Shown one piece after another: positions 1 to 64,000 of a stretch of DNA of 64,000 nt. This DNA is from Microbispora sp. NBC_01189 (GTDB lineage: Bacteria > Actinomycetota > Actinomycetes > Streptosporangiales > Streptosporangiaceae). The notes under the pieces were generated by a model. It worked only from the letters and a program-made list of their open reading frames with translations. It was not told the origin of the DNA and made no database searches. The stretch spans positions 3,329,501 to 3,393,500 of the forward strand of contig NZ_CP108581.1 in assembly GCF_036010665.1 (NCBI RefSeq), in the 5' to 3' direction. Position 1 is the first letter of the stretch; the number at the start of each line of letters is the position of its first letter. Position numbers and translations under genes: made by a program.

Positions 1-135
1 CCGCAGCACAGCCTCACCGAAGACGCGGAACGCACCGTCCGCGCTGTCCGCGACCGACTCCAGGTGTCCGCGCCCGCCGCATCCGCGTTCCCGGAGCCGG
101 ATGCAGTCTCAGGAGATCGTCCCGGCCGCCGCTGA
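1..135 (+). CDS. C-terminal end of an unidentified protein (partial)
   Basis: Frame 1 is open from the window edge to a TGA at 133-135, giving 44 residues that start PQHSLTEDAERTVRAVRDRL. The start of the tail looks like an amphipathic helix and the end is Pro/Ala-rich. No family can be named from so short a tail, and the frame could be open by chance in GC-rich DNA. Confidence 0.3.
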   Translation, partial: PQHSLTEDAERTVRAVRDRLQVSAPAASAFPEPDAVSGDRPGRR

Positions 136-219
136 CATTCAACAGATATCGACGGGCGGCGCGGGGGTCCCTGCCAGTGGGTTGCCCCCCGCAGTGGCTC
201 ATCGGCGCCAGGCCGGTTC

Positions 220-372
220 CTACTCCTGCTCATAGTGCTCGAACGCTGTCGCCAGCCCCAGGCAGGCCTTCGCGGCGGTCTCGAACAGAGCCTGCGCCTT
301 GGGCTCGCTGCGCTGGCCCGTCCTGTCGTAGCGCGATATCGCCTGCCGATTCTGCTCCTCATCCTCGATACG
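220..372 (-). pseudogene. Orphan 3' end of a small protein gene
   Basis: On the minus strand an open frame of 50 codons runs from just after an in-frame TAA (373-375) to a TAG (220-222). It has no start codon. The encoded segment, with stretches such as AISRYDRTGQRSEPKAQAL and CLGLATAFEHYEQE, reads like real helical protein sequence, so I take it as the 3' remnant of a gene whose 5' end was lost. I do not recognise the family. The rest of 136-647 shows nothing I can support. Confidence 0.3.
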
Positions 373-647
373 TTAAAGCCACCACGGCGCGTGCGCCCGC
401 CCCCCGGGCATTCGCCGCGGCGGCCAGGCCAGTGAGGTCTGTCCCGGACGCGCGACTGGCCCTGCTGCCGGTTCCCCGGATTCGAATCAACCGCCGCACG
501 CGGGCGTGATGTCGTCGCCGGTCAGGTCGCCGGCCGCAAGACCTCCGCCTCGACCCTGACCCCGATAAGGGCAGCCCCGCCGGTGTGGCGTCCGCCGCGC
601 AGTGGCTGCCCGGCGTTGACCAGTCGCCTGGTGTCGAACGGCGCGGG

Positions 648-1951
648 TCAGGAGCAGCGCAGCAGGGTCATGAAGCCGAAGTCCATGTGAAGTTGCTGGT
701 GGCAGTGGAACAGAGACAGTCCGGGCTGGTCGGCGGTGAAGTCGAAGGCCAGGGTTTGGTAGCCGCCGAGCATGACGACGTCCTTGAGCAGGCCGTTGGT
801 GGCGGTGCCGGCGATGTGGGTGACTTCGAAGGTGTGGCGGTGCAGGTGGAGGGGGTGGATGTCGTCGGTGGCGTTGCGGAACCGCAATCGGTAGCGCTTG
901 CCGTAGTCGATGTCCAGCACCGGCTTGTTGGTCTCCATGGAGAAGGGGACGCCGTTGAGGGCCCAGATGTTGAAGCCCTTATCGGCGGCGTTGCGTTTGT
1001 CCACCAGAAAGTCGATCGTGTGGTCGGGCCGCGCGGCGGCGGTACCGGGATGGGCGAAGGTGCGGTAGTCCCAGGTGAACTTCGCGGGAGTGATCCACTG
1101 CGGGGCACCGCTGCGTCCGGCGTACTCCACGACGGTGCCCATGCCGGCCCTGCGGTCGTCGTCGGACAGGTCCCCCAGCACCCACACACCCGGATGGTTC
1201 ATCTCCACCACGGCCGAGACACGTTCGGCGGTGCCTATCCACAGCACCGGCACGTTGGCCGGGCGGGGGACGGGGTTGCCGTCGAGCGCGACCACGCGGA
1301 AGGTGTGACCGGGCAGGGCAAGACTGCGGATCTCGGTGGCGCTGGCGTTGAGGACGTGGAACAGCACGCGCTGCCCGGACTTGACCCTGATCGGCTGACC
1401 GTGGCCCAGCTTGCGGCCGTTGACGCTGAAAGCGCGGCGCCGGGGTCGGCTTTCGGCTCGATGTAGACCGGGCCGGCCTGACCGGTGTACGTGCCCCGGG
1501 CCAGGTCACCATGCGCTGCCACATGGGTGTGGTAGAAGCGGAAACCGGCCGGTCCAGGGGTGAACGACAGACGCCGGATCCCGTGCGCGGGGATGTACGG
1601 GGTGCCCTCCTCCGCCGCCCCGTCCACTTCGGCGGGAATCCGCTGGCCATGCCAGTGCACCAGCTCGGGGGTACCGGTGTCGTTGTGGACGTCGACCACG
1701 ACCGGGCGGCCTTCGGTGAACCGCAGCAGGGGACCGGGGAACTGCCCGTTGTACGTCGTGGTGGAGACGATCGTGTCCGGCGAGAGTTCAACGCGCCCGG
1801 TCGCGATCCGGAGCGTGTAATCCGCCTTCCCCAAAAGTGCGGGCATGACGGATGACGTCGTGGGGCGGCAGGCGGAGACCGCGCCGGCGCCGCCCCCGGC
1901 CAGCAGAGCCAGGCCGCCCAGCTTGAGGGCCTCACGGCGAGTGATCGGCAC
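648..1951 (-). pseudogene. Multicopper oxidase, Tat-exported, single-base frameshift
   Basis: Laccase/CueO-like multicopper oxidase: it oxidises phenols or metal ions and reduces O2 to water outside the membrane. Translation most likely starts at GTG 1951, behind GGAAGGAAG. A twin-arginine signal (TRREALKLGG) with a Cys after the hydrophobic stretch follows. Copper motifs are HWHG and HTHVAAHG in the first half and HPLHLHRH and HCHQQLH in the second. The two halves lie in different frames: the reading frame changes at about 1430-1442, where one missing base would restore continuity (GAAFSVNGRKLGHG). Either the gene is broken or this is a sequencing error in a GC run. It lies 123 bp downstream of the DoxX gene, probably in one transcript. 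Confidence 0.8.
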
Positions 1952-2074
1952 GGCCTGCTTCCTTCCTGTTCCCAACGGCCCCGCCCAGCTGGCGCAGGGC
2001 CGCTTTCCTGTGATGCGTGGTCGTGAGCGGGGGGCCGGATCGGCGGGATCTCCGGGCACCGGAACCCGAGGTGG

Positions 2075-2590
2075 TCACAAGGATCTGCCTTGGACGAGAG
2101 CATCCGCGTGCGCACCTGCCGGGACGGCAGCGTGCAGGCGGGCATCGATTGAGTAGCGTCCGGCGCCGACGATCAGCAGGAAGACGGTGCCGCACAGTTG
2201 GGCCACATCGACGCGCGCCTCATGGGCGAAGTCCCACCACCCCGCTTCCTTGAAGAACAGTGGCGAGGCCCCCCACAGGATCGGCACTTTGGTGATGAAC
2301 AACGCGCCGAGCATGTCGATCACCATGGGTATGGCGGCCAGACGGGTGAGGAATCCGGCCAGTATGGCGACGCCGCAGGCGATCTCCGCCACGCCGTCCA
2401 GCGTGGCGAACAACCCCCCTGCCGGGATACCGGCCTTGTCGAACCGGCCGATGCCCAGCCGGTCGGGAAACAGGAACTTCTGGATCCCCTCGGACAGAAA
2501 GACCGCTCCGACGAACAGCCGGATCCACACCGTCGCACCTGGCGCGGTCGTCGCCGTCAGCCTGGCCCACACACTGCGCCGGTCACTCAT
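2075..2590 (-). CDS. DoxX family membrane protein
   Basis: 171 residues with four hydrophobic segments. The DoxX hallmark VWIRLFVGAVFLSEGIQKF stands at the N-terminus, followed by FATLDGVAEIACGVAILAGF. DoxX proteins are small integral membrane proteins tied to quinone/thiol redox and oxidative-stress defence; the substrate here is not evident. ATG 2590 follows a strong GGAGAGGGGG ribosome site. The gene heads the unit running into the multicopper oxidase, and a CGATATCGG palindrome lies about 40-57 bp upstream. The pair suggests extracytoplasmic redox or metal stress, which is inference. Confidence 0.85.
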   Translation of the reverse strand: MSDRRSVWARLTATTAPGATVWIRLFVGAVFLSEGIQKFLFPDRLGIGRFDKAGIPAGGLFATLDGVAEIACGVAILAGFLTRLAAIPMVIDMLGALFITKVPILWGASPLFFKEAGWWDFAHEARVDVAQLCGTVFLLIVGAGRYSIDARLHAAVPAGAHADALVQGRSL

Positions 2591-2629
2591 CGGGGCCCCC
2601 TCTCCCGCCGCGCGACCACGAAAGCGACC

Positions 2630-2647
2630 TATCGGAATCCGATATCG
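2630..2647. promoter_or_regulatory. Palindromic operator upstream of DoxX, PadR-regulon candidate
   Basis: TATCGGAATCCGATA (2630-2644) is a perfect dyad with a 3-nt centre and overlaps a second dyad, CGATATCG (2640-2647). Read on the minus strand the core is CGATATCGG, identical to the cores at 3978-3989 and 4628-4637. It lies between the APC permease stop and the DoxX start. Confidence 0.55.
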
Positions 2648-2683
2648 CCGCCCGTTCCCACTGTAGACCTCCTGGTCAACGGC

Positions 2684-3955
2684 TCACAGGAGGCGGGCCC
2701 TGATCGCGCGCCGCACCTCGTAGGCGGCGGCGCCGGCGGCGAGCACCGCGGCGCCGCTGACGACCGAGGAGGCCGGCAGCGCGAAGGCCAGGATCAGGCA
2801 CCCGGCCAGGCCGAGGGCAGGCACCACCCGCGCCGGACGGCCCTCCGCCGGGGTGAGGGTCCAGGCGCTCGCGTTGGCGATGGCGTAGTAGACAAGCACG
2901 CCGAAGGAGGAGAACCCGATCGCTCCGCGCAGGTCCGCGGTCGCGGCCAGAACCGCCACGACCACGCCGATGACCAGCTCTGCCCGGTGGGGCACGGCGA
3001 AGCGGGGGTGGACGGCGGCCAGGGCGTGCGGCAGGTGCCGGTCGCGGGCCATGGCCAGCGTGGTGCGGGACACGCCGAGGATCAGCGCCAGCAGCGAGCC
3101 GAGCGCGGCCAGCGCGGCGCCCGCCCGTACCAGCGGCGCCAGGCCCGGATGACCGGCGGCGCGGACGGCGTCGGCCAGCGGGGCGGTGGCCTGGGCGAGA
3201 CCGGCGGCGCCCAGCACGGCCAGCGCGGCGATCGCGACCGCCGCGTACACCACGAGGGTGAGGCCGAGCGCGAGCGGAATCGCCCGGGGAATGGTGCGGG
3301 CCGGGTCGCGGACCTCTTCGCCCAGGGTGGCGATGCGGGCGTACCCGGCGAAGGCGAAAAACAGCAGACCCGCCGCCTGTAGCACCCCGGCGGCGGTGGC
3401 GCCGGAGGTCACCTCCAGCCGCGCCACCTGCGCCTCGCCGGAGGTCAGGCAGGCGGCGACCACCGCCGCCAGCACGGCCACCACCACGGCGACGATTCCC
3501 CTGGTCACCCAGACCGTCTTGTGCATCCCCGTGTAGTTGACCACGGTCAGCGCCACCACGGCCGCCACCGCCACCGCGTGCGCCTGCTCCGGCCACACGT
3601 AAGAGCCGACCGTCAGCGCCATCGCCGCACACGAGGCGGTCTTGCCGACCACGAACCCCCACCCGGCCAGGTAGCCCCAAAAATCCCCCAGACGCTCCCG
3701 CCCGTAGACATAGGTGCCGCCGGAGGCGGGATAGCGCGCGGCCAGCCGGGCCGAGGAAGTCGCGTTGCAGTAGGCGACCACCGCAGCCGCCGCCAGCCCC
3801 AGCAGTAGCCCCGAACCGGCCGCTCGCGCCGCCGGAGCGAAGGCGGCGAAGACGCCGGCACCGATCATCGACCCCAGCCCGATGACCACCGCGTCGGCCA
3901 GGCCCAGCCGGCGTTCCAGCCGCCCGGACCCGGTACGCGTCGGTGTTCCTGCCAT
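2684..3955 (-). CDS. APC-superfamily amino acid permease
   Basis: 423 residues and about 12 hydrophobic segments, the usual size for amino acid-polyamine-organocation carriers. The diagnostic first helix VIGLGSMIGAGVF is present, as is the later ARIATLGEEVRDPARTIP stretch typical of the family. It probably imports an amino acid or amine, or exchanges one. ATG 3955 is preceded by TGGAGG at a good distance. The palindrome CCCGATATCGGG lies 23 bp upstream of the start, inside the likely promoter. The next gene on this strand is DoxX, in a separate unit with its own palindrome. Confidence 0.85.
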   Translation of the reverse strand: MAGTPTRTGSGRLERRLGLADAVVIGLGSMIGAGVFAAFAPAARAAGSGLLLGLAAAAVVAYCNATSSARLAARYPASGGTYVYGRERLGDFWGYLAGWGFVVGKTASCAAMALTVGSYVWPEQAHAVAVAAVVALTVVNYTGMHKTVWVTRGIVAVVVAVLAAVVAACLTSGEAQVARLEVTSGATAAGVLQAAGLLFFAFAGYARIATLGEEVRDPARTIPRAIPLALGLTLVVYAAVAIAALAVLGAAGLAQATAPLADAVRAAGHPGLAPLVRAGAALAALGSLLALILGVSRTTLAMARDRHLPHALAAVHPRFAVPHRAELVIGVVVAVLAATADLRGAIGFSSFGVLVYYAIANASAWTLTPAEGRPARVVPALGLAGCLILAFALPASSVVSGAAVLAAGAAAYEVRRAIRARLL

Positions 3956-3977
3956 GACGACCTCCAGTAAAACGGAA

Positions 3978-3989
3978 CCCGATATCGGG
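3978..3989. promoter_or_regulatory. Palindromic operator upstream of the APC permease
   Basis: CCCGATATCGGG is a perfect 12-bp palindrome. The flank toward the right reads AGTCGATAC; with the core it nearly matches the DoxX site read on the minus strand (CGATATCGG, then CGATA 4-5 nt later). Its place 23-34 bp before the ATG suits repression. Confidence 0.55.
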
Positions 3990-4153
3990 AGTCGATACTA
4001 TGCCCGGTGCTCCTTGTGGACGCCGCGTGGGGCCGCTACGGGTGACGCGCCGGTCAGCGGGTGGTGCGCGTGAGGGCGGCTGCGGCGGCCATACCCGGCA
4101 CGTTCAGCCCACTCGCCCCCACGCCAGAACACACCCGTCGCCACGCCCAGGAT

Positions 4154-4500
4154 TCAGCTCGCGCTGACGGAATTGCCGGGCAAAAGGTCGGCGAGCAGGC
4201 GCAATACGCGCCGGTCCAGTTCATCGCGGCCTGTGCGGACTGTCTCAAAGGGCTGGTCGCGCAGATCGGGGATGTCCCAGTGCAGCCGCCGCTGCCGATC
4301 GGCCATGACGCTCACACGCTGTCGTGGCGGTCGACGAACAGCACCTCCGGCACGGAATGCGTCAGGCGGTTGTCCAAAATACCGAGCCGGCGCAGCCTGT
4401 CCAGCGCCCACCGCTCGGCCAGCGGCACCAGATGAGCACTCACACGCGCCGAGGTGGCCAGCAGATCGTACGACTCCTGGGTGACACTGCGGCACTGCTC
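4154..4500 (-). pseudogene. Decayed arsenate reductase with its catalytic core deleted
   Basis: Two minus-strand frames match the two ends of the long arsenate reductase at 5562-6176. One (to TGA at about 4313) reads SYDLLATSARVSAHLVPLAE and ends PEVLFV, aligning with the helical N-domain up to the residue before the catalytic Cys loop. The next frame reads RRLHWDIPDLRDQPFETVRT and runs to LLADLLPGN, aligning with the C-terminal helix after RRYLDWPIPDP. About 90 central residues, including CX5R, are gone and the frame is shifted. The N-terminal start is not found. It is a third, dead reductase beside the live ars locus. Confidence 0.6.
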
Positions 4501-4627
4501 CAGCGGGATGGCCCCGCCGTCGCGAAGGCCAGGATCGGGCGATCACGGCTGGGCATCCCCCTTGCCCTGCTCGATCGAGGAGACCGGGGCCGCCGCCTGC
4601 GGTACCGGCAGGCGGTAACATCGAATG

Positions 4628-4637
4628 CCGATATCGG
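4628..4637. promoter_or_regulatory. Palindromic operator upstream of the PadR gene
   Basis: CCGATATCGG is a perfect 10-bp palindrome 15 bp before ATG 4652 and 54 bp before GTG 4691. It is the third copy of the core seen at 2640 and 3978, consistent with autoregulation by the PadR-type protein. Confidence 0.55.
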
Positions 4638-4690
4638 TTTCATCACATCCGATGCCGCTCAGAACGGCACGGGAACACGGGGGTGAGAGG

Positions 4691-4993
4691 GTGCGGGAAT
4701 TCCTCCGCGGGGCGGTACGGCTGCACATCCTGCATCACGCCGCCGAGCAGGAGATCCACGGCGCGTGGATGACCGAGGAGCTCAAGCGGCACGGATACGC
4801 CATCAGCCCCGGCACGCTGTACCCGACCCTGCACCGCCTGGAAGCCGAAGGACTGCTGGTCTCCGAGCAGCGCACTGTCGCCGGACGCGTGCGCCGTGTC
4901 TACCGGGCCACCGACGCCGGCCGCCAAGCGCTGGCCGAAGACCGCGCGGCCCTCGCCGAGCTCGCCCGTGAAGTCCTGCCCGGCCAGCCGTAG
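4691..4993 (+). CDS. PadR-family transcriptional regulator
   Basis: 100 residues, essentially one PadR winged helix: LHILHHAAEQEIHGAWM, then SPGTLYPTLHRLEAEGLL (recognition helix) and a basic wing (RVRRVYRATDAGRQAL). It is a PadR-s2-type short repressor that dimerises on palindromes. GTG 4691 follows AGAGG; ATG 4652 (13 more residues) is the alternative. Because the palindrome in its own promoter also precedes the APC permease and DoxX/oxidase units, it is the obvious candidate regulator of all three. The inducer is unknown. Confidence 0.8.
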   Translation: MREFLRGAVRLHILHHAAEQEIHGAWMTEELKRHGYAISPGTLYPTLHRLEAEGLLVSEQRTVAGRVRRVYRATDAGRQALAEDRAALAELAREVLPGQP

Positions 4994-5108
4994 CCCCACC
5001 TGCCCGTGCCCCGGCTCTCCAATGGCGGCCCAAGGAGCAGGTGGAGAGCCCAGCCCACCGAAGCGGCGGCCGTGCTCGGCGTGCTGGTGAAGCCTGCGCG
5101 TCCGCAGG

Positions 5109-5531
5109 TCAGCTGCTGGTCTGGGCGTCGATGTCGGCGATCAGGGCCTGGATGCGGGTTTTGATCTCGTCGCGGATCGGGCGGACGGCCTCGACGCCCT
5201 TGCCGGCGGGGTCGTCCAGGGCCCAGTCGAGGTACTTCTTGCCGGGGAAGATCGGGCAGGCATCCCCGCAGCCCATGGTGATGACGTAGTCGGAGGCTTG
5301 CACGGCCTCGGGAGTGAGCACCTTGGGGGTCTGGTCGGAGATGTCGATGCCGACCTCCTTCATCGCCTCCACGGCGGCCGGGTTGGCCTGTTCGGCGGGC
5401 AGCGACCCGGCGGAGCGGACCTCGATGCGGTCGCCGGCCAGGTGGGAGAGGAAGCCGGCGGCCATTTGGGAGCGTCCGGCGTTGTGCACGCAGACGAACA
5501 GCACGGACGCGACGGGAGCGGTCGTGGGCAT
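5109..5531 (-). CDS. arsC: Arsenate reductase (low-molecular-weight phosphatase fold)
   Basis: 140 residues. The P-loop CVHNAGRS (CX5R) near residue 14 holds the nucleophilic Cys; a second Cys pair sits in MGCGDACP, and KKYLDWALDDP is the conserved C-terminal motif. It reduces arsenate to arsenite, in actinobacteria usually with mycothiol/mycoredoxin or thioredoxin; which applies is not shown here. ATG 5531 follows AAGGAAG. It lies 30 bp downstream of the longer reductase, in one operon diverging from arsR-acr3, so arsenite made here would leave through Acr3. Confidence 0.9.
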   Translation of the reverse strand: MPTTAPVASVLFVCVHNAGRSQMAAGFLSHLAGDRIEVRSAGSLPAEQANPAAVEAMKEVGIDISDQTPKVLTPEAVQASDYVITMGCGDACPIFPGKKYLDWALDDPAGKGVEAVRPIRDEIKTRIQALIADIDAQTSS

Positions 5532-5561
5532 CTTCGTTCTTCCTTGCCGATGGGGTAGGGG

Positions 5562-6176
5562 TCAGGCCCGGGACAGGGTGGCGAGCAGGTCGGTGATGTG
5601 CGCGTCGATCGCGTCGCGGATCGCGCGGACCGCCTCCGGGGAGGCGCCGTCGGGGTCGGGGATGGGCCAGTCGAGGTAGCGGCGGCCGGGCACGACGGGG
5701 AAGGCGTCTCCGCAGCCGATGGTGACGACGATGTCGGCGGCCTTCACGATCTCGTCGGTCAGCGGCTTGGGGTAGGCGTCGGTCGGGGTGATGCCGGATT
5801 CGGTGAGGACCTGGGCGACTTCCGGCTCGATCTCGGCGGCGGGGTCGGTGCCTGCGGAGGAGACGATGACGTGCCCGCCTGCGCGGACGTTCGGTAGGGC
5901 CGCGGCCATCTGGGAACGTCCCGCGTTGCGGCTGCACACGAACAGCACCCTGGGTGTGGCGCTGCTTGCCTGGTCTTCGGTGTGGGCGAGGGCGTCCAGG
6001 CGCTCGGCCGTGAGGCGTTCGGCCAGCACGACCAGGTGAACGTGCACGCGCGAGGTCTCGGCGAGCAGGTGCTGCACCGTCTCAGCGGAGAAGCGGCCCG
6101 CGTGGCGGGCGGTCATCCGGGCCACACCCGAGAGGAGGCGTTCGTCCGGTAGGACAGGCGATGGTGATGTGGTCAC
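5562..6176 (-). CDS. arsC: Arsenate reductase with helical N-terminal domain
   Basis: 204 residues. Residues 1-70 form a three-helix domain (RHAGRFSAETVQHLLAETSR...LVVLAERLTAERLDAL), common in actinobacterial ArsC-like proteins. Residues 75-204 are a full low-molecular-weight phosphatase domain with CSRNAGRS (CX5R), IGCGDAFP and RRYLDWPIPDP. GTG 6176 has GGAGGG six bases before it. It is the first gene leftward from the divergent ars promoter region and probably shares arsenate reduction with the next gene. Unlike that gene it has only the first Cys of the MGCGDAC motif, so resolving chemistry may differ. Confidence 0.88.
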   Translation of the reverse strand: MTTSPSPVLPDERLLSGVARMTARHAGRFSAETVQHLLAETSRVHVHLVVLAERLTAERLDALAHTEDQASSATPRVLFVCSRNAGRSQMAAALPNVRAGGHVIVSSAGTDPAAEIEPEVAQVLTESGITPTDAYPKPLTDEIVKAADIVVTIGCGDAFPVVPGRRYLDWPIPDPDGASPEAVRAIRDAIDAHITDLLATLSRA

Positions 6177-6247
6177 GGGTAACCCTCCAGGTCCCAGCAG
6201 AGGGGACGGGGGCGTGCAGGAGGTGGCGGCCGGGGCGTCAGATTCAC

Positions 6248-6287
6248 ATCAGCACCGGCTGATGTGACAGTATCAGTACATGCTGAT
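6248..6287. promoter_or_regulatory. Twin ArsR operators in the divergent ars promoter
   Basis: ATCAGCACCGGCTGAT (6248-6263) and ATCAGTACATGCTGAT (6272-6287) are two ATCAG-N6-CTGAT dyads 24 bp apart centre to centre, the layout of known ArsR/SmtB operators. The second covers the arsR start codon. CAGTAT (6268-6273) sits 7 bp before ATG 6280 and could be a -10 box for a leaderless arsR mRNA. Both directions would be repressed and released by arsenite. Confidence 0.75.
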
Positions 6288-6594
6288 GTCAGTCGACACT
6301 GATCTATTGCGGGTACTGGCCGATCCCCTGCGGCTGCAGATCGTGACCCTGCTCGCCCGGGAGACGTTGTGCACGACCCATCTGGTGGAGGAGACCGGTG
6401 CGCGGCAGACCAACCTGTCCAACCACTTGAAGGTGCTGCGAGACGCCGGGGTGGTGGACACCGAGCCGTGCGGCCGGTTCACCTACTACCGGCTCAGGCC
6501 TGACGTCATCGCCGCTCTGGCGGGGCGGTTCGCGAGCCTGGCCGAGACCGCTCGCGCCACCGCCGCCGACGACAGGAAGAGGGCCTGCCCATGA
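6280..6594 (+). CDS. arsR: ArsR/SmtB-family arsenic-responsive repressor
   Basis: 104 residues: a winged helix with LADPLRLQIVTLLARETLCTTHLVEETGARQTNLSNHLKVLRDAGVV split over the HTH; the two Cys candidates near the HTH are in ETLCTTHLV and EPCGRFTYY. Cys near the first helix of the HTH is the usual As(III) site. The start may be ATG 6280 or ATG 6286; no ribosome site precedes either, so translation is probably leaderless. The stop overlaps the acr3 start (ATGA at 6591), giving translational coupling. Confidence 0.9.
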   Translation: MLMSVDTDLLRVLADPLRLQIVTLLARETLCTTHLVEETGARQTNLSNHLKVLRDAGVVDTEPCGRFTYYRLRPDVIAALAGRFASLAETARATAADDRKRACP

Positions 6595-7664
6595 CGGCCA
6601 CCGCCCCCGCGCGCGGGGGCGTGGTGGGCAAGCTGTCGCTGCTGGACCGCTTCCTGGCGGTGTGGATCCTGGCCGTCATGGCCCTGGGCCTTGGCCTGGG
6701 CCGCGCCGTCCCAGGATTGAACGACGTGCTGTCGAAGGTCGCCATCGGTGGTATCTCCCTGCCGATCGCCCTCGGCCTGCTGATCATGATGTATCCGGTG
6801 CTGGCCAAGGTCCGTTACGACAAGCTGGACGCCGTCACCGGCGACCGCCGCCTGATGATCTCCTCGTTGGTCATCAACTGGGTGATCGGCCCGGCCGTGA
6901 TGTTCGCCCTGGCGTGGATCTTCCTGCCGGACCTGCCGGAGTACCGTACGGGCCTGATCATCGTCGGCCTGGCCCGCTGCATCGCCATGGTCGTCATCTG
7001 GAACGACCTGGCCTGCGGCGACCGCGAGGCCGCCGCTGTCCTGGTGGCGCTCAACAGCGTGTTCCAGGTTCTGGCGTTCGGCCTGCTGGGCTGGTTCTAC
7101 CTGCAGGTGCTGCCCGGTTGGCTCGGTCTCGGCCAGGGGCAGCACCTCGATATCTCCGCATGGAAGATCGCTCTGAACGTCGTCATCTTCCTCGGTATCC
7201 CGCTGCTCGCCGGATTCCTCACCCGCCGTCTGGGTGAGCGCCGGGTCGGCCGCGAACGCTACGAGGACGTGTTCCTGCCGAAGATCGGCCCCTTCGCGCT
7301 GTACGGGCTGCTGTTCACGATCGTGATCCTGTTCGCCCTGCAGGGCAAGACGATCACCTCCGAGCCCGCCGACGTCGCCCGCATCGCCCTGCCGCTGCTG
7401 GCCTACTTCGCCATGATGTGGTTCGGCGCCTTCGCCCTCGGCAAGGCCCTGGGCCTGCCGTACGACCGCACCGCCACACTGGCCTTCACCGCGGCCGGCA
7501 ACAACTTCGAGCTCGCGATCGCCGTGGCCATCGCCACCTTCGGCGTCACCTCCGGCCAGGCCCTGTCGGGGGTCGTCGGCCCACTGATCGAGGTCCCCGT
7601 GCTGGTGGCGCTGGTCTACGTCTCCCTCGCCTGGCGACATAGATTCACCTCCACCGTAAGGTGA
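6591..7664 (+). CDS. acr3: Arsenite efflux carrier, ACR3 family
   Basis: 357 residues, about ten membrane segments, normal length for ACR3. Visible family marks are LARCIAMVVIWNDLACGD, with the functional Cys of helix 4, and FTAAGNNFELAIAVAIATFG in the second bundle, with the conserved Glu. It exports arsenite by proton antiport. It overlaps arsR by four bases and is the last gene of that unit; a pair of hairpins follows. Confidence 0.93.
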   Translation: MTATAPARGGVVGKLSLLDRFLAVWILAVMALGLGLGRAVPGLNDVLSKVAIGGISLPIALGLLIMMYPVLAKVRYDKLDAVTGDRRLMISSLVINWVIGPAVMFALAWIFLPDLPEYRTGLIIVGLARCIAMVVIWNDLACGDREAAAVLVALNSVFQVLAFGLLGWFYLQVLPGWLGLGQGQHLDISAWKIALNVVIFLGIPLLAGFLTRRLGERRVGRERYEDVFLPKIGPFALYGLLFTIVILFALQGKTITSEPADVARIALPLLAYFAMMWFGAFALGKALGLPYDRTATLAFTAAGNNFELAIAVAIATFGVTSGQALSGVVGPLIEVPVLVALVYVSLAWRHRFTSTVR

Positions 7665-7680
7665 AGCTCCCCATAGGGGA
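7644..7680 (+). terminator. Hairpins at the end of arsR-acr3
   Basis: TTCACCT/AGGTGAA (7644-7665, 8-nt loop) overlaps the stop codon. TCCCCATAGGGGA (7668-7680) follows directly and is succeeded by TTGTT. Short arms, so only a plausible terminator. Confidence 0.35.
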
Positions 7681-7886
7681 TTGTTCTGGTCAGTGATGAC
7701 GACCCTGAAGGGCGCTGTCGCCGAACTTGCCGCCCTTGAGCAATTATCGAAACCTGTGGATCTGCAGGGAAGGGTGTACCTTCCCGAATCATCTGATCAT
7801 GGTTTCGAGATAAGGCCGACGCGCCAACGTCGGTCGGGAAGGCACACCCGTGCCGCTTACCGTAGTGCCCGAACTGTCCGCCGGCG

Positions 7887-8063
7887 ACGACGCCGCAGCT
7901 GGCCGAGGTGCTACCGCTGCTGTACCTGCACGGCCTGTCCAGTGGCGACTTCGTCCCCGCGCTGGGGCAGTTCCTCGGTTCGACGGCAGGCCTGTCCGCT
8001 TCGGTGATCACCCGGCTCACCGAGACATGGAAGGCCGAGCAGCGGACCTTCGCCGCCCGCGAC
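7887..8063 (+). mobile_element. IS256-family transposase fragment
   Basis: The frame PQLAEVLPLLYLHGLSSGDF continuing to SASVITRLTETWKAEQ is the highly conserved N-proximal block of IS256/Mutator-type transposases. Only about 59 codons remain. The DDE catalytic residues and the inverted repeats are absent. The frame then runs without a stop into an unrelated VOC fragment. Confidence 0.65.
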
Positions 8064-8282
8064 CACATCGTGACCCAGTCGTGCTACGCGACCGATCCCG
8101 ACGGCCACACGATCGAGGTGACATGGGCCTGTCCGCGGGAGGAATGGCAGTGGACCGACGAGGGCCTGCCCGTCGTGGTCGCCACGCCGATCGCTTTGCA
8201 GGATCTTCTCAACGAACCCGGCGCGAGCACGCCGGCCTCGGGTGGCATAGTTGCTGGTCCACGTGGTGTGAGTGCTGCTTAG
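8061..8282 (+). pseudogene. C-terminal fragment of a VOC (glyoxalase/dioxygenase) protein
   Basis: QSCYATDPDGHTIEVTW followed by PREEW and ALQDLL matches the C-terminal strand and helix of vicinal-oxygen-chelate enzymes (DPDGH with the metal-ligand Glu). The N-terminal half is missing and the frame is fused to the IS256 fragment, so this is deletion debris. The tail from about 8220 to the stop is unrelated. Confidence 0.45.
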
Positions 8283-8401
8283 ACGGTGGAGCGGCCCATT
8301 TCGAAGGTGCGGGTGGCCTCGGTGACGCCGTCGTCGACCAGGCGGCGGCGTAGCGCGGCCAGCTCGGCGGGGCCGACCACGCGGAACCAGCAGGCTGGCG
8401 A
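8279..8401 (-). pseudogene. Unidentified C-terminal gene remnant
   Basis: Minus-strand frame ending in TAA at 8279-8281 reads CWFRVVGPAELAALRRRLVD and ends TFEMGRSTV. It is protein-like but has no start and no recognised family. It abuts the VOC fragment and may belong to the same deletion scar. Confidence 0.25.
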
Positions 8402-8437
8402 TGCTACGCCTGGCCCGGTGGCCGTCCTGCGGCGTCG

Positions 8438-10975
8438 CTATCGCAGACCTCGGAATCCGGCGCGCATCCGGCGGACGTCTTTCAGTCGAGCTTCGTAGGT
8501 GGCTCCGATCAGGACCAGCACGACGCCTCCCGCCGCCACCGGAACCCAGCGAGGAACAGCGGTCACGAGCTGTGCGATCCATGGTGCGAGCTCGTGCAGG
8601 GCGACCGCGGCCAGGGTGAACCCTCCGAGCGCTACGGGCGCCTGGAGCCGTGATCTCGCACCGAGCAACAGGACCACGAACGACGCGACTCCCAGTGTCA
8701 GAGGGCGGATCCAGCCCCCGAGCTGCGCATAGACCGCCAGGAGGCTCGGCAGGAAGGAGAAGGACAGGCCCGCGCCGTAGGCCGCCCACGACGATGACTG
8801 TCGTGCCCGCCGCCAGCCGATCGCGAGCAGCACCAGGGAGAACGGCACCGTGTAGGCCTCTACCAGCTCGACCCGCTCCGCCAGGAGCCGAGTCCAGCCG
8901 GCCAGCAGCAGAAAGGCGGTTCCGACGTACCCGGCCGCCCGCCGGTCCGGCCGTAGAGCCGTGCCGGTCGTCAGGACGCCGGCCACGGCGCAGGCCAGGC
9001 TGAACATCGGCAGATCTACGGCCAGAAGCAGACCGGCCGTCCCGAGCGCGTATCCCGTGATCTCCACCGCCACCCGCGGCCCGGCCTGGAGCAGCGCCGC
9101 GACGATCATGGCTACGCCGGCCACTCCGAGGAGGACGAAGGTGACGAATCGCGGCTGAAGGTCGGCGGCGACCCACAGCGCGACCGCTTCGCCACCGATC
9201 AGCAGCGTCGCCGTCGTGGCGGCCCCGGCGCGTACGGCCGGGGTATGGGCGACGCGGGCGGTCACCGCGGCCGTGACGGCGAGGACGCCCAGCACGATCA
9301 ACGTGGCCGGCTCGGACACGAGCGCCCACGCGCATACTTCCAGCGCCGCGGCGAGCGCCAGAACGCTCACCAGGGCGGTCCTGGCCGAGAGCGCGGCGAG
9401 ACCGACGGCCAGCACCAGTTGTACGGCTATCACCGCCGGGTACGGCAGGCCGAGCGCGACAGAGGAGACAGCCATGGTCACCGAGGCGAAAGCCAGCGCG
9501 ACGACGATCAGCATATGAAACCGGGCGCGCCAATCGGCGTCGTCCGTCCTGCCTCGCCGCACGACGAAGAACGCGAGGACCGCACAGACGAGTGCGAGCG
9601 CCGCGAGCACGACCAGGTCGGACGGCCCGGCGATCGACTGCGCACCCAGTGCTGCACGGACTCCGGTCGTCCCGATGCCGCTCCAGACCTCGCTCTGGTT
9701 CAGTGGCCCGGCCAGCGCGACGATCACCGGCATCGCCACCGGCGTCGAGAGCAGGGCCGTCGCGATCGCCGCCGTGACAGCGGCCGTGACCGACGTTTGG
9801 ACGACCGCCGCCCTGAGCGGGGCCGCCTTGGCCGCTGAAGCAGTGCGGGAGGCCAGAACGGCGAGCACGGTCACGGCCAACCCGGCGAGAGGCGCGGGCG
9901 CGACCGCCCAAGGGCTCTCCGAAAGCATGTGCGTGGGGACCGCGAGTGCTGTGATCAGCGTGATCGCCGCAACCGCGGTGAGCGCTACCGCCCACGGCCT
10001 CGGCGCGCGAACGGCGATGACCAGCCCTGCCACCACGGCGACGATCAGCGCACCCGACAGCGGCCAGGCACTGCGCGGTTCGTAGGTTTCCAGCGACTCC
10101 GCGAGCCCGATCACCACGCCGAGCGACCACGTGCACCCGAAGTAGACAGCCACCATCCTCCGCCGCCCGGCCAGCCAGGCCGTCGCGTCGGCGCAGGCGG
10201 TGGCGAGCAGGGCCGCGACGAGCCAGAAGGCGCCCTTGTCGAAGGTCAGCACCGCGAGCGGAAGCTGCGCCAGCCCGACAGCCACAGGGATCGGCAACCT
10301 GAGCCGGGCAAGCCGACCATAGGTCGCGAAGGCCACGGCGACGACCCCGATGAGTCCGGCCGTGTACGGCTGGGGATGAATCGCGTCGAGACCTGCCAGC
10401 CCGACCTGCCAGGCGGCGTAGCCGTCGAGGAACAGTAGCGCCAGGCCGAGCATGGCCAGAGTCTCCGCTGTTGCGGCCAGGCCGCGTCGGCGTAACGGGA
10501 TCGGGGCCGCGAGGACGAGCCCGGTCAATCCGAGCAGGATCGCCGCCCGCCCCCCGATGCCGAGGTGTCCCCAGCTCACCGCCGTGAACACGATCGCGGA
10601 GACGACCAGCAGGAGCCCGCCGAGTGCCAGAAGCAGGTTCTGTACTGCTCTCACCGGCAGGTCCCTCGGCCGTCCGGGCGCCGGTGACGATACGGCGCCG
10701 GAGTGGTCCTCGGCCTGGTTGGTCCCGGTACGGGCGGCCCGCAACGCCGCGACAAGCTCGTTGCGCCTGGCCGTCAGCTGCGCCTCACGCGTCCTGAGGT
10801 CGGCGAGCGCCAGGTCGACCCGCCATAGTTCGCCGGCGACAGCGCCGCTCAGCGGCAGCGCGCAGGCCGGGCAGGCCGCGTGGGGACCGGTGAGAGGCTC
10901 ACCGCAGTCCGGACAACAGGGATGCGCACCAGGTTGCATTCCAGCAGGATTCCCCACCCCGATCACCGCCGCCAT
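8438..10975 (-). CDS. Large multi-pass membrane protein with N-terminal zinc ribbon
   Basis: 845 residues. A zinc ribbon of two CXXC pairs (CPDCGEPL, CPACALPL) is followed by a helix (residues about 50-85, possibly coiled coil) and then roughly twenty hydrophobic segments rich in Ala, Val and Leu. The end is short and basic (RLKDVRRMRAGFRGLR). Proteins with this layout are common and uncharacterised in actinobacteria; I assign no function. The start is uncertain: ATG 10975 or ATG 10939 (directly before the zinc ribbon), neither with a clear ribosome site. It stands alone, with gene scrap on both sides. Confidence 0.75.
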   Translation of the reverse strand: MAAVIGVGNPAGMQPGAHPCCPDCGEPLTGPHAACPACALPLSGAVAGELWRVDLALADLRTREAQLTARRNELVAALRAARTGTNQAEDHSGAVSSPAPGRPRDLPVRAVQNLLLALGGLLLVVSAIVFTAVSWGHLGIGGRAAILLGLTGLVLAAPIPLRRRGLAATAETLAMLGLALLFLDGYAAWQVGLAGLDAIHPQPYTAGLIGVVAVAFATYGRLARLRLPIPVAVGLAQLPLAVLTFDKGAFWLVAALLATACADATAWLAGRRRMVAVYFGCTWSLGVVIGLAESLETYEPRSAWPLSGALIVAVVAGLVIAVRAPRPWAVALTAVAAITLITALAVPTHMLSESPWAVAPAPLAGLAVTVLAVLASRTASAAKAAPLRAAVVQTSVTAAVTAAIATALLSTPVAMPVIVALAGPLNQSEVWSGIGTTGVRAALGAQSIAGPSDLVVLAALALVCAVLAFFVVRRGRTDDADWRARFHMLIVVALAFASVTMAVSSVALGLPYPAVIAVQLVLAVGLAALSARTALVSVLALAAALEVCAWALVSEPATLIVLGVLAVTAAVTARVAHTPAVRAGAATTATLLIGGEAVALWVAADLQPRFVTFVLLGVAGVAMIVAALLQAGPRVAVEITGYALGTAGLLLAVDLPMFSLACAVAGVLTTGTALRPDRRAAGYVGTAFLLLAGWTRLLAERVELVEAYTVPFSLVLLAIGWRRARQSSSWAAYGAGLSFSFLPSLLAVYAQLGGWIRPLTLGVASFVVLLLGARSRLQAPVALGGFTLAAVALHELAPWIAQLVTAVPRWVPVAAGGVVLVLIGATYEARLKDVRRMRAGFRGLR

Positions 10976-11256
10976 GCGCCGGACTACTCAACTGCTCATA
11001 AGTAGGTGACACCATCACGTACTTTCCGTTATGGGGCAAACAGGACGCGGAATGTGAAACCGAGGCGCGTGGTGGACGCCTGAGCTGGCGGCGTGAGACT
11101 GAGAACCCAGTAGGAGGCGGAGCTTGAATCGGCTGCATCTCGCAGCGTCGCCGTCGGCGACGCGGCAAGCGCGGACGGTGCATTGAAAGGCTGACAGGGC
11201 CGAGTGAGCCATGAGGTGTTGCCGGCGGTCCGCGTCTACACGAGAGGAGAACCGGG

Positions 11257-11434
11257 GTGAACGCCGAGACGGCGAACCTGCTCTTCGACGTGGTCGAACG
11301 GCGGCCGCGTGGCTTATGCGCGCCGCCCCAGCGGTGAACCGGTCTTCGAGGAGCCGGAGATGTTCGAGGTGGGCGTACGGCCGAGGGCGATCATGCCTGG
11401 GTTCACGCTTCTGAGGGAACTTCTCGACGAGTAG
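11257..11434 (+). pseudogene. Small unidentified ORF, frameshifted; related to 39331-39510
   Basis: GTG 11257 follows AGGAGAACCGG. The first part reads NAETANLLFDVVERR; one base out of frame it continues AYARRPSGEPVFEEPEMFEV and ends MPGFTLLRELLDE with TAG at 11432-11434. The total is not a multiple of three. The same core recurs at 39331-39510, so a real small family of about 60 residues exists here. Family and function unknown to me. Confidence 0.5.
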
Positions 11435-11517
11435 TGGGGCCGCCCCCGAAAGGGAACGGCCCCTGACCAGTTTCACGTCCTTCGCCAAAAGAGAAGGTGA
11501 GATCGGTCATGTTCAGC

Positions 11518-11714
11518 CTACGGCCCAAGCCTCGGTAGCGGAGAGCATTCGCCGGTCACGAGCATCCGCAGCTCCGCGAGGTTCACCTCCCCTCTGGGGA
11601 GGGCGGGGGCGAGCGTGGTGCAGTCCAGGGACAGCGCGCCCGGCCCGGTGGTCAGCAGCCGGAACGAGGTCTCCGCGGTGTCCAGCGGGGAGCCGGCGAC
11701 GGGTCGGTGCTCAT
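11518..11714 (-). pseudogene. Short unidentified gene, probably frameshifted
   Basis: ATG 11714 (MSTDPS) follows TGGAG at a normal distance but soon runs into a stop. One base out of frame is a protein-like stretch, TAETSFRLLTTGPGALSLDC and VNLAELRMLVTG, ending at 11518. It is read as a small gene with one frameshift. No family recognised. Confidence 0.3.
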
Positions 11715-11766
11715 TTCTTGCTCCAGTCCGAGAGGAATTCGTTGGTCTCGTAACTGGTGTACGCAC

Positions 11767-12266
11767 CGCCTCGGAATTTGCTTAGAGCCGATTCATAGTT
11801 CCACCGCAGAATTTTCACATAACCCGCCGACCAGGAACTCTGAGCGGTTCAGAGACCACGCATCTCCGCCCAGAGGCGGCTCTGAGGACTCGCCCTCTGA
11901 AGGCTCTCTGAGCCGTTGGCATCCCTGGTCATGCGCCTCGGTCCGCCCAGTGGGCCGATGATGCACGCATCCGGAGAAACGTGTCCCGACTACATAATGG
12001 AAGGCAGGGACGACAAGAAGACAATCGCCAACGAGCGCGAGGGCCTCAACAGCGTCTGGAGAATCACCGGCTGGTGATTTCGCCGGTGCCGATCCAGACC
12101 GCGCGGGCATTCATCGCCTGGACCCAGCCCGGCTCTCATCCCTCAGCCCGGTGCCGCGTTCGCCATCGGTGCCCAGACCGGTGACGACACGCTCGCTGGT
12201 GTCGCGCTCATCGGCTGGCTCACTGCTGAGGCGACGACGGCAACGCGGGAGAGCGGTGCTGGTGCG
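11767..12266. other. About 500 bp without a recognisable gene
   Basis: I see only a short hairpin (CTCTGA/TCAGAG near 11839-11855) and several GAGGCTCTGAG-like repeats to about 11915. Open frames here look like chance GC-rich frames. It lies among fragmentary genes. Confidence 0.4.
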
Positions 12267-12372
12267 ATGAGTAGATAGCGATTCACCACGGGGACGCGCG
12301 CGAGGTGCTGGCCGAGATGAACGAGTGTTCAGTGAACTGCATCGTCACCAGCCCGCCCTGCTGCAGCGGAAC
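12267..12372 (+). pseudogene. 5' fragment of a DNA methyltransferase gene
   Basis: ATG AGT AGA is followed, after a one-base frame change, by IAIHHGDAREVLAEMNECSV and NCIVTSPPC. This is the N-terminus of N4/N6 (beta-type) DNA methylases: HHGDA, then motif IV, normally TSPPY, here with Cys for Tyr. The match stops right after motif IV; SAM-binding and target domains are missing. A relic of a restriction-modification or phage methylase. Confidence 0.5.
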
Positions 12373-12599
12373 AGATCTGATCATTCCACTCGGCTTTGCC
12401 GCCCTGTCCCCGCCACTCCCGCCGAACGGCTCGACAAGACCATGGGTGCCGCCGAACTCGGTGACGCGGGCGGCCCGCTGCTGGTCGGTGCCGTCGCTAC
12501 CCTCGCTCATGGCTGCACCGCGCTCGCCCTCCTGCTGGTTTTCGGCTCGGTGCTGATTCATCTCGCGTCGCGCCGCATCCGGCTGGACGCCGTAGGGGG

Positions 12600-14057
12600 T
12601 TAAGGCAGGTAGGCGGTGTAGCCGGTGCCCCGGAGCCGGTGGGCCTTCCACGCGTGGGCGTAATCGGGAGGTGGGGAGCGTCTTTCGGCGAGCGCCGCGG
12701 TGGGTTCGGTGACGGCGCGGCGCAGCAGGGCGGCTTCGGTGATGTTCTGGTTGTTGCCGCTGACGTCGGCGGAGGCGCAGCCGGCGTAGTAGCCGATCGG
12801 CTGGGAGTGGCTGCCGGTGACCAGGCAGGGCGGACGCAGGCCGAGACCCCGCAGGGCGTCGGCGACCGCCCGGTAGCGGTCGGCGGTGGCCCGCGCACCG
12901 GCGGCCGTCTCCTGGAGGACCTCGTACTGGACTGTCAGGTGCGCGACGAGCAGCACGGCAAGAACGCCCGCGACGGCGGCACGCGCGGGGACTGGGCGGA
13001 CGGCTCGCACCATGCCCGTCGCCAGCGTGGCGACGGGCAGGGCAAGCAGGGCGTAGACAGGCAGGAAGAAGCGCGGCGCGGAGTAGTCGATGAGGACGAG
13101 GTAGGGCACGCTCAGCGCGGCGGCGCAGGCGACGGGCAGCACGGTCTCCGCAGGCCGCCCGGTGCACAGGGCCACCGCGCATGCTGTCAGCGCGAGCACG
13201 GGAAGGACCAGCCACCACAGCGTGAGCGCCGGGTGCGTCAGCGGGACCGTGCAGGGGCGGCACAGCAGCGGCCCGTTGAGACTGCGCCAGGCGTCTCCCC
13301 CGGCCCAGTGCAGGCCCATGCCGCCTTCGGTGGCGCTGGAGGCGTGCAGGCGGGCGCCGACGCCGCCCCACCGCATGTACGCTTCGGCGATCCACTGGGC
13401 GCTGCCGGCGGCGAGCCCGCCCGCGACGGCGAGGGCGGGGGCCGGGCGCCGCCATGCGGGCACCATGGCGCAGGCGGCCAGCAGCGGCGCCGCGAGCCAG
13501 ACGCCGTCGGAGAAGCGGAAGAGGGTGGCTGCCGCGACGGTGGCGCCGAGGCCCAGAAGCACCGCCCATGACGCACCGGGCCTGGCCCGCAGGAACCAGC
13601 CGGTCGCCGCCACCGCCGACAGCGCCACCCACAGGTTGGGCATGGCCTGTGGTCCGTACAGCACGGTGACCCACAGGCCCGCGAACAGCAGCGCGGCGAG
13701 GGCGGTCCGGCCCGGTCCGAGCAGCGGCCGCCAGACGCGGTACGTCGCGTAGAGCGCGGCGGCCGACAGCAGCGCCAGAACGATCCGGGTCGTGGGAGTG
13801 GAGCCGGTGACCGCGATGATCGGAGCCACCAGGAAGCTGATGCCCCGCGAGCGGGGCGCGCTGAAGTAGGCGGCCGGATTGCGGGGATCGACCTGGGACA
13901 GGTACACCGTCTCGTCCCAGCCGAGGCCGAGGTGAGGAGCGGCGAGAGCCAGCTGGGCCACCGCGAAGCCGGCGGCCACCAGGGCCAGCCACGGGAACCG
14001 CACGCCCGGCCGGCCCTGCGCCCCCTCGGCAGGCCGGGCAGCGGCCCGGGGGGTCAT
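12600..14057 (-). CDS. GT-C-fold membrane glycosyltransferase (family 39/ArnT-like)
   Basis: 485 residues with about eleven membrane segments. The first periplasmic loop carries LGWDETVYLSQVD, the Asp-Glu motif of polyprenyl-phosphate-sugar-dependent glycosyltransferases, followed by SRGISFLVAPI. A soluble C-terminal part (from about residue 395) includes LVTGSHSQPIGYYAG. It would move a sugar from a lipid carrier to an acceptor outside the membrane. ATG 14057 overlaps the uppP stop (ATGA), so the two are translationally coupled; uppP recycles the carrier that such enzymes release. The acceptor is unknown. Confidence 0.75.
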   Translation of the reverse strand: MTPRAAARPAEGAQGRPGVRFPWLALVAAGFAVAQLALAAPHLGLGWDETVYLSQVDPRNPAAYFSAPRSRGISFLVAPIIAVTGSTPTTRIVLALLSAAALYATYRVWRPLLGPGRTALAALLFAGLWVTVLYGPQAMPNLWVALSAVAATGWFLRARPGASWAVLLGLGATVAAATLFRFSDGVWLAAPLLAACAMVPAWRRPAPALAVAGGLAAGSAQWIAEAYMRWGGVGARLHASSATEGGMGLHWAGGDAWRSLNGPLLCRPCTVPLTHPALTLWWLVLPVLALTACAVALCTGRPAETVLPVACAAALSVPYLVLIDYSAPRFFLPVYALLALPVATLATGMVRAVRPVPARAAVAGVLAVLLVAHLTVQYEVLQETAAGARATADRYRAVADALRGLGLRPPCLVTGSHSQPIGYYAGCASADVSGNNQNITEAALLRRAVTEPTAALAERRSPPPDYAHAWKAHRLRGTGYTAYLP

Positions 14058-14890
14058 GCGGTGATCACTCCGGCGCCCAGCATTGCGAAGAGCAGCGCCC
14101 CGACGGCGATCCGGTAGATCACGAAGGCGTTGAAGGAGTGCCGGGCGACGTACCGCAGCAGCCAGGCGATGGAGGCGTAGGCGACGACGAAGGACACGGC
14201 GGTGCCCACCATGAGCGGTGCGACGCCGACTCCGGCGCCGACGGCGTCCTTGAGTTCGTACAGACCGGCGCCGGTCAGGGCGGGGATGCCGAGGAGGAAC
14301 GACAGCCGGGTGGCCGCGACCCGGTCCAGGTCCAGGAGGAGTGCGGTGGACATCGTCGCTCCGGAGCGGGAGAAGCCGGGGAACAGCAGGGCGAGAATCT
14401 GCGAGGAGCCCACCAGCATGGCGTCCTTGAGGCCGACGTCGGCCTCGCCGCGCTTGTGGCGGCCCATCCGGTCGGCGAGCCACATCACCGCGCTGCCGGC
14501 CAGCAGCGAGCCGGCCACCACCCACAGCGAGGCGAGCGGGCCCTCGATGAGCGGCTTGGCGGCGAGCCCCACGACCACGATCGGGATCGTGGCGAAGATC
14601 ACCCACCAAGCGAAGGCGTAGTCGCGGTTGTGCCGCTCCTCGCGCCGCACCAGTCCGCGGAACCAGGCGGAGACGATGCGGACGATGTCGGAAAAGAAGT
14701 AGACCAGCGCGGCGGCGATCGCGCCGACCTGGATCACGGCGGTGAAGGCGACCACCGAGGCGTCGTCCACAGGGATTCCCATGAGGCCCTCGGTGATCTT
14801 CAGGTGGCCGGTGGAGGAGACCGGCAGGAACTCGGTCACCCCCTCGACGACACCGAGCACCACGGCCTGCACGACACTGATGTCACTCAT
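14054..14890 (-). CDS. uppP: Undecaprenyl-diphosphatase (BacA/UppP family)
   Basis: 278 residues, standard length. The N-terminal motif VVEGVTEFLPVSSTGHL holds the essential Glu pair, and PGFSRSGATMS is the second active-site motif. It dephosphorylates undecaprenyl diphosphate for reuse in cell-wall synthesis. It is coupled at both ends: the start overlaps the broken dedA stop and its stop overlaps the glycosyltransferase start. The unit diverges from blaI across palindromic operators. Confidence 0.93.
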   Translation of the reverse strand: MSDISVVQAVVLGVVEGVTEFLPVSSTGHLKITEGLMGIPVDDASVVAFTAVIQVGAIAAALVYFFSDIVRIVSAWFRGLVRREERHNRDYAFAWWVIFATIPIVVVGLAAKPLIEGPLASLWVVAGSLLAGSAVMWLADRMGRHKRGEADVGLKDAMLVGSSQILALLFPGFSRSGATMSTALLLDLDRVAATRLSFLLGIPALTGAGLYELKDAVGAGVGVAPLMVGTAVSFVVAYASIAWLLRYVARHSFNAFVIYRIAVGALLFAMLGAGVITA

Positions 14891-15425
14891 CGGCGGTTTG
14901 ACTCTCTCTCCAGGGAGGTGCTGGGGTCGGGCAGCGCAACCGCATCGTCATGGGTCGGACTCCCGGCTGGGCTCCGCCTGCGTATGCGCACGTCCGCGCG
15001 CATCTGGACCACCCCGGCGAGCGGGTTGAGCACGGTTCGCACCAGGGGGATGAACCGGGCGAGGAAAACCGCCTTCCCGTGCCCGTAGCGGCCGAGCAGG
15101 GCCTCGGCCCGTGCCGCGCCGCGCAGCAGATGCTGGTTCCGGGTACGGCCCAGCAGAGCCGGGCCCACCCGGCGGCCGATCACGTAGCCGGTTTGCGCGC
15201 CGAGCAGCGCCCCCAAGGCTGCGGCGATCAGCACCGCGGGCAGGGAAAGGCGGACGCCGCCGACCGTGGTGGCGCACAGCAGACCCGCGGTGAACAGCAG
15301 CGAGTCTCCGGCAGGAAGAACCCGATCAGCAGGCCGGTCTCGGCGAACAGCACCACGAACACGCCCGCGGCGCCGAATGCCGTCAGCAGCGAGGTGGCGT
15401 CCAGCGGATTGAACCCGGTTGACAC
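14887..15425 (-). pseudogene. DedA-family membrane protein, frameshifted and 3'-truncated
   Basis: GTG 15425 after GAAAGGATC opens TSLLTAFGAAGVFVVLFAET up to FFLPE. The conserved continuation GDSLLFTAGLL lies in the next frame; one base is missing at about 15308-15312. This second frame carries the family core (GYVIGRRVG, FLARFIPLVRTVLNPLAGVV) but diverges after about QM, losing the last membrane helices and ending in a polar tail at 14887. DedA proteins include undecaprenyl-phosphate flippases, which fits the neighbours. The product as sequenced is not functional. Confidence 0.75.
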
Positions 15426-15506
15426 CCGGCGATCCTTTCCCGGCCTGCCCCTGTCCTCCGGGACAGGTGCGTGGCACACTCGGAACACGGCATCTTTTAC
15501 ACCACC

Positions 15507-15531
15507 GTAGAAGTTCTACACGACTGTAGAA
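15507..15531. promoter_or_regulatory. Overlapping BlaI/MecI-type operators
   Basis: GTAGAAGTTCTAC (15507-15519) and TTCTACACGACTGTAGAA (15514-15531) are two overlapping perfect dyads of the TACA/TGTA type bound by BlaI repressors. They lie 25-49 bp before blaI and 82 bp from the dedA start, so both directions can be controlled. Confidence 0.65.
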
Positions 15532-15555
15532 GATGGGCAAGGGGAACGACAACCC

Positions 15556-15945
15556 ATGAGCGCCACTTCACAAGGGCGAGGCCCCAAGCGCGCCAACGGC
15601 GAGCGGGAGGCCGAGATCCTCGACGTGCTGCTGCACGCCGGCACCGCGCTGACCCCGGGCGAGGTCGCCGAGCGTCTCGGCGGCGAGCCGACCTACAGCA
15701 CCGTGGTGACCATCCTCACCCGGTTGTACGCCAAGCAGTTGCTCGTCCGGCATTCGCGCGGCCGGGCCTACGCTTATGCCCCCGTCACCGACGAGGATGG
15801 GTTCGCCGCCCGCCGTATGCGCAGCGTCCTCGAGGAACGGCCCGACCGGCAGGCCGTGCTCGCCCGCTTCGCCGACGGGTTGTCCCCCTCCGACGCCGAC
15901 CTCCTGCGTCGGCTGCTCGGGTCCGACCCGCACCAGGACCAGTAG
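15556..15945 (+). CDS. blaI: BlaI/MecI/CopY-family repressor
   Basis: 129 residues, typical length. The winged helix is visible as ILDVLLHAGTALTPGEVAERL with LAxxxTYSTVVTILTRLYAK-like recognition (here PTYSTVVTILTRLYAKQLL), then a dimerisation helix. Such repressors are released by cleavage triggered by a partnered M56 membrane protease, encoded 9 bp downstream. The operator in its promoter also faces the dedA-uppP-glycosyltransferase unit, suggesting control of lipid-carrier recycling by envelope stress; that is inference. Confidence 0.88.
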   Translation: MSATSQGRGPKRANGEREAEILDVLLHAGTALTPGEVAERLGGEPTYSTVVTILTRLYAKQLLVRHSRGRAYAYAPVTDEDGFAARRMRSVLEERPDRQAVLARFADGLSPSDADLLRRLLGSDPHQDQ

Positions 15946-15954
15946 AGGATCCGG

Positions 15955-16890
15955 ATGCGCATCGCGGTCTACCTTCCGCTGCTGTTGTCGCTGCTCGCTC
16001 CCCTCGGCGCGCGCGTCATGTCAGAACGGTGCGAGCCTCGGCTGGCCACCTGGCTGCTCACCGTCTCGGCACTGGTGCTGGGCGCGGCGAGCACCCTGTC
16101 GCTGGGCCTGCTTGCCATCACCGGACTGATCCGCGTCCCCCTGCTGGCCGACCTCGGGCACTGGTCGGTCCACGCCGTCCAGCGGGACGACCCGACCCAC
16201 CTGTGGGTCGCCATGATCGCGGGCCTCCTGCTCGGCGGTGCCGTACTCGCCGCCGGCCGCATGCTGTGGACCCGGGCCCGCTCCCTGGCCGCCGCGGCCC
16301 AGCAGGCCGCCTGCATGCCCGCCCACGACGGCCTGGTCGTGATCGAGGACGATACTCCCGACGCGTACGCTCTGCCGGGGCTGCCCGGACGCGTCGTGGT
16401 GTCCACCGGCATGCTGCACCTGCTGGACGACGGCGAACACGACATCCTGCTCGCCCACGAACGGGCCCACCTGGCGGCCCATCACTATCTCTTCGTCGCC
16501 CTCGCCGGGCTGGGCGCCGCCGCCAACCCCCTCCTGCGCCCCCTCGCCGCCGCCGTCACCTACACCGTCGAACGGTGGGCCGACGAACGCGCCGCCGCCG
16601 CGACCGGTGACCGCGTCCGGGTCGCCCGCACCGTCGGCAAAGCCGCCCTGGCCGCCCCTCACACTCCTGGTGGTCGTCTTCCGGGCCACGCCCTGGGCAT
16701 CCTCGGCCATCGCGGCCTGCCGCGGGGCGCCGGGCCGGTGCCCCGCCGGGTCGCCGCCCTGCTCGCACCGCCCCTGCGGCACCGTCCCGAGATCGCCGTC
16801 GCCGCGGGTGCGGTGCTCGCCGTTGTCGCCTGCTCCATCGCCGACGCCACCCGCGACCTACACCTGTTGCTGGAGCTCATCGGCGTGTGA
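15955..16890 (+). CDS. M56 (BlaR1/MecR1-type) membrane metalloprotease
   Basis: 311 residues: membrane helices at about 1-20, 30-58 and 80-102, then a cytoplasmic protease domain with HERAH (HEXXH zinc site) at about 165 and a downstream WADERAA zinc-ligand helix, and a final hydrophobic stretch. It lacks the large penicillin-binding sensor domain of true BlaR1, like most actinobacterial M56 partners. It presumably cleaves the BlaI encoded just upstream after a membrane signal. Confidence 0.85.
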   Translation: MRIAVYLPLLLSLLAPLGARVMSERCEPRLATWLLTVSALVLGAASTLSLGLLAITGLIRVPLLADLGHWSVHAVQRDDPTHLWVAMIAGLLLGGAVLAAGRMLWTRARSLAAAAQQAACMPAHDGLVVIEDDTPDAYALPGLPGRVVVSTGMLHLLDDGEHDILLAHERAHLAAHHYLFVALAGLGAAANPLLRPLAAAVTYTVERWADERAAAATGDRVRVARTVGKAALAAPHTPGGRLPGHALGILGHRGLPRGAGPVPRRVAALLAPPLRHRPEIAVAAGAVLAVVACSIADATRDLHLLLELIGV

Positions 16891-16920
16891 CGGCGGCCGA
16901 GTCGGTGAGAGGCTGAGTGC

Positions 16921-17619
16921 ATGGCGCGGGTGCTTGTGGTGGAGGACGATCCGGTGATCGGGCCGGAGCTGGAGGCGGCGCTGACCGTCGCGGGTTACCG
17001 GACCGACCTCGCGGCCACGGGGGCGAAGGCGCTCGATTCGGGCAGGGCGGTCATGCCCGATCTGGTGCTGCTGGACCTGGGGCTGCCGGACGATGACGGT
17101 GTCACCGTGTGCCGCCGGTTGCGGGCGGTTCTGCCGCAGGCGGTGATCGTGGTGCTGACGGCGCGCACCGAGGAGTTCGAGGTGGTCGTGGCGCTCGACG
17201 CGGGGGCGGACGACTATCTGACCAAGCCGTTCCGGCTGACCGAGCTGCTGGCCAGGCTACGTGCCCACTTGCGTCGCCAGGCGACGCCTCGGGACGAGGA
17301 TCGGACCTTGAAGGTGGGGCGGCTCAGTCTCGACCTGCCCGCTCGCAAGGCGTACGTCGCGGGCGACGAGGTGGCGCTGCGGCCCAAGGAGTTCGACCTG
17401 CTGGCGGCGCTGGCGTCCCGCGCCGGTGAGGTCGTCTCCCGCGAGGAGTTGATGGACGAGGTGTGGGACGTCAACTGGTTCGGGCCGACCAAGACGCTCG
17501 ACGTGCACGTGTTCGCGCTCCGCCGCAAACTCATCGACCACGGCGAGGATCCGCAGCGGATCGCTACGGTACGGGGCCGGGGCTACCGTTACGAGCTGCC
17601 GGAGACAGCAGAAGACTGA
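16921..17619 (+). CDS. OmpR/PhoB-family response regulator
   Basis: 232 residues. Receiver domain (1-115) has VVEDDPVI, phosphoacceptor Asp in LVLLDLGLPDDDG and Lys in LTKPF. The C-terminal winged helix (130-228) ends TVRGRGYRYEL. Its likely partner is the histidine kinase on the opposite strand, whose 3' end overlaps this gene by 56 bp. Similar TAA-spaced repeats (18852, 20145) before the MFS/kinase genes and the ABC operon are candidate binding sites. Confidence 0.9.
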   Translation: MARVLVVEDDPVIGPELEAALTVAGYRTDLAATGAKALDSGRAVMPDLVLLDLGLPDDDGVTVCRRLRAVLPQAVIVVLTARTEEFEVVVALDAGADDYLTKPFRLTELLARLRAHLRRQATPRDEDRTLKVGRLSLDLPARKAYVAGDEVALRPKEFDLLAALASRAGEVVSREELMDEVWDVNWFGPTKTLDVHVFALRRKLIDHGEDPQRIATVRGRGYRYELPETAED

Positions 17620-18829
17620 AGACCGGCGGAACGGTCCTGCGCAGCACCAGCCGGCCCGCCTCGGCCTCGGCCAGCGAGCGGGCCAGCGCCAGGCCGATGC
17701 CGTGCCCGTCGGCCGCGCGCCGAGCGAACACGTCCACACCCTCGGGAACTCCCGGCCCGCGGTCGGCGACCTCGATCGCGATGCCGTTGGCAAGGTCCGC
17801 CGCCTCGACGGTGACCTCACCCTCACCGTGGACCAAGGCGTTGTCGAGCAGCACACGCAGGATCTGCCGCACCGCCGCGGTGGAGGCGGCGACGGGCGGC
17901 AGGTCATCCGGCACGCTGACCGTCAGACGGCGCCCCTGGGCGGCGAGCGGGCCCTGCCAGCACTCTGTGACTTCATCGAGCACGGCGGGTACGTCGAGCG
18001 GCGCCGACCCGGTCCGGTTGTCACGAGTGAGCCGTACGAGGTCGTCGATCACGGTCTGCAGCCGCTCACCTCGCCCGAGCGCGGTGTGGACGGCGTCGGC
18101 GAGGGCGGCGTCCGGCCGGGCCAGGGCCGCCTCCAGCCCGAGCATCATCCCGGTGAGCTGAGTGCGGAGCTGGTGGGAGACGTTGGCGCTGAAGGCGCGC
18201 TCACGATCGAGCACGTCCCCAAGCCGGCGGGCGGTGGCTTCCAGCGCGAGCCCGGCCTGGTCGGCCTCCCGCACATTGGATCGCGGCGCCCGGATCGTGA
18301 AGTCACCGTCGCCGAGGGCCTGCGCGGAGCGGGTCAGATCCTCCAGCGGCGCGGCGAGCCTCGCCGACTGACGCCGTGCGAACGCGACGGCCAACCCGAT
18401 CACGAGTATCGCCAGCCCGGCCATGACGAGCCACGCGATGTGCGTCTTGCCGGCCACCGTGTCGTACGAGGTGGCGATCCTGACGACCCCCGGCGTCTCG
18501 TCGGACGGAATGGGCGCGGTGGCGATGAGGTAGCCACCCTCGGCACCCTCTATGAGCGGCGACCGGGCAGGGCCCGAGCCGAGGAGCCGCCGCCCGTCCG
18601 TGGTGTAGACGCCGACGGTCAGGTCGCGGGGAAGACCGGTGGGGAGCGAGATCGGGGCGGCGTCGGAGAAGGTGGAGGCCACCCACGTCGCCTCCATTTC
18701 CAGTGACTCGATCGCTCCGTCATGGTAGAGCCGGGCGACGGCCACGGCCAGCGGCACCGCGAACAGGGAGACGGCCAGCACGGCCACCCCCGTGATCGTG
18801 GTGAGCAGACGGCTGCGCAACGACCTCAT
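17564..18829 (-). CDS. Sensor histidine kinase
   Basis: 421 residues. Two membrane helices (about 10-32 and 135-157) flank a periplasmic sensor; a HAMP region follows. The H-box is FSANVSHQLRTQL with the phosphorylated His; N-box LLDNALVHGEG, G1 DRGPGVPE and G2 GHGIGLAL make the ATPase. ATG 18829 is chosen because the first membrane helix follows directly; the frame is open far upstream. The stop (17564) lies within the response-regulator gene on the other strand, so the pair is convergent rather than in the usual tandem. Confidence 0.88.
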   Translation of the reverse strand: MRSLRSRLLTTITGVAVLAVSLFAVPLAVAVARLYHDGAIESLEMEATWVASTFSDAAPISLPTGLPRDLTVGVYTTDGRRLLGSGPARSPLIEGAEGGYLIATAPIPSDETPGVVRIATSYDTVAGKTHIAWLVMAGLAILVIGLAVAFARRQSARLAAPLEDLTRSAQALGDGDFTIRAPRSNVREADQAGLALEATARRLGDVLDRERAFSANVSHQLRTQLTGMMLGLEAALARPDAALADAVHTALGRGERLQTVIDDLVRLTRDNRTGSAPLDVPAVLDEVTECWQGPLAAQGRRLTVSVPDDLPPVAASTAAVRQILRVLLDNALVHGEGEVTVEAADLANGIAIEVADRGPGVPEGVDVFARRAADGHGIGLALARSLAEAEAGRLVLRRTVPPVFSLLLSPAARNGSPGPVP

Positions 18830-18851
18830 CCGCCCATGGTGGCCCCCCGAA

Positions 18852-18870
18852 GGTAAGCGGGACGCTAACC
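18852..18870. promoter_or_regulatory. Candidate response-regulator site between kinase and MFS genes
   Basis: GGTAAGCGGGACGCTAACC holds two TAA half-sites 12 bp apart around GCGGG, in the 67-bp gap between the divergent kinase and MFS genes. A near copy, GCTAAGCGGGCGTTAATC, is at 20145 before the lipoprotein/ABC operon. OmpR-type regulators bind direct repeats spaced 10-12 bp. Confidence 0.4.
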
Positions 18871-18896
18871 GAGCAGTGGGTAGCCTTTCCGTCACC

Positions 18897-20108
18897 ATGT
18901 GTGACATCAATCTCGTCCGGCTCCTGCTGACCAGCCAGTTCGCCATCAAGTTCGGCTTCACCCTGCTGATGCCGTACCTCGCGGGGCATCTCACGCACGG
19001 CCTCGGCCTGACCGCGTCGGCGGTCGGACTGATCCTCGGGATCCGCAACGCGAGCCAGCGCGGGCTGGCGCTGGTCGGCGGGCAGCTGGCCGACCGGTTC
19101 GGGTGCCGGGCCGCCGTCGTGACCGGATGCGGGCTGAGGTCGGTCGGGTTCGGACTGCTCGCGTTCGCCGACAGAGTGCCGGCGCTGGTGCTGGCCTCGG
19201 CGGCGACCGGTTTCGCGGGCGCGCTGTTCGACCCGGGCATCCGCACCATGCTGGCGACGGTCGCAGGCGACCGCAGGACCATCCTGTTCGGCCGTTTCAA
19301 CGTGGCCGGGCAGGCCGGGCTGCTACTCGGCCCGCTGGCCGGGCTGGCACTGGCCGCGCTGGACTTCCGCCTGGTCGCGCTCGCCGCCGCCGCGGTGTTC
19401 GCCGTCCTCACAATGTTCCAGGCGCTCGCACTTCCCGCCGTCGCCGCCACGGCCCCCAGCGAGGACCGCGCCGGATGGCGGAAGGTCCTGCGGGATCGCC
19501 ACTTCCTCGTCTTCTCCCTCGCCATGGCCGGGTCGTACCTGCTGCCGTTCCAGATCTACGTCACGGTACCGCTGGTCATGGGCCGCACACTCGGGCCCGA
19601 GCAGGACTTCGGGATGGGCGAGCTGTTCGCGCTGTCGGCGGTGCTGGCGATCGCGTTGCAGGGGCGGGTGGGTGCGTGGGCCGCGAAGCGGTGGTCACCG
19701 CCGCACTGCCTGGCGGCCGGTCTCGCGGTGATGGCGCTGGCGTTCGTGCCTCTGGTCGCGTTTCCGCAGCCCGTCGTGCCCTCCGTACTCAACGAGGAGG
19801 TGGCCGAACATCTCGCGATGTTGCCGATGCTGGCCGGCGCGGCACTGCTGGCCGTGGGGACGATGCTGATCTGCCCGTTCGAGATGGACGTCATCGTACG
19901 GCTGTCGCGTGGGCGTCTCGTCGCCACCCACTATGGCCTCTATTCGACCCTGTCCGGTGTGACGACCGCCGTGGGCAACCTGCTCACCGGCCTGATGTGG
20001 GAATCCACGTACCGGTGGCTGCCGTGGACGCTCTTCGTGGCGCTGGGATGCGGGTGCGCCCTGGGAGTGGCCCTCCTGAACAGCCGACGACCGCTGACGC
20101 CGGCCTGA
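18897..20108 (+). CDS. Major facilitator superfamily transporter
   Basis: 403 residues and twelve membrane segments. The loop 2-3 signature of MFS drug exporters is present as GGQLADRFGCRAAVV, and helix 5 has GFAGALFDPGIRTM. It resembles MDR-type exporters of the MdtH/YceL group. ATG 18897 directly precedes CDINLVRLLL; TAGCCT 11-16 bp before it could be a -10 box, giving a nearly leaderless mRNA. It diverges from the histidine kinase. Substrate not evident. Confidence 0.8.
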   Translation: MCDINLVRLLLTSQFAIKFGFTLLMPYLAGHLTHGLGLTASAVGLILGIRNASQRGLALVGGQLADRFGCRAAVVTGCGLRSVGFGLLAFADRVPALVLASAATGFAGALFDPGIRTMLATVAGDRRTILFGRFNVAGQAGLLLGPLAGLALAALDFRLVALAAAAVFAVLTMFQALALPAVAATAPSEDRAGWRKVLRDRHFLVFSLAMAGSYLLPFQIYVTVPLVMGRTLGPEQDFGMGELFALSAVLAIALQGRVGAWAAKRWSPPHCLAAGLAVMALAFVPLVAFPQPVVPSVLNEEVAEHLAMLPMLAGAALLAVGTMLICPFEMDVIVRLSRGRLVATHYGLYSTLSGVTTAVGNLLTGLMWESTYRWLPWTLFVALGCGCALGVALLNSRRPLTPA

Positions 20109-20144
20109 ACGGCGCCCTTGGGGTAAGAACGCGGCTTATCTCGC

Positions 20145-20162
20145 GCTAAGCGGGCGTTAATC
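20145..20162. promoter_or_regulatory. Candidate response-regulator site before the ABC operon
   Basis: GCTAAGCGGGCGTTAATC repeats the TAA...GCGGG...TAA arrangement of 18852-18870, with TAA spacing of 11 bp, and ends 22 bp before the lipoprotein start. A GGTAAGAACGCGGCTTA stretch just left (20122-20138) may add further half-sites. Confidence 0.4.
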
Positions 20163-20184
20163 ATCGCCCTCCTACCGTTGTCCC

Positions 20185-20769
20185 ATGCGTTTACGCCAGT
20201 GTCTGGCATTGGGCGTCCTGGCGGGCGTCGTCAGTGCCTGCGGTCAGGGTTCCACTCCGCCCACCTCGGTGCCGGCCCCAGTGACGGCCCCGGCCTCGGT
20301 GCCGCCTGTGACGGAGTCGAACCCGGCCGGGGACATCCCCGACGACACCGTGTTCGTCGCCTACCGGCACCCCGGCCAGCCGTACGAGGTGAAGGTCCCG
20401 GAGGGATGGGCCCGTACGGACGCGGCGACGGGGGCGAGCTTCACCGACAAGCTCAACAGCGTCCGCGTCGAGATCGTCGGCGCGGCCGCGGCACCGACCG
20501 AAGCGTCCATCCGCGCCGAGGTTCCGTCCGCTCAGGACGTGCGAAAGGTCGACACCGTGAGCCGGAAGGGCGGCACGGCGGTCCGGATCGTCTACCGGGC
20601 CGACAGTGCGCCCGATCCGGTGACCGGCAAGGTCGTCCGCGACGAGGTGGAGCGATACGAGTTCTACCGGAACGGCAAGGAGGCCGTGCTGACCCTCTCC
20701 GGGCCGGTCGGCGCGGACAACGTCGACCCGTGGCGCACGGTCTCGGACTCCTTCCGGTGGACATCGTGA
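20185..20769 (+). CDS. Secreted lipoprotein heading an ABC operon
   Basis: 194 residues. A type II signal ends at Cys19 (GVVSAC), followed by a Pro/Ser/Thr-rich linker (to about 50). The rest is a compact domain with YEVKVPEGWARTDA, resembling actinobacterial LpqN/PsbP-like lipoproteins; function unknown. It is the first gene of a four-gene operon; its stop overlaps GTG of the first ATPase (GTGA at 20766). It may be the extracellular partner of the FtsX-type permease. Confidence 0.75.
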   Translation: MRLRQCLALGVLAGVVSACGQGSTPPTSVPAPVTAPASVPPVTESNPAGDIPDDTVFVAYRHPGQPYEVKVPEGWARTDAATGASFTDKLNSVRVEIVGAAAAPTEASIRAEVPSAQDVRKVDTVSRKGGTAVRIVYRADSAPDPVTGKVVRDEVERYEFYRNGKEAVLTLSGPVGADNVDPWRTVSDSFRWTS

Positions 20770-21419
20770 TCATCACAGCCGATGAGCTCTACCGCTTCTA
20801 CCGGGCCGGGGAGGAGGAGACCCGGGCGCTGCGCGGGGTCTCGCTGGAGATCGAGCCCGGCGAGGTGGTCGCCGTCACCGGTCCGTCCGGATCGGGCAAG
20901 TCGACGTTGCTCGCCTGCCTCGCCGGGCTGGACGACCCCGACGGGGGCATGGTCCGGATCGCGGGGGAGCGGATCAGTCATCGTCCGGACGCCGAGCGGG
21001 CCGCTCTGCGGGCCCGGCTCGTCGGTGTCATGTTCCAGAGCGGCAACCTCGTCGAGCACCTGACCGTCGCGCAGAACGTGGAACTCGCCCAGCGGCTGGC
21101 CCGGCGGCGGGACCGGTCCTGGCGCGATGCCGTCCTCGCCCGTCTCGGCCTGGACGGACGGGCCCAGGCTCGGCCGAGCGAACTGTCGGGCGGCGAGACC
21201 GCACGGGCTGGACTCGCCGTCGCTCTGGCCAACCGCCCCGCGCTGCTGCTCGCAGACGAGCCCACCGGCGAACTGGACGAGCAGACGGAGCGCCGGGTGC
21301 TCGCCCTGCTCAGGGACCAGGCGGGGGAGCGGACCGGCGTGGTCGTCGCCTCGCACAGCCCCGCCGTACGGCGGGTCGCCGACCGGGTGATCAGGCTTAG
21401 GGATGGGAGGCTCGCATGA
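20766..21419 (+). CDS. ABC transporter ATPase (MacB/LolD type)
   Basis: 217 residues. Walker A GPSGSGKST, signature LSGGE, Walker B ALLLADEPTGELD and switch His in VVASHS are in order. It belongs to the MacB/LolD class serving FtsX-like permeases. Start GTG 20766 overlaps the lipoprotein stop; GTG 20757 is an alternative. Its stop overlaps the next ATPase gene, so two different ATPases serve one permease. Confidence 0.88.
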   Translation: MIITADELYRFYRAGEEETRALRGVSLEIEPGEVVAVTGPSGSGKSTLLACLAGLDDPDGGMVRIAGERISHRPDAERAALRARLVGVMFQSGNLVEHLTVAQNVELAQRLARRRDRSWRDAVLARLGLDGRAQARPSELSGGETARAGLAVALANRPALLLADEPTGELDEQTERRVLALLRDQAGERTGVVVASHSPAVRRVADRVIRLRDGRLA

Positions 21420-22066
21420 CCGAGGTGGTCCGATGCAACGGCGTCGCCAGGACCTACGGCCGGGGCAGCCGAGCCGTGGTCGCCGTGCACGGGGTGACCT
21501 GCACCCTGCAGGCCGGCGATCAGGTGGCGCTGACCGGGCCGTCCGGATCGGGCAAAACGACGCTGCTCCATCTGCTGGCAGGCCTGGACCAGCCGACGGT
21601 CGGCACGATCACCTGGCCGGCACTGGGCGACCAGCCACGCGGCAACGTCGCGGTGGCCTTCCAGGGCCCCAGCCTGCTGCCGCCACTGGACGTCCTGGAG
21701 AACGTCGCTCTCCCCCTGCTGATCTCCGGGCGTCAGGAGGGGGACGCCCGGCATCAGGCGCGGCGAGCACTGGAGACGCTCGGCATCGCGGAACTGTCGG
21801 ATCACCTGCCTGAGGAGCTGTCCGGAGGGCAGGCCCAGCGGGTCGCCGTCGCGCGGGTGCTCGCCGCGGCGCCACGGCTGATCCTCGCCGACGAGCCGAC
21901 CGCCCAGCTCGACTCCGCTCTCGGCGGTTATGTCATCGACCTGCTCACGGACGTGGCTGAACGGACCGGCGCCGCCCTGCTGGTCGCCACCCACGACGAG
22001 ACGATCGCGGTACGGCTGCGGCATCGCTGGTCCATGCACGACGGCGCGCTGAGGGAGGCCGCCTGA
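21416..22066 (+). CDS. Second ABC transporter ATPase (MacB/LolD type)
   Basis: 216 residues with Walker A GPSGSGKTT, LSGGQ signature, Walker B LILADEPTAQLD and switch His in VATHDE. It is clearly distinct from the upstream ATPase, so it is not a recent duplicate. ATGA at 21416 and TGATG at 22064-22068 couple it to both neighbours. The pair probably forms a heterodimeric motor. Confidence 0.88.
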   Translation: MTEVVRCNGVARTYGRGSRAVVAVHGVTCTLQAGDQVALTGPSGSGKTTLLHLLAGLDQPTVGTITWPALGDQPRGNVAVAFQGPSLLPPLDVLENVALPLLISGRQEGDARHQARRALETLGIAELSDHLPEELSGGQAQRVAVARVLAAAPRLILADEPTAQLDSALGGYVIDLLTDVAERTGAALLVATHDETIAVRLRHRWSMHDGALREAA

Positions 22067-24609
22067 TGCTCACGCTGACCTGGCTTCGCGGCCTCCTGCT
22101 CAACCGGACCTGGCGGCTCGTCGCCGCCGCGGCCGGCATCGCGACGGCGGTGGCGCTGCCAGCCGTGCTGGGCGGCTTCCTCACCTCCGCCAAGGCGACC
22201 ATGACCGCGCGCTCGATCCAGCGAGTGCCGGTGGACTGGCAGATCGAGGTACAACCCGGCGCGACCCTCGCCGGCCCCCTGCCGTCCGGAGCCCGCGAGG
22301 TGGACTTCGCCAGAATCGACGGGTTCGAATCCCACCAGCAGGGCCAGACGCTGACCACCGGGCCCGGTCAGGTGCTCGGGCTGCCACCCGGCTACGCGGA
22401 CGCCTTTCCCGGCGAGATCAGGTATCTGGCCGGAGCCACGAGCGGTCCTCTGCTGGCCCAGCAGACGGCCGCGAACCTGCACGCTGCCCCCGGTTCCGTC
22501 GTCACCGTCCACCAGCCAGGACTGCCGGACGCCAGTGTGACCATCGCCGGGGTGGTCGACCTGCCCGAGGCCGACTCGCTGTTCCAGCGGGTCGGAGCGC
22601 CGCCCACCGCACAGCCGCAGGCGCCGCCGGACAACGTGCTCCTGTTGCCGGCCGCCGACTGGCACGGCCTGTTCGATGCCATGCCCCGGGACCGCGTACG
22701 CACCCAGTTCCACGCGCGCATCGGCCATCACCTCCCGTCCGACCCGGCCGAGGCGTACATCCAGGTCACCGGCGAGGCGCGCAACCTGGAGGCGCGGCTC
22801 GCGGGCACCGCGCTCGTCGGCGACAATCTGGGCGCCGCGCTCGGTGCGGCCCGTGAGGACGCCCTGTACTCGCAGATCCTCTTCCTGTTCCTCGGCGTTC
22901 CCGGGGTCGTGCTCGCGATCCTGCTCACCGCCACCGTCAGCCGATCCGGCCCCGCGCGCCGCGCGGCCGAGCAGGCGCTGCTGCGGACCCGAGGAGCCAC
23001 ACGTGCCGCCTTCGTCCGGCTCGCTCTGGCGGAGACTTTGCTGGTCGCGGTCCTCGGCACGGCGGCTGGGCTCGCCGTGGCTCTTCTCCTGTACGGCTCG
23101 GCGGTGCTGGGCCCGACCACGATCGTGGCGGCAGGGCTGGCTCTACTGGCCGCGTGCGGGGCCGTCCTGCTGCCGGCGCTGCGTCCGGGGACCGTCACCG
23201 CCGCCCGCCGCACCGTCGGCCGCGCGGCGCGCACTCCCGCCCCCCTGCGGTACGGACTGGACCTGTGGCTGCTCGGCGCGTCACTGATCATGTTCTGGAT
23301 CACAAGCAGGAACGGCTACCAGCTGGTCCTCGTTCCCGAAGGGGTTCCGCAGATCTCCGTCGACTACTGGGCCTTCGCCGGTCCCGCCCTGCTGTGGGCG
23401 GGCGCGGGCCTGCTCATCTGGCGGGTCACCGGTCTGCTACTCGGCCCGGGGAGGCGCGTGATCGCAAGGCTGGTCCGCCCGCTGGCCGGTCCGCTGTCGA
23501 GCGTGGTCGCGGCCACCCTGTCCTGGGGACGTGGACCGCTGGGGCGCACGATGACGTTGGCCGCTCTCGCGGTCGCCTTTGCCATGTCCACGGCGGTCTT
23601 CAACGCCACCTACCGGCAACAGGCCGAGGTCGACGCGCGGCTCACCAACGGCGGCGACGTCACCGTCGCCGAGACCACGGCCAGGCGACAGGACCTCGCC
23701 GCCGTCCCCGGGGTGGCACAGGTCGAGCCGCTCCAGCACCGCCTCGCCTACGTCGGCTCCGACCTGCAGGACCTGTACGGCACGCGCCCCGCGATGGTCC
23801 GCGGCCTCCAGGATGCCTTCTTCTCGGGCGGCAGCGCCCAGCAGATCGCCGACCGTCTCGCCGCGCGTCCCGACGCGCTGCTGGTGAGCCAGGAGACCGT
23901 CACCGACTTCCAGCTGCGGATCGGCGACCAGATCCGCCTACGCACGGAGGACGGCCGTACCGTTCCCTTTCACTACGCCGGAGTGGTCAACGAGTTCCCC
24001 ACCGCCCCCCGCGACAGCTTCCTGGTCGCCAACGCCGACTACCTCGCCGCGCACATGCCCGCAGAGCCCGTCTACCTCGTCACTGCCGACGGCACACCGC
24101 CGCACGTGGTGGCGGAGCGTCTCCGAACCCGTCTCGGGCCCGGAGCTAAGATCACGGACATTGAGACGACACGACGGGTCGTGGGGTCCAGCCTCACTGC
24201 CGTGGACCTGTCCGGGCTGACCACCGTCGAACTCGGTTTCGCCCTGGCCCTCGCTGTGGCGGCGACAGGTCTGCTGCTGGTCCTCGGGTTCGCCGAACGC
24301 CGCCGGACCTTCGCGCTGGCCGCCGTCCTGGGCGCCCGGCCCCGCCAGGTGGGCGCGTTCATCTGGGCCGAGGTCGTGCTCACCGGGGTGATCGCCGCGG
24401 CGTTCGGCGCGGTATCGGGCTGGGTGTTGTCGCGTATGCTCGTCGCGGTTCTGAGCGGGGTGTTCGACCCGCCCCCTGACCGGCTGGCAGTGCCCTGGCC
24501 CTATTTGGGCGCCGTTTCGGCGCTGGGTGTCGCCGCGCTGTTCGTGTCGGGAGCCGCCGCCGTGCGTGCCGCCCGCCGTCCACCCCTGACGGTCCTGCGT
24601 GACCTGTGA
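22066..24609 (+). CDS. FtsX/MacB-like ABC permease, two-module
   Basis: 847 residues. Organisation: membrane helix (about 20-42), extracytoplasmic domain, three helices (from about 265), a linker with more helices (to about 490), a second extracytoplasmic domain, and three last helices (from about 720). Each helix triplet carries the FtsX pattern (RTRGATRAAFVRLALAETLL and FALAAVLGARPRQVGAFIWA). Such proteins transmit force to periplasmic partners or move lipids and peptides rather than import solutes. With the lipoprotein it may form an envelope-stress or peptide-resistance complex. Confidence 0.85.
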   Translation: MLTLTWLRGLLLNRTWRLVAAAAGIATAVALPAVLGGFLTSAKATMTARSIQRVPVDWQIEVQPGATLAGPLPSGAREVDFARIDGFESHQQGQTLTTGPGQVLGLPPGYADAFPGEIRYLAGATSGPLLAQQTAANLHAAPGSVVTVHQPGLPDASVTIAGVVDLPEADSLFQRVGAPPTAQPQAPPDNVLLLPAADWHGLFDAMPRDRVRTQFHARIGHHLPSDPAEAYIQVTGEARNLEARLAGTALVGDNLGAALGAAREDALYSQILFLFLGVPGVVLAILLTATVSRSGPARRAAEQALLRTRGATRAAFVRLALAETLLVAVLGTAAGLAVALLLYGSAVLGPTTIVAAGLALLAACGAVLLPALRPGTVTAARRTVGRAARTPAPLRYGLDLWLLGASLIMFWITSRNGYQLVLVPEGVPQISVDYWAFAGPALLWAGAGLLIWRVTGLLLGPGRRVIARLVRPLAGPLSSVVAATLSWGRGPLGRTMTLAALAVAFAMSTAVFNATYRQQAEVDARLTNGGDVTVAETTARRQDLAAVPGVAQVEPLQHRLAYVGSDLQDLYGTRPAMVRGLQDAFFSGGSAQQIADRLAARPDALLVSQETVTDFQLRIGDQIRLRTEDGRTVPFHYAGVVNEFPTAPRDSFLVANADYLAAHMPAEPVYLVTADGTPPHVVAERLRTRLGPGAKITDIETTRRVVGSSLTAVDLSGLTTVELGFALALAVAATGLLLVLGFAERRRTFALAAVLGARPRQVGAFIWAEVVLTGVIAAAFGAVSGWVLSRMLVAVLSGVFDPPPDRLAVPWPYLGAVSALGVAALFVSGAAAVRAARRPPLTVLRDL

Positions 24610-24726
24610 ACCGTGAAACGACCTGTGGGGATCGAGGCAGCACGCTCGATGTCGCTGAACACCCTGGTCTCCAGGGTACGACCCGGCGTCGCCTGCCTGC
24701 TTCCCTACTCGTGACCAGGGAGTCCT

Positions 24727-25401
24727 GTGATCCTGAAGCGCCTTTGTCCGCCTGCCGTGCTCATCGTTGTCACCGGTTTTCTAGGAGTCGCCGCGAAGAC
24801 GGCCACGGTGACCCGGCTGGACCGCAATGCGGACGCGATGCTGAAGGCACTGCGCACCCAGGCCCTCACGTTCATCGCTGACATATTCAACATCGCTTTT
24901 GGAACGATCGCGGCTGTGGTGATCATCGCACTGCTCGCTGTAACGCTCAGCCGGTTGGGACGCCCACGCTCCGCCATACTCGTGACCTTGATAATCGTCG
25001 CCGGCTGGACCACCAGCGCGATCTTCAAGCAGATAATCGCCCGGCCCCGGCCACCGGTCGCGGACCAGCTTCTGCTCGAGACCGGCCACGACAGCTTTCC
25101 CAGCGGGCATGTCGCGCTGACGCTGTCACTAGCCATCGCCGCCGCCTTCCTCGCGGCCCGTACGCGCCGGTTCGCCCTCGTGGTGTGCGCCGGCGGCGTA
25201 CTGGTCGTGGCGCAGGCGTTCGCCCGCATGTACCTCGGGGTCCATTACCCCACCGACGTGATCGGTTCGGTGCTGGCGAGCACCGCGGGGACCTCGGCCG
25301 TCATCGCGCTGCGGGAACGCATCGACGGCGTTCTGGACCGGATTCCCGTCCTGGCCGGGCGCGAGGTGCCGCCGGGTCGGCGGGAATTGCACAGCCCATG
25401 A
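24727..25401 (+). CDS. PAP2-superfamily membrane phosphatase
   Basis: 224 residues, six helices. The three PAP2 motifs are present: KQIIARPRPP (KX6RP), SFPSGHV (PSGH) and ARMYLGVHYPTDV (with Arg, nucleophile His and Asp). It removes a phosphate from a lipid phosphate, possibly undecaprenyl diphosphate or phosphatidate. GTG 24727 follows AGGGAG. It stands 117 bp after the ABC operon. Confidence 0.88.
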   Translation: MILKRLCPPAVLIVVTGFLGVAAKTATVTRLDRNADAMLKALRTQALTFIADIFNIAFGTIAAVVIIALLAVTLSRLGRPRSAILVTLIIVAGWTTSAIFKQIIARPRPPVADQLLLETGHDSFPSGHVALTLSLAIAAAFLAARTRRFALVVCAGGVLVVAQAFARMYLGVHYPTDVIGSVLASTAGTSAVIALRERIDGVLDRIPVLAGREVPPGRRELHSP

Positions 25402-25587
25402 CCACAGGTGACGAGGGTGCTTCCTGCCGGGCACTTTGAGACACCCGCGCCGAGCACCACGGCACTCGATCGTGAAGACAACCGGAACCGCGGCCAGAAG
25501 GCTTCAGCGTTCGTTCAGCCACCTTCCTCCCTCCGAGGCGAGGCGGACTGAGTGGCTCACCCAAGAAGCGCGAGTTCCACCACGTAC

Positions 25588-25607
25588 TACTACTCGCATG
25601 AGTAGTA
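25588..25607. promoter_or_regulatory. MecI/BlaI-type operator before the COG4705 gene
   Basis: TACTACTCGCATGAGTAGTA is a perfect dyad of 8-bp arms with a 4-bp centre. The TACTAC/GTAGTA ends match the staphylococcal MecI box. It lies 80-99 bp upstream of ATG 25687; a BlaI gene follows about 1.6 kb downstream, whose own leader holds a GTAGTA half-site (27182-27187). Confidence 0.6.
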
Positions 25608-25686
25608 TCTGGGCGAGTCCTCGTTGGCTGTAGTGCCCACGAACCTCGCCGATGACGGCGTCCCTTTTCCTGTCTGGAGCGCGCGC

Positions 25687-26985
25687 ATGGTATTCACCTC
25701 TGCTCCCCCTCAACTGCGGCAAATGGCGAACAAGGTGCCCCTGGTCACCGCGACCTTCTGGGTCATCAAGATCCTTTCGACGACGGTCGGGGAGACGTTC
25801 GCGGACTACCTGACAGTCAATGTCGGGCTGGGCCCGGCAGTGACCGATGGTCTGGTGTTCGTCGTCTTGGCGGCGGCCCTGGTGCTGCAGGCCTCCACCC
25901 GCCGCCACACCCCGTGGATCTATTGGCTGTCCGTGGTGCTGGTCAGCATTTCGGGGACGCAGATCACCGACTTCCTCACCGACACCCTCGGGGTCAGTCT
26001 GTACGTCAGCACGGCGCTGTTCGCGGTCCTCCTCGCCGTGGTCTTCACCGTCTGGTACCGGCAGGAGATGACCCTGTCGATCACGGCGATCAACACGCCG
26101 CGACGGGAGGCGTTCTACTGGGGCGCCATTCTGACCACCTTCGCGCTGGGCACCGCGGCCGGCGACCTGTCCACCGAGGCGTTGAGTCTCGGGTTCCGCA
26201 ACGGTGCGCTGATCTTCGGCGGCGCCTTCCTCGTCACGCTGGTGCTGTGGCGGATCGAGGCCTGGCAGGTGGCGGCGTTCTGGGCCGCCTACATCCTGAC
26301 TCGCCCGCTGGGCGCCGCGGTCGGCGATCTGCTCACCCAGGACCACTCGCTCGGTGGTCTGGGTCTCGGCGCCACCCGGACCAGCGTGTTGTTCTTCGCC
26401 GTTATCGTCGTGCTTGTCGCGCGCGAGCAGGTGGCCACGACCAGGGCCCGCCGCGCAGGCTCGCACTCCGCGGATTCCGGGGGCAAGTCGGGCCGGGCGA
26501 GCCTGGGCCGGCCGTCGGACCTGGTATGGGCCGCCACCGGCATCGCCGCAGTCGTCGGGATCGGCAGTTGGCTGTCGGCCGGGGCCGCCGGCCAGACTCC
26601 CGGCTCAACCGTGGCGGCGGCCGGATCCGCTGACTCCGCTGGCGCGGCGGCAGGGGATTCGACGGCGGCGGGGGCCACGAAGGCACGGCATGTGGTGTCG
26701 GCCAAGCTCGGGGATCTGTCCTCCTTCGCGGTCATCATCGACGATGTCAACGCGCTGACCGCCAAGGGCGACCTCGCTGGGGCGAAAGCGCGGATCAAAG
26801 ACCTCGAGGTGGCCTGGGACGCCGCGGAGGCAGGCCTCAAGCCCCGATCCCCCCAGGATTGGCACGCCTTGGACGACGCGATCGACGGGGCGCTGACCGC
26901 GCTGCGCGCCGGCAACCCGACCCAGGCACAGTGCGTCGCGGCGCTGCAAACCCTTGAGAAGACCCTGAACCAACAGCAGGGCTGA
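25687..26985 (+). CDS. COG4705-type membrane protein with soluble C-terminal domain
   Basis: 432 residues. Eight to nine helices, with internal repetition of the [15 protein letters not shown] motif ([38 protein letters not shown]), as in the COG4705 family of uncharacterised membrane-anchored proteins. A further helix and an Ala/Gly/Ser linker lead to an 85-residue helical domain from about 345 ([21 protein letters not shown]). ATG 25687 follows GGAG; the frame is open to TTG 25624. A MecI-like operator upstream suggests BlaI control. Function unknown. Confidence 0.7.
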
Positions 26986-27205
26986 ACCGCGCCCCGGCAG
27001 TCACACCGCCGCATGCGACCGGACGCCGCCGACCCTTACCGGTCGGCGGCACCGGCACCCGGGCCGCGCGTCACCCCGCGTTCCGTGAGGCCGTCAGGTG
27101 GCGAGAACCGATGCGCACAACACGAAATTCGCTCATACTCGACGTCGCCCTTGACGGTGCGGCATCCTACGATTGAGGACGGTAGTAGACGGCCGGGGGT
27201 TACGG

Positions 27206-27757
27206 ATGGTCGAATCACAACCACGGCAGCGTGGGGGAGCACCTCGGCGACAGAGGTCGGGTCGGCGCCCTCCAGGCGCCCTTGAGCAGGAAATCCTCTC
27301 CTGCCTGACTGCGGCCGGTCGGCCGCTGACTCCCGGCGAGGTTCTGGCCGAGATGGGCGGGAAGCTCGCCTATACGACCGTCATGACTACTCTTGCCCGA
27401 CTGCACAAGAGGGGGTTGGCGGAGCGGGAGCCGTATGGCCGGGCGTACGCCTACCGTCCGGCATCCGATCCCGCGGTGGCGCAGTCGATCGCCGTGGCCG
27501 CGCAAATGCGCCGGCTACTCGGAACGCATGGCGACCGGGCCGGGGTGCTGGCCCATTTCGTCGCCGATCTCGGCCCCGAGGATGAGCGGCTGCTCACCGA
27601 GCTGCTGCACGACCTGGAAGCCGGCCGCCAGGACGGCGGGAATGGGACTGCTGTGCGTACCGGCATACGAGCCTCGAATCCCCATCGGCACGTGAGCAAC
27701 CAGGCCGGGGACGACGCCGGTCCACCGGGCGACGGTCCGCCGCAGGCTGGCGAGTGA
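27206..27757 (+). CDS. BlaI/MecI-family repressor with extended C-terminus
   Basis: 183 residues, about 50 longer than the repressor at 15556. An Arg-rich N-terminus (to about 30) precedes the winged helix (LEQEILSCLTAAGRPLTPGE; AYTTVMTTLARLHKRGLA). The dimerisation part ends at about 140 and a disordered Gly/Pro tail follows. The M56 gene starts 3 bp after its stop. It is the natural candidate for the operator at 25588. Confidence 0.85.
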   Translation: MVESQPRQRGGAPRRQRSGRRPPGALEQEILSCLTAAGRPLTPGEVLAEMGGKLAYTTVMTTLARLHKRGLAEREPYGRAYAYRPASDPAVAQSIAVAAQMRRLLGTHGDRAGVLAHFVADLGPEDERLLTELLHDLEAGRQDGGNGTAVRTGIRASNPHRHVSNQAGDDAGPPGDGPPQAGE

Positions 27758-27760
27758 GCG

Positions 27761-28771
27761 GTGGCGTGGCTGGTCTGGTCACCGCTGGTGGCCAATCTCG
27801 TGCTCGGCCTTCTCGGTCCCTGGATCGCCCGAACGCTGCCGCCGCGAGTCGCCGTCCGGTTGGTGCCGATCGCGATGGTGGCCGTGGCCCTGGGCACCGC
27901 TACCGTGCTGGCCGCGTTGGGATTCCTGTCGCTTGCTCAGACGCCGCAGGTAGCGCTGCTCGGGGATTGGTCCGCAGGCCGGCTCGGTGACGAGCAGCCG
28001 TGGCCGGTGGCGGCCGAGGCGATAGCCGGGGCATGCGCCGCAATCCTGCTTGCTGCCGGTCTGATCACGACCGTACGTGTCGTTCGCGACCTGGCCAGAG
28101 CTGCGGGAGCGGCTCGGCGACTGGCGGGCGGCACCGACGGGGTCGTGATCATCCCCGACACCGTGCCGGACGCCTACGCTCTACCGGCTCTACCCGGAAC
28201 TCCGGGACGTGTTGTCGTGACGACGGCCATGCTGCGCGCTCTGGACGGTGATGAACGCCGCGTCGTGTTCGCCCATGAGGCGGCTCATGTGTCCCACCGG
28301 CACCACATGTATATTCAGCTTGCGCGACTCGCCTCCGCGAGCAATCCCCTGCTGCGCCCCACTGCCCACGCCGTGCGGTTCGCGGTCGAGCGTGCCGCGG
28401 ACGAGGCCGCGGCCGGTCAGGTCGGCAGCCGTCAGCTGACTGCCCGCGCGTTGGCTCGAGCGGCTCTCGCCAAGGCCGCCGCACTGCGAGCGGCAGCCGA
28501 TGTCGACGGCCCCGACCACGGGTCCACCGGCATGGCGCACGTCGTCCTGCCGGTCACCGACGGGCAGGTCGCCCTGCGCGCGGCTGCCCTGCTGGCCCCG
28601 GCGCCGCGACCGCACCGCGCCGTCGCCGTCGGACTGCTCCTGCTGACCGTTGTCACGCTTGTCGGTGCCTCGGCAGCAGTGGATCAGCTGGACGATCGAC
28701 TCGACCAGGCCGGGATGCCCTCACCCCGACCACAGCTGGCGGCGCCAGTTCCGCACGTCCCGCACCTGTAG
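27761..28771 (+). CDS. M56-family membrane metalloprotease
   Basis: 336 residues. Helices at about 1-25, 30-55 and 85-107 precede a protease domain with HEAAH (HEXXH) and the distal ERAADEAA ligand helix; one more helix lies near 290. It is closely similar in plan to the M56 protein at 15955 (shared PDAYALP and ASNPLLRP stretches). It starts with GTG 27761, tightly coupled to blaI, and presumably senses an envelope signal and cleaves that repressor. Confidence 0.85.
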   Translation: MAWLVWSPLVANLVLGLLGPWIARTLPPRVAVRLVPIAMVAVALGTATVLAALGFLSLAQTPQVALLGDWSAGRLGDEQPWPVAAEAIAGACAAILLAAGLITTVRVVRDLARAAGAARRLAGGTDGVVIIPDTVPDAYALPALPGTPGRVVVTTAMLRALDGDERRVVFAHEAAHVSHRHHMYIQLARLASASNPLLRPTAHAVRFAVERAADEAAAGQVGSRQLTARALARAALAKAAALRAAADVDGPDHGSTGMAHVVLPVTDGQVALRAAALLAPAPRPHRAVAVGLLLLTVVTLVGASAAVDQLDDRLDQAGMPSPRPQLAAPVPHVPHL

Positions 28772-28849
28772 TCGAGCGGCCGGCCGGAGCAGGCCCGGAA
28801 GCGGCGCAAATGAGTCCGTGCCGCGTGGAGGAACGCGGCCGCTGCTCCC

Positions 28850-29563
28850 TTACGCCTCGAGCGTGAACCCGGCCCCATCAACCGTACGAATCAATGGAGA
28901 ACGATCGGCTTTGATCTTCCTGCGGAGGTAGTTGATGTAGAGCTCGACCACGTGAGCCTGCTCGCCGAAGTCATAGGACCAGACGTGGTCGAGGATTTGC
29001 GCCGCGCTCAACACGCGGCCCGTGTTGTGCATGAGGAAGCGCAGCAGCTCGAACTCCATCGGATCCAGTTCGATCAGTTCGCCGCCGCACCTGACCTCCC
29101 TGAGGCCTTCATCCATCACCAGGCCGCCGACCTTGAGAACCGGCTTCTCCGCGGTCACGGTCATGCCCCCACCACGCAGTAGCCGACGCAGTCGGACGAG
29201 TACTTCCTCGATGCTGAAGGGCTTTGTCATGTAGCCATCCGCACCAGCCGCCATCGCTGTCATCCGATCCTCCGCCGCGTCCATGGCGGTCAGAAACAGC
29301 ACAAGCACTCGCGGGGATTCGGCGCGCAACCGCCGTAGCACCTCGATACCGCTTATGTCGGGCAGCATGATGTCGAGCAGCACCGCGTCGGGTTGGAACT
29401 CCCGGGCGGTGCTCAGCGCCTCTTGACCATCGCCGGCGTCTACGACGTCCCAGCCCTCGTCGCGCAGGACCGTGGTGAGCACACCAAGGAGGTCCGGTTC
29501 ATCATCAACGACCAGGACACGGACTGGCTTTCCATCTGGACGACACAGGCGGGGTCTAGTCAT
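28850..29563 (-). CDS. OmpR/PhoB-family response regulator, orphan
   Basis: 237 residues. Receiver: VLVVDDEPDLLG, phosphoacceptor Asp in VLLDIMLPDISG, Lys in MTKPFS. Winged helix at the C-terminus ends LIRTVDGAGFTLEA, in the TrcR/MprA-like group. ATG 29563 is chosen because the receiver begins soon after; no good ribosome site is seen. No histidine kinase is adjacent, so the partner is elsewhere or lost. Confidence 0.85.
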   Translation of the reverse strand: MTRPRLCRPDGKPVRVLVVDDEPDLLGVLTTVLRDEGWDVVDAGDGQEALSTAREFQPDAVLLDIMLPDISGIEVLRRLRAESPRVLVLFLTAMDAAEDRMTAMAAGADGYMTKPFSIEEVLVRLRRLLRGGGMTVTAEKPVLKVGGLVMDEGLREVRCGGELIELDPMEFELLRFLMHNTGRVLSAAQILDHVWSYDFGEQAHVVELYINYLRRKIKADRSPLIRTVDGAGFTLEA

Positions 29564-29935
29564 GGCGCTGCCAGTGTCCTGCAACCGCCTATGAGACACG
29601 TCTGAAGGCCTTCTGTGAATCCTATGAAATCTCGACAAGTACCCGGCCGAGTCCAGGACGTGGCGACCAGGAGCACCGGGGACGGAATGCCGATCTGCCC
29701 GGACGCCCCCTCGGCCGCGGCCGCCAGTGGAAGGCAGAGCAGGAAGATCTCGATCTCCGCCGGGATCGCGCTCATACCGCTCTTTCGGACCCTCGGGAAC
29801 AGTCACCTGGCGGTCACACGGACCGGCCCGGTGAACGGTGCAGTGAACGGCTCTGTCGCTGCCGTGCCGGGTGGTGACCGCCGAGCACTCGTTCCCCGCC
29901 GGGATGCTCCGACACATCCGGCGAGGAGCTCCCGT
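29564..29935. other. 372 bp without a supported gene
   Basis: Upstream of the orphan response regulator and downstream of the MFS gene. Frames on either strand look like noise. It should hold the regulator's promoter, which I cannot place. Confidence 0.35.
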
Positions 29936-31216
29936 TCACGCGGTCGCGTCGTGGTCCGGAGGCTGGTGCCGACCGTTCGCCCTGGCCACCCACCACAGCG
30001 TCATCAGTGCGAGCGCCTGGATCGCGACGACGGTGGGTGCCAGCGCGGAGGGTGTATGCCCGTACAGGGCGCCCAGCAGGGCTCCACCGGCCAGCCAGGC
30101 CAGTCCGTAGCTTGCGGCGAAGATCCCGTAGGCGGTGGCCCGCCGTGCCGGCGCTACGAGGTCGGCGACCTCGGCGCGCATGGTGGACTCCTGCACGCCC
30201 ATGGCCGCCCCCCACAGCGCGGCACCGGTCAGGACCGCGGGCAGCGTCGCGGTGAAGGCCAGTGCCGTCCCCGCCGCGGCCAGGACGGGCAAGGCGGCGA
30301 GGACGCGCAGGCCGTACCGGTCGAACAGTCGGCCGACGGCCAGCGCGGCCACCGCGTCGGTCGCCATCGCGAGCGCGTACACCAGCGGCACCGCGGCAGG
30401 CTCCAGCAGCCCGCGGTCGACGAGGTGGAAACCGATCAGTCCGAACGTGCCGAACCCCGCCATGGTCACCGCGGAGAACGCCGCGTACCGCCAGAAGGCG
30501 GCGGGAAGGTCTCGAAGGCCGCTCTTCATCCCTGTGGACGGGCTCGCGGAGGGATCGGCGTCGGCGGCTGGTGTGGCCGCGGGCTCGTACACGCGGGGGT
30601 CGGGCACCCGGCGAGCCAGCCAGGCGAGCACGGCCAGAACGGCGATCCCGGGGATGGCCAGGACCGCGAAGGCCGCGCCGTAACCGTGCCAGGCGATCAT
30701 GGCCGCGACCAGCAGCGGACCGGCGAAGGCGCCCGTCTGGTCCATCGCCTCGTGGACGGCGAAGGCGGTGCCCCGGCCCATCGAGGTGCCGGCGTTTGAC
30801 AACAGCGTGTCCTTGGCGGGGCTGCGGGTGGCCTTGCCGACCCGTTCGGCGATCACCAGGAGGCACGCTCCCGCGAGCCCGACCGGCAGGGCCAGCGCGG
30901 GCACGGCGATCACTGTCAGCGCGTAGCCGCCGATCGTCCAGCCCCAGTAGCGGCCCGTACGGTCCGCCGCCGGGCCGGTGATCAGGCGCAGCAGCAGGCC
31001 GGCCGCCTCGCCGGCGCCGGTCACCAGCCCGACCAGGACGGCGCCGGCGCCGAGTGATCCCAGGAACGGCCCGGTGATCGAACGCGCCCCCTCGTAGACG
31101 ACATCCGCCAGCATGCTCACGACGCCGAACGCCACCACGAACCGCCACGGCGACATGACGGGCCGGCCTGTCGCGGAGGACGCCGAGGTGGGGCGCGGAG
31201 CGCTGCTGCGAGACAT
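29936..31216 (-). CDS. Major facilitator superfamily transporter
   Basis: 426 residues, twelve helices with a long polar loop between helices 6 and 7 (about 215-240). Loop 2-3 has TGPAADRTGRYWGW, the MFS motif A position, and loop 8-9 has AVGRLFDRYGLRVLA. It is unrelated in detail to the transporter at 18897. The N-terminus (Ser/Ala/Pro-rich, about 20 residues) may be shorter if ATG 31156 is used. Substrate not evident. Confidence 0.78.
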   Translation of the reverse strand: MSRSSAPRPTSASSATGRPVMSPWRFVVAFGVVSMLADVVYEGARSITGPFLGSLGAGAVLVGLVTGAGEAAGLLLRLITGPAADRTGRYWGWTIGGYALTVIAVPALALPVGLAGACLLVIAERVGKATRSPAKDTLLSNAGTSMGRGTAFAVHEAMDQTGAFAGPLLVAAMIAWHGYGAAFAVLAIPGIAVLAVLAWLARRVPDPRVYEPAATPAADADPSASPSTGMKSGLRDLPAAFWRYAAFSAVTMAGFGTFGLIGFHLVDRGLLEPAAVPLVYALAMATDAVAALAVGRLFDRYGLRVLAALPVLAAAGTALAFTATLPAVLTGAALWGAAMGVQESTMRAEVADLVAPARRATAYGIFAASYGLAWLAGGALLGALYGHTPSALAPTVVAIQALALMTLWWVARANGRHQPPDHDATA

Positions 31217-31223
31217 GGTCCTC

Positions 31224-31337
31224 CTACCGGCGCGCGAATATCACCAGGTAGGGACTGTTGGCGGCGTAATACTGCGGTTCGTGTACGGCGAGCCCACCGC
31301 CGTGTCCCGTCACCGTGATCGGGACGGGCCGCCCACT
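31224..31337 (-). pseudogene. Unidentified C-terminal fragment
   Basis: A minus-strand frame ending at 31224 reads PVPITVTGHGGGLAVHEPQY followed by SPYLVIFARR. It looks like a genuine protein end but no start or family is found. Confidence 0.2.
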
Positions 31338-31375
31338 GTAATGCCGGCCGGTCGACCCCGCAAGGCGGCCGGCTG

Positions 31376-31702
31376 TCACGCGATGTCCAGGGGCAACCCG
31401 ACAGCGGCGACGCACGCACCCCCGATGGCCAGGGCGCAGCTCCAGCGTGCTGGGGCACCGCCCACGGCGGCTCCGATGCCGGCTCCTGGGGCTCCGAGGA
31501 TCGCGACGCTGATGGCGAGCGGAACCCATGACGGACCGGGAAGCACCACGCCGACGGCCACCGGCAGCAGAGCACCGAGAAAGCTCGCGGCACCCGCGAC
31601 GGTGATGGACGACAGTGCCTCACGGATGACCGCCTGCCCCAGGCGAGTGGTGGCCAGCCGTCCCCGTGAGGTGAGATTGAGCTGCTTGGCCGCTCCGGCC
31701 AT
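31376..31702 (-). CDS. VIT/CCC1-like membrane protein, C-terminal part only
   Basis: 108 residues with three hydrophobic segments: ALSSITVAGAASFLGALLP, VPLAISVAILGAPGAGIGAA and CALAIGGACVAAVGLP. The order and the Arg/Glu before the first helix resemble the last three helices of VIT1/CCC1 iron/manganese transporters, normally about 230 residues. The N-terminal metal-binding helices are missing, so this is likely a truncated gene. It could be an unrelated small membrane protein. Confidence 0.4.
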   Translation of the reverse strand: MAGAAKQLNLTSRGRLATTRLGQAVIREALSSITVAGAASFLGALLPVAVGVVLPGPSWVPLAISVAILGAPGAGIGAAVGGAPARWSCALAIGGACVAAVGLPLDIA

Positions 31703-32175
31703 TGCCGGTTGTAGAGGTCTTCACGGTCTGTAGCAGGGCGGCAGATTCCGCCATGGGGTGCCCGTCCGCGTCATCGTCAATGACTGGTCGTGATCACTAT
31801 TGTATCGCCGCTGGTGGGCGACTTGTAGAAAGGCCTCTCGCTGGCCCGACTCGATGGGCGACGCCATGCTCGAAGGTGAGGTAGAGGCCATACCGCTAAT
31901 GTGCCGTGAGTGCGAGTTATTCAGCAGGGCACTTCCTGCAATGCTTCCAGGAGGAGCACGAGGATTCGTACGCGTTTGGGCGCGAGCTGGATGGACGTCC
32001 CGCCACTGCATGGACGTGGCATGACCTCGAGTGATCACTTGCCTTGAGTTGTGACACTCCCGCGCGCGCCACGGTAAGCGTCGCGCGGTGCCCCGCGTCC
32101 AGACGGAGCGGTCATTTCCGTGAGTTCTTTCTATCCTGGCGGCCCTGGTCACGATGGGTGCGGAGAGCAGTGACG
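31703..32175. other. About 470 bp of scrap with a possible IS5-type fragment
   Basis: On the minus strand near 31735-31790 the frame RTGTPWRNLPPCYRP resembles the RTGxPWRDLPxRYGPW motif near the N-terminus of IS5-type transposases. No other supported content. Confidence 0.3.
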
Positions 32176-32535
32176 AGTAAGAGAAGGCTTCCCGCGGACA
32201 TTCCCACCCTACGCATCTCCGACGAGCGTCTGTACTACAGCGGGAAACACAAGCAACACGGGATGAACGTCCAACTGCTGGCCGATCGCGTGGGCCGACT
32301 GGTGTCGGCCGTTTCTGCGTTGCCGGGCACCGTTCATGACGCGACCGCCGCTCGGGCCGTCGCCCTGATCGACGCCTTGGTCGGCGCCGACGCGACGACC
32401 TTCGCGGGCAAGGACTGTCAGGGCGCGGGCTGCACGATCCGGACGCCGTTCAGGCGACGGCGCCATCGTCTGCGGCTGTCGCGCGGGGAAACCAGGTGCA
32501 TGGGCGGCATACGCGGTAGCCGCTCATTGCTTTGA
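32176..32535 (+). mobile_element. IS5-family (DDE_Tnp_4) transposase remnant
   Basis: The plus-strand frame YYSGKHKQHGMNVQLLADRV, then LPGTVHDATAAR and DALVGADATTFAGKDCQGAG, is the catalytic core of actinobacterial IS5/IS1647-like transposases. FADKGYQGA has become FAGKDCQGA, removing a catalytic-region Asp. Both ends are missing and the frame decays after RTPFRRRRHR. It lies immediately left of the tRNA-associated repeat. Confidence 0.65.
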
Positions 32536-32656
32536 ACCACCAGAGACGGCAGACCGGCACCGATTCAGCGATCAAGGTGCCCAGGAGAACTCGTTTGAAC
32601 CCGTCAGTGCCCCCTGGCGGCGTTCAGACCGACGGTCAAATGACGGTCAAACGATC

Positions 32657-32692
32657 AAGGGCCTGATCGCTGTCTCCAGCGATCAGGCCCTT
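32657..32692. terminator. Duplicated tRNA terminator hairpin (left copy)
   Basis: Arms of 14 bp (AAGGGCCTGATCGC and its complement) around an 8-nt loop; the same as 46449-46484. Its original partner is the tRNA-Pro gene. Confidence 0.6.
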
Positions 32693-32706
32693 GACCTGCA
32701 ACTACC

Positions 32707-32751
32707 TGGTCGGGGTGGCGGGATTTGAACCCACGGCCTCTTCGTCCCGAA
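32707..32751 (-). other. 3' fragment of tRNA-Pro(CGG)
   Basis: Forty-five bases identical to the 3' part of the intact tRNA at 46499-46575, from the anticodon loop to the encoded CCA. The 5' half is absent and different sequence follows at 32752. A classic partial tRNA left at one end of an integrated element. Confidence 0.8.
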
Positions 32752-32853
32752 GCAATCAAGATCAGAATGGCACCTAGGCTTACGGTGCTGGTGACCTGCT
32801 GTTTCGATCCACGTGATCCACCGGTGTCCGGGGGTTGTTCGCGGCTGTCGGGG

Positions 32854-35637
32854 TCACCGGTCGCGCAGTGCCGCGGCCAGCTCGCGGCGCGAGCTGATGC
32901 CCAGCTTGGTGAAGACCTTGCGCAGGTGCCACTCGACGGTACGTGGGCTGAGGAACAGCACGGCGCCGATCTCGGGATTGGTGTGCCCCGCCGCGGCCAG
33001 GCGCGCGCTCTGCGCTTCCTGCGAGGTGAGGTCGTCGCATACGCCGAGGGTCCGCTTGCGGACGGTCTCGCCGGCGGCAACCAGCTCCCGGCCAGCCCGT
33101 TCGGCGAAGCCCTCCGCCCCCATCGTGGTGAACGCCTCGTGGGCAGCGCGGAGCTGGATCCGGGCGTCGTTGCGCCGGTTCTCCCGTCGCAGCCATTCGC
33201 CGTAGAGCAGGCGCGCCCGGGCCAGTTGCAGCCCGATCCGGCTGGCGGCGAGCCGCTCGATCGCCTTGCGGTACTGCTCCTCGGCCTTCTCGGAAGGTCC
33301 GGCGAGCGCGTCCGCGAGGGCCTGGGCGCCGAAAGCCCAGTCCGTCCCGGCGGCGCCGGTCCGCTCCGCCAGACGCTCGCGTGCCTCCGCCGCCACGGCG
33401 CGCTCCCCGACGCGCGCGGCTGCCTCGACCAGCTCGCCGAGCGTCGAGTTGAACATGGCAAGGTCCTCGTACTCGGCCGCCTGCCGAGCGGCCTCCAGTG
33501 CGGCCGGATAGTGGCCGAGCCCGTTGGACAGTACCGCCTTGGCGTAGCCGGCCAGGCCGAGCAGCCAGCCCTCGCCGCGCGCGTCGGCATCCTTGACAGT
33601 GGCCTCGATCAGCTCCAGTGCCGGGAGCTGCCGGCCGCGGTGGGCGGCCAGCGCGAGCGAGGCGGACGGATGTGCGGCCAAGCCGGTGGCCTGTCCGAGG
33701 GCGTCCGCTTCGTCGAGCAGATCCGAGGCGTCGGCGAACCGGCCCGCGAACAGCAGTGCGCCGGCGCGGGACTCCAGCGCCGTGGGCAAGAGCGGAAGCG
33801 CGCCGGTGGTGCGGGCGAAGCCGACCGCTTGCTCGGTGAGCCGGTGCCAGGCCGCGTCGTCCCACACCTCGTGTGCGACCGGCCCGGCCAGCCACAGAAG
33901 GGGCAGATCCTCATTCGCGGTGAGCGCGTCCAGGGCCCGGCGGAGAAGCGGAATGGCAAGCGCGTAGCCGTCCAGGACCCACGCCGTAAGGCCGGCCAGG
34001 AACAGACCGGCCACGTCCTCGTTGGCGGGCATGCCGCGGGCGGCCTCGGCGGCCCGGCGGAGGTTGTCGCTGCCGAGTCGGCCAGCGTGCACAGCAGCAC
34101 CGAGCGCCGAGAGGTAGGTCTCCTGCGCCGCGGGGAGATCCAGCGCCTCGAGCCGGCGGGCGGCTGCGAGCAGCGCCGGGCCGGCCGCCCGTCCGGGGTT
34201 GAGCGCGAAGGCAACCTGCGCCCGCAAACGCTCCACCCCGGCGCGCTGCAACGGGTCGAGCGGACCCAGCTCGGCAGCGGCCAGCAGGTCCGGCACCTGG
34301 GCGGGGGCGCCCGCGGCGAATCGGGCACGCGCGGCGGCCAGGGCACGCGCGGCGCGCGGCTTCGGGTCCGGGGTGAGCTCGGCAGCGCGTTCGAGGAAGG
34401 ATGCGGCCGCGGATCGGCCGCCACGGGCCAGCAGTCGGCCGGCCGACCGCTGCAGTTCGCTGGCGACCTCCTCGTCCGGTCCCACCGTGGCGTGCGCCCG
34501 ATGCCAAGCACGGCGGTCGGGGTCCTCCTCAGCATCGGTCACCTCGGCGAGCGCACGGTGCACCTCGCGCAGCTCGGCGGCCTCGCTCGAGCGCCAGCTG
34601 GCCGAGCGCACCAGCGGGTGCCGGAACCGGACCCGGGTGCCCAGTTCGACCAGTCCCGCGGCTTCCGCGGGCGCGGCGGCGTCGGGCCCGATGCCCAGCC
34701 GCTTGAGCGCGCGCCACAGCAGCGGCACGTCACCGATCGGCTCGACAGCGGCGGTGAGCAGCAGCCGGCGGGTATCCGCCGGCAGCGCGGCGATACGCCG
34801 CTGAAAGCCCTCCTCCACCCGGCTCACCAGCGGCGCTGTGCCCTGCGTGCCGAACCCGAACGCCAGCTCCGCCGGCGTAAGGCCGCGCGGCAGCTCAAGC
34901 AGGGCGAGCGGGTTGCCGCGCGTCTCGGCGACGATCCGGTCGCGTACGCGGGCGTCGACCGGATCAGGCAGCACGGAGTCCAGCAGCGCCCGCGCGTCCG
35001 CGTCGGACAGCCCGTCGACGCGTAACTCCGGCAGGCCGTCGAGAATCCGCTCGTCCCCCGGGCTACGTGAGGCGAAGACCAGCGCGACCGATTCGGCATT
35101 CAGCCGACGGGCGACGAAGGTGAGAATCACCTCGGACATCCGGTCCAGCCACTGCACGTCGTCCACAACGCAGACCAGCGGCTGTTCCAACGCGACCTCG
35201 GCGAACAGTCCGAGCACGGCGAGCCCGATGAGCAGCACCTCCGGCGGGTCGCCGAGGCTCAGCCCGAAGGCGGTGGCGAGCGCGGCACGTTGCGGCTCCG
35301 GCAGCCGGTCGAGGTGGCCCAGCAGCGGCGCGCAGAGTTGCTGCAGCGCGGAGTACGCGATCTCGGACTCCGGCTCCACCCCGGCCGCCCGGGTTACCCG
35401 GCTGGCTGGGGCGTGCTCGGTCAAGTAATCTAGCAGTGCGGTTTTGCCGGCGCCCGCCTCGCCCCGCAACACCAGCACTCGGCTGTGCCCGGCGCGGACG
35501 TCCCGCAGCAAGCGGTCGAGCGTGTCGCGCTCGCGCCGTCGGCCGCGCAGCGCCGGACCCGCGGTGTCCAAGTTCATCGTCCCCAGTGCCAACCGGCTCT
35601 CGCGCAGCCCGGACCGCCCGAGCAGGTGGTGGTTCAT
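32854..35637 (-). CDS. LuxR-family AAA-ATPase regulator with aldo/keto-reductase-like N-terminus
   Basis: 927 residues from ATG 35637, the size of large LuxR (LAL/MalT-like) activators. Walker A GEAGAGKT at about 60 and LVCVVDDVQWLD (Walker B) form the STAND ATPase; helical TPR-like repeats fill 380-830; the C-terminal LuxR HTH carries SPRTVEWHLRKVFTKLGISS. GGAGGA seven bases before ATG 35637 is the best ribosome site, but the first 20 codons (HHLLGRSGLRESRLALGTMN) are the N-terminus of an aldo/keto reductase. ATG 35577 would give a normal LuxR start. It diverges from gntR. Confidence 0.88.
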   Translation of the reverse strand: MNHHLLGRSGLRESRLALGTMNLDTAGPALRGRRRERDTLDRLLRDVRAGHSRVLVLRGEAGAGKTALLDYLTEHAPASRVTRAAGVEPESEIAYSALQQLCAPLLGHLDRLPEPQRAALATAFGLSLGDPPEVLLIGLAVLGLFAEVALEQPLVCVVDDVQWLDRMSEVILTFVARRLNAESVALVFASRSPGDERILDGLPELRVDGLSDADARALLDSVLPDPVDARVRDRIVAETRGNPLALLELPRGLTPAELAFGFGTQGTAPLVSRVEEGFQRRIAALPADTRRLLLTAAVEPIGDVPLLWRALKRLGIGPDAAAPAEAAGLVELGTRVRFRHPLVRSASWRSSEAAELREVHRALAEVTDAEEDPDRRAWHRAHATVGPDEEVASELQRSAGRLLARGGRSAAASFLERAAELTPDPKPRAARALAAARARFAAGAPAQVPDLLAAAELGPLDPLQRAGVERLRAQVAFALNPGRAAGPALLAAARRLEALDLPAAQETYLSALGAAVHAGRLGSDNLRRAAEAARGMPANEDVAGLFLAGLTAWVLDGYALAIPLLRRALDALTANEDLPLLWLAGPVAHEVWDDAAWHRLTEQAVGFARTTGALPLLPTALESRAGALLFAGRFADASDLLDEADALGQATGLAAHPSASLALAAHRGRQLPALELIEATVKDADARGEGWLLGLAGYAKAVLSNGLGHYPAALEAARQAAEYEDLAMFNSTLGELVEAAARVGERAVAAEARERLAERTGAAGTDWAFGAQALADALAGPSEKAEEQYRKAIERLAASRIGLQLARARLLYGEWLRRENRRNDARIQLRAAHEAFTTMGAEGFAERAGRELVAAGETVRKRTLGVCDDLTSQEAQSARLAAAGHTNPEIGAVLFLSPRTVEWHLRKVFTKLGISSRRELAAALRDR

Positions 35638-35738
35638 GGCAGGCTCCTCCAGATTCCAGGGCTCCGACGTGCTCTGTACTGCCGACATGCGTGCCTCCCC
35701 TTGGAAGATGTGGGGCGGGGCGCCACACCTAGGACGTT

Positions 35739-35760
35739 GATATAAGATATATTCTATATC
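35739..35760. promoter_or_regulatory. AT-rich dyad between LuxR and GntR genes
   Basis: GATATA and TATATC arms enclose AGATATATTC, itself nearly symmetric, in otherwise GC-rich DNA. It lies 30-51 bp before gntR and 102 bp from the LuxR start. Candidate GntR operator and promoter. Confidence 0.5.
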
Positions 35761-35789
35761 GTCAAGAGATGGCCTAGGATTGGTGCGCC

Positions 35790-36464
35790 ATGGAACTCAT
35801 CAACAGTGCGAGCCTCGTAGAGGCGGCTGCCGCCCACCTTCGCGGCGCGATCCTCAGCGGTGATCTCCAGCCCGGAGAGCCGGTGCGGGTGCGAGATCTG
35901 CAACAAGGGCTGGGTGTAAGCCACATCCCTATCAGGGAGGCGATTCGGCAACTCGAAGGTGAGGGGCTGATCGTCGTACGGGCGCGTCACACGCCGGTTG
36001 TGGCCGGCGTGAACCTGGACGATCTCGCGGCGATCTATGAGTTGCGACGCATGATCGAATTGCCCACCGTAAGGCTTGCCCGCGAACGCGGTTCCCGTGC
36101 GTCGATCGCCCGTGTCGAAGAGGCGTTCTCTGCCTTCGAAGCTGTCGCCGGTGACCCCAGCCGACCTGAGTACTGGGAACGGCACTCGGACTTTCATTGG
36201 GCCCTGGTCGAACCAGGTGCCAACACTTGGACGCGGCGTGTGCTCGAGCCTCTTTGGACGGCAGCCGAACGTTACGTCAGGCTGTTCGTTGCAACGTACG
36301 CAACCCCCGAGGCCACCCTCCAACTGCACCGCGCCTTGGCGGACGCGTTCTCGCAGGAAGACGCCACAGCGGTGGTAGAGGAACTCAACAACCACTTCGA
36401 TGTTACCGAGCAAGGGGTGCGGGCTGGTTTCACGAAGGCCAAGGAGGCCAAGAGTCCTGAGTGA
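35790..36464 (+). CDS. GntR-family regulator, FCD (FadR) subfamily
   Basis: 224 residues. N-terminal winged helix: HLRGAILSGDLQPGEPVRVR and VSHIPIREAIRQLEGEGLI; the C-terminal FCD domain (about 80-215) has the metal/ligand positions in YELRRMIELPTVRLA and the His-containing HSDFHWALVE. FCD regulators sense carboxylic acids. Neighbours are a LuxR activator (divergent) and an amidase (convergent); the amidase may be a target. Confidence 0.85.
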   Translation: MELINSASLVEAAAAHLRGAILSGDLQPGEPVRVRDLQQGLGVSHIPIREAIRQLEGEGLIVVRARHTPVVAGVNLDDLAAIYELRRMIELPTVRLARERGSRASIARVEEAFSAFEAVAGDPSRPEYWERHSDFHWALVEPGANTWTRRVLEPLWTAAERYVRLFVATYATPEATLQLHRALADAFSQEDATAVVEELNNHFDVTEQGVRAGFTKAKEAKSPE

Positions 36465-36684
36465 GCCATGGCCGGTGGGTCAACACCAGGGACTTAAGCA
36501 GTTAGCTGGTTGACCTGGTGGTTTGGATACCCGGCGTGAGTGTGACACTGATCGGCGGGGTGCGCGGGGGCGACGTGAAGGGGCTCCTGGTAGGAGTACA
36601 GGTCTCTAGCCCGCCGCCTCCCTCCAACCTGCGAGGACCGGTTGAAAAAGGTTCAGTCTGCACCGGGGCCCTATGCTCGCTGAT

Positions 36685-38169
36685 TCAGTCGCCCTGTGAA
36701 CCGAGATAAGGGCGCCGCCGTGCGCCCAACCTGGTCTCAACAGCTAGCCCAGCACGTAGCAAGAGGTGTTCTTGAAGCGGCCGCGCGACGAGTTCAAGCC
36801 CTACGGGAAGCCCCGCGCCAGTGAAGCCCATGGGAACGGAAAGCGCTGGCAGACCGGTCTGTGCCGCAAGAACCGTGTTCGTTGGATAGCGGAGCGAATT
36901 CCATCGTCTTGAAGTGACGTCGGAATGCAGCGGCGGCGGCACCTGAACGTCGGGGAAGGCCAGAACGTGAACATGGTTGCGGTTCATCAAATCGATGATG
37001 CCGTCTCGCAAGAGAACTTGAGCACCGGCGCGAGCCCCATAATCGGCGCCATGTATGCCGGATCTTTCGCTTGTTGCAATAGCTTCGAATAAGTCGAGCG
37101 CAGAGTGATATCGGCCCTGCTCATATATCTGATGAACGTTCTCAGCTTCAATCCCTGGTCGCGAAGCAATGAAGCCATCCAGGTCGGCTCGTGACCTGAC
37201 GAGGTACAAGGACGTCATCTCCAGCGCTGATTCCAGTTCTGGCACCTGGAGGTGCACCGGGTGAGCGCCCTCTATCTGGAGCGTCTTTGTTACTTCCGAG
37301 AAGACCCGTATGACTTCAGAGGAACTGTTTGGCCCCTCCACAAGTTGCGTCAGAATCCCGAGACGCAGGCCATCCAAGCCGCCCGTAGGAATCTCTGTGT
37401 ATGGCCGCTGTCGCTCACGGCCGTTCACGCTGAGTGAATCTTGAGGATCGTAGCCAACCAAAGCGTCCAGGAGTATGGCGGCGTCGCGGACCGATCGCGC
37501 CAACGGGCCCGCTGTGTCCTGCTCGAACACCAGTGGAGCGATCCCCACCCGACTGATCAGCCCTGGCGTCACCCTGAGGCCCACCAAATTGCAGAAGGAT
37601 GCAGGCAACCGGATTGAGCCACCGGTGTCCCCACCCACTCCTACTGCGGCGAAGTTCGCCGCGACAGCCGCCGCAGTCCCGCTGCTTGAACCCCCGGAGT
37701 CTCGGTCGAGAGCATAGGGGTTCCGCGTCAAGCCACTTAGCGACGAGGTCGAGAACCAGGAGGCTCCGAAATCGGCCATCGTGCTTTTAGCGAGAATGAT
37801 CGCGCCTGCCGCCCGTAGACGCTTCACCACGAATGCGTCGCTACTGGGAACGTTGTTTGCTGCCGCCTCGGTTCCGAAAGCCGTTCTGATGCCTGCGGTC
37901 TCGATGTTGTCTTTGAGGACGACCGGGACCCCGTGCAGGGGACCTGTGAGAGTTCCGGTCGCCCTGAGTTGACGGTCGGCCTCAGCCGCCTCTTCAAGCG
38001 CTCTGGCATTGATGGTAGCTATTGCGTTGAGCCGGGGCCCCGCCTTGTCGCCGGCATGGATGCGAGCAAGATACGCCTCTACTAGCTCGTAACTGGTGAC
38101 GTCCCCACCGAGCAAGCGCGTTCTGATGCTCTCGATCGTCACCTCGTCCAAGTCCATGGTGGCCGACAT
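36685..38169 (-). CDS. Amidase signature-family hydrolase
   Basis: 494 residues. The Ser-cisSer-Lys triad is visible: Lys in GVPVVLKDN, cis-Ser in GGSSSG and nucleophile Ser in GGDTGGSIRLPAS. It hydrolyses an amide to an acid and ammonia; the GatA-like core does not fix the substrate, and no gatC/gatB stand beside it. ATG 38169 has AAAGGA four bases upstream. Convergent with gntR across 220 bp. Codon use here looks less GC-extreme than in the core, in keeping with acquired DNA. Confidence 0.85.
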   Translation of the reverse strand: MSATMDLDEVTIESIRTRLLGGDVTSYELVEAYLARIHAGDKAGPRLNAIATINARALEEAAEADRQLRATGTLTGPLHGVPVVLKDNIETAGIRTAFGTEAAANNVPSSDAFVVKRLRAAGAIILAKSTMADFGASWFSTSSLSGLTRNPYALDRDSGGSSSGTAAAVAANFAAVGVGGDTGGSIRLPASFCNLVGLRVTPGLISRVGIAPLVFEQDTAGPLARSVRDAAILLDALVGYDPQDSLSVNGRERQRPYTEIPTGGLDGLRLGILTQLVEGPNSSSEVIRVFSEVTKTLQIEGAHPVHLQVPELESALEMTSLYLVRSRADLDGFIASRPGIEAENVHQIYEQGRYHSALDLFEAIATSERSGIHGADYGARAGAQVLLRDGIIDLMNRNHVHVLAFPDVQVPPPLHSDVTSRRWNSLRYPTNTVLAAQTGLPALSVPMGFTGAGLPVGLELVARPLQEHLLLRAGLAVETRLGARRRPYLGSQGD

Positions 38170-38233
38170 CGTATCCTTTGCCAGAGCGTGGGGCCAGCAC
38201 CCCTTCAGGGGCGTCAGCACGGCCGTTCCAAGA

Positions 38234-38590
38234 TCACGGTGTGAGTCCGAGGATGACGAATGGCCTGTTCATGTAGCGGCAGGCCCAGCGGGTGGCTTCG
38301 GTGATGTCGGTCCGTCCCGCCAGGCGTAACGCGCCGATGGCAAGGTTGCGCAGGCTGGCCATGACGCGAGGGCCGGAGCGCGTACGAACGCGGGAGTGGT
38401 CCTCGCGGAACAGGGTGTCTCTGATCCAGTGCAGAACCTCCACACCCCAGTGATCACGATTGAATCGGGCCAGGTCGGTGGGGGTAACAAGGTGTTCGTC
38501 GGGGCTGGCGACGCCGAGTTGGGCGATGGCCGACACGACGGCGCCGTCGCTGGCCTTCACGTAGCGTTCGATCAACCAGGCCTGGCTGTG
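38234..38590 (-). mobile_element. ISAs1-family transposase, C-terminal fragment
   Basis: [20 protein letters not shown], then [20 protein letters not shown] and [11 protein letters not shown], is the conserved end of ISAs1 (H-repeat) transposases, with the catalytic Glu region [11 protein letters not shown]. About 119 residues remain; the 5' part is replaced by IS1182 sequence. Confidence 0.75.
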
Positions 38591-39290
38591 CCCTGGTCCC
38601 TTTCCAGATGGCTGGTCCGGGTCCGGTCGAGGGGGTGTCCGTTCCACCAGGCGTCCAGCCGGATGAGGTTGAGCGCGACAGCCGAGTAGACGTGTTCGAG
38701 GTGGACCTTCGGCAGGCCGCGGTAGCGGGCGCGGCGGATTCCGGTGACTGCGACTGCCTGACGCACGGTGCCCTCGACTCCGGCACGGAGTTTGTACTTG
38801 TCCCCCCAGTCCCGGCTGGTCTGCTCGGCGCGGGCGCCGTCCAGGGCCTGTTAGTCCTTGCCCCGCTGACGGCAGGGACTCCAGGAACTGCTCGTCTTGC
38901 CCTGTGGGCAGGTGACCTGCCGGCCCGCCCAATCGATGGTGAAGGCGGTCCGGTCATAGCCGGTGCCGGCGCGGGCCTGTGGGAGTGATCGAGCAAGACC
39001 GGGGTGACCAGCGTAAGGCCGAACTCCTCCCGCGAGGCGACCAGGAGTTCGGCGGAGGGGTATCCCGAGTCAAGGTAGTGCTCGGCCGAGAGTAGCCCAC
39101 GCCGGGCCAGCGCCTGATGGATCGCGGTGTCGTCCCGCTTGGTCTGTGAGGCCGGCAGCCGCCAGGAGTCGACCCGGGCCCGGTACCGCTCGGCCCACCC
39201 GGGCACCTCCAGAACGCGGGCCACCCAGTCCGGCGCGGCGGCCGAGATCGCCTCCAGCGCGGACACCGTGGCCATGCGAGCAGTGTCGAA
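38591..39290 (-). mobile_element. IS1182-family transposase remnant, frameshifted
   Basis: [48 protein letters not shown] and [20 protein letters not shown] are consecutive IS1182 blocks, in three frames: a shift at about 38988, a TAA near 38851 and an internal deletion after RQRGKD. The left end is joined to the ISAs1 fragment. Confidence 0.75.
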
Positions 39291-39330
39291 CCATCCCCTG
39301 CGGGAAGGCGAACAGGAAGCCATCACCTGG

Positions 39331-39510
39331 ATGAGCCGCGACCGGGACGACGGTGTGGACTACGGGCGGGTTCCGTACGCGCGTCGCCCAAGCGGGGAAC
39401 CGGTTTTCGACGACCCGGAAGTGTTCACCGTGGGAGTCCTACCGTACGAGGCGATGCCGGGTTTCACCCTGCTTCAGGCATATCTCGCGAATGAGGAGAG
39501 CCCTAAGTAA
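39331..39510 (+). CDS. Small unidentified ORF related to 11257-11434
   Basis: About 59 residues from ATG 39331. The core GRVPYARRPSGEPVFDDPEV ends MPGFTLLQAYLANEESPK. It matches the broken ORF at 11257 over about 40 residues, and the DNA after both stops also shares GGTGAGA-CGGTCAT. The frame is open upstream into IS1182 sequence, so its true 5' end may be lost. Family and function unknown. Confidence 0.45.
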   Translation: MSRDRDDGVDYGRVPYARRPSGEPVFDDPEVFTVGVLPYEAMPGFTLLQAYLANEESPK

Positions 39511-39669
39511 GGAGGGCCGGCTCGCGAACGAACCGACCCCCGACCTACCTCATCGAAATCGACCAGGAAAACGGTGAGAGCGGTCATCAGAGAGGCTACG
39601 CTCACGCGGGGCCAGACAACAACGAAGCCGGGACGCTCGGCGTATCAGCTGGTGGATTTCACGATCCAC

Positions 39670-39882
39670 CTACTGACTGGTTGTTTGGAGGTTGGCTCTC
39701 TGGTCCGGCTCACGGGCGGAGGTGGCCCAGGCGGTAAGGACCGTGGACAGTGCATCGCAGTCGTCGGGTGTGAGGGGCGCACGCGGGAGAAGGTAGAGCA
39801 GGCCACTGAGCCCGTCGACAAGATCGACCGGCAAGGGGCGTGCGCGCACCTTCGGCGTGTTCGTGTTCACGATTAAGGTCAC
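39670..39882 (-). CDS. Small hypothetical protein
   Basis: 70 residues from GTG 39882, preceded by GGAG at close spacing. LVDGLSGLLYLLPRAPLTPD suggests one amphipathic or short membrane helix. No family recognised; it may be a chance frame. Confidence 0.3.
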   Translation of the reverse strand: MTLIVNTNTPKVRARPLPVDLVDGLSGLLYLLPRAPLTPDDCDALSTVLTAWATSAREPDQRANLQTTSQ

Positions 39883-40100
39883 TCTCCGGGCTTGGCTGGC
39901 AAGCCGTGGTTCTACGACGGCGGCCAGGGCTCCTCTGAATGGGTTTCAACCTTGGGGTGATTCATCCGCTATGTCGGATTCGACTGGGGATGTCCAGCCT
40001 GTGCCGATGGGTCCAAGCGGACGACGTTGTGAGCCGATGTCGGCAGTGAAGAAGAAGGGAAGACTCAGCCGGGCCGGATAGTTCTGATGAGCTCCCGTTC

Positions 40101-40669
40101 TCAGCTGGGGTTACCGGCCCACGCGCCGCTACCTCCTCGACGCGGTCGCCGACAGCCGGGTGAACCCAATCGCCGGCCGCACGCTCCGGTAGGACGCAAC
40201 CGTGATCGGCCCGCATCGAGTGCACCGGGCCTCGACCATCTTGCCGTCCCCACGACGATCCCGACATGGCCCGGTCGGCCCGGCGAACTACCCGGTCGGC
40301 TGTTGAAGAACACCAGATCGCCGGGCTGCTCCTGGCCAGCCGAAACGCGGACGCGAACGGCCACTGCTCAAAAGTGGTGCGGGGGATCCGCACCCCCGCG
40401 GCGGCGTACGCCTTCATCGCCAGGCCCGAGTAGTCGAAGGAACTCGGACCCGTCGCCCCACCGGTACGGCTTGCCCGTCTGAGCCAGTGCGAACCCCACC
40501 ACGTTCGCCACCACCCGGCAGCGCGACGATACGACACGCCCATGTGATCCTCGCACTGCATCTGCCGCAGAAGTACCTTGCTCAGCATCAGCCACTTGAT
40601 CTGCACAAACGCGGAGAATGAACTCAGCGCACAGCTGCTCTTCGGCAGTGGTGACGATCTCTTCGGCTT
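40101..40669 (-). pseudogene. NlpC/P60 peptidase pseudogene lacking its catalytic Cys
   Basis: Three frames hold consecutive NlpC/P60 pieces: VVGFALAQTGKPYRWGDGS, then SSFDYSGLAMKAYAAAGVRI, then QEQPGDLVFFNSRPG and PGHVGIVVG (catalytic His). The motif normally DCSGL reads DYSGL, so the nucleophilic Cys is Tyr. Frameshifts separate the pieces. NlpC/P60 enzymes cut peptidoglycan stem peptides and often come with conjugative elements, which fits the island. Confidence 0.65.
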
Positions 40670-40900
40670 TCCTCCTGGCTTCTGAGGGGTCCCACAACTG
40701 ATCGCGTTGTAGGCGGCGTCGTAGGACCAGGTGACCTGCTTACCGTCGATGGTCGCGGTTCCCGTGACAGCCACCTTGTCCGCACCGATCTGTCCGGCTC
40801 GCGCGTTGAAGGACTGGTAGGCCTCACCCGAGGCCACGTCGGCCCCTACTGCGCGCCCCGCCGGCCGCTGGGTGCGGCCGTCGATTTCTACCTTGTGCAC
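40670..40900 (-). pseudogene. Unidentified secreted-protein-like fragment
   Basis: DKVAVTGTATIDGKQVTWSY and DAAYNAISC form a strand-rich segment starting at 40900 (MHKVEIDG), fused in frame to NlpC/P60 debris. It may be the end of a neighbouring conjugative-element protein. Function unknown. Confidence 0.3.
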
Positions 40901-40935
40901 TTGGCTAACCGCCGTCCCGTGAGGCCGGGGCGTCG

Positions 40936-42363
40936 CTACTTGGTCGGGCGCCCGTATGTCTCAAGCAGGCGTAGCCAGATCTCGTTGACCGTGGGATAGG
41001 CGGGCACGGCGTGCCACAGCCGGTCGAGTGGTACCTCGCCGACGATCGCGATCGTCGCCGCCTGCAGCAACTCGCTCACGTCGGGACCGACGAAAGTCAC
41101 GCCGAGCACGATCTTGCGCTTCTCATCGACCACCATCCGAGCGGTTCCTGCGTAGCCGTCCGCACGCAAGCTCGCCCCGGGGACTTGGCCGATCTCGTAG
41201 TCGACCGTGCGGATCTCGTAGCCCGCCTCGCGCGCGGCCTGCGCCGTGAGCCCCACGGAGGCGACCTCCGGGTCGGTGAACGTCACCTGCGGCACCGCCT
41301 CATGGTCGGCGGTTGCGACGTGGGTGCCCCACTGGGCGTCCGAGACGGGCGCCCCGGCCGCCCGGGCCGCGATGACATCGCCCGCCGCACGCGCCTGGTA
41401 CTTACCCTGATGGGTGAACAGCGCCCGGCGCGTCACATCTCCGACGGCGTAAAGCCAGTCGAAGCCGGGCACGAGCATCGTGTCGTCGGTCTCGATCCAC
41501 TCGCCAGGGGTGAGACCGATCGCGTCCAGGCCGATGTCCCGCGTACGCGGCGTACGGCCCGTCGCGACCAGTACCTCCTCAGCCGTGACCATGGAACCGT
41601 CCCCGGTCTCGACGACGACGTCGCCGCCCTCCGAACGGGTCACGCGCTTCGTCTCCGTGTCGAGCAGCACCGTCACCCCCTGTTCACGCAGCGCTTTCGT
41701 GACGAGTTCGCCGGCGAACGGCTCCATGCCGACGAGCAGACCGCTGCGCGAGATCAGAGTGACCGTCGTACCGAAACCCCCGTAGGCCGTCGCCATCTCG
41801 GCGGCGACCATGCCCCCACCGATGATGGCGAGACTCGCCGGCACGCTTCTGGTGCCCGTCACCTCCCGGCTCGTCCACGGGCGGGCATCGCGCAGGCCGT
41901 CGATGTCGGGGATGAGCGCGTCGGACCCGGTGGTCACAGACACGGCATGGCGTGCGGTGAGTACGGTCGTCGAGCCGTCCGGGGCCGTGACCGTGACCTC
42001 CTTCGGGGCCGTGATGCGGCCGTGTCCGCGCACGAGCGAGATGCCTGCGCCGTCTACCCACCGCACCTGGTCTTCGTCGGACCAGTTGCTCGTGAACGAG
42101 TCACGACGCGCGAGTACGGCCCGCACGTCGAGTTCGCCTGTCACGGCCTGGGCGGCGCCTGCGACCTGCCGGGCCGCCCTCAGCGCCTGAGCGGAGCGCA
42201 GCAGCGCCTTCGAGGGCATGCACGCCCAGTAGGCGCAGTCGCCCCCGACCAGCTCATGCTCGATCAACACGACGGTCAGGCCGCCCTGCACAGCGCGGTC
42301 GGCCATGTTCTCACCGACCGGGCCGGCGCCTAGCACAATGAGGTCGTACTCGGTTGATTCCAT
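40936..42363 (-). CDS. Pyridine nucleotide-disulfide oxidoreductase, mercuric reductase-like
   Basis: 475 residues. FAD site VLGAGPVGENMADRA, redox-active pair CAYWAC (CX4C spacing, in GGDC...MPSKALL), NAD(P) site IIGGGMVAAEMATAYGG, second FAD motif YAVGDVTRRALFTHQGKYQA and dimerisation domain from about 345. It lacks the N-terminal heavy-metal domain and the C-terminal CC pair of true MerA and the HPT motif of lipoamide dehydrogenase, so the disulfide substrate is uncertain. ATG 42363 follows AGAGG. Confidence 0.85.
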   Translation of the reverse strand: MESTEYDLIVLGAGPVGENMADRAVQGGLTVVLIEHELVGGDCAYWACMPSKALLRSAQALRAARQVAGAAQAVTGELDVRAVLARRDSFTSNWSDEDQVRWVDGAGISLVRGHGRITAPKEVTVTAPDGSTTVLTARHAVSVTTGSDALIPDIDGLRDARPWTSREVTGTRSVPASLAIIGGGMVAAEMATAYGGFGTTVTLISRSGLLVGMEPFAGELVTKALREQGVTVLLDTETKRVTRSEGGDVVVETGDGSMVTAEEVLVATGRTPRTRDIGLDAIGLTPGEWIETDDTMLVPGFDWLYAVGDVTRRALFTHQGKYQARAAGDVIAARAAGAPVSDAQWGTHVATADHEAVPQVTFTDPEVASVGLTAQAAREAGYEIRTVDYEIGQVPGASLRADGYAGTARMVVDEKRKIVLGVTFVGPDVSELLQAATIAIVGEVPLDRLWHAVPAYPTVNEIWLRLLETYGRPTK

Positions 42364-42511
42364 TGTTGATGCCTCTTCTCGCAGTAGCAATCAATCGTGC
42401 TGAACCCGAAAGCTCGCAGGTCCGTACAAGCCTCTGATCTGCGCAGGCGTGAGTTTTTTGAGTAACGTCCGCCTTCCACCACCAGTTGGCTCGAGACGCC
42501 AGGCGAAACGC

Positions 42512-42979
42512 TTAGAAGCCGAAATCGTCTCCGGCTTCGTTACCGGCGACGCCGTCGCCCGAGACGTTTTCGCCGCCGAAGTCGTTCACCATGAAGGCGA
42601 TCGCGAGCTCCGACCCGATGACGTGGTCGAAGACTCTGAGGATGGAGCTTCCCATCGTGCTGCTGAAGCTCCAGTCGCCGTAGCTTCCGCCCAACATCCG
42701 CGTGAACATGCCGGGCGTGCGGGTCACCGTCTTTGCGAATGTTTCCGGCTGCGCATCCGCGGGCCGCTCGCGCGGTGTCGATGCCCTCTCAACGAACCGG
42801 TCGAACATCATGTCGCGCTGCTCGGGCGTGAGCTTCGCGAACGCCTCGGTGTGCGCCTGCTCGACCGTCTCGGGCGGGGCGGTGGCCAGCAGGTGTTCGT
42901 ACCGTTCGATGGCGAGTTCGTCATCGGTGCGGGCACCTGTCGGGTGCTCACGGCCGACAACGCGATCGAAGAATCCCAT
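42512..42979 (-). CDS. Conserved hypothetical actinobacterial protein
   Basis: 155 residues from ATG 42979, behind AGGAGCACCTC. It has a helical core, DELAIERYEHLLATAPPETV and EQAHTEAFAKLTPEQRDMMF, then a glycine-rich end (FGGENVSGDGVAGNE). Similar proteins occur in actinobacteria, sometimes labelled cation-ATPase-associated; function unknown. First member downstream of a small gene group (43814 to 42512) on this strand. Confidence 0.6.
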   Translation of the reverse strand: MGFFDRVVGREHPTGARTDDELAIERYEHLLATAPPETVEQAHTEAFAKLTPEQRDMMFDRFVERASTPRERPADAQPETFAKTVTRTPGMFTRMLGGSYGDWSFSSTMGSSILRVFDHVIGSELAIAFMVNDFGGENVSGDGVAGNEAGDDFGF

Positions 42980-43167
42980 GAGGTGCTCCTGCGCGAAGGA
43001 CTGTTCGCGTGTATTCGTCGGGGGACGCGTCCGGTTGGCGTGCGTCGTTGCCGGGGAGGGCTGTGCCAACCGGCTGAATCGCCGGTCGGCATATTCATCG
43101 CGTCCGAGATGTGTCGGTGCCTGTCCCCGAATCCGTGATCAGCTGTGCATCACCGGAAGGGCCGGAC

Positions 43168-43347
43168 TTATTGGGCCGAATGGCCGCTGAGTCGGTATCC
43201 GCCCTCGCCCAGCGTGCGCGTCATGTGCTCCGCGTACCACTGCGGCCAGTCAGCGTCATGCCTGCCGAGCTTCTCCTCGTGCAGGCCGTGCGCGGCCGCG
43301 GCGCGCTTGAGCGCGTCCAACAGGATGTCGATCGTTGACAGCGCCAT
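43168..43347 (-). CDS. Small hypothetical protein
   Basis: 59 residues from ATG 43347, with GGAGGAGTCAGCG directly before it, an excellent ribosome site. ALKRAAAAHGLHEEKLGRHD and WPQWYAEHMTRTL match a family of very small actinobacterial proteins with the WPxWYAEHM motif. Function unknown. It begins 23 bp after the VOC gene, likely co-transcribed. Confidence 0.65.
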   Translation of the reverse strand: MALSTIDILLDALKRAAAAHGLHEEKLGRHDADWPQWYAEHMTRTLGEGGYRLSGHSAQ

Positions 43348-43370
43348 CGCTGACTCCTCCACGCTCTCGC

Positions 43371-43814
43371 TCATCGTCCAGGGGCCCTTTTCTTGACTTC
43401 CTGCAGCATCCAGCCGTTGCCGTCCGGGTCGCTGAACGAGGCGAAGGACCCGTAGTCACTGCGATCCGGATGCGGGCCGGTCACCCGCTGCTCGTTTCCG
43501 ATGTGATAAAACACGCCTCCCGCATCGTGGAACACCTCCGACACGTCGACGCCGCGCCCGACGAGATCGGCACGAGCCGCCTCGATGTCGAAGACGACGA
43601 GTTGCAGGCCCTGCAGCGAGCCCGGTGCGGCCGGCGTGATTCCGGTGCCGATGATGATCGAGGCCTCCGACCCGGGAGGCGTGAACTGCACCACCCGGAA
43701 GTCCTCACTGGCGACGTGGTCGATATCCATCCGGAACCCCAACGTCTCGTAGAAGCGCTTCGCCCGATCGACGTCGGAGACAGGAACTACCAGAACCTCG
43801 AGTTTCATATCCAT
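43371..43814 (-). CDS. VOC-family (glyoxalase/bleomycin-resistance-like) protein
   Basis: 147 residues, two beta-alpha-beta-beta-beta modules: VLVVPVSDVDRAKRFYETLG at the N-terminus and FASFSDPDGNGWMLQEV at the C-terminus. The metal-ligand Glu of the last strand is in LQEV; the first-strand His is not obvious. VOC proteins include lyases, dioxygenases and drug-binding proteins. ATG 43814 follows GAAAGG at a long distance. It leads the small operon with 43168. Confidence 0.75.
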   Translation of the reverse strand: MDMKLEVLVVPVSDVDRAKRFYETLGFRMDIDHVASEDFRVVQFTPPGSEASIIIGTGITPAAPGSLQGLQLVVFDIEAARADLVGRGVDVSEVFHDAGGVFYHIGNEQRVTGPHPDRSDYGSFASFSDPDGNGWMLQEVKKRAPGR

Positions 43815-44124
43815 GATCACAGATACCTTTCCCTCTGTTGCTCGTGCGTAATGGGATGCGGCCGGCTTTGACTTCTGGCTGTTGTGTCGCCGGAACGTCA
43901 AAGCCGGCGCTTGTGGATCCTCGAGCCCGGACGAGCACTACGAGCGCGCCCAGATCGACGCATTTACCGCGGTCCGGCTTCGCCACCGCGCCCGCGCCGG
44001 GCCGCGAGGCCCGAGTGCCCCACCGAGTCGGCGCGGCTCTGTCATGAAGAGCGAGGTGCCGGAGTCGGCGCCGACGATTTCGACCGGCCGGGTACCGGGC
44101 GCGGTGAAAAGCTGCAGAATGGCG
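43815..44124. other. 310 bp between VOC and epoxide hydrolase genes, no gene seen
   Basis: Open frames are short and compositionally noise-like. It should hold the promoter for the VOC operon; I see no clear motif. Confidence 0.35.
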
Positions 44125-45414
44125 TCAGCGCAGTGATCTGAACGCTGCTCGGATCTCGGCGCTGAAGAGCTTCGGCTCTTCCCACGCTGCGAAGTGACCG
44201 CCCTTGTCGACCTCGTTGAAATAGATCAGCTTGTGGTAGCTGCGCTCGGCCCAGCTTCGAGGCGCGCGGTAGATCTCACCAGGAAAGACCGTTATGGCAG
44301 CGGGGATGGAGATGTCCACGGCATTGAAGTTGTTCTCGTTGTTCTCCGAGTAGAGCTGGGCGGAAGAGACCGCGCTGTTGGTGAGCCAGTAGAGCGTGAT
44401 GTCGTCGAGCATCTCGTCTTTGGTGAGCGACCGCTCGGGCTCGCCGCCGCTGTAAGTCCATTCGGCGAACTTGTCATACATCCAGGCGGCCAGGCCGACA
44501 GGTGAATCCGTCAGTCCGTAGCCCACGGTTTGCGGGCGGGTCACCATCATGATGGCGTAGCCACTGTTCTTCTTGTAGAGCCTGTCCAGTGATTCGAATG
44601 CGGCCTTTTCCTTGGGGGACAGCCCGGCCGGCGCGGGTTCGCCGTTGTTGAGGGCCTTCGCGATGTCCGGCGGCACGGTCGCAGGCATGTTGACGTGGAT
44701 GCCGAGCAGTCCCGGAAACGCCCGACGCGCCATCTTGTCCGAGATCACCGAACCCCAGTCGCCGCCCTGGGACACATAGTGCTTGTATCCCAGACGCTTC
44801 ATCAGCACGTCCCAGGCGAGCCCGATGCGGTCGGCATTCCAGCCAGTGGTCTTCGGCTTGCCCGAAAAACCGTAACCGGGCATCGAGGGCAGAACGAGAT
44901 GGAAGGCATCCTCCGCGCGTCCTCCGAAGGCCGTGGGATCGGTGAGCGGGCCAATGACCTTCAGGAGCTCCAGGACCGAGCCCGGCCAGCCATGGGTCAT
45001 GATCAGCGGCAGTGCGTTCGGATGACGAGAGCGGACGTGCGCGAACTGAATGTCGATTCCATCGATCTCCGTCATAAACTGCGGCAGGGCGTTCAGCTTC
45101 GACTCCACCTTCCGCCAGTCGTAGTCCGTCCCCCAGTAGTGGACGAGGTTCTGGAGCTTCGCCAATTTGACGCCCTGGGACTGATCGGTGACGGTCTCCC
45201 GGGCCGGCCACCGTGTCTCCGCGATGCGTCGGCGGAGATCAACGAGGTCCTTCGTCGGAACGTTGATGCGGAAAGGGCGGATCGCGTTGCCTTTGGGCCC
45301 TGCGGTCGGCTGTGGGGCAGAGCCGAAGGCAGTCGAGGTTGTTGCGGCAAGCGCGGCGGCGGCTGTGGTAGCAAGAAAGCCACGACGCGTGGGCGAAGGC
45401 ATCTTTTCGGACAT
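44125..45414 (-). CDS. Tat-exported epoxide hydrolase (EHN plus alpha/beta-hydrolase)
   Basis: 429 residues. A twin-arginine signal (SPTRRGFLATTAAAALAAT) precedes the EHN domain (FRINVPTKDLVDLRRRIAET, about 45-155) and the hydrolase core: oxyanion HGWPGS, nucleophile Asp in GGDWGS, and catalytic His in GGHFAAWE. This is the microsomal/juvenile-hormone epoxide-hydrolase architecture; it opens epoxides to diols outside the membrane. ATG 45414 follows GAGGAGAATG. It stands alone on this strand. Confidence 0.88.
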   Translation of the reverse strand: MSEKMPSPTRRGFLATTAAAALAATTSTAFGSAPQPTAGPKGNAIRPFRINVPTKDLVDLRRRIAETRWPARETVTDQSQGVKLAKLQNLVHYWGTDYDWRKVESKLNALPQFMTEIDGIDIQFAHVRSRHPNALPLIMTHGWPGSVLELLKVIGPLTDPTAFGGRAEDAFHLVLPSMPGYGFSGKPKTTGWNADRIGLAWDVLMKRLGYKHYVSQGGDWGSVISDKMARRAFPGLLGIHVNMPATVPPDIAKALNNGEPAPAGLSPKEKAAFESLDRLYKKNSGYAIMMVTRPQTVGYGLTDSPVGLAAWMYDKFAEWTYSGGEPERSLTKDEMLDDITLYWLTNSAVSSAQLYSENNENNFNAVDISIPAAITVFPGEIYRAPRSWAERSYHKLIYFNEVDKGGHFAAWEEPKLFSAEIRAAFRSLR

Positions 45415-45643
45415 GGATCATTCTCCTCGGTGAATTGGCAGGTCAGCCGCCGCATCTTGGTTGACGCGGCGTAGAACGAATTGGGCTTTAGCTGACCCGG
45501 GCCGCCCTCGGAGCCCGCGTCGGTAGGTCTTTCATGGGGCCGGACAGGACTGAACTCATTGTTGTTGTCTGCGCCGCCGAACGAACCCGTGAAGAACCCT
45601 GGTCACCCCCCGGGGAGGAGCCCGGGGACACCGCGACCGCGAC

Positions 45644-45952
45644 TCAGGGCAGCTGTGCGGGCGAGCGGAGCTGCCTTCGTGAGCTGATGCCGAGCTTGCC
45701 GAAGACCTTGCTCAGGTGCCATTCGACGGTGCGCGGGCTGAGAACAGCCGGGCGCCGATCTCCGGATTCGACAGACCCTCGCGGACGTGCCGGGCGATCT
45801 GGGCCTCTTGCGCGGTGTGTGCTCGGCGGTGCGCTTGCGGACCGTGTCACCGGCGGCTTGTAGCTCGCGGGCGGCACGTCGGCGAACTCCGCCATCCCCA
45901 TTCCGCTGAACATCTCGTGGGCGACACGCAGCTGCTCGCGCCGAACGTCGCG
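45644..45952 (-). pseudogene. Decayed LuxR regulator, C-terminal end
   Basis: RVAHEMFSGMGMAEFADV matches the pre-HTH helix of the intact LuxR at 32854 (AAHEAFTTMGAEGFAERA), and SPRTVEWHLSKVFGKLGISS matches its HTH almost exactly. The frames between are shifted and the first HTH helix is damaged. About 100 codons of a former 900 remain. A second, dead relative at the opposite end of the island. Confidence 0.65.
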
Positions 45953-45995
45953 TGAGTCACGGTGCCGGCCGGGACAACGCATAGCCGGGCATCGG

Positions 45996-46310
45996 TCAGA
46001 CTTCGCCCTTCGTCTCCTGCGTCTTGTCGCGCTGCGGATTACGGCGAAAGCCCACGCGTGTCGCCACCAGTTGCGAGGCGACATCGTCGCGATGGGCCCG
46101 AAGCCACACCTCCTGCAAGCCCACGCTGGGGAAGATCCAGGAAGTGAACAAGGCCACCGCTCGCGCCCACCCCGCGTCCACGCGCGTCGGCGGCCACCCA
46201 GCAAGAGACTTCCCTAGCTTGCCCGTCATGCTGCAAGGCGATGTTGCCCAGTCGCTGCCCGGTGACCGAATCGCAGATGAGGAATGGACGCCGCACAGGT
46301 TCTGGCGGCG
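45996..46310 (-). pseudogene. Decayed GNAT acetyltransferase
   Basis: One frame reads FLICDSVTGQRLGNIALQHD and VSCWVAADARGRGVGA, the acetyl-CoA-binding motif A; after a shift near 46160 it continues LQEVWLRAHRDDVASQLVA and TRVGFRRN, motif B, to the stop at 45996. The N-terminal third is cut off at about the edge of the 182-bp repeat. Confidence 0.6.
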
Positions 46311-46361
46311 ATCCGGGCTTGGTTTGAACGCCCGCCTGGGGCGAGCGGGTCGCAGCGACTT

Positions 46362-46543
46362 GATCAAGGTGCCCAGGAGAACTCGTTTGAACCCGTCGGT
46401 GCCCCCTGGCGGCGTTCAGACCGACGGTCAAATGACGGTCAAACGATCAAGGGCCTGATCGCTGTCTCCAGCGATCAGGCCCTTGACCTGCAACTACCTG
46501 GTCGGGGTGGCGGGATTTGAACCCACGGCCTCTTCGTCCCGAA
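46362..46543. repeat. Right copy of 182-bp direct repeat, overlapping tRNA-Pro
   Basis: Spans from 137 bp beyond the tRNA 3' end into the tRNA up to its anticodon loop. The partner is 32570-32751 (181/182 identical by eye). To its right lies conserved core; to its left the GNAT and LuxR wreckage of the island. Confidence 0.85.
46449..46484. terminator. Terminator hairpin of tRNA-Pro
   Basis: AAGGGCCTGATCGC and its exact complement (14-bp arms) enclose TGTCTCCA, starting 15 bp beyond the tRNA CCA end. No clear U-run, as is usual in high-GC actinobacteria. Confidence 0.65.
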
Positions 46544-46575
46544 CGAAGCGCGCTGCCAAGCTGCGCTACACCCCG
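46499..46575 (-). tRNA. tRNA-Pro (anticodon CGG)
   Basis: The minus strand folds as a full cloverleaf: acceptor CGGGGTG/CACCCCG, D-arm with AGCGCAGCTTGGCAGCGC, anticodon stem CTTCG/CGAAG around loop TTCGGGA (anticodon CGG, reading CCG), and T-arm CGTGG-GTTCGAATC-CCGC. Discriminator A and an encoded CCA follow (46502-46499). Intact and presumably functional; its 3' half is duplicated 13.8 kb to the left. Confidence 0.95.
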
Positions 46576-46610
46576 GTCGCTTGGACTTTTCGTCCTGCGC
46601 CTCGGCAAGT

Positions 46611-47543
46611 CTAGCGGACTTTGCGGCCGCTTGTGCCATCAGACACGACCGGCCGGCGCGGGACGAGGGTCAGGAGGGTCGCCTCCGGCGGGCAGGCGAA
46701 ACGCGCGGGCGCGTACGGGGAGGTGCCGAGGCCGGCCGAGACGTGCAGCCAGGAGCTCTCGTGCCTGCTCAGCCCCTTGACGCGGGCGCGGTCGATGCCG
46801 CAGTTGGTGACCAGGGCGCCGTAGAACGGGATGCAGAGCTGACCGCCGTGGGTGTGGCCGGCCAGGAGCAGCTGGTATCCGTCCTCGGCGAACCGCGACA
46901 TGTTGCGCGGCTCGGGCGAGTGCATGACGCCCAGCCGCAGGTCGGCGTCGGCGGGGGCCGGTCCGGCGATCTCGTCGTAGCGGTCCCGGTCGATGTGGGA
47001 GTCGTCGATCCCGCCCACGTGGACGTCGAGGTCGGCCACCTTCAGGCGGGCCGTCGTGTTGTTCATGTCCAGCCAGCCGGCCTCCCGCATCGCGGCGCCC
47101 AGCTCCTCCCAGGGCAGGTTCGGCATGTGCTGCCGGGAGTCTCCCTTCGACGTACGCCAGAGGTAGCGCACGGGGTTCTTCGGCCGGGGGGCGTAGAGGT
47201 CGTTGGAGCCGTAGACGAACAGGCCCGGCCGGTCGAGCAGGGGATCCACGGCACGCATGTACGCCTCGACGGCGTCGGGGTGCGCCAGCGTGTCGCCGGT
47301 GTTCACGACGAGATCGGGGTTGAGCGACGCCAGCGACCGCACCCACCGGATCAGCCGGTGGCGACGGGGGGTGAGATGCAGATCGGAGATCTGCAGGATC
47401 CGGACCGGCCGCTGCCCGGGGGCGAGAACGGGGACGTCGAACCGGCGCAGCCGGAACCAGTTCCGTTCGATCACGGCGGCGTAACCGGCACCGGCGACGC
47501 CGAGGCCGAGCACTGACAGGGGAATCGCGGCGGCTTTCCTCAC
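46611..47543 (-). CDS. Membrane-anchored metallophosphoesterase
   Basis: 310 residues from GTG 47543. An N-terminal helix ([19 protein letters not shown]) anchors a calcineurin-like domain: ISDLHL, NTGDTL, YGSND and LAGHTHGGQ in order, the metal-ligand motifs (the third with Ser-Asn-Asp rather than the usual GNHD). It belongs to the YkuE/YaeI-like group and is the counterpart of M. tuberculosis Rv3683. Divergent from yqeY. Substrate not known. Confidence 0.85.
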
Positions 47544-47624
47544 ACAGCCATGATGCCCGACCTTCGCGCCGTCTCCCGCATAACCTGGCGAAGACCGGGC
47601 CCCCGGCACGGCAAGATGGGACGC

Positions 47625-48080
47625 ATGAGTGCGTTGAAGGACAAGCTGAAGGCCGACCTCGCGGCCTCGATGAAGGCTCGTGACGAGGTGCGCCTCCGGA
47701 CGATCCGGATGGCGCTGGCGGCCGTGAACGTCGAGGAGGTCGCCGGCAAGGAGGCCCGCGAGCTCAGCGACGACGAGGTGGTCAAGATCCTGACCCGCGA
47801 GGCCAAGAAGCGCCGCGAGGCCTCCGAGGCGTTCGCGGGCGCCGGACGGGCCGAGCAGGCGCAGGCGGAGCTGGACGAGCAGGCGGTGCTGGAGGAGTAT
47901 CTCCCCGCCCAGCTCAGCGATGACGAGCTGAACGCGCTCGTCGACGAGGCGATCGCGGAGAGCGGGGCGCAGGGCCCCAAGGCGATGGGTCAGGTTATGA
48001 AGGTCCTGAACCCGAAGGTCGGGGGCCGGGCCGAGGGCGGCCGCGTCGCCCAGGCCGTACGCGCCCGTCTCTCCGCCTGA
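47625..48080 (+). CDS. GatB/YqeY domain protein
   Basis: 151 residues. Helical N-half (LKADLAASMKARDEVRLRT, ELSDDEVVKILTREAKKR) and YqeY tail (LSDDELNALVDEAIAESGA; GQVMKVLNPKVGGRAEGG). It resembles the tRNA-binding tail of GatB; the free protein's role is unsettled. ATG 47625 with the GatB-typical MSALKDKLK start is preferred to ATG 47616. Confidence 0.85.
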   Translation: MSALKDKLKADLAASMKARDEVRLRTIRMALAAVNVEEVAGKEARELSDDEVVKILTREAKKRREASEAFAGAGRAEQAQAELDEQAVLEEYLPAQLSDDELNALVDEAIAESGAQGPKAMGQVMKVLNPKVGGRAEGGRVAQAVRARLSA

Positions 48081-48107
48081 CCACCGGGGCGGCCTCCGCC
48101 GGAGTGC

Positions 48108-48141
48108 CCTAAAGACCGGAGGGTCCTAAAGACCGGAGGGT
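48108..48141. repeat. 17-bp tandem duplication
   Basis: CCTAAAGACCGGAGGGT occurs twice without a spacer in the gap between convergent yqeY and the penicillin-binding protein gene. Confidence 0.7.
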
Positions 48142-48197
48142 CCCGGTACGCCGACGGGCCGCGCCTCGGGCAGAGGAGCGGCCCACCGGAGGGGACG

Positions 48198-48231
48198 CCG
48201 GTCGAAGGCCTCCATCGGAGGCCCCGACCGG
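48198..48231. terminator. Bidirectional terminator hairpin
   Basis: Nested arms CCGGTCG/CGACCGG and GGCCTCC/GGAGGCC with loop ATC give a long hairpin just beyond the stop of the penicillin-binding protein gene and facing yqeY. Confidence 0.6.
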
Positions 48232-48238
48232 TCGAACC

Positions 48239-50482
48239 TCAGTTGAAGGGGTCGAACGGCTGGTTGCCGAACGGCCGGTCGCCCGGCCCGCGGCCGCCGC
48301 CGCGGCCGCCGTCACCACCACCGCCAGGGCCGCCACCGCCAGGGCCACCACCGTCAGGGCCGCCGCCGGGGTCCGGCTTGGGCTTGGGCGGGGGAGCGCA
48401 CTGGTGGGCGCAGCCACCGAAGCGTGACATGTCCGGCTTCGTGAACGACGACGGATCCACGCCCTTGAGCGCCGACAGGAACGTCGCCTTCCAGATCGGT
48501 CCCGGGATGCTGGCGCCGAAGACCGAGCCGTACGACCGGCCGCCGATGACGCGGCCGCTCAGCGGGTAGCGGACCGGGCCGCGCGGGTCGCCGAGGCTGA
48601 CGGCGCCGGCCAGGTCGGGGGTGAACCCGGCGAACCAGACGGTGCGGGAGACGTCGCCCGTACCCGTCTTGCCCGCCGCGTCACGGCCGATGCCGCCCAC
48701 GGAGGTCATGGTGCCCTTGGTGAACACGCCTTCGAGAATGTGGGTGGCGGCGTCCGCGACCTCGGCCTCGACGACCTGCTTGCACTTCGGCTTGAACGAG
48801 GTCACCTTGTTGAAGCGGTCGGTGATCTCGGTGATCGCCATCGGCGGGCAGTACTTGCCGCGGGCGCCCAGCGTGGCGTACGCGCTGGCCACGGTAACCG
48901 GGTCCATCTCGTTGAAGCCGAGCGTGAACGGCTCGAACTCCTGCAGCTTTCCGCCGTCGGCGCGCTTGATGCCGAAGTCCTTGGCGGTCTTGACCACGTC
49001 GCAGAGGCCGACCTTCTGCTCAAGGGTGAGGAAGAAGGTGTTCACCGAGCCCCAGGTGCCGGTCTGCAGGGTGAGGAACCCGCCGTGGCCCTCCGAGTTG
49101 TGCAGCTCGTGCACGATGTCGCCGACCCCGTTGCCCTTGCAGTCCTTGAAGTCGAACGGGCTGCCGGCCTTGTACGTGGCGCCCACGTTGAAGCCGTCGT
49201 TGAACTTGTAGCCCTCCTTCAACGCCGTCACCAGCGTGAACATTTTGAAGGTGGACCCGGCCTGGAAGCCGGCGCCGCCGCCGTGCACGGCGTCCGCGAC
49301 GACGTTGATCGACATCTCGTTCTTCTTCTTGCTGGTGCCGAACTTCCGGCTGGAGGCCATCGCCCTGATGGCACCGGTGCCCGGCTCGACCAGGGCCTCG
49401 GAGGCGACCGGCTTGTCGGAGGGGTGGACGTACTTCTTGATCGCTTTCTCCGCGGCCTTCTGCATCTTCGGGCTCAGCGTGGTCCTGATCGTCAGGCCAC
49501 CGCGTGCCAGAAAGTCCTGCCGGGCCTTCTTGGACTTGCCGAACTGCGCGTCGTTGAGGATCTCGTTGCGCACGTAGAGGCAGAAGTACGGATAGTCACT
49601 CTCCTCGCAGCCGCCGGGGATCTGCTTGTCCTTCCACCCCAGCTTCTTGGCCCTGGCCTTGTCCGCTTCGGCCTGCGTGATGATCTTCAACTCGGCCATC
49701 CGGTCGAGCACGACGTTGCGCCGAGTAGTCAACCGGTCGCGGAACGTCTTGCCCCGGTTGGGGTCGGTGGCGTTCGGGTCCTGTACGGCTCCCGCCAGCG
49801 TCGCGGCCTGGGCCAGATTGAGCTCGGAGGCGTGCTTGCCGAAGAAGCGCTTGGCGGCGGCCTCGACACCGTACGCGCTGGCGCCGAAGTAGGCGATGTT
49901 GAGATACCGGTTGAGGATCTCGTCCTTGCCGTACTTCTGCTCCATCGCCATGGCGTAGCGGACCTCGTTGAGCTTGCGCCCCACGGTCGGCGCGACGGCG
50001 GCGGCCTTCTCCTCGTCGGTCTCCGCCTTGTTGAACAGCACCTGCTTCACGTACTGCTGCGTGATGGACGAGCCGCCCTGGGTCACCCCGCCCGTGGTGA
50101 TGTTCTTGACCAGCGCGCGGGTCGTGCCCTCGAGGTCGAGCGGGCCGTGCTCGTAGAAGCGGAAGTCCTCGATCGCCACGATCGCCTTCCGCATGATCGG
50201 GGCGATGCGGTCCATCGGGACCGACTCCCGGTTCTCGAAGTAGAACTGGGCGATCTGCTTGCCGTCCGCGTCGAGGAGCACGGTCTTCTCGGGGAGCGGC
50301 GGTTCGTCGAGCTCGGCCGGCTTGAGGCTCAGGGTCTCGATGCCTGACTTGACCGAAACGCCCGCACCGCCCACGGCGGGTAGTGCAATCGCCGCCGCAA
50401 GCACGCCCGCGACTCCCGCGGCACCGACGAGGCGCAGGACGGCGGCTGACCGAGATGCCAGTGTTTTACCGTGAGCTTGCAC
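48239..50482 (-). CDS. ponA2: Bifunctional class A penicillin-binding protein (PonA2-like)
   Basis: 747 residues from GTG 50482. A membrane anchor (about 12-38), glycosyltransferase family 51 domain (EDFRFYEHGPLDLEGTTRA, GGSSITQQYVKQ), then a transpeptidase with GSTFKMFT (SXXK), GSVN (SXN) and GKTGTG (KTG). It polymerises and crosslinks peptidoglycan outside the membrane. Unlike mycobacterial PonA2 there is no PASTA domain; the C-terminus is a 55-residue Pro/Gly tail ending QPFDPFN. Position next to wblA supports orthology. The upstream start ATG 50530 is possible. Confidence 0.9.
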   Translation of the reverse strand: MQAHGKTLASRSAAVLRLVGAAGVAGVLAAAIALPAVGGAGVSVKSGIETLSLKPAELDEPPLPEKTVLLDADGKQIAQFYFENRESVPMDRIAPIMRKAIVAIEDFRFYEHGPLDLEGTTRALVKNITTGGVTQGGSSITQQYVKQVLFNKAETDEEKAAAVAPTVGRKLNEVRYAMAMEQKYGKDEILNRYLNIAYFGASAYGVEAAAKRFFGKHASELNLAQAATLAGAVQDPNATDPNRGKTFRDRLTTRRNVVLDRMAELKIITQAEADKARAKKLGWKDKQIPGGCEESDYPYFCLYVRNEILNDAQFGKSKKARQDFLARGGLTIRTTLSPKMQKAAEKAIKKYVHPSDKPVASEALVEPGTGAIRAMASSRKFGTSKKKNEMSINVVADAVHGGGAGFQAGSTFKMFTLVTALKEGYKFNDGFNVGATYKAGSPFDFKDCKGNGVGDIVHELHNSEGHGGFLTLQTGTWGSVNTFFLTLEQKVGLCDVVKTAKDFGIKRADGGKLQEFEPFTLGFNEMDPVTVASAYATLGARGKYCPPMAITEITDRFNKVTSFKPKCKQVVEAEVADAATHILEGVFTKGTMTSVGGIGRDAAGKTGTGDVSRTVWFAGFTPDLAGAVSLGDPRGPVRYPLSGRVIGGRSYGSVFGASIPGPIWKATFLSALKGVDPSSFTKPDMSRFGGCAHQCAPPPKPKPDPGGGPDGGGPGGGGPGGGGDGGRGGGRGPGDRPFGNQPFDPFN

Positions 50483-50740
50483 GCAACCAAGGGTACGTCC
50501 GTTTGGTGCCTCACCAGGCATCGGCCTCACGGCTCCGCATTACCCCGGCAGGGGGGGACTAGTCATTCCCGGCCACATGGCCTGACTTGACCATGCACGA
50601 ATTTGGTCCCCCCGGGGTATGTCGCGTCGATCGTTTCGTTGCGTACGTTCTCCTCTGCGGCTACTGCAATACAGGAGGCCCGACGCCCGCGCCCGTCGGC
50701 CGAAACAACGACTGACCACCTAAGGGGAGTGGGGTCGAAC

Positions 50741-51037
50741 ATGTGGATCACGGATTGGACCTCCCGTGCCGCCTGCCGGGGTGCGGATCCTGACGCGCTC
50801 TTCGTGCAAGGCGCCGCCCAGAACCGGGCGAAACTTATCTGCCGTGGATGCCCCGTCCGTACCGAATGCCTCGCCGATGCGCTGGACAACCGCATCGAGT
50901 TCGGGGTGTGGGGCGGGATGACGGAGCGGGAACGCCGCGCGCTGCTCAGGCGCCGGCCCGATGTGGAGTCATGGCGGGATCTGCTCGAGTCCGCCAAGGA
51001 AGAGTACGAGCGGACCAACGAGTTGATCGCCGGCTGA
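50741..51037 (+). CDS. wblA: WhiB-family iron-sulfur regulator WblA/WhiB4
   Basis: 98 residues. Four cluster Cys (one in AACRG, then ICRGCPVRTEC), the GVWGGM turn and the basic tail RRALLRRRPD. The stretch FVQGAAQNRAK and the site between PBP and the two ArsA-like ATPases identify it as the ortholog of Streptomyces WblA and mycobacterial WhiB4, a redox-sensing regulator of development and oxidative response. ATG 50741 lies 12 bp after AAGGGGAG. The long upstream gap (50483-50740) should hold its promoter. Confidence 0.93.
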   Translation: MWITDWTSRAACRGADPDALFVQGAAQNRAKLICRGCPVRTECLADALDNRIEFGVWGGMTERERRALLRRRPDVESWRDLLESAKEEYERTNELIAG

Positions 51038-51072
51038 CCGGCGGCCGGTCCCTCCCCGAGGAGGGCCGGACG

Positions 51073-52212
51073 TCACGACGCGAGGAGCTGCCCGATCTGG
51101 CGAAGTCCCGCCAGATCGTGCACGTCCTCCGGCATCGCGGGCACCTGCGCGATCGGCACCGTGGGATGGGCCGACGTGAAGTGCTCCCGCTGGCGCTGCT
51201 CCCGTGCGGCGAGCTGCATCCGTCCGGCGTGCAGCCGCAGTACGGCCGCGGTCAGCTCGTGCTCGCCCCGGGCCTCCAGGTCCTCGGCGGCGGCGGAGCT
51301 GCGGGCCGCGGACAGCGAGGGCGCCAGCGACCGGTGCACCCGGTTGACGACGAGCCCGGCCAGCGGCATGCGCTCCTCGGCCAGCCGCTCGACGAAGTAG
51401 GACGCCTCGCGCATCGCGTCGCGCTCGGGCGCGGCGACGACGAGGAAGGCGGTGCCGGGCGCCTGGAGCAGCCGGTACGTCTGCTCGGCCCGCTGGCGGA
51501 AGCCGCCGAACACGGCGTCGAGCGCGGTGACGAACAACTGGATGTCCCGGAGCACCTGGGCTCCGATCACCTTCGTCAGGATGCCGGCGACCACGCCGAA
51601 GCCCGCGTTGAGCAACTTGAACGCGCTGCGCCCGCCGGCCTTGGCGGGCGCCGTGAGGATGCGGATGAGCCGCCCGTCGAGGAACCGGCCGAGCCGTTCC
51701 GGCGCGTCGAGGAAGTCGAGCGCCGACCGCGACGGCGGGGTGTCCACCACGATCAGGTCCCACTCGTTCGAGCGGCGGAGCTGGCCGAGCTTCTCCATGG
51801 CCATGTACTCCTGCGTGCCGGAGAAGCTGGACGACAGCGACTGGTAGAAGGGGTTCGTCAGGATCTGCTGCGCCCGCTCCGGATCGGCGTGCGCCTCGAT
51901 GATCTCGTCGAAGGTCCGCTTCATGTCGAGCATCATCGCGTGGAGCTCGCCGCCGGTCTGCTCGCCGCCGTCGGCGCCGTTCACCCGCCTGGGCGTGTTG
52001 TCGAGCTCGGTCAGGCCCATGGCCTGGGCCAGTCGCCGGGCGGGGTCGACGGTTAGGACGACCACGGAGCGGCCGCGTTCGGCGGCGCGCAGGCCGAGGG
52101 CCGCGGCCGTCGTGGTCTTGCCGACGCCGCCGGAGCCGCAGCACACGATGATCCGGGTGTCCGGGTCGTCCAGAATCGCGTCGATGTCCAGCGCGGGCGC
52201 CGTCCTGGTCAC
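51073..52212 (-). CDS. ArsA/GET3-like ATPase, subunit 1
   Basis: 379 residues. Deviant Walker A CCGSGGVGKTTTAAALG, switch LTVDPARRLAQAM and VVDTPPSRSALDFLDAP are the ArsA-family marks. It has a single ATPase domain and no metalloid-binding Cys triad. It pairs with the next ATPase gene, as in M. tuberculosis Rv3679-Rv3680 (BagA/BagB), which form a heteromeric complex linked to glycerol and nitric-oxide tolerance. It is not an arsenic gene despite the name. Confidence 0.85.
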   Translation of the reverse strand: MTRTAPALDIDAILDDPDTRIIVCCGSGGVGKTTTAAALGLRAAERGRSVVVLTVDPARRLAQAMGLTELDNTPRRVNGADGGEQTGGELHAMMLDMKRTFDEIIEAHADPERAQQILTNPFYQSLSSSFSGTQEYMAMEKLGQLRRSNEWDLIVVDTPPSRSALDFLDAPERLGRFLDGRLIRILTAPAKAGGRSAFKLLNAGFGVVAGILTKVIGAQVLRDIQLFVTALDAVFGGFRQRAEQTYRLLQAPGTAFLVVAAPERDAMREASYFVERLAEERMPLAGLVVNRVHRSLAPSLSAARSSAAAEDLEARGEHELTAAVLRLHAGRMQLAAREQRQREHFTSAHPTVPIAQVPAMPEDVHDLAGLRQIGQLLAS

Positions 52213-52277
52213 AGCTCAGCCTCTCACTCGGTGGGCACGAAATCGGTCGGCAGCGGGTCGGGTCGGGTCGGCAGGGC

Positions 52278-53318
52278 TCACGCGGCGCCCTGGGCGCGCA
52301 GGGCGTCGGCCAGCTCGTAGAGCCCGGCGAGGTCGGCGCCGTCGGGCAGCAGCGGCAGGTCGTACCGTGGCGTTCCGGCCTGCTCCAGCTCCGCGCGCTC
52401 CCGTTTCTCCAGCTCCGCGCGCAGGGCGTGCTCGGCGACCTCCGCGGCGAGCGCCTCGGCGACGGCCGAGGCGCCCGCGGTGGCGTCGGCCAGCCCCGCG
52501 GCCTTCAGGCCGAGCGCGATCTCGGCGGAGTCGAACCGGCCCTTGGCGGCGGCCTTCAGCGCCCGCGCGGGCAGCAGCGCCGGGCGCACCATGTTGACGA
52601 ACACACCGCCCACCGGCAGACCGGTCTCCCGGAGTTCCGCGACGCCGTCCAGCGTCTCCTGGACGGGCATCTCCTCCAGAAGCGTGACGAAGTGGACCGC
52701 CGTCTCCGGGGAGGCGAGCACGCCCCTCACCAGGTCGGCGTGGTTCTTGATCGGGCCGACCCGGGCCAGCCCGGCGACCTCCTGCGTCACGTTCAGGAAG
52801 CGCGAGATGCGGCCGGTCGGCGGCGCGTCCATGACGACCGCGTCGTACGCCCTGCGGCCCAGCCTGTCGCGGCGCCGTACGGCCTCGCTGGTCTTGCCGG
52901 TGACCAGGACGTCCCGCAGGCCGGGGGCGATCGTGGTGGCGAAGTCGACCACGCCGATGCGGGTCAGCGCCTTGCCCACCCGCCTGATGCCGTAGAACAT
53001 CTCCAGGTAATCGAGCATGGCCTCTTCGGGGTCGATGGCGAGGGCGTACACGTCCCCGCCGCCGGGCGCCACCGCGATCTTGCGCTCTTCGTACGGCAGC
53101 GGAGGGAGATCGAACGCCTGGGCGATGCCCTGCCGTCCCTCGACCTCGACGAGCAGGACCTTGCGCCCGCCCGCCGCGAGGGCCAGCGCGAGCGCCGCGG
53201 CGACCGTCGTCTTCCCGGTGCCGCCCTTGCCGCTCACCACGTGCAGGCGCACGCCGTCCCAGTCGGTGTCACGGGTCTCCCCGCCGCCTCCGCCGCGCCT
53301 GCTGGTCGGCTGACTCAC
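52278..53318 (-). CDS. ArsA/GET3-like ATPase, subunit 2
   Basis: 346 residues. Walker A VSGKGGTGKTTVAAALALA, then LLVEVEGRQGIAQAF and VVMDAPPTGRISRFL. GTG 53318 with GGAGGAGGC before it is preferred; the N-terminus is Gly/Arg-rich. It lies 65 bp upstream of its partner in one operon and is the Rv3679-type subunit. The two together likely act as a cytosolic targeting or stress ATPase. Confidence 0.85.
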   Translation of the reverse strand: MSQPTSRRGGGGGETRDTDWDGVRLHVVSGKGGTGKTTVAAALALALAAGGRKVLLVEVEGRQGIAQAFDLPPLPYEERKIAVAPGGGDVYALAIDPEEAMLDYLEMFYGIRRVGKALTRIGVVDFATTIAPGLRDVLVTGKTSEAVRRRDRLGRRAYDAVVMDAPPTGRISRFLNVTQEVAGLARVGPIKNHADLVRGVLASPETAVHFVTLLEEMPVQETLDGVAELRETGLPVGGVFVNMVRPALLPARALKAAAKGRFDSAEIALGLKAAGLADATAGASAVAEALAAEVAEHALRAELEKRERAELEQAGTPRYDLPLLPDGADLAGLYELADALRAQGAA

Positions 53319-53490
53319 CGTGCCTCCTCCGGCCGGCCGGCGAGATCGCCTCCGCGGATCGTCGCGCGGTAGTTCCCGTCGGCGTGCCTGCTCCACTCGC
53401 CCACGTGAGGAAGGCTACCCAAGGCTCACCTGCCGATTCGCGCCGGTCGTCCCCGAGCGCGGAGAGGCCGTGCCTCGATAGCCTTTGCCC

Positions 53491-53643
53491 ATGACCAAGT
53501 GGGAATACGTCACGGTGCCGCTGCTCACCCATGCCACGAAGCAGATCCTGGACAACTGGGGTGAAGACGGGTGGGAGCTCGTCTCCGTCATCCCGGGGCC
53601 CAACCCGGAGCAGTTGGTCGCCTACATGAAGCGGCCCAAGTGA
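53491..53643 (+). CDS. DUF4177-like small protein
   Basis: 50 residues: KWEYVTVPLLTHATKQILD, then WGEDGWELVSVIPGPNPEQ. The WExxxVP...LNxxGxxGWELVxV pattern is DUF4177. It overlaps the RidA start (TGATG at 53641-53645). Small enough to be missed by annotation, but conserved at this site in actinobacteria. Function unknown. Confidence 0.85.
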   Translation: MTKWEYVTVPLLTHATKQILDNWGEDGWELVSVIPGPNPEQLVAYMKRPK

Positions 53644-54104
53644 TGGCCACTCCGGAGGAGCGCCTCGCCGATCTCGGGATCGAACTGCCCGAGGTCGTGC
53701 CTCCGCTGGCCGCGTACGTGCCGGCCGTGCGGACGGGCGGCCATGTGTACACCTCGGGCCAGCTTCCGCTGGTGAAGGGCGAGCTGAGCGCCACCGGCAA
53801 GGTCGGGGCCGAGGTCTCGCCCGAGGAGGCGAAGGAACAGGCGCGGATCTGCGCCGTCAACGCGCTGGCGGCCATCAGGGCCCTCGTCGGCGACCTGTCG
53901 CAGGTTGTCCGGATCGTGAAGGTGGTCGGGTTCGTCGCGAGCGCTCCCGGTTTCACCGGGCAGCCGCAGGTCGTCAACGGCGCGAGTGAACTGCTCGGCG
54001 AGGTGTTCGGCGAGGCAGGGGTGCACGCGCGGAGCGCCGTCGGCGTGGCGGTCCTGCCGCTCGACGCGGCCGTGGAGGTGGAGGTCGTCGCGGAGGTCCG
54101 CTGA
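53643..54104 (+). CDS. RidA-family deaminase-like protein
   Basis: 153 residues. YVPAVRTGGHVYTSGQLPLV at the N-terminus and the ARSAVGVAVLPLDAAVEVEV end are the YjgF/RidA fold. RidA proteins hydrolyse reactive enamines/imines from amino acid metabolism. The conserved Arg in the RSAVGV motif is present. Coupled to the DUF4177 gene; corresponds to Rv3678c. Confidence 0.88.
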   Translation: MATPEERLADLGIELPEVVPPLAAYVPAVRTGGHVYTSGQLPLVKGELSATGKVGAEVSPEEAKEQARICAVNALAAIRALVGDLSQVVRIVKVVGFVASAPGFTGQPQVVNGASELLGEVFGEAGVHARSAVGVAVLPLDAAVEVEVVAEVR

Positions 54105-54199
54105 CCGCGGTAGCAAGGACCCGTCGATTGCGGTCACGGGACGGCGTACGGGAGCATGGGGCCGGTCGAACCGATCCTTGTTCTGGTTGGGAGGGCTCC

Positions 54200-55060
54200 A
54201 TGGGGGTTCCGCTGCCGGGTCGTCTCGGCGAGCGGGCGCGGGAGATCCTGGCCGGCCGCCTGGCTCCCGTCCCGGCCCGTGACGCGGCCACGGTGGTGCT
54301 GCTCCGCGACGACCCCCTTGAGGTGTATCTCCTCAGGCGGCAGGCGACGATGGCCTTCGCGGCCGGCGCCTACGTGTTCCCCGGCGGGTCGGTCGACCCC
54401 AGGGACGCCGACCAGGCCGTGGCCTGGGCCGGCCCCTCGCCCGCCGGGTGGGGTGAGATCCTCCGGACCGGCGAGAGCACGGCGCGCGGCCTCGTCTGCG
54501 CCGCCGTACGGGAGACGTTCGAGGAGTCGGGCGTGCTCCTCGCCGGGCCGGGCCCGCGGACCGTGGTGACCGACACCACCGGCGACGACTGGGAGGCCGA
54601 CCGCCTCGCGCTGATCGCGCGCACGCTGTCGTTCGCCGAGTTCCTCGACCGGCGGGGGCTGGTGCTGCGGTCCGACCTGCTCAAGGCGTGGGGGCACTGG
54701 ATCACCCCGGTCATGGAGACCCGGCGGTTCGACACCCGCTTCTTCGTGGCCGCGCTGCCGTCCGGGCAGCGTACGCGCGACGTGGGCGGTGAGGCGTCCG
54801 AGGTGGCCTGGATGCGGCCCGGGGACGCCCTGGCCGCCGCGCGGGACCGTACGGTGTTCCTGATGCCGCCGACCTTCCGGACGTTGACCGAGATCGCCGC
54901 TTTCGAGACGATCGGCGATGTGCTGTCCTGTCCCCGGTCGATCACGACCATCGTGCCCGCCCCCGCCGAGGTGGACGGCCGGATGGTGCTGGTGATCCCC
55001 GAGGAGATCCCCGAGGAGATCCCCGCGCGGTTCCCCGAGGCCGGGAGAGCGGGCACGTGA
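54200..55060 (+). CDS. NUDIX hydrolase
   Basis: 286 residues. [12 protein letters not shown] and [15 protein letters not shown] are the two halves of a NUDIX box, separated by a 40-residue insertion (GWGEILRTG...), as in NUDT19-like CoA diphosphatases. ATG 54200 follows GGGAGGG. The C-terminus has a duplicated PEEIPEEIP stretch. Its stop overlaps GTG of the next gene. Confidence 0.82.
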
Positions 55061-55860
55061 GCGGCCTGCGCATCCCCCTGGACGGTGCGGAGGGCCCGGA
55101 CGGCGCGGGCACGGCGACCGCCGTGAACGTGCTGGCGCCCAACCCGTCGCCGATGACCCTCGACGGCACCAACACCTGGATCGTCGGCGGAGCGGACGCC
55201 GTGCTGGTCGTCGATCCCGGGCCGGACGACGAGGCGCACCTGCGGCGGGTCGCCGAGGGGGTGGCCGGCCGCCGGGTGACGGCCGTACTGCTCACGCACG
55301 GGCACGCCGACCACAGCGACGGGGCGGGCCCGCTCGCGCGCCTGCTCGGCGCTCCGGTGCGGGCGCTCGACCCCCGGCACCGCCTGGGCGAGGAGGGCCT
55401 GGACGACGGCGACGTCGTCACGGCGGGCGACGTGGAGGTCAGGGTCGTCGCCACGCCGGGGCACTCGTTCGACTCACTGTGCTTCTGGCTGCCCGGCGAC
55501 CGGGCGATGCTCACCGGAGACACCGTCCTCGGCCGGGGGACGACGATGATCGCTCCCGACGGGGACCTCGGCGACTATCTGCGCAGCCTCGACAGGCTCA
55601 GGCAGGGCGCGGAACTGCTGGAGGCCACCGCGCTGCTGCCCGGCCACGGCCCCGTCCTGCCCGACCCGGCCGGGGTCCTGAACGCGTACGTCGTGCACCG
55701 CCGGATGAGGCTGGAGCAGGTCCGCGAGGCGATCCGCAGGGGCGCCAGGGACGCCCGGGAGATCGTCGAGATGATGTACGCCGACGTGGACCCGTCGCTG
55801 TGGCCGGCCGCGGAGATGTCGGTCGCGGCCCAGCTCGACTACCTCAAGACCACGCTCTAG
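55057..55860 (+). CDS. Metallo-beta-lactamase-fold hydrolase (LACTB2-like)
   Basis: 267 residues. Metal motif [14 protein letters not shown] (HXHXDH), [18 protein letters not shown] and LPGHGPVL follow in order. The C-terminal winged-helix-like part ([12 protein letters not shown]) is that of the LACTB2/Rv3677c group, RNA or thioester hydrolases. Co-translated with the NUDIX gene; 3' end overlaps that of crp by four bases. Confidence 0.87.
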
Positions 55861-56537
55861 CGAGAGCGGTTGAAGAGCCGCTCCCTGTCCATGATCACGA
55901 CAGCCTTGGCCTCGATGCGCAGCCAGCCGCGCTGGGCGAAGTCGGCCAGCGCCTTGTTGACCGTCTCGCGCGAGGCGCCCACGAGCTGGGCCAGCTCCTC
56001 CTGCGTGAGGTCGTGGTGCACCCGGATGCCGTCGTCGGTCTTGTGGCCGAAGCGGTCGGCGAGGTCGAGAAGCTGCTTGGCGACCCGGCCGGGCACGTCG
56101 GTGAAGACGAGGTCGGCGAGCACGTCGTTGGTGCGGCGCAGCCGCTGCGCGAGAGCGCGCAGCAGGTGGAGGGCGACCTCGGGCCGTCCGGTCAGCCACG
56201 GGCGGAGGTCGTCGTGGCCGAGCCCGGCGAGGCGGACGTCGGTCAGCGCGATCGCCGAGGCGGTGCGGGGGCGGGGATCGAACAGCGACAGCTCGCCGAA
56301 CATCTCGCCCGGGCCGAGCACGCTGAGCAGGTTCTCCCGGCCGTCGGGCGCGGTGCGCGCCAGCTTGATCTTGCCTTCGAGCACCACGTAGAGCCGGTCG
56401 CCCGTCTCGTTCTCATTGAAGAGGGTGCGCCCCTTGGGCAGCTCCACCTCGGTGATGCTCGTCCGCAGCGCCGCGGCGCTCTCGCGGTCGAGCGCGGAGA
56501 ACAGCGGCGCCTTGCTCAGTACTTCCTCGGTGCTCAC
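55857..56537 (-). CDS. crp: Crp/Fnr-family regulator
   Basis: 226 residues. cNMP-binding barrel with [19 protein letters not shown] (phosphate-binding cassette), a long dimer helix, and [22 protein letters not shown]. It matches actinobacterial Crp (Rv3676, SCO3571), a global cAMP-responsive regulator. ATG 56537 follows AAGGAGG. A TGTGA half-site at 56588-56592 lies in its promoter. Confidence 0.92.
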
Positions 56538-56888
56538 GGTGCCTCCTTGCTGCGGGCGCGCTCGGTCGCCGGCTCCGTGCTAGCCATTGTGACCCACACC
56601 CTTCCCGGCGCATTACGGGGTGTCCTGTTGCGTCGTACGAGCGCCGGCCCCGGCTCGCAGTCGCGTGCGTCGCGTATGGCGAAACTAGACAATCTTCGCG
56701 AAACCCATCCTGACGCCCATCCCGCGCTCGACCGGCTCGGGCGGCCGGTCGTCCCCCTACGGGCACAGTGTATTGCGCTGCGTACGGACAAATTGGCAAA
56801 TACAGGCAGCATATGCGGCATGTATGACAAGGCGGTCGGCGCAGCGGGACGGGAGGTGGGCGGTCGCCGGAGGGCCTACGCTTGCGGC
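56538..56888. promoter_or_regulatory. crp-nth divergent intergenic region with 26-bp dyad
   Basis: 351 bp without a gene. At 56800-56825, left half ATACAGGCAGCAT and right half ATGCGGCATGTAT match as inverted repeats at 11 of 13 positions, in a locally AT-rich stretch 64 bp before nth. TGTGA (56588-56592) could be a Crp half-site. Confidence 0.5.
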
Positions 56889-57638
56889 ATGGCGACGAAC
56901 CCGGCCGCGAGCACGGCTGTCCCGCGACGGCGCCGACGCGAGGCGGAGACCCGCCTGGGCCTGGTGCGGCGAGCGCGGCGGATCAACCGGATCCTGGCCG
57001 AGACCTACCCCGACGCCCACTGCGAGCTGGACTTCGGGAATCCGCTGGAGCTGCTGGTCGCCACGATCCTCTCGGCGCAGTGCACCGACAAGAGGGTCAA
57101 CATGGTCACGCCGGTGCTCTTCGCCAAGTACCGGACGGCGGCCGACTACGCGGGCGCCGACCGCGCCGAGCTCGAAGAGATCATCAAGTCGACCGGGTTC
57201 TTCCGGGCGAAGGCCAACAGCATCATCGGGATGGCGCAGGCCCTCTGCGAGAGCCACGAGGGGGAGGTCCCCGGCAGGCTCGCCGACCTGGTCAAGCTGC
57301 CCGGCGTGGGCCGCAAGACCGCGAACGTCGTGCTCGGCAACGCCTTCGACGTGCCCGGCATCACCGTCGACACGCACTTCCAGCGGCTGACGCGACGGTT
57401 CGGCTGGACGACCGAGACCGATCCGGTCAAGATCGAGCATGAGGTCGGGGAGCTGATCCCCAAGTCGGAGTGGACCATGCTGTCCCATCGGCTGATCTGG
57501 CACGGCCGGCGCGTCTGCCACGCCCGCAGGCCCGCCTGCGGCGCGTGCCCCCTCGCCGCGCTCTGCCCGTCGTACGGCACCGGCCCCACCGATCCGGAGG
57601 AGGCCCGCAAGTTGCTCAGGGCGGGCCCGTTCTCCTGA
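56889..57638 (+). CDS. nth: Endonuclease III (base-excision repair glycosylase/lyase)
   Basis: 249 residues. Helix-hairpin-helix [14 protein letters not shown] with the catalytic Lys, catalytic Asp in [10 protein letters not shown], and the [4Fe-4S] loop with Cys spaced 6-2-5 ([17 protein letters not shown]). It removes oxidised pyrimidines and nicks abasic sites. The frame is open far upstream, but ATG 56889 starts the recognisable protein, with a basic leader [11 protein letters not shown]. Confidence 0.93.
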
Positions 57639-57683
57639 CGTTTCCCGGCGCCGGTGGCGGGGAGTCCGGTGACGGCGCGTCCC

Positions 57684-57760
57684 CGGCGGGAAGCCGGTGA
57701 CGAGCCGGCAGGAAACCGGTGGGAAGCCGGTGGGAAACCGGTGGCAAGTTGGTGGGAAGC
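57684..57760. repeat. Seven 11-bp tandem repeats between nth and a NUDIX gene
   Basis: Contiguous units of consensus CGGTGGGAARC: CGGCGGGAAGC, CGGTGACGAGC, CGGCAGGAAAC, CGGTGGGAAGC, CGGTGGGAAAC, CGGTGGCAAGT, TGGTGGGAAGC. An eighth partial unit follows. Confidence 0.85.
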
Positions 57761-57855
57761 TGGCACCCCCGCCGATGGTTGTACGGCACACCCGGCCGGC
57801 GCACGCCCGTGTGGCCGGTCGCCCCGACGATGTGCCCGACGATGTGGAGGTGGTC

Positions 57856-58518
57856 GTGGTGGAGTTGGTCGCGGCTCCCGACTGGCTGTCCCAGCTCGCC
57901 GCGAAGGCCGCGCACAGCCCTGTCCCCACCGCGCTGCGGCCGCCCGCGAACGGCGCCGGTCGCTCGGCGGCGGTCCTGTTGCTGTTCGGCGAGGGGCCGC
58001 AGGGCCCGGACGTCCTGCTCATCCAGCGCAGCTCCAAGGGCAGGGTGCACGCCGGCCAGCCCGCGTTCCCCGGCGGCGGCGTCGACCCCTGCGACGACGG
58101 CCCGGTCGGCGCGGCCCTGCGGGAGGCCGGGGAGGAGACCGGCCTCGACCCCGCCGGCGTCGAGGTCGTCGGCACCATGCCCGAGCTCTACATCTGGCAC
58201 AGCGACAACCGGGTGACGCCGGTGCTCGGCTGGTGGCATACGCCGTGCGCCGTGCACGCGGCCTCTCCCGACGAGGTCGAGACCGTCGAGCGGGTCCCGA
58301 TCGCCGAGCTGGTCGACCCCGCCAACCGGCTGCGGCTGCGCCACCCGCGCGGAGTGGTCCCGTCCGTGGCGTTCCGCGTACGCGGCCTGCTCGTGTGGGG
58401 CTTCACCGCCGGCGTGCTCGACGGCGTGCTGACCGCGGCCGGTTTCGAACGGCCGTGGGACCGTTCACGGATCGAGGACCTGCCCCCCGAGATCGTCGAC
58501 CTGGCCGCGCGACGCTGA
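57856..58518 (+). CDS. NUDIX hydrolase, CoA pyrophosphatase type
   Basis: 220 residues. AGQPAFPGGGVDPCDDG and REAGEETGLDP make the NUDIX box with the CoA-specific leader VLLIQRSSKGRVHAGQPAFP. It likely cleaves CoA or acyl-CoA to phosphopantetheine and 3',5'-ADP. GTG 57856 is chosen because GGAGG lies five bases upstream and the protein then begins at the conserved APDWLSQL; ATG 57775 would add 27 residues next to the repeats. Counterpart of Rv3672c. Confidence 0.85.
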   Translation: MVELVAAPDWLSQLAAKAAHSPVPTALRPPANGAGRSAAVLLLFGEGPQGPDVLLIQRSSKGRVHAGQPAFPGGGVDPCDDGPVGAALREAGEETGLDPAGVEVVGTMPELYIWHSDNRVTPVLGWWHTPCAVHAASPDEVETVERVPIAELVDPANRLRLRHPRGVVPSVAFRVRGLLVWGFTAGVLDGVLTAAGFERPWDRSRIEDLPPEIVDLAARR

Positions 58519-59100
58519 GCTTCGCTTCGCGGGCGCGGCGTTCGGCGCCAGGCCGTTCAGGGAGAGGCCGAGCGCGGCCCAGTCGGCGACATCCTCGTCC
58601 GTGTCGGCCGCCAGGCGGCGCAGCGCCGCCAGTCCCGCGGCGTCGGGCGGGTCGCCCATGACGTGCGGAAGGGCGTAGGCCGCGCCGTACCTGACCGTGG
58701 AGTGCCCGTGCCCCGCGAGGTCGATCACGGACGGCAGCGCGCGCCCGTCGCACAGGTGACCGAAGGCGATCAGCACGGAGTAGAGCACCCTCAGATCGTC
58801 CTCGTCCGCCGCCAGCGCGCGGAGCACGGGCAGCGTGCGGTCCCTGAACGGATGGTTCCGGCCGACCTCGCCGAGGATGTCGGCCCCCAGCACCCGCTCC
58901 GCCGGATCCGCGCTCGCGCACAGCCGCCGGGCGACGGCGAAGGTCTCCGGGTCGCCGCGCGCCAGTAGCATGGTGATCATCCGCCACCTCACCGGCCCGT
59001 CCGGGTCCGTGTCGGTGAGCGCGAGCCTGATCAGCTCGTGCGCGGGCTCCGCGCCGCCGTCGCGGTCCCCAGCCGCGGGTGGCCGTTCCGATACCCCCAT
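58465..59100 (-). CDS. HEAT-repeat protein
   Basis: 211 residues from ATG 59100. Paired helices with HEAT features: DPAERVLGADILGEVGRN, LRVLYSVLIAFGHL, STVRYGAAYALPHVMG, DEDVADWAALGLSLNGL. It is probably a scaffold. The 3' end overlaps the NUDIX gene by 54 bp on the other strand. Partner unknown. Confidence 0.75.
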   Translation of the reverse strand: MGVSERPPAAGDRDGGAEPAHELIRLALTDTDPDGPVRWRMITMLLARGDPETFAVARRLCASADPAERVLGADILGEVGRNHPFRDRTLPVLRALAADEDDLRVLYSVLIAFGHLCDGRALPSVIDLAGHGHSTVRYGAAYALPHVMGDPPDAAGLAALRRLAADTDEDVADWAALGLSLNGLAPNAAPAKRSSASRGQVDDLGGQVLDP

Positions 59101-59171
59101 GGCGTCACGATATCGATGAGACTCCCGGGACGCCCGCACGACGAAAGGCGTGGCTGGATACCGTGGTAGTT

Positions 59172-60356
59172 GTGAGCGGCGATCTTCTGGATCTCATCCT
59201 GATCGGCCTGGTTGTGGCCTTCGCGGTGTCCGGCTATCGGCAGGGTTTCATCATCGGGGCCTTCAGCTTCATCGGATTCGTCGGTGGCGCCGTTCTGGGG
59301 ATGTTCATCGCGCCGCCGCTGGCCGGGGCGATCGTGAGCGGCGACACCGAGCGGGCGCTGCTGGCGATCGTGATCGTCTTCCTGGCCGCGACCATCGGGC
59401 AGTTCGCGTCCTCGACCATCGGCGCCGTCGCCCGCAGCCACGTCACCTGGGAGCCCGCCCGGACGGTCGACGCGTTCGGCGGGTCGGTGGCCAGCGGTCT
59501 GTCGGTCCTGGTCATCGCCTGGCTCATCGGCTCGCTCATGGTCTCGATGAGCTTCGCGCTCATCAAGGAGCAGATCAACGGCTCACTGGTGCTGCAGACC
59601 GTCGACGAGGCCATCCCGGACGGCGTACGGGCCCTGCAGAAGCCTTTCAGGGACTTCGTGGAGACCTCCGACTGGCCGCAGGTCATCACCTCCATCGGCG
59701 GCCAGAACGTGGCGCCGCCGGACCAGACCCTGATCAACGCCAGCCCCTCCCTGGTCCGGGCCCGCCGGGCGATCGTCAAGGTGCAGGGCACCGCGCCAAG
59801 CTGCCGCAAGCGCATCGAGGGGACGGGATTCGTCTACGCCCGGCAGCGGATCATGACCAACGCCCACGTCGTCGCCGGGGTAACCGAGGGACTGCGGGTG
59901 ACGGACTTCCGTGGTGACCAGCACGACGCCCGGGTGGTCCTGTACAACCCCGAACGCGACATCGCGGTGCTTTTCGTCCCCGACCTCCAGATCGGCACGC
60001 TGCGCTTCGACACGGTCGCCAGAAGGGGCGACAGCGCGGTCATCGCCGGATATCCGAAGGACCAGGGCTTCACCCCGCTCGCCGCGCGGATCAGGGTCAA
60101 GCAGCGCGCCGAGATGTACGACATCTACAACAGGCGGAAGGTTGAGCGCGAGGTCTACGCCATCCGGGGCAAGGTGCAGCCGGGCAACTCGGGCGGGCCG
60201 CTGCTGAGCCCGGACGGCAAGGTGTTCGGGGTGATCTTCGCCGCCGCGACCGACACGCCGGAGACGGGCTTCGCCATGACGGCCGAGGAGGTCCTGCCCG
60301 ACGCCCAGGACGGCACGCACGCGGTCGGCCCGGTGAGCACCGAGGGCTGCGACTGA
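59172..60356 (+). CDS. marP: MarP-like membrane-bound serine protease
   Basis: 394 residues from GTG 59172 (GTG 59163 possible). CvpA-like N-terminus with four helices (to about 135), then a trypsin-fold periplasmic domain: His in MTNAHVVAG, Asp in NPERDIAVL, Ser in PGNSGGPLL. MarP (Rv3671c) protects mycobacteria from acid and oxidative stress by activating peptidoglycan hydrolases; the gene order here is the same. Confidence 0.88.
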   Translation: MSGDLLDLILIGLVVAFAVSGYRQGFIIGAFSFIGFVGGAVLGMFIAPPLAGAIVSGDTERALLAIVIVFLAATIGQFASSTIGAVARSHVTWEPARTVDAFGGSVASGLSVLVIAWLIGSLMVSMSFALIKEQINGSLVLQTVDEAIPDGVRALQKPFRDFVETSDWPQVITSIGGQNVAPPDQTLINASPSLVRARRAIVKVQGTAPSCRKRIEGTGFVYARQRIMTNAHVVAGVTEGLRVTDFRGDQHDARVVLYNPERDIAVLFVPDLQIGTLRFDTVARRGDSAVIAGYPKDQGFTPLAARIRVKQRAEMYDIYNRRKVEREVYAIRGKVQPGNSGGPLLSPDGKVFGVIFAAATDTPETGFAMTAEEVLPDAQDGTHAVGPVSTEGCD

Positions 60357-60415
60357 GCCCCCCGCCGCGTCCAGCACTCTCCCCCCGGCTCATCGCCCCC
60401 CCCGCTCATCGCCCG

Positions 60416-60457
60416 CCGCGTCAGGCCGGCCGCGTCAGGCCGGCCGCGTCAGGCTCC
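60416..60457. repeat. 14-bp tandem repeat
   Basis: CCGCGTCAGGCCGG is present about three times head to tail between the convergent marP and DUF309 genes; GGCCGGCC junctions could fold. It may act as a terminator. Confidence 0.6.
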
Positions 60458-60481
60458 GCAGGGGCAGGGCGGGCCGAGCTT

Positions 60482-60967
60482 TCAGGGCTCTGCGGGGGTC
60501 AGGAGGGAGCGGACGGCGGAGACGGCGGCGTCGGCGTCGGCGTCTCCCTCGTCGATCGCGGTCGTGATCGCGTCGGCCTGTACGGCGAGCGCCCGCAGGT
60601 CCAGGCCGAAGGGCCGGGTCGACCCGTACGCGCCGAGACGGGCGGAGCCACGGGTCAGCAGGGCGGCGGCGCCGGGAAGGTTGCCGCGCTGCAGGTGCGT
60701 GAGACCGACGCAGATCTGGGCCAGCCCCTGCCACAGCTCGCGTTCCTCGTCGGGGCCGGTCTTCCAGCGGGCCTCCAGCACCTCGTGCGCGTGGAACGGG
60801 CGTCCGTCGGCGAGTAGGCTCCGGGCCTGCTCCAGCGCCTCCTCCGGGCCGGGGGCGTAGTCGTCGGGCACGCGGGGAACCCCTTCGGCCCCCCGGGGCA
60901 GTGGCCTGCCGTACTCGTCACGAGGGCGTGCGTTGCGGGGACGTCCCGCTTCGTCACGGTCACGCAT
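60482..60967 (-). CDS. DUF309 protein
   Basis: 161 residues from ATG 60967, behind AGGAGAGACC. FHAHEVLEARWKTGPDEERE is the DUF309 signature, with GLAQICVGLTHLQRGN following. The fold is a small all-helix bundle; role unknown. The first 50 residues are charged and low-complexity. Confidence 0.82.
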   Translation of the reverse strand: MRDRDEAGRPRNARPRDEYGRPLPRGAEGVPRVPDDYAPGPEEALEQARSLLADGRPFHAHEVLEARWKTGPDEERELWQGLAQICVGLTHLQRGNLPGAAALLTRGSARLGAYGSTRPFGLDLRALAVQADAITTAIDEGDADADAAVSAVRSLLTPAEP

Positions 60968-61152
60968 GGTCTCTCCTAGGGCGCGCGGGCGGTTCACGGC
61001 GACCGAAGGACCAGCGACCTTCCCGGCGAACGTGATAGATCAACCAGGAAGTTGGGCCACTTCAGGGCACATTTCTACTAGCTTCTTCAAGATCACGCGT
61101 AGGGTTCCCGGCCCTTGGCCACGGGTGGCGCGCACGTACGGCGGGGGCGGGA

Positions 61153-62073
61153 TCAGCGGTCGGGCTCGGGGTCGGCGAGCCAGGAGATCAGCTCGGTGTT
61201 GAACTGGCCGGGGCGTTCCTCGTGCGGGAAGTGCCCGGCGCCCTCGATCAGCCGCCACCGGTACGGCGCGGCGACGAACCGGCCGGAGCCCTGGGCGGTC
61301 CGCGGTAGGACGCAGGGGTCGAGCGCGCCGTGCAGCTGCAGCGTCGGGGCCTCGATCTCGGCGCGCATCTGCCGGGCGTAGCGGAAGCCGTCCGGGCGGA
61401 TCTGCGAACGGGCGAACCAGCGGTAGTACTCCAGGGCGCAGTGCGCCACGGTCGGGATCCGCATCGCGTCGCGGTACACGCGGGTGGCCCCGTCGCCCGG
61501 CCACTCCGGCCCGGCCCACCTGTCGATGAGCCGTCCCACGGCGGCGCCGCTCCGCCGGGCGAGCTTCCGCTCAGGGAGGAAGGGAAGCTGGAACCCCAGG
61601 CCGTGACGGCTGGCCCTGAGCTGCCCGAGCGGGTCGGTGAACAGGGCGGCGCGCATGCGCAGCGGGTGCGGCGCCGACACGGGGACCAGCCGTCGCACCA
61701 CCTTGGGATCGAGGACGCTCATCGTCCAGCCGAGGAGGCCGCCCCAGTCGTGACCCACCACGATCGCGCTCGTCTCGCCGAGTGCCCGCACCAGGCCGGC
61801 CGCGTCCACGGCCAGCGTGGGCAGGTCGTAGCCGCGTGGCGGCTTGTCGCTGCCGCCGTAGCCGCGCAGGTCGACGGCGACGGCGCGGTAGCCGGCCTCG
61901 GCCAGCGCCGGAAGCTGGTGCCGCCAGGTCCACCAGAACTGCGGGAACCCGTGCAGCAGCAGGATCAGCGGCCCGTCTCCGGCCTCCGCCACGTGGAACC
62001 GGACGCCGCCCGCGTGCACGACCCGGTGTGCCCAGGGGCCGTCGGCCTCGATCAGTGACTCGTCAGGGGACAT
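61153..62073 (-). CDS. Alpha/beta-hydrolase, EphE-like epoxide hydrolase
   Basis: 306 residues from ATG 62073. HGFPQFWWTWR (oxyanion), nucleophile Asp in VGHDWGGLLGW, acid in LDPCVLP and His in GAGHFPHEE. It resembles the EphE (Rv3670) group of soluble epoxide hydrolases, also next to marP. Its start overlaps the stop of the holin-like gene by 11 bp. Confidence 0.85.
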   Translation of the reverse strand: MSPDESLIEADGPWAHRVVHAGGVRFHVAEAGDGPLILLLHGFPQFWWTWRHQLPALAEAGYRAVAVDLRGYGGSDKPPRGYDLPTLAVDAAGLVRALGETSAIVVGHDWGGLLGWTMSVLDPKVVRRLVPVSAPHPLRMRAALFTDPLGQLRASRHGLGFQLPFLPERKLARRSGAAVGRLIDRWAGPEWPGDGATRVYRDAMRIPTVAHCALEYYRWFARSQIRPDGFRYARQMRAEIEAPTLQLHGALDPCVLPRTAQGSGRFVAAPYRWRLIEGAGHFPHEERPGQFNTELISWLADPEPDR

Positions 62074-62563
62074 CGCGGATGGACTCCCGGTGGGCGCCCA
62101 CCTGCCCGGCCGTCGGGCCGGTGTGGGGCGGCGGCGCGGGAGCCTCGCCCGCCATGGCGGGGACGGCGGCCGTCTCCGGCAGCGGTTCCTCCGCCTCCTC
62201 GGGGCCCGCGAGGCCACGCAGGCTGCGCATGGTGCGCTTCATCCCGGCCAGCCCCTTGAGCCGGCGGTAGCCGACGAAGACCAGCAGCCCGGCCATGAGG
62301 AGGTAGAAGACGGTGACGATGGTGAACGCGAGCCACGTGGCCAGCCCGAGCGCCACGAGGCCGTACGCGATCGCGAACGAGGCCAGGATCAGGCACAGGT
62401 GCCCCATGAAGGCCGCGGCGCCGAACATCCCGGCGGCCATCCCGACCCGCTTCGCGTCGAACTTGAGCTCGGCCTTCGCCAGCTCGATCTCCGACCGTAC
62501 GAGGGTCGAGATGTGATGGCTCGCCTGGGCGACCAGCGCGCCGAGCGATTCGTCCTCGGGCAT
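62063..62563 (-). CDS. Phage-holin-like membrane protein (DUF1469 family)
   Basis: 166 residues from ATG 62563 after AGGAGATCG. Amphipathic N-helix (LVAQASHHISTLVRSEIELAK cut at the family motif), two membrane helices (about 48-72, 78-100) and an acidic/Pro-rich tail. Despite the name it is a housekeeping membrane protein, the counterpart of Rv3669. Coupled to the hydrolase gene. Confidence 0.85.
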   Translation of the reverse strand: MPEDESLGALVAQASHHISTLVRSEIELAKAELKFDAKRVGMAAGMFGAAAFMGHLCLILASFAIAYGLVALGLATWLAFTIVTVFYLLMAGLLVFVGYRRLKGLAGMKRTMRSLRGLAGPEEAEEPLPETAAVPAMAGEAPAPPPHTGPTAGQVGAHRESIRDVP

Positions 62564-62797
62564 CAGCGATCTCCTATCTGCGACTATCAAACATCATCCC
62601 GTGTCCGTCCGCGCACGCGAACAGGAAGACCCTCACCTGTGGACAACCTCGGCCCGCCGGGCGGGCATGCGGGGACCTGCCCACCGGGGGCGGGATTATG
62701 AGGCCGAAGGCGATCCGGCTCTCTCCCCGTCATGACGGGTCACCACCGGAAAGCCGGGACGGAGCCGGGCCCGAGCCGGGCCCGAGCCGGGACGGAG

Positions 62798-62826
62798 AAG
62801 GCGTGGACGCGTCTCGTCCACGCCTT
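62798..62826 (-). terminator. Terminator hairpin downstream of acs
   Basis: AAGGCGTGGACG and its exact complement (12-bp arms) enclose CGTCT, 27 bp past the acs stop. Just beyond it CCGGGCCCGAG repeats twice (about 62764-62785). Confidence 0.65.
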
Positions 62827-62852
62827 CCGCGATCCGCCCGCGGGCCGGTGGA

Positions 62853-64000
62853 TCAGTCGTCGCTCTTGGCGCTGGGCAGCTTGTCCGCGATGAGGTTCAT
62901 CACAGAACTGTCGGTGAGCGTGGTGACGTCGCCGAGCGACCGGTTCTCGGCGACGTCGCGCAGCAGGCGGCGCATGATCTTGCCCGAGCGGGTCTTCGGC
63001 AGCTCGGGCACCACCAGGATCTGCCGCGGCTTGGCGATCGGGCCGAGCGTCTTCGCCACGTGGGCGCGCAGTTCGGCGGCGATGTCCTCGCTCTCCTCGG
63101 CGCCGCCGCGCAGGATGACGAAGGACACGATGGCCTGGCCGGTCACCGGGTCGGTGGCGCCGACCACGGCCGCCTCGGCCACCTTCGGGTGGCTGACGAG
63201 CGCGCTCTCGACCTCCGTCGTGGAGATGTTGTGCCCGGAGACGAGCATGACGTCGTCCACCCGGCCGAGCAGCCACAGGTCGCCGTCCTCGTCGCGCTTG
63301 GCGCCGTCGCCGGGGAAGTACATCCCCTCGAACCGCGACCAGTAGGTGTCGATGTAGCGCTGGTCGTCGCCCCAGATCGTCCGGAGCATGGCCGGCCAGG
63401 GCTCGCGGACCACGAGGAAGCCCCCGCCGCCGTCCGGCACCGACTCGCCCTGGTCGTCGACGACGTCGGCCACGACGCCGGGCAGCGGGCGCATGGCCGC
63501 GCCGGGCTTGGCGGCCGTGACGCCCGGCAGCGGGCTGATCATGATGCCGCCCGTCTCGGTCTGCCACCACGTGTCCACGACCGGGCAGCGGTTCGCGCCG
63601 ATGTGCTCGCGGTACCAGACGTACGCCTCGGGGTTGATGGGCTCGCCGACCGAGCCGAGCACGCGCAGGGACGACATGTCGTACTTCGCGGGGATGTCGT
63701 CGCCCCACTTCATGAACGTACGGATCGCCGTGGGGGCGGTGTAGAGGATCGTGACCTGGTACTTCTGCACGATCTCCCAGAAACGGCCCCGGTGCGGGGT
63801 GTCGGGGGTGCCCTCGTAGATCACGCTGGTCGCGCCGTTGGCGAGCGGGCCGTACACGATGTAGGAGTGCCCGGTGACCCAGCCGATGTCGGCCGTGCAC
63901 CAGTAGACGTCGGTCTCGGGCTTGAGGTCGAAGACGGCGTGGTGGGTCCAGGCGACCTGGGTGAGGTAGCCGCCGGTGGTGTGGAGGATGCCCTTGGGCT
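62853..64000 (-). CDS. acs: Acetyl-CoA synthetase, C-terminal part (partial)
   Basis: The last 381 or so codons; the 5' end is beyond the window. [31 protein letters not shown] and [20 protein letters not shown] are the adenylate-forming motifs, and [12 protein letters not shown] holds the Lys acetylated in family regulation. It makes acetyl-CoA from acetate, ATP and CoA. Last of the core block, matching Rv3667. Confidence 0.95.

What the first reader, a model, noticed from the sequence alone, without database searches (positions are those of the whole stretch)
32570..46575. Integration scar: 182-bp repeat in tRNA-Pro brackets 13.8 kb
The left copy stops exactly at the anticodon loop and keeps only the tRNA 3' part; the right copy is in the intact gene. 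That is the signature of tyrosine-recombinase insertion. The identity extends about 137 bp past the tRNA, unusually far, and no integrase or replication gene remains inside. It is either a cargo-only, decayed island or one mobilised in trans.
Basis: partly seen in the sequence, partly recalled or inferred. Interest (0 to 1): 0.75.

Follow-up and report, generated by a model that had tools for sequence, protein, structure and literature searches.

The report
Decayed mobile-element stack at tRNA-Pro
A 13.8-kb block in a soil actinomycete was probably left behind by several mobile elements that inserted one after another into the same tRNA gene; its overlong flanking repeat is best read as two copies of an integrase docking site, and its mismatched ends suggest that it can no longer move.

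Summary
The repeat is real: 32570-32751 and 46362-46543, 181/182 identical; the left copy starts at the anticodon loop of tRNA-Pro(CGG), whose intact gene is on the right. Two relatives keep the uninterrupted site: they align across the predicted empty-site junction for 126 and 288 bp. The locus is a hotspot with tandem elements in relatives.

The extra 137 bp is best read not as a long crossover core but as the P' arm of attP of a widespread ICE family ("type A"), with paired TTTGACCGTC repeats; the same pair lies beside that family's integrase, and the arm also occurs beside tRNA-Ile. The block's other end matches a different family ("type B", GAGTGAC repeats), with the repeats eroded.

Best model: three integrations (A, B, A), then one deletion that removed both integrase genes and the internal att site. 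No integrase is inside, and no close type-A integrase is in the genome, so mobilisation in trans is unlikely. This is a decayed, chimeric relative of a CIME. Insertion, hotspot and arm similarities are shown by sequence; protein binding, event order and immobility are inferred.

The parts
46499..46575 (-). intact tRNA-Pro(CGG), the attB target
   Evidence: ARAGORN; Rfam
46362..46543 (-). right (proximal) 182-bp repeat: tRNA 3' half 46499-46543 plus type-A P' arm 46362-46498
46423..46443 (-). paired TTTGACCGTC repeats, putative type-A arm-type integrase sites
46447..46486 (-). 40-bp palindrome, probable tRNA terminator, within the arm
32570..32751 (-). left (distal) 182-bp repeat: tRNA 3' half 32707-32751 plus a second type-A P' arm 32570-32706, read as that of the older resident
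32631..32651 (-). paired TTTGACCGTC repeats of the older resident's arm
32752..32848 (-). type-B P arm remnant (82% to the arm of G102); first GAGTGAC repeat gone, second reduced to GGTGAC
   Evidence: the motif scan finds no intact pair here
32282..32569 (.). proximal end of the older resident (transposase remnant); contiguous with an intact tRNA-Pro in G010 (to 32444) and G173 (to 32282)
32044..32535 (+). DDE_Tnp_4 transposase remnant in the older resident's end
32854..35688 (-). LuxR/AAA_16 regulator; stop codon lies in the type-B arm remnant
35790..36464 (+). GntR/FCD regulator
36685..38220 (-). amidase
38234..38932 (-). DDE_Tnp_1 transposase remnant
39275..39552 (+). fragment 72% identical to a stretch inside the type-A elements of G009 and G007
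40936..42390 (-). pyridine nucleotide-disulphide oxidoreductase
43371..43901 (-). glyoxalase/VOC-family protein
44125..45414 (-). epoxide hydrolase
45644..46204 (-). LuxR (GerE) C-terminal remnant
   Evidence: weak: E 2e-4, 21.2 bits, below the 23.5 cut-off

Best explanation
The 13.8-kb block is the remnant of a tandem accretion at tRNA-Pro(CGG). A type-A ICE (Y) integrated first, leaving its P' arm beside the tRNA. A type-B element then integrated at the rebuilt tRNA, and after it a second type-A element (X), giving tRNA | A-P' ... intA A-P | half | B-P' intB ... B-P | half | A-P'(Y). Because intA sits at its element's distal end and intB at its proximal end, the two integrase genes lay on either side of the internal att site. 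One deletion across it, running into the type-B arm beside the LuxR gene, removed both and left an integrase-free block with A and B ends between two A-P' arms. Those two arms plus the tRNA half make the 182-bp repeat. Shown: insertion, hotspot, arm similarities, matched elements in relatives, no integrase. Inferred: that the repeats bind integrase, the order of events, and the deletion.
For: (1) The in-silico empty site (right flank to 46362 joined to 32569) aligns without a break to G010 (666 bp, 92.5%, 126 bp past the junction) and to G173, another genus (825 bp, 82.7%, 288 bp past); G009 and G007 stop 3 and 0 bp past it (4 relatives tested). (2) The right-flank gene 46611-47609 is found in all 28 fetched loci that hold an intact tRNA-Pro(CGG) gene (of 52 loci searched), while the other side holds different elements. 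(3) Of 42 tRNA-half copies typed in 25 stretches (24 genomes, chosen because they had tRNA or arm matches), 27 have a paired repeat 49-59 bp downstream; the same kind of pair sits 104-143 bp inside the distal end of the matching element. Motif counts near junctions / elsewhere in 2.29 M strand-bases: A 24/1, A' 9/0, B 7/8, C 4/0. (4) The arm also stands beside tRNA-Ile in G324 (L114). (5) Strong arm (E<=1e-20) in 12 of 17 genomes with a type-A integrase piece >=74% identical and in 14 of 324 without, Fisher p = 1.2e-11 (cut-offs chosen after seeing the data, related genomes not corrected for). (6) A and A' integrases differ most in the N-terminal part (33/62 identical, then 57/82 and 239/300 for G002), as expected if it reads the arm. 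(7) The left inner end matches type-B arms. (8) Segments with both ends typed and matching: 8, each with an integrase or part of one; mismatched: 3 (G000, G010, G102), none with one.
Against: The type-B call for G000 rests on 82% identity over 97 bp; the motif itself was not found there. The B motif is the least specific: 8 hits away from junctions against 7 near. Of four type-B elements held whole at other tRNA genes, only three have an integrase at the proximal end (two as fragments, G321 and G240; full in G104) and only two have the paired P' repeat (G104, G240; G321 has one repeat); G322 has neither. No genome shows the full three-element intermediate. Eight segments with an untyped end were left out of the 8-against-3 count. 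G011, closest in the right flank (94%), has LuxR-LuxR-epoxide hydrolase, a VOC protein and an oxidoreductase beside the same tRNA with no arm and no second tRNA half in C18:1-30000, so part of the cargo may be an older resident. Only one short stretch (39275-39552) looks ICE-derived. The flank used for the empty site is a transposase remnant, which could in principle have inserted separately in each genome. In G102 the most distal arm lies beside an acyl-CoA dehydrogenase gene that is also near the site in G006, which a native origin of the arm would explain too. 14 genomes have the arm without a close integrase.
Confidence: 0.67

Rival explanations
1. One type-A element integrated once and decayed. 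The 137 bp is native sequence downstream of the tRNA that the element's attP also carries, so the whole 182 bp is the att identity block.
For: In G102 the most distal arm copy lies next to an acyl-CoA dehydrogenase gene that is also near the site in G006. Only one integration is needed. Long identity at a tRNA-inserted ICE is known: 93 nt at tRNA-Thr in Streptomyces (PMC9513070, passage).
Against: The arm sits beside tRNA-Ile in G324. The same repeat pair lies on the other side of the core, next to the type-A integrase, in G009, G007, G010 and G101. Of 14 same-genus genomes, 3 match the whole 214 bp, 3 match tRNA + 57 bp, 1 matches tRNA + 70 bp, 6 (G001, G003, G006, G011, G012, G013) match the tRNA and at most 6 bp more at the intact gene, and G008 cannot be judged (contig ends at the tRNA). 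The left inner end resembles type B, not type A.
Confidence: 0.16
2. A still-mobile integrase-free element (CIME or IME) moved in trans or in cis by a type-B integrase, such as the one at tRNA-Pro(TGG) in the same genome.
For: The own genome has an apparently intact type-B element (972295-990997) with an integrase 80% identical to the one at tRNA-Pro(CGG) in G102. A type-B-like end remains at 32752-32848. PMC9513070 suggests possible cis-mobilisation of such remnants (section 14 read).
Against: The proximal end lacks the type-B P' arm, the distal arm has lost its paired repeat, and the tRNA-Pro(TGG) core differs from the CGG core.
Confidence: 0.1
3. Local duplication, homologous recombination or an assembly artefact produced the repeat.
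For: Two near-identical copies on one replicon can arise this way.
Against: The left copy ends exactly at the anticodon loop; two relatives have the uninterrupted site; no other long duplication spans the interval; the same junction order [B arm | half | A arm] occurs twice in G102 and once in G101.
Confidence: 0.03

Closest known systems
CIME (cis-mobilisable element), as defined in PMC5704250 (passages seen), which cites Pavlovic 2004 (not seen)
   Same: Cargo between two att sites at a site used for accretion, with integration and transfer genes lost.
   Different: A CIME is said to keep attL and attR. Here one end is type A and the other an eroded type B, so no single integrase would be expected to recognise both.
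Decayed AICEs and accretion at one insertion site in Streptomyces (PMC9513070; passages and section 14 seen)
   Same: Successive integration of elements with different integrases in one tRNA gene, and remnants of cargo between direct repeats.
   Different: The type-A family here has T4SS-type genes (6 of 10 ORFs scanned) rather than AICE traB. The decayed remnants shown there keep a partial integrase and the repeats of one element.
Putative arm-type sites of Cluster J mycobacteriophage attP (PMC3706429; passages seen)
   Same: Pairs of about 10-bp direct repeats on both sides of a core that overlaps a tRNA gene.
   Different: Different sequences (TTTGACCGTC and GAGTGAC rather than TGCATAC-type) and linked to ICE-like elements here; no binding data.

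Membership tests
CIME | flanked by two att sites sharing a core | tested here: met
   tRNA 3' half at both ends
CIME | integration and conjugation modules lost | tested here: met
   no PF00589 or PF00239 match in the window; no transfer gene among the 13.8-kb ORFs scanned with Pfam
CIME | both ends are sites of one integrase (attL and attR retained) | tested here: not met
   by sequence: proximal end type A, distal end type-B-like with the repeat pair eroded; function not assayed
CIME | moves in cis with an incoming element | not testable with these tools
   needs excision and transfer assays
Tyrosine-integrase genomic island in a tRNA gene | insertion at the tRNA 3' end that keeps the gene intact, absent in relatives | tested here: met
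Tyrosine-integrase genomic island in a tRNA gene | own integrase | tested here: not met
ICE/AICE | conjugation genes | tested here: not met
   none; only a 72% fragment at 39275-39552 is shared with type-A elements

The most novel reading that the evidence does not exclude
attP arms act as a readable label for the integrase family, and gene geometry decides how stacks decay. Type-A elements keep their integrase at the distal end and type-B at the proximal end, so in an A-B tandem one deletion removes both integrases and leaves an immobile A...B chimera. Such mismatched-arm chimeras (G000, G010, G102) would be a recurrent end product at this hotspot and a general way for cargo to become fixed.
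Probability: 0.4. Interest if true: 0.55.

Novelty: new variant of a known kind. Interest (0 to 1): 0.38.

Why it matters
A long direct repeat at a tRNA island is easily read as the att core. Here the extra length is better read as duplicated integrase-arm sequence, which would tell how many elements integrated and of which family even when every integrase is gone. Arm typing could help to resolve nested islands in actinomycete genomes and to predict which remnants can still move.

Tried and rejected
Integrase elsewhere in the genome matching the site: no close type-A integrase (8 hits at E<=1e-5, best 31% over residues 14-229). A type-B integrase exists but at tRNA-Pro(TGG), and its core and arms do not fit both ends of the block. 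Serine recombinase inside: none. A type-B arm hit at 5282454 in the own genome had no tRNA in the 15-kb stretch fetched; not followed. Searching the 154-bp distal end over 341 genomes mostly returned the tRNA half itself (336 of 341 genomes); only the hits reaching into the arm were used. The type-B arm query hit 91 of 341 genomes, mostly over its first 30-80 bp only. Of the 8 loci outside tRNA-Pro(CGG) looked at, 6 show a tRNA 3' half after the arm and 2 (L154, L159) do not. The LuxR gene was tested for truncation by the junction: the ten best hits other than itself align to residue 939-943 of 944, so it is essentially full length. Native left edge of the hotspot: HxlR / acyl-CoA dehydrogenase genes looked like it, but in G104 they lie between two tRNA-half copies, so it stays unsettled. 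Paper searches: the one for mismatched att sites in composite islands (five of six terms) found one unrelated paper; some searches listed (titles and abstract starts) no description of this hotspot. That is not proof of absence: most subscription journals are not held.

Counts: one search used a first table of 12/15 against 14/326; I recounted the listings by hand and repeated the test as 12/17 against 14/324. The 8-against-3 segment count gives 1 in 165 by hand, not by a tool. One of the 8 is the own-genome tRNA-Pro(TGG) element; one (G101) has only integrase pieces; of the G002 element only the two ends were fetched. G000 was put in the mismatched group by alignment, not by motif. Left out for an untyped end: G102 270663-282053, G101 47962-52845, G083, G006, G013, G105, G200, G104; of these G102 and G083 hold integrase pieces and G200 an integrase frame. 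The 24 copies aligned had been chosen because they match the arm, so their likeness is no independent count; three labels there (G116, G121, G114ile) are locus numbers and stand for G201, G161 and G324. After this check I lowered the main model from 0.68 to 0.67 and raised the single-element rival from 0.15 to 0.16, for the G322 result and the weak B motif.
Full report
Observation. The 182-bp direct repeat is present as described (181/182 identical). The right copy overlaps the 3' half of an intact tRNA-Pro(CGG) gene at 46499-46575 on the minus strand; the left copy begins at tRNA position 33, in the anticodon loop. The tRNA half has no further copy in the 224 kb scanned, and the 137 bp has only these two copies in the genome at E<=1e-6. 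The identity and the exact anticodon-loop boundary are far beyond chance.

Is it an insertion? I joined the two flanks in silico. G010 (same genus) and G173 (another genus) align without a break across the join, for 126 and 288 bp past it; G009 and G007 stop there. So the sequence left of the left copy stands directly beside the tRNA in two relatives, and in the window the 13.8 kb lies between. The gene right of the tRNA (46611-47609) is found in all 28 fetched loci with an intact tRNA-Pro(CGG). On the other side lie different elements, although several relatives share a common element backbone, with second tRNA-half copies 1 to 103 kb away. The site is an integration hotspot.

What is the extra 137 bp? 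It matches 98 of 341 family genomes at E<=1e-6, often over a shorter stretch. An alignment of 24 copies chosen by that match shows a palindrome, then two TTTGACCGTC repeats, then GTTCAAAC sites, ending at CACCTTGATC, after which the sequences diverge. One copy sits beside tRNA-Ile. A pair of the same repeat is found inside the distal end of large elements, between the tRNA half and a 446-458-aa tyrosine integrase (G009, G007, G010). Six of ten long ORFs from these elements in G009 and G310 match T4SS families (TraG-type P-loop ATPase, TrbL, T4SS pilin, coupling protein; one TrbL match is below its cut-off), so they look like ICEs. Pairs of direct repeats on both sides of a tRNA-overlapping core are described as putative arm-type integrase sites in mycobacteriophages (PMC3706429, passages seen). 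I therefore read the 137 bp as the P' arm of a type-A attP. Binding is not shown.

A second arm type. The inner side of the left copy (32752-32848) is not the type-A distal arm. It matches (82% to G102) a set of arms in G102, G010 and G227 that carry GAGTGAC(N5)GAGTGAC. Such type-B arms also occur at truncated halves of other tRNA genes (6 of 8 loci; tRNA-Pro(GGG) and tRNA-Ala confirmed by ARAGORN, the Ile and Val names are my reading). In the type-B element of G102 the 361-aa integrase and the pair GAGTGACTAACTGAGTGAC sit at the proximal end. Elsewhere this holds in part: G104 has both, G240 a fragment and the pair, G321 a fragment and one repeat, G322 neither. The own genome holds one that looks intact at tRNA-Pro(TGG): tRNA 972295-972371, integrase frame 972450-973682 (80% to that of G102), distal half at 990954 with a type-B pair before it. 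In the window's block the first repeat of the pair is replaced by the end of the LuxR gene and the second keeps only GGTGAC.

Grammar of the stack. Typing 42 tRNA-half copies in 25 stretches of 24 genomes gave an arm downstream in 27. Segments with both ends typed are matched in 8 cases (A/A in G009, G007, G010, G101; A'/A' in G002; B/B and C/C in G102; B/B at the own tRNA-Pro(TGG)), and each has an integrase or part of one. They are mismatched in 3 (A'/B in G010 and G102; A/eroded B in G000) and none has one. Eight segments with an untyped end were left out; three of them hold an integrase or pieces. In all three mismatches the A-like end is proximal and the B end distal, which is the order in which both integrase genes flank the internal junction, so that one deletion can remove both.

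Mechanism. Y (type A), then a type-B element, then X (type A), then one deletion. This accounts for the long repeat (two A arms plus the core), the B-like left end, the missing integrases and the uninterrupted site in G010 and G173. Each integration rebuilds the tRNA, which explains accretion. The order is inferred. The three-element intermediate was not found, though G102 shows a type-B element directly in front of a type-A arm (copies 262971 and 270663), the same junction order as the window's left end.

Against. G011 carries related cargo (epoxide hydrolase 82%, VOC 58%, LuxR 48-51%, and a distant oxidoreductase 36%) beside its tRNA without an arm, so some cargo may have been resident before. 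The type-B assignment of the window's end is by similarity, and the B motif is not very specific (7 hits near junctions, 8 elsewhere). The association of arm and integrase is strong (12 of 17 against 14 of 324, p = 1.2e-11), but its cut-offs were chosen after the listings were seen, relatedness was not corrected for, and 14 genomes have the arm without a close integrase.

Known background. Accretion of elements with different integrases at one tRNA gene, decay, and possible cis-mobilisation of remnants are described for Streptomyces (PMC9513070, passages and section 14 seen), and the CIME concept in PMC5704250 (passages seen). Tandem AICEs are in PMC3218068 (passages seen). The present case is of that kind, with the difference that its ends resemble two integrase families.

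Organism.

Noticed in passing
window 11960-27022: Parts of it match G003 at 92-97% nucleotide identity at the same tRNA-Pro locus, while the right flank is only 86% identical to G003: probably a second, more recently exchanged island segment in the hotspot.
   Followed up: partly
G000:C1:972295-990997 (L188, L189): Apparently intact 18.6-kb type-B element at tRNA-Pro(TGG) with matched arms and a full-length integrase frame.
   Followed up: partly
L114 (G324) 10261-10474: Type-A arm directly downstream of tRNA-Ile(GAT): the element family may have switched its tRNA target.
   Followed up: no
L152, L153, L155-L158: Type-B arms next to truncated 3' halves of other tRNA genes (Pro(GGG) and Ala confirmed; Ile and Val by my reading) in several genera.
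   Followed up: partly
L109 10342-10434 and L049 18108-18201: ARAGORN calls extra tRNA-Pro-like genes, 93-94 nt long, near or inside elements; may be spurious.
   Followed up: no
window 38234-38932 and 39962-40900: Transposase remnant, and a frame-broken stretch with a weak NlpC/P60-like match below cut-off, inside the 13.8 kb.
   Followed up: partly
G000:C1:5282454-5282503 (L184): Further type-B-like arm fragment (84%, 50 bp) with no tRNA gene in the 15 kb fetched.
   Followed up: no
G102:C8:253536-285344: Stack of four segments with arm types C, B, A and A' at tRNA-Pro(CGG); the C and B segments have integrases with matching ends. A good natural model for accretion.
   Followed up: partly
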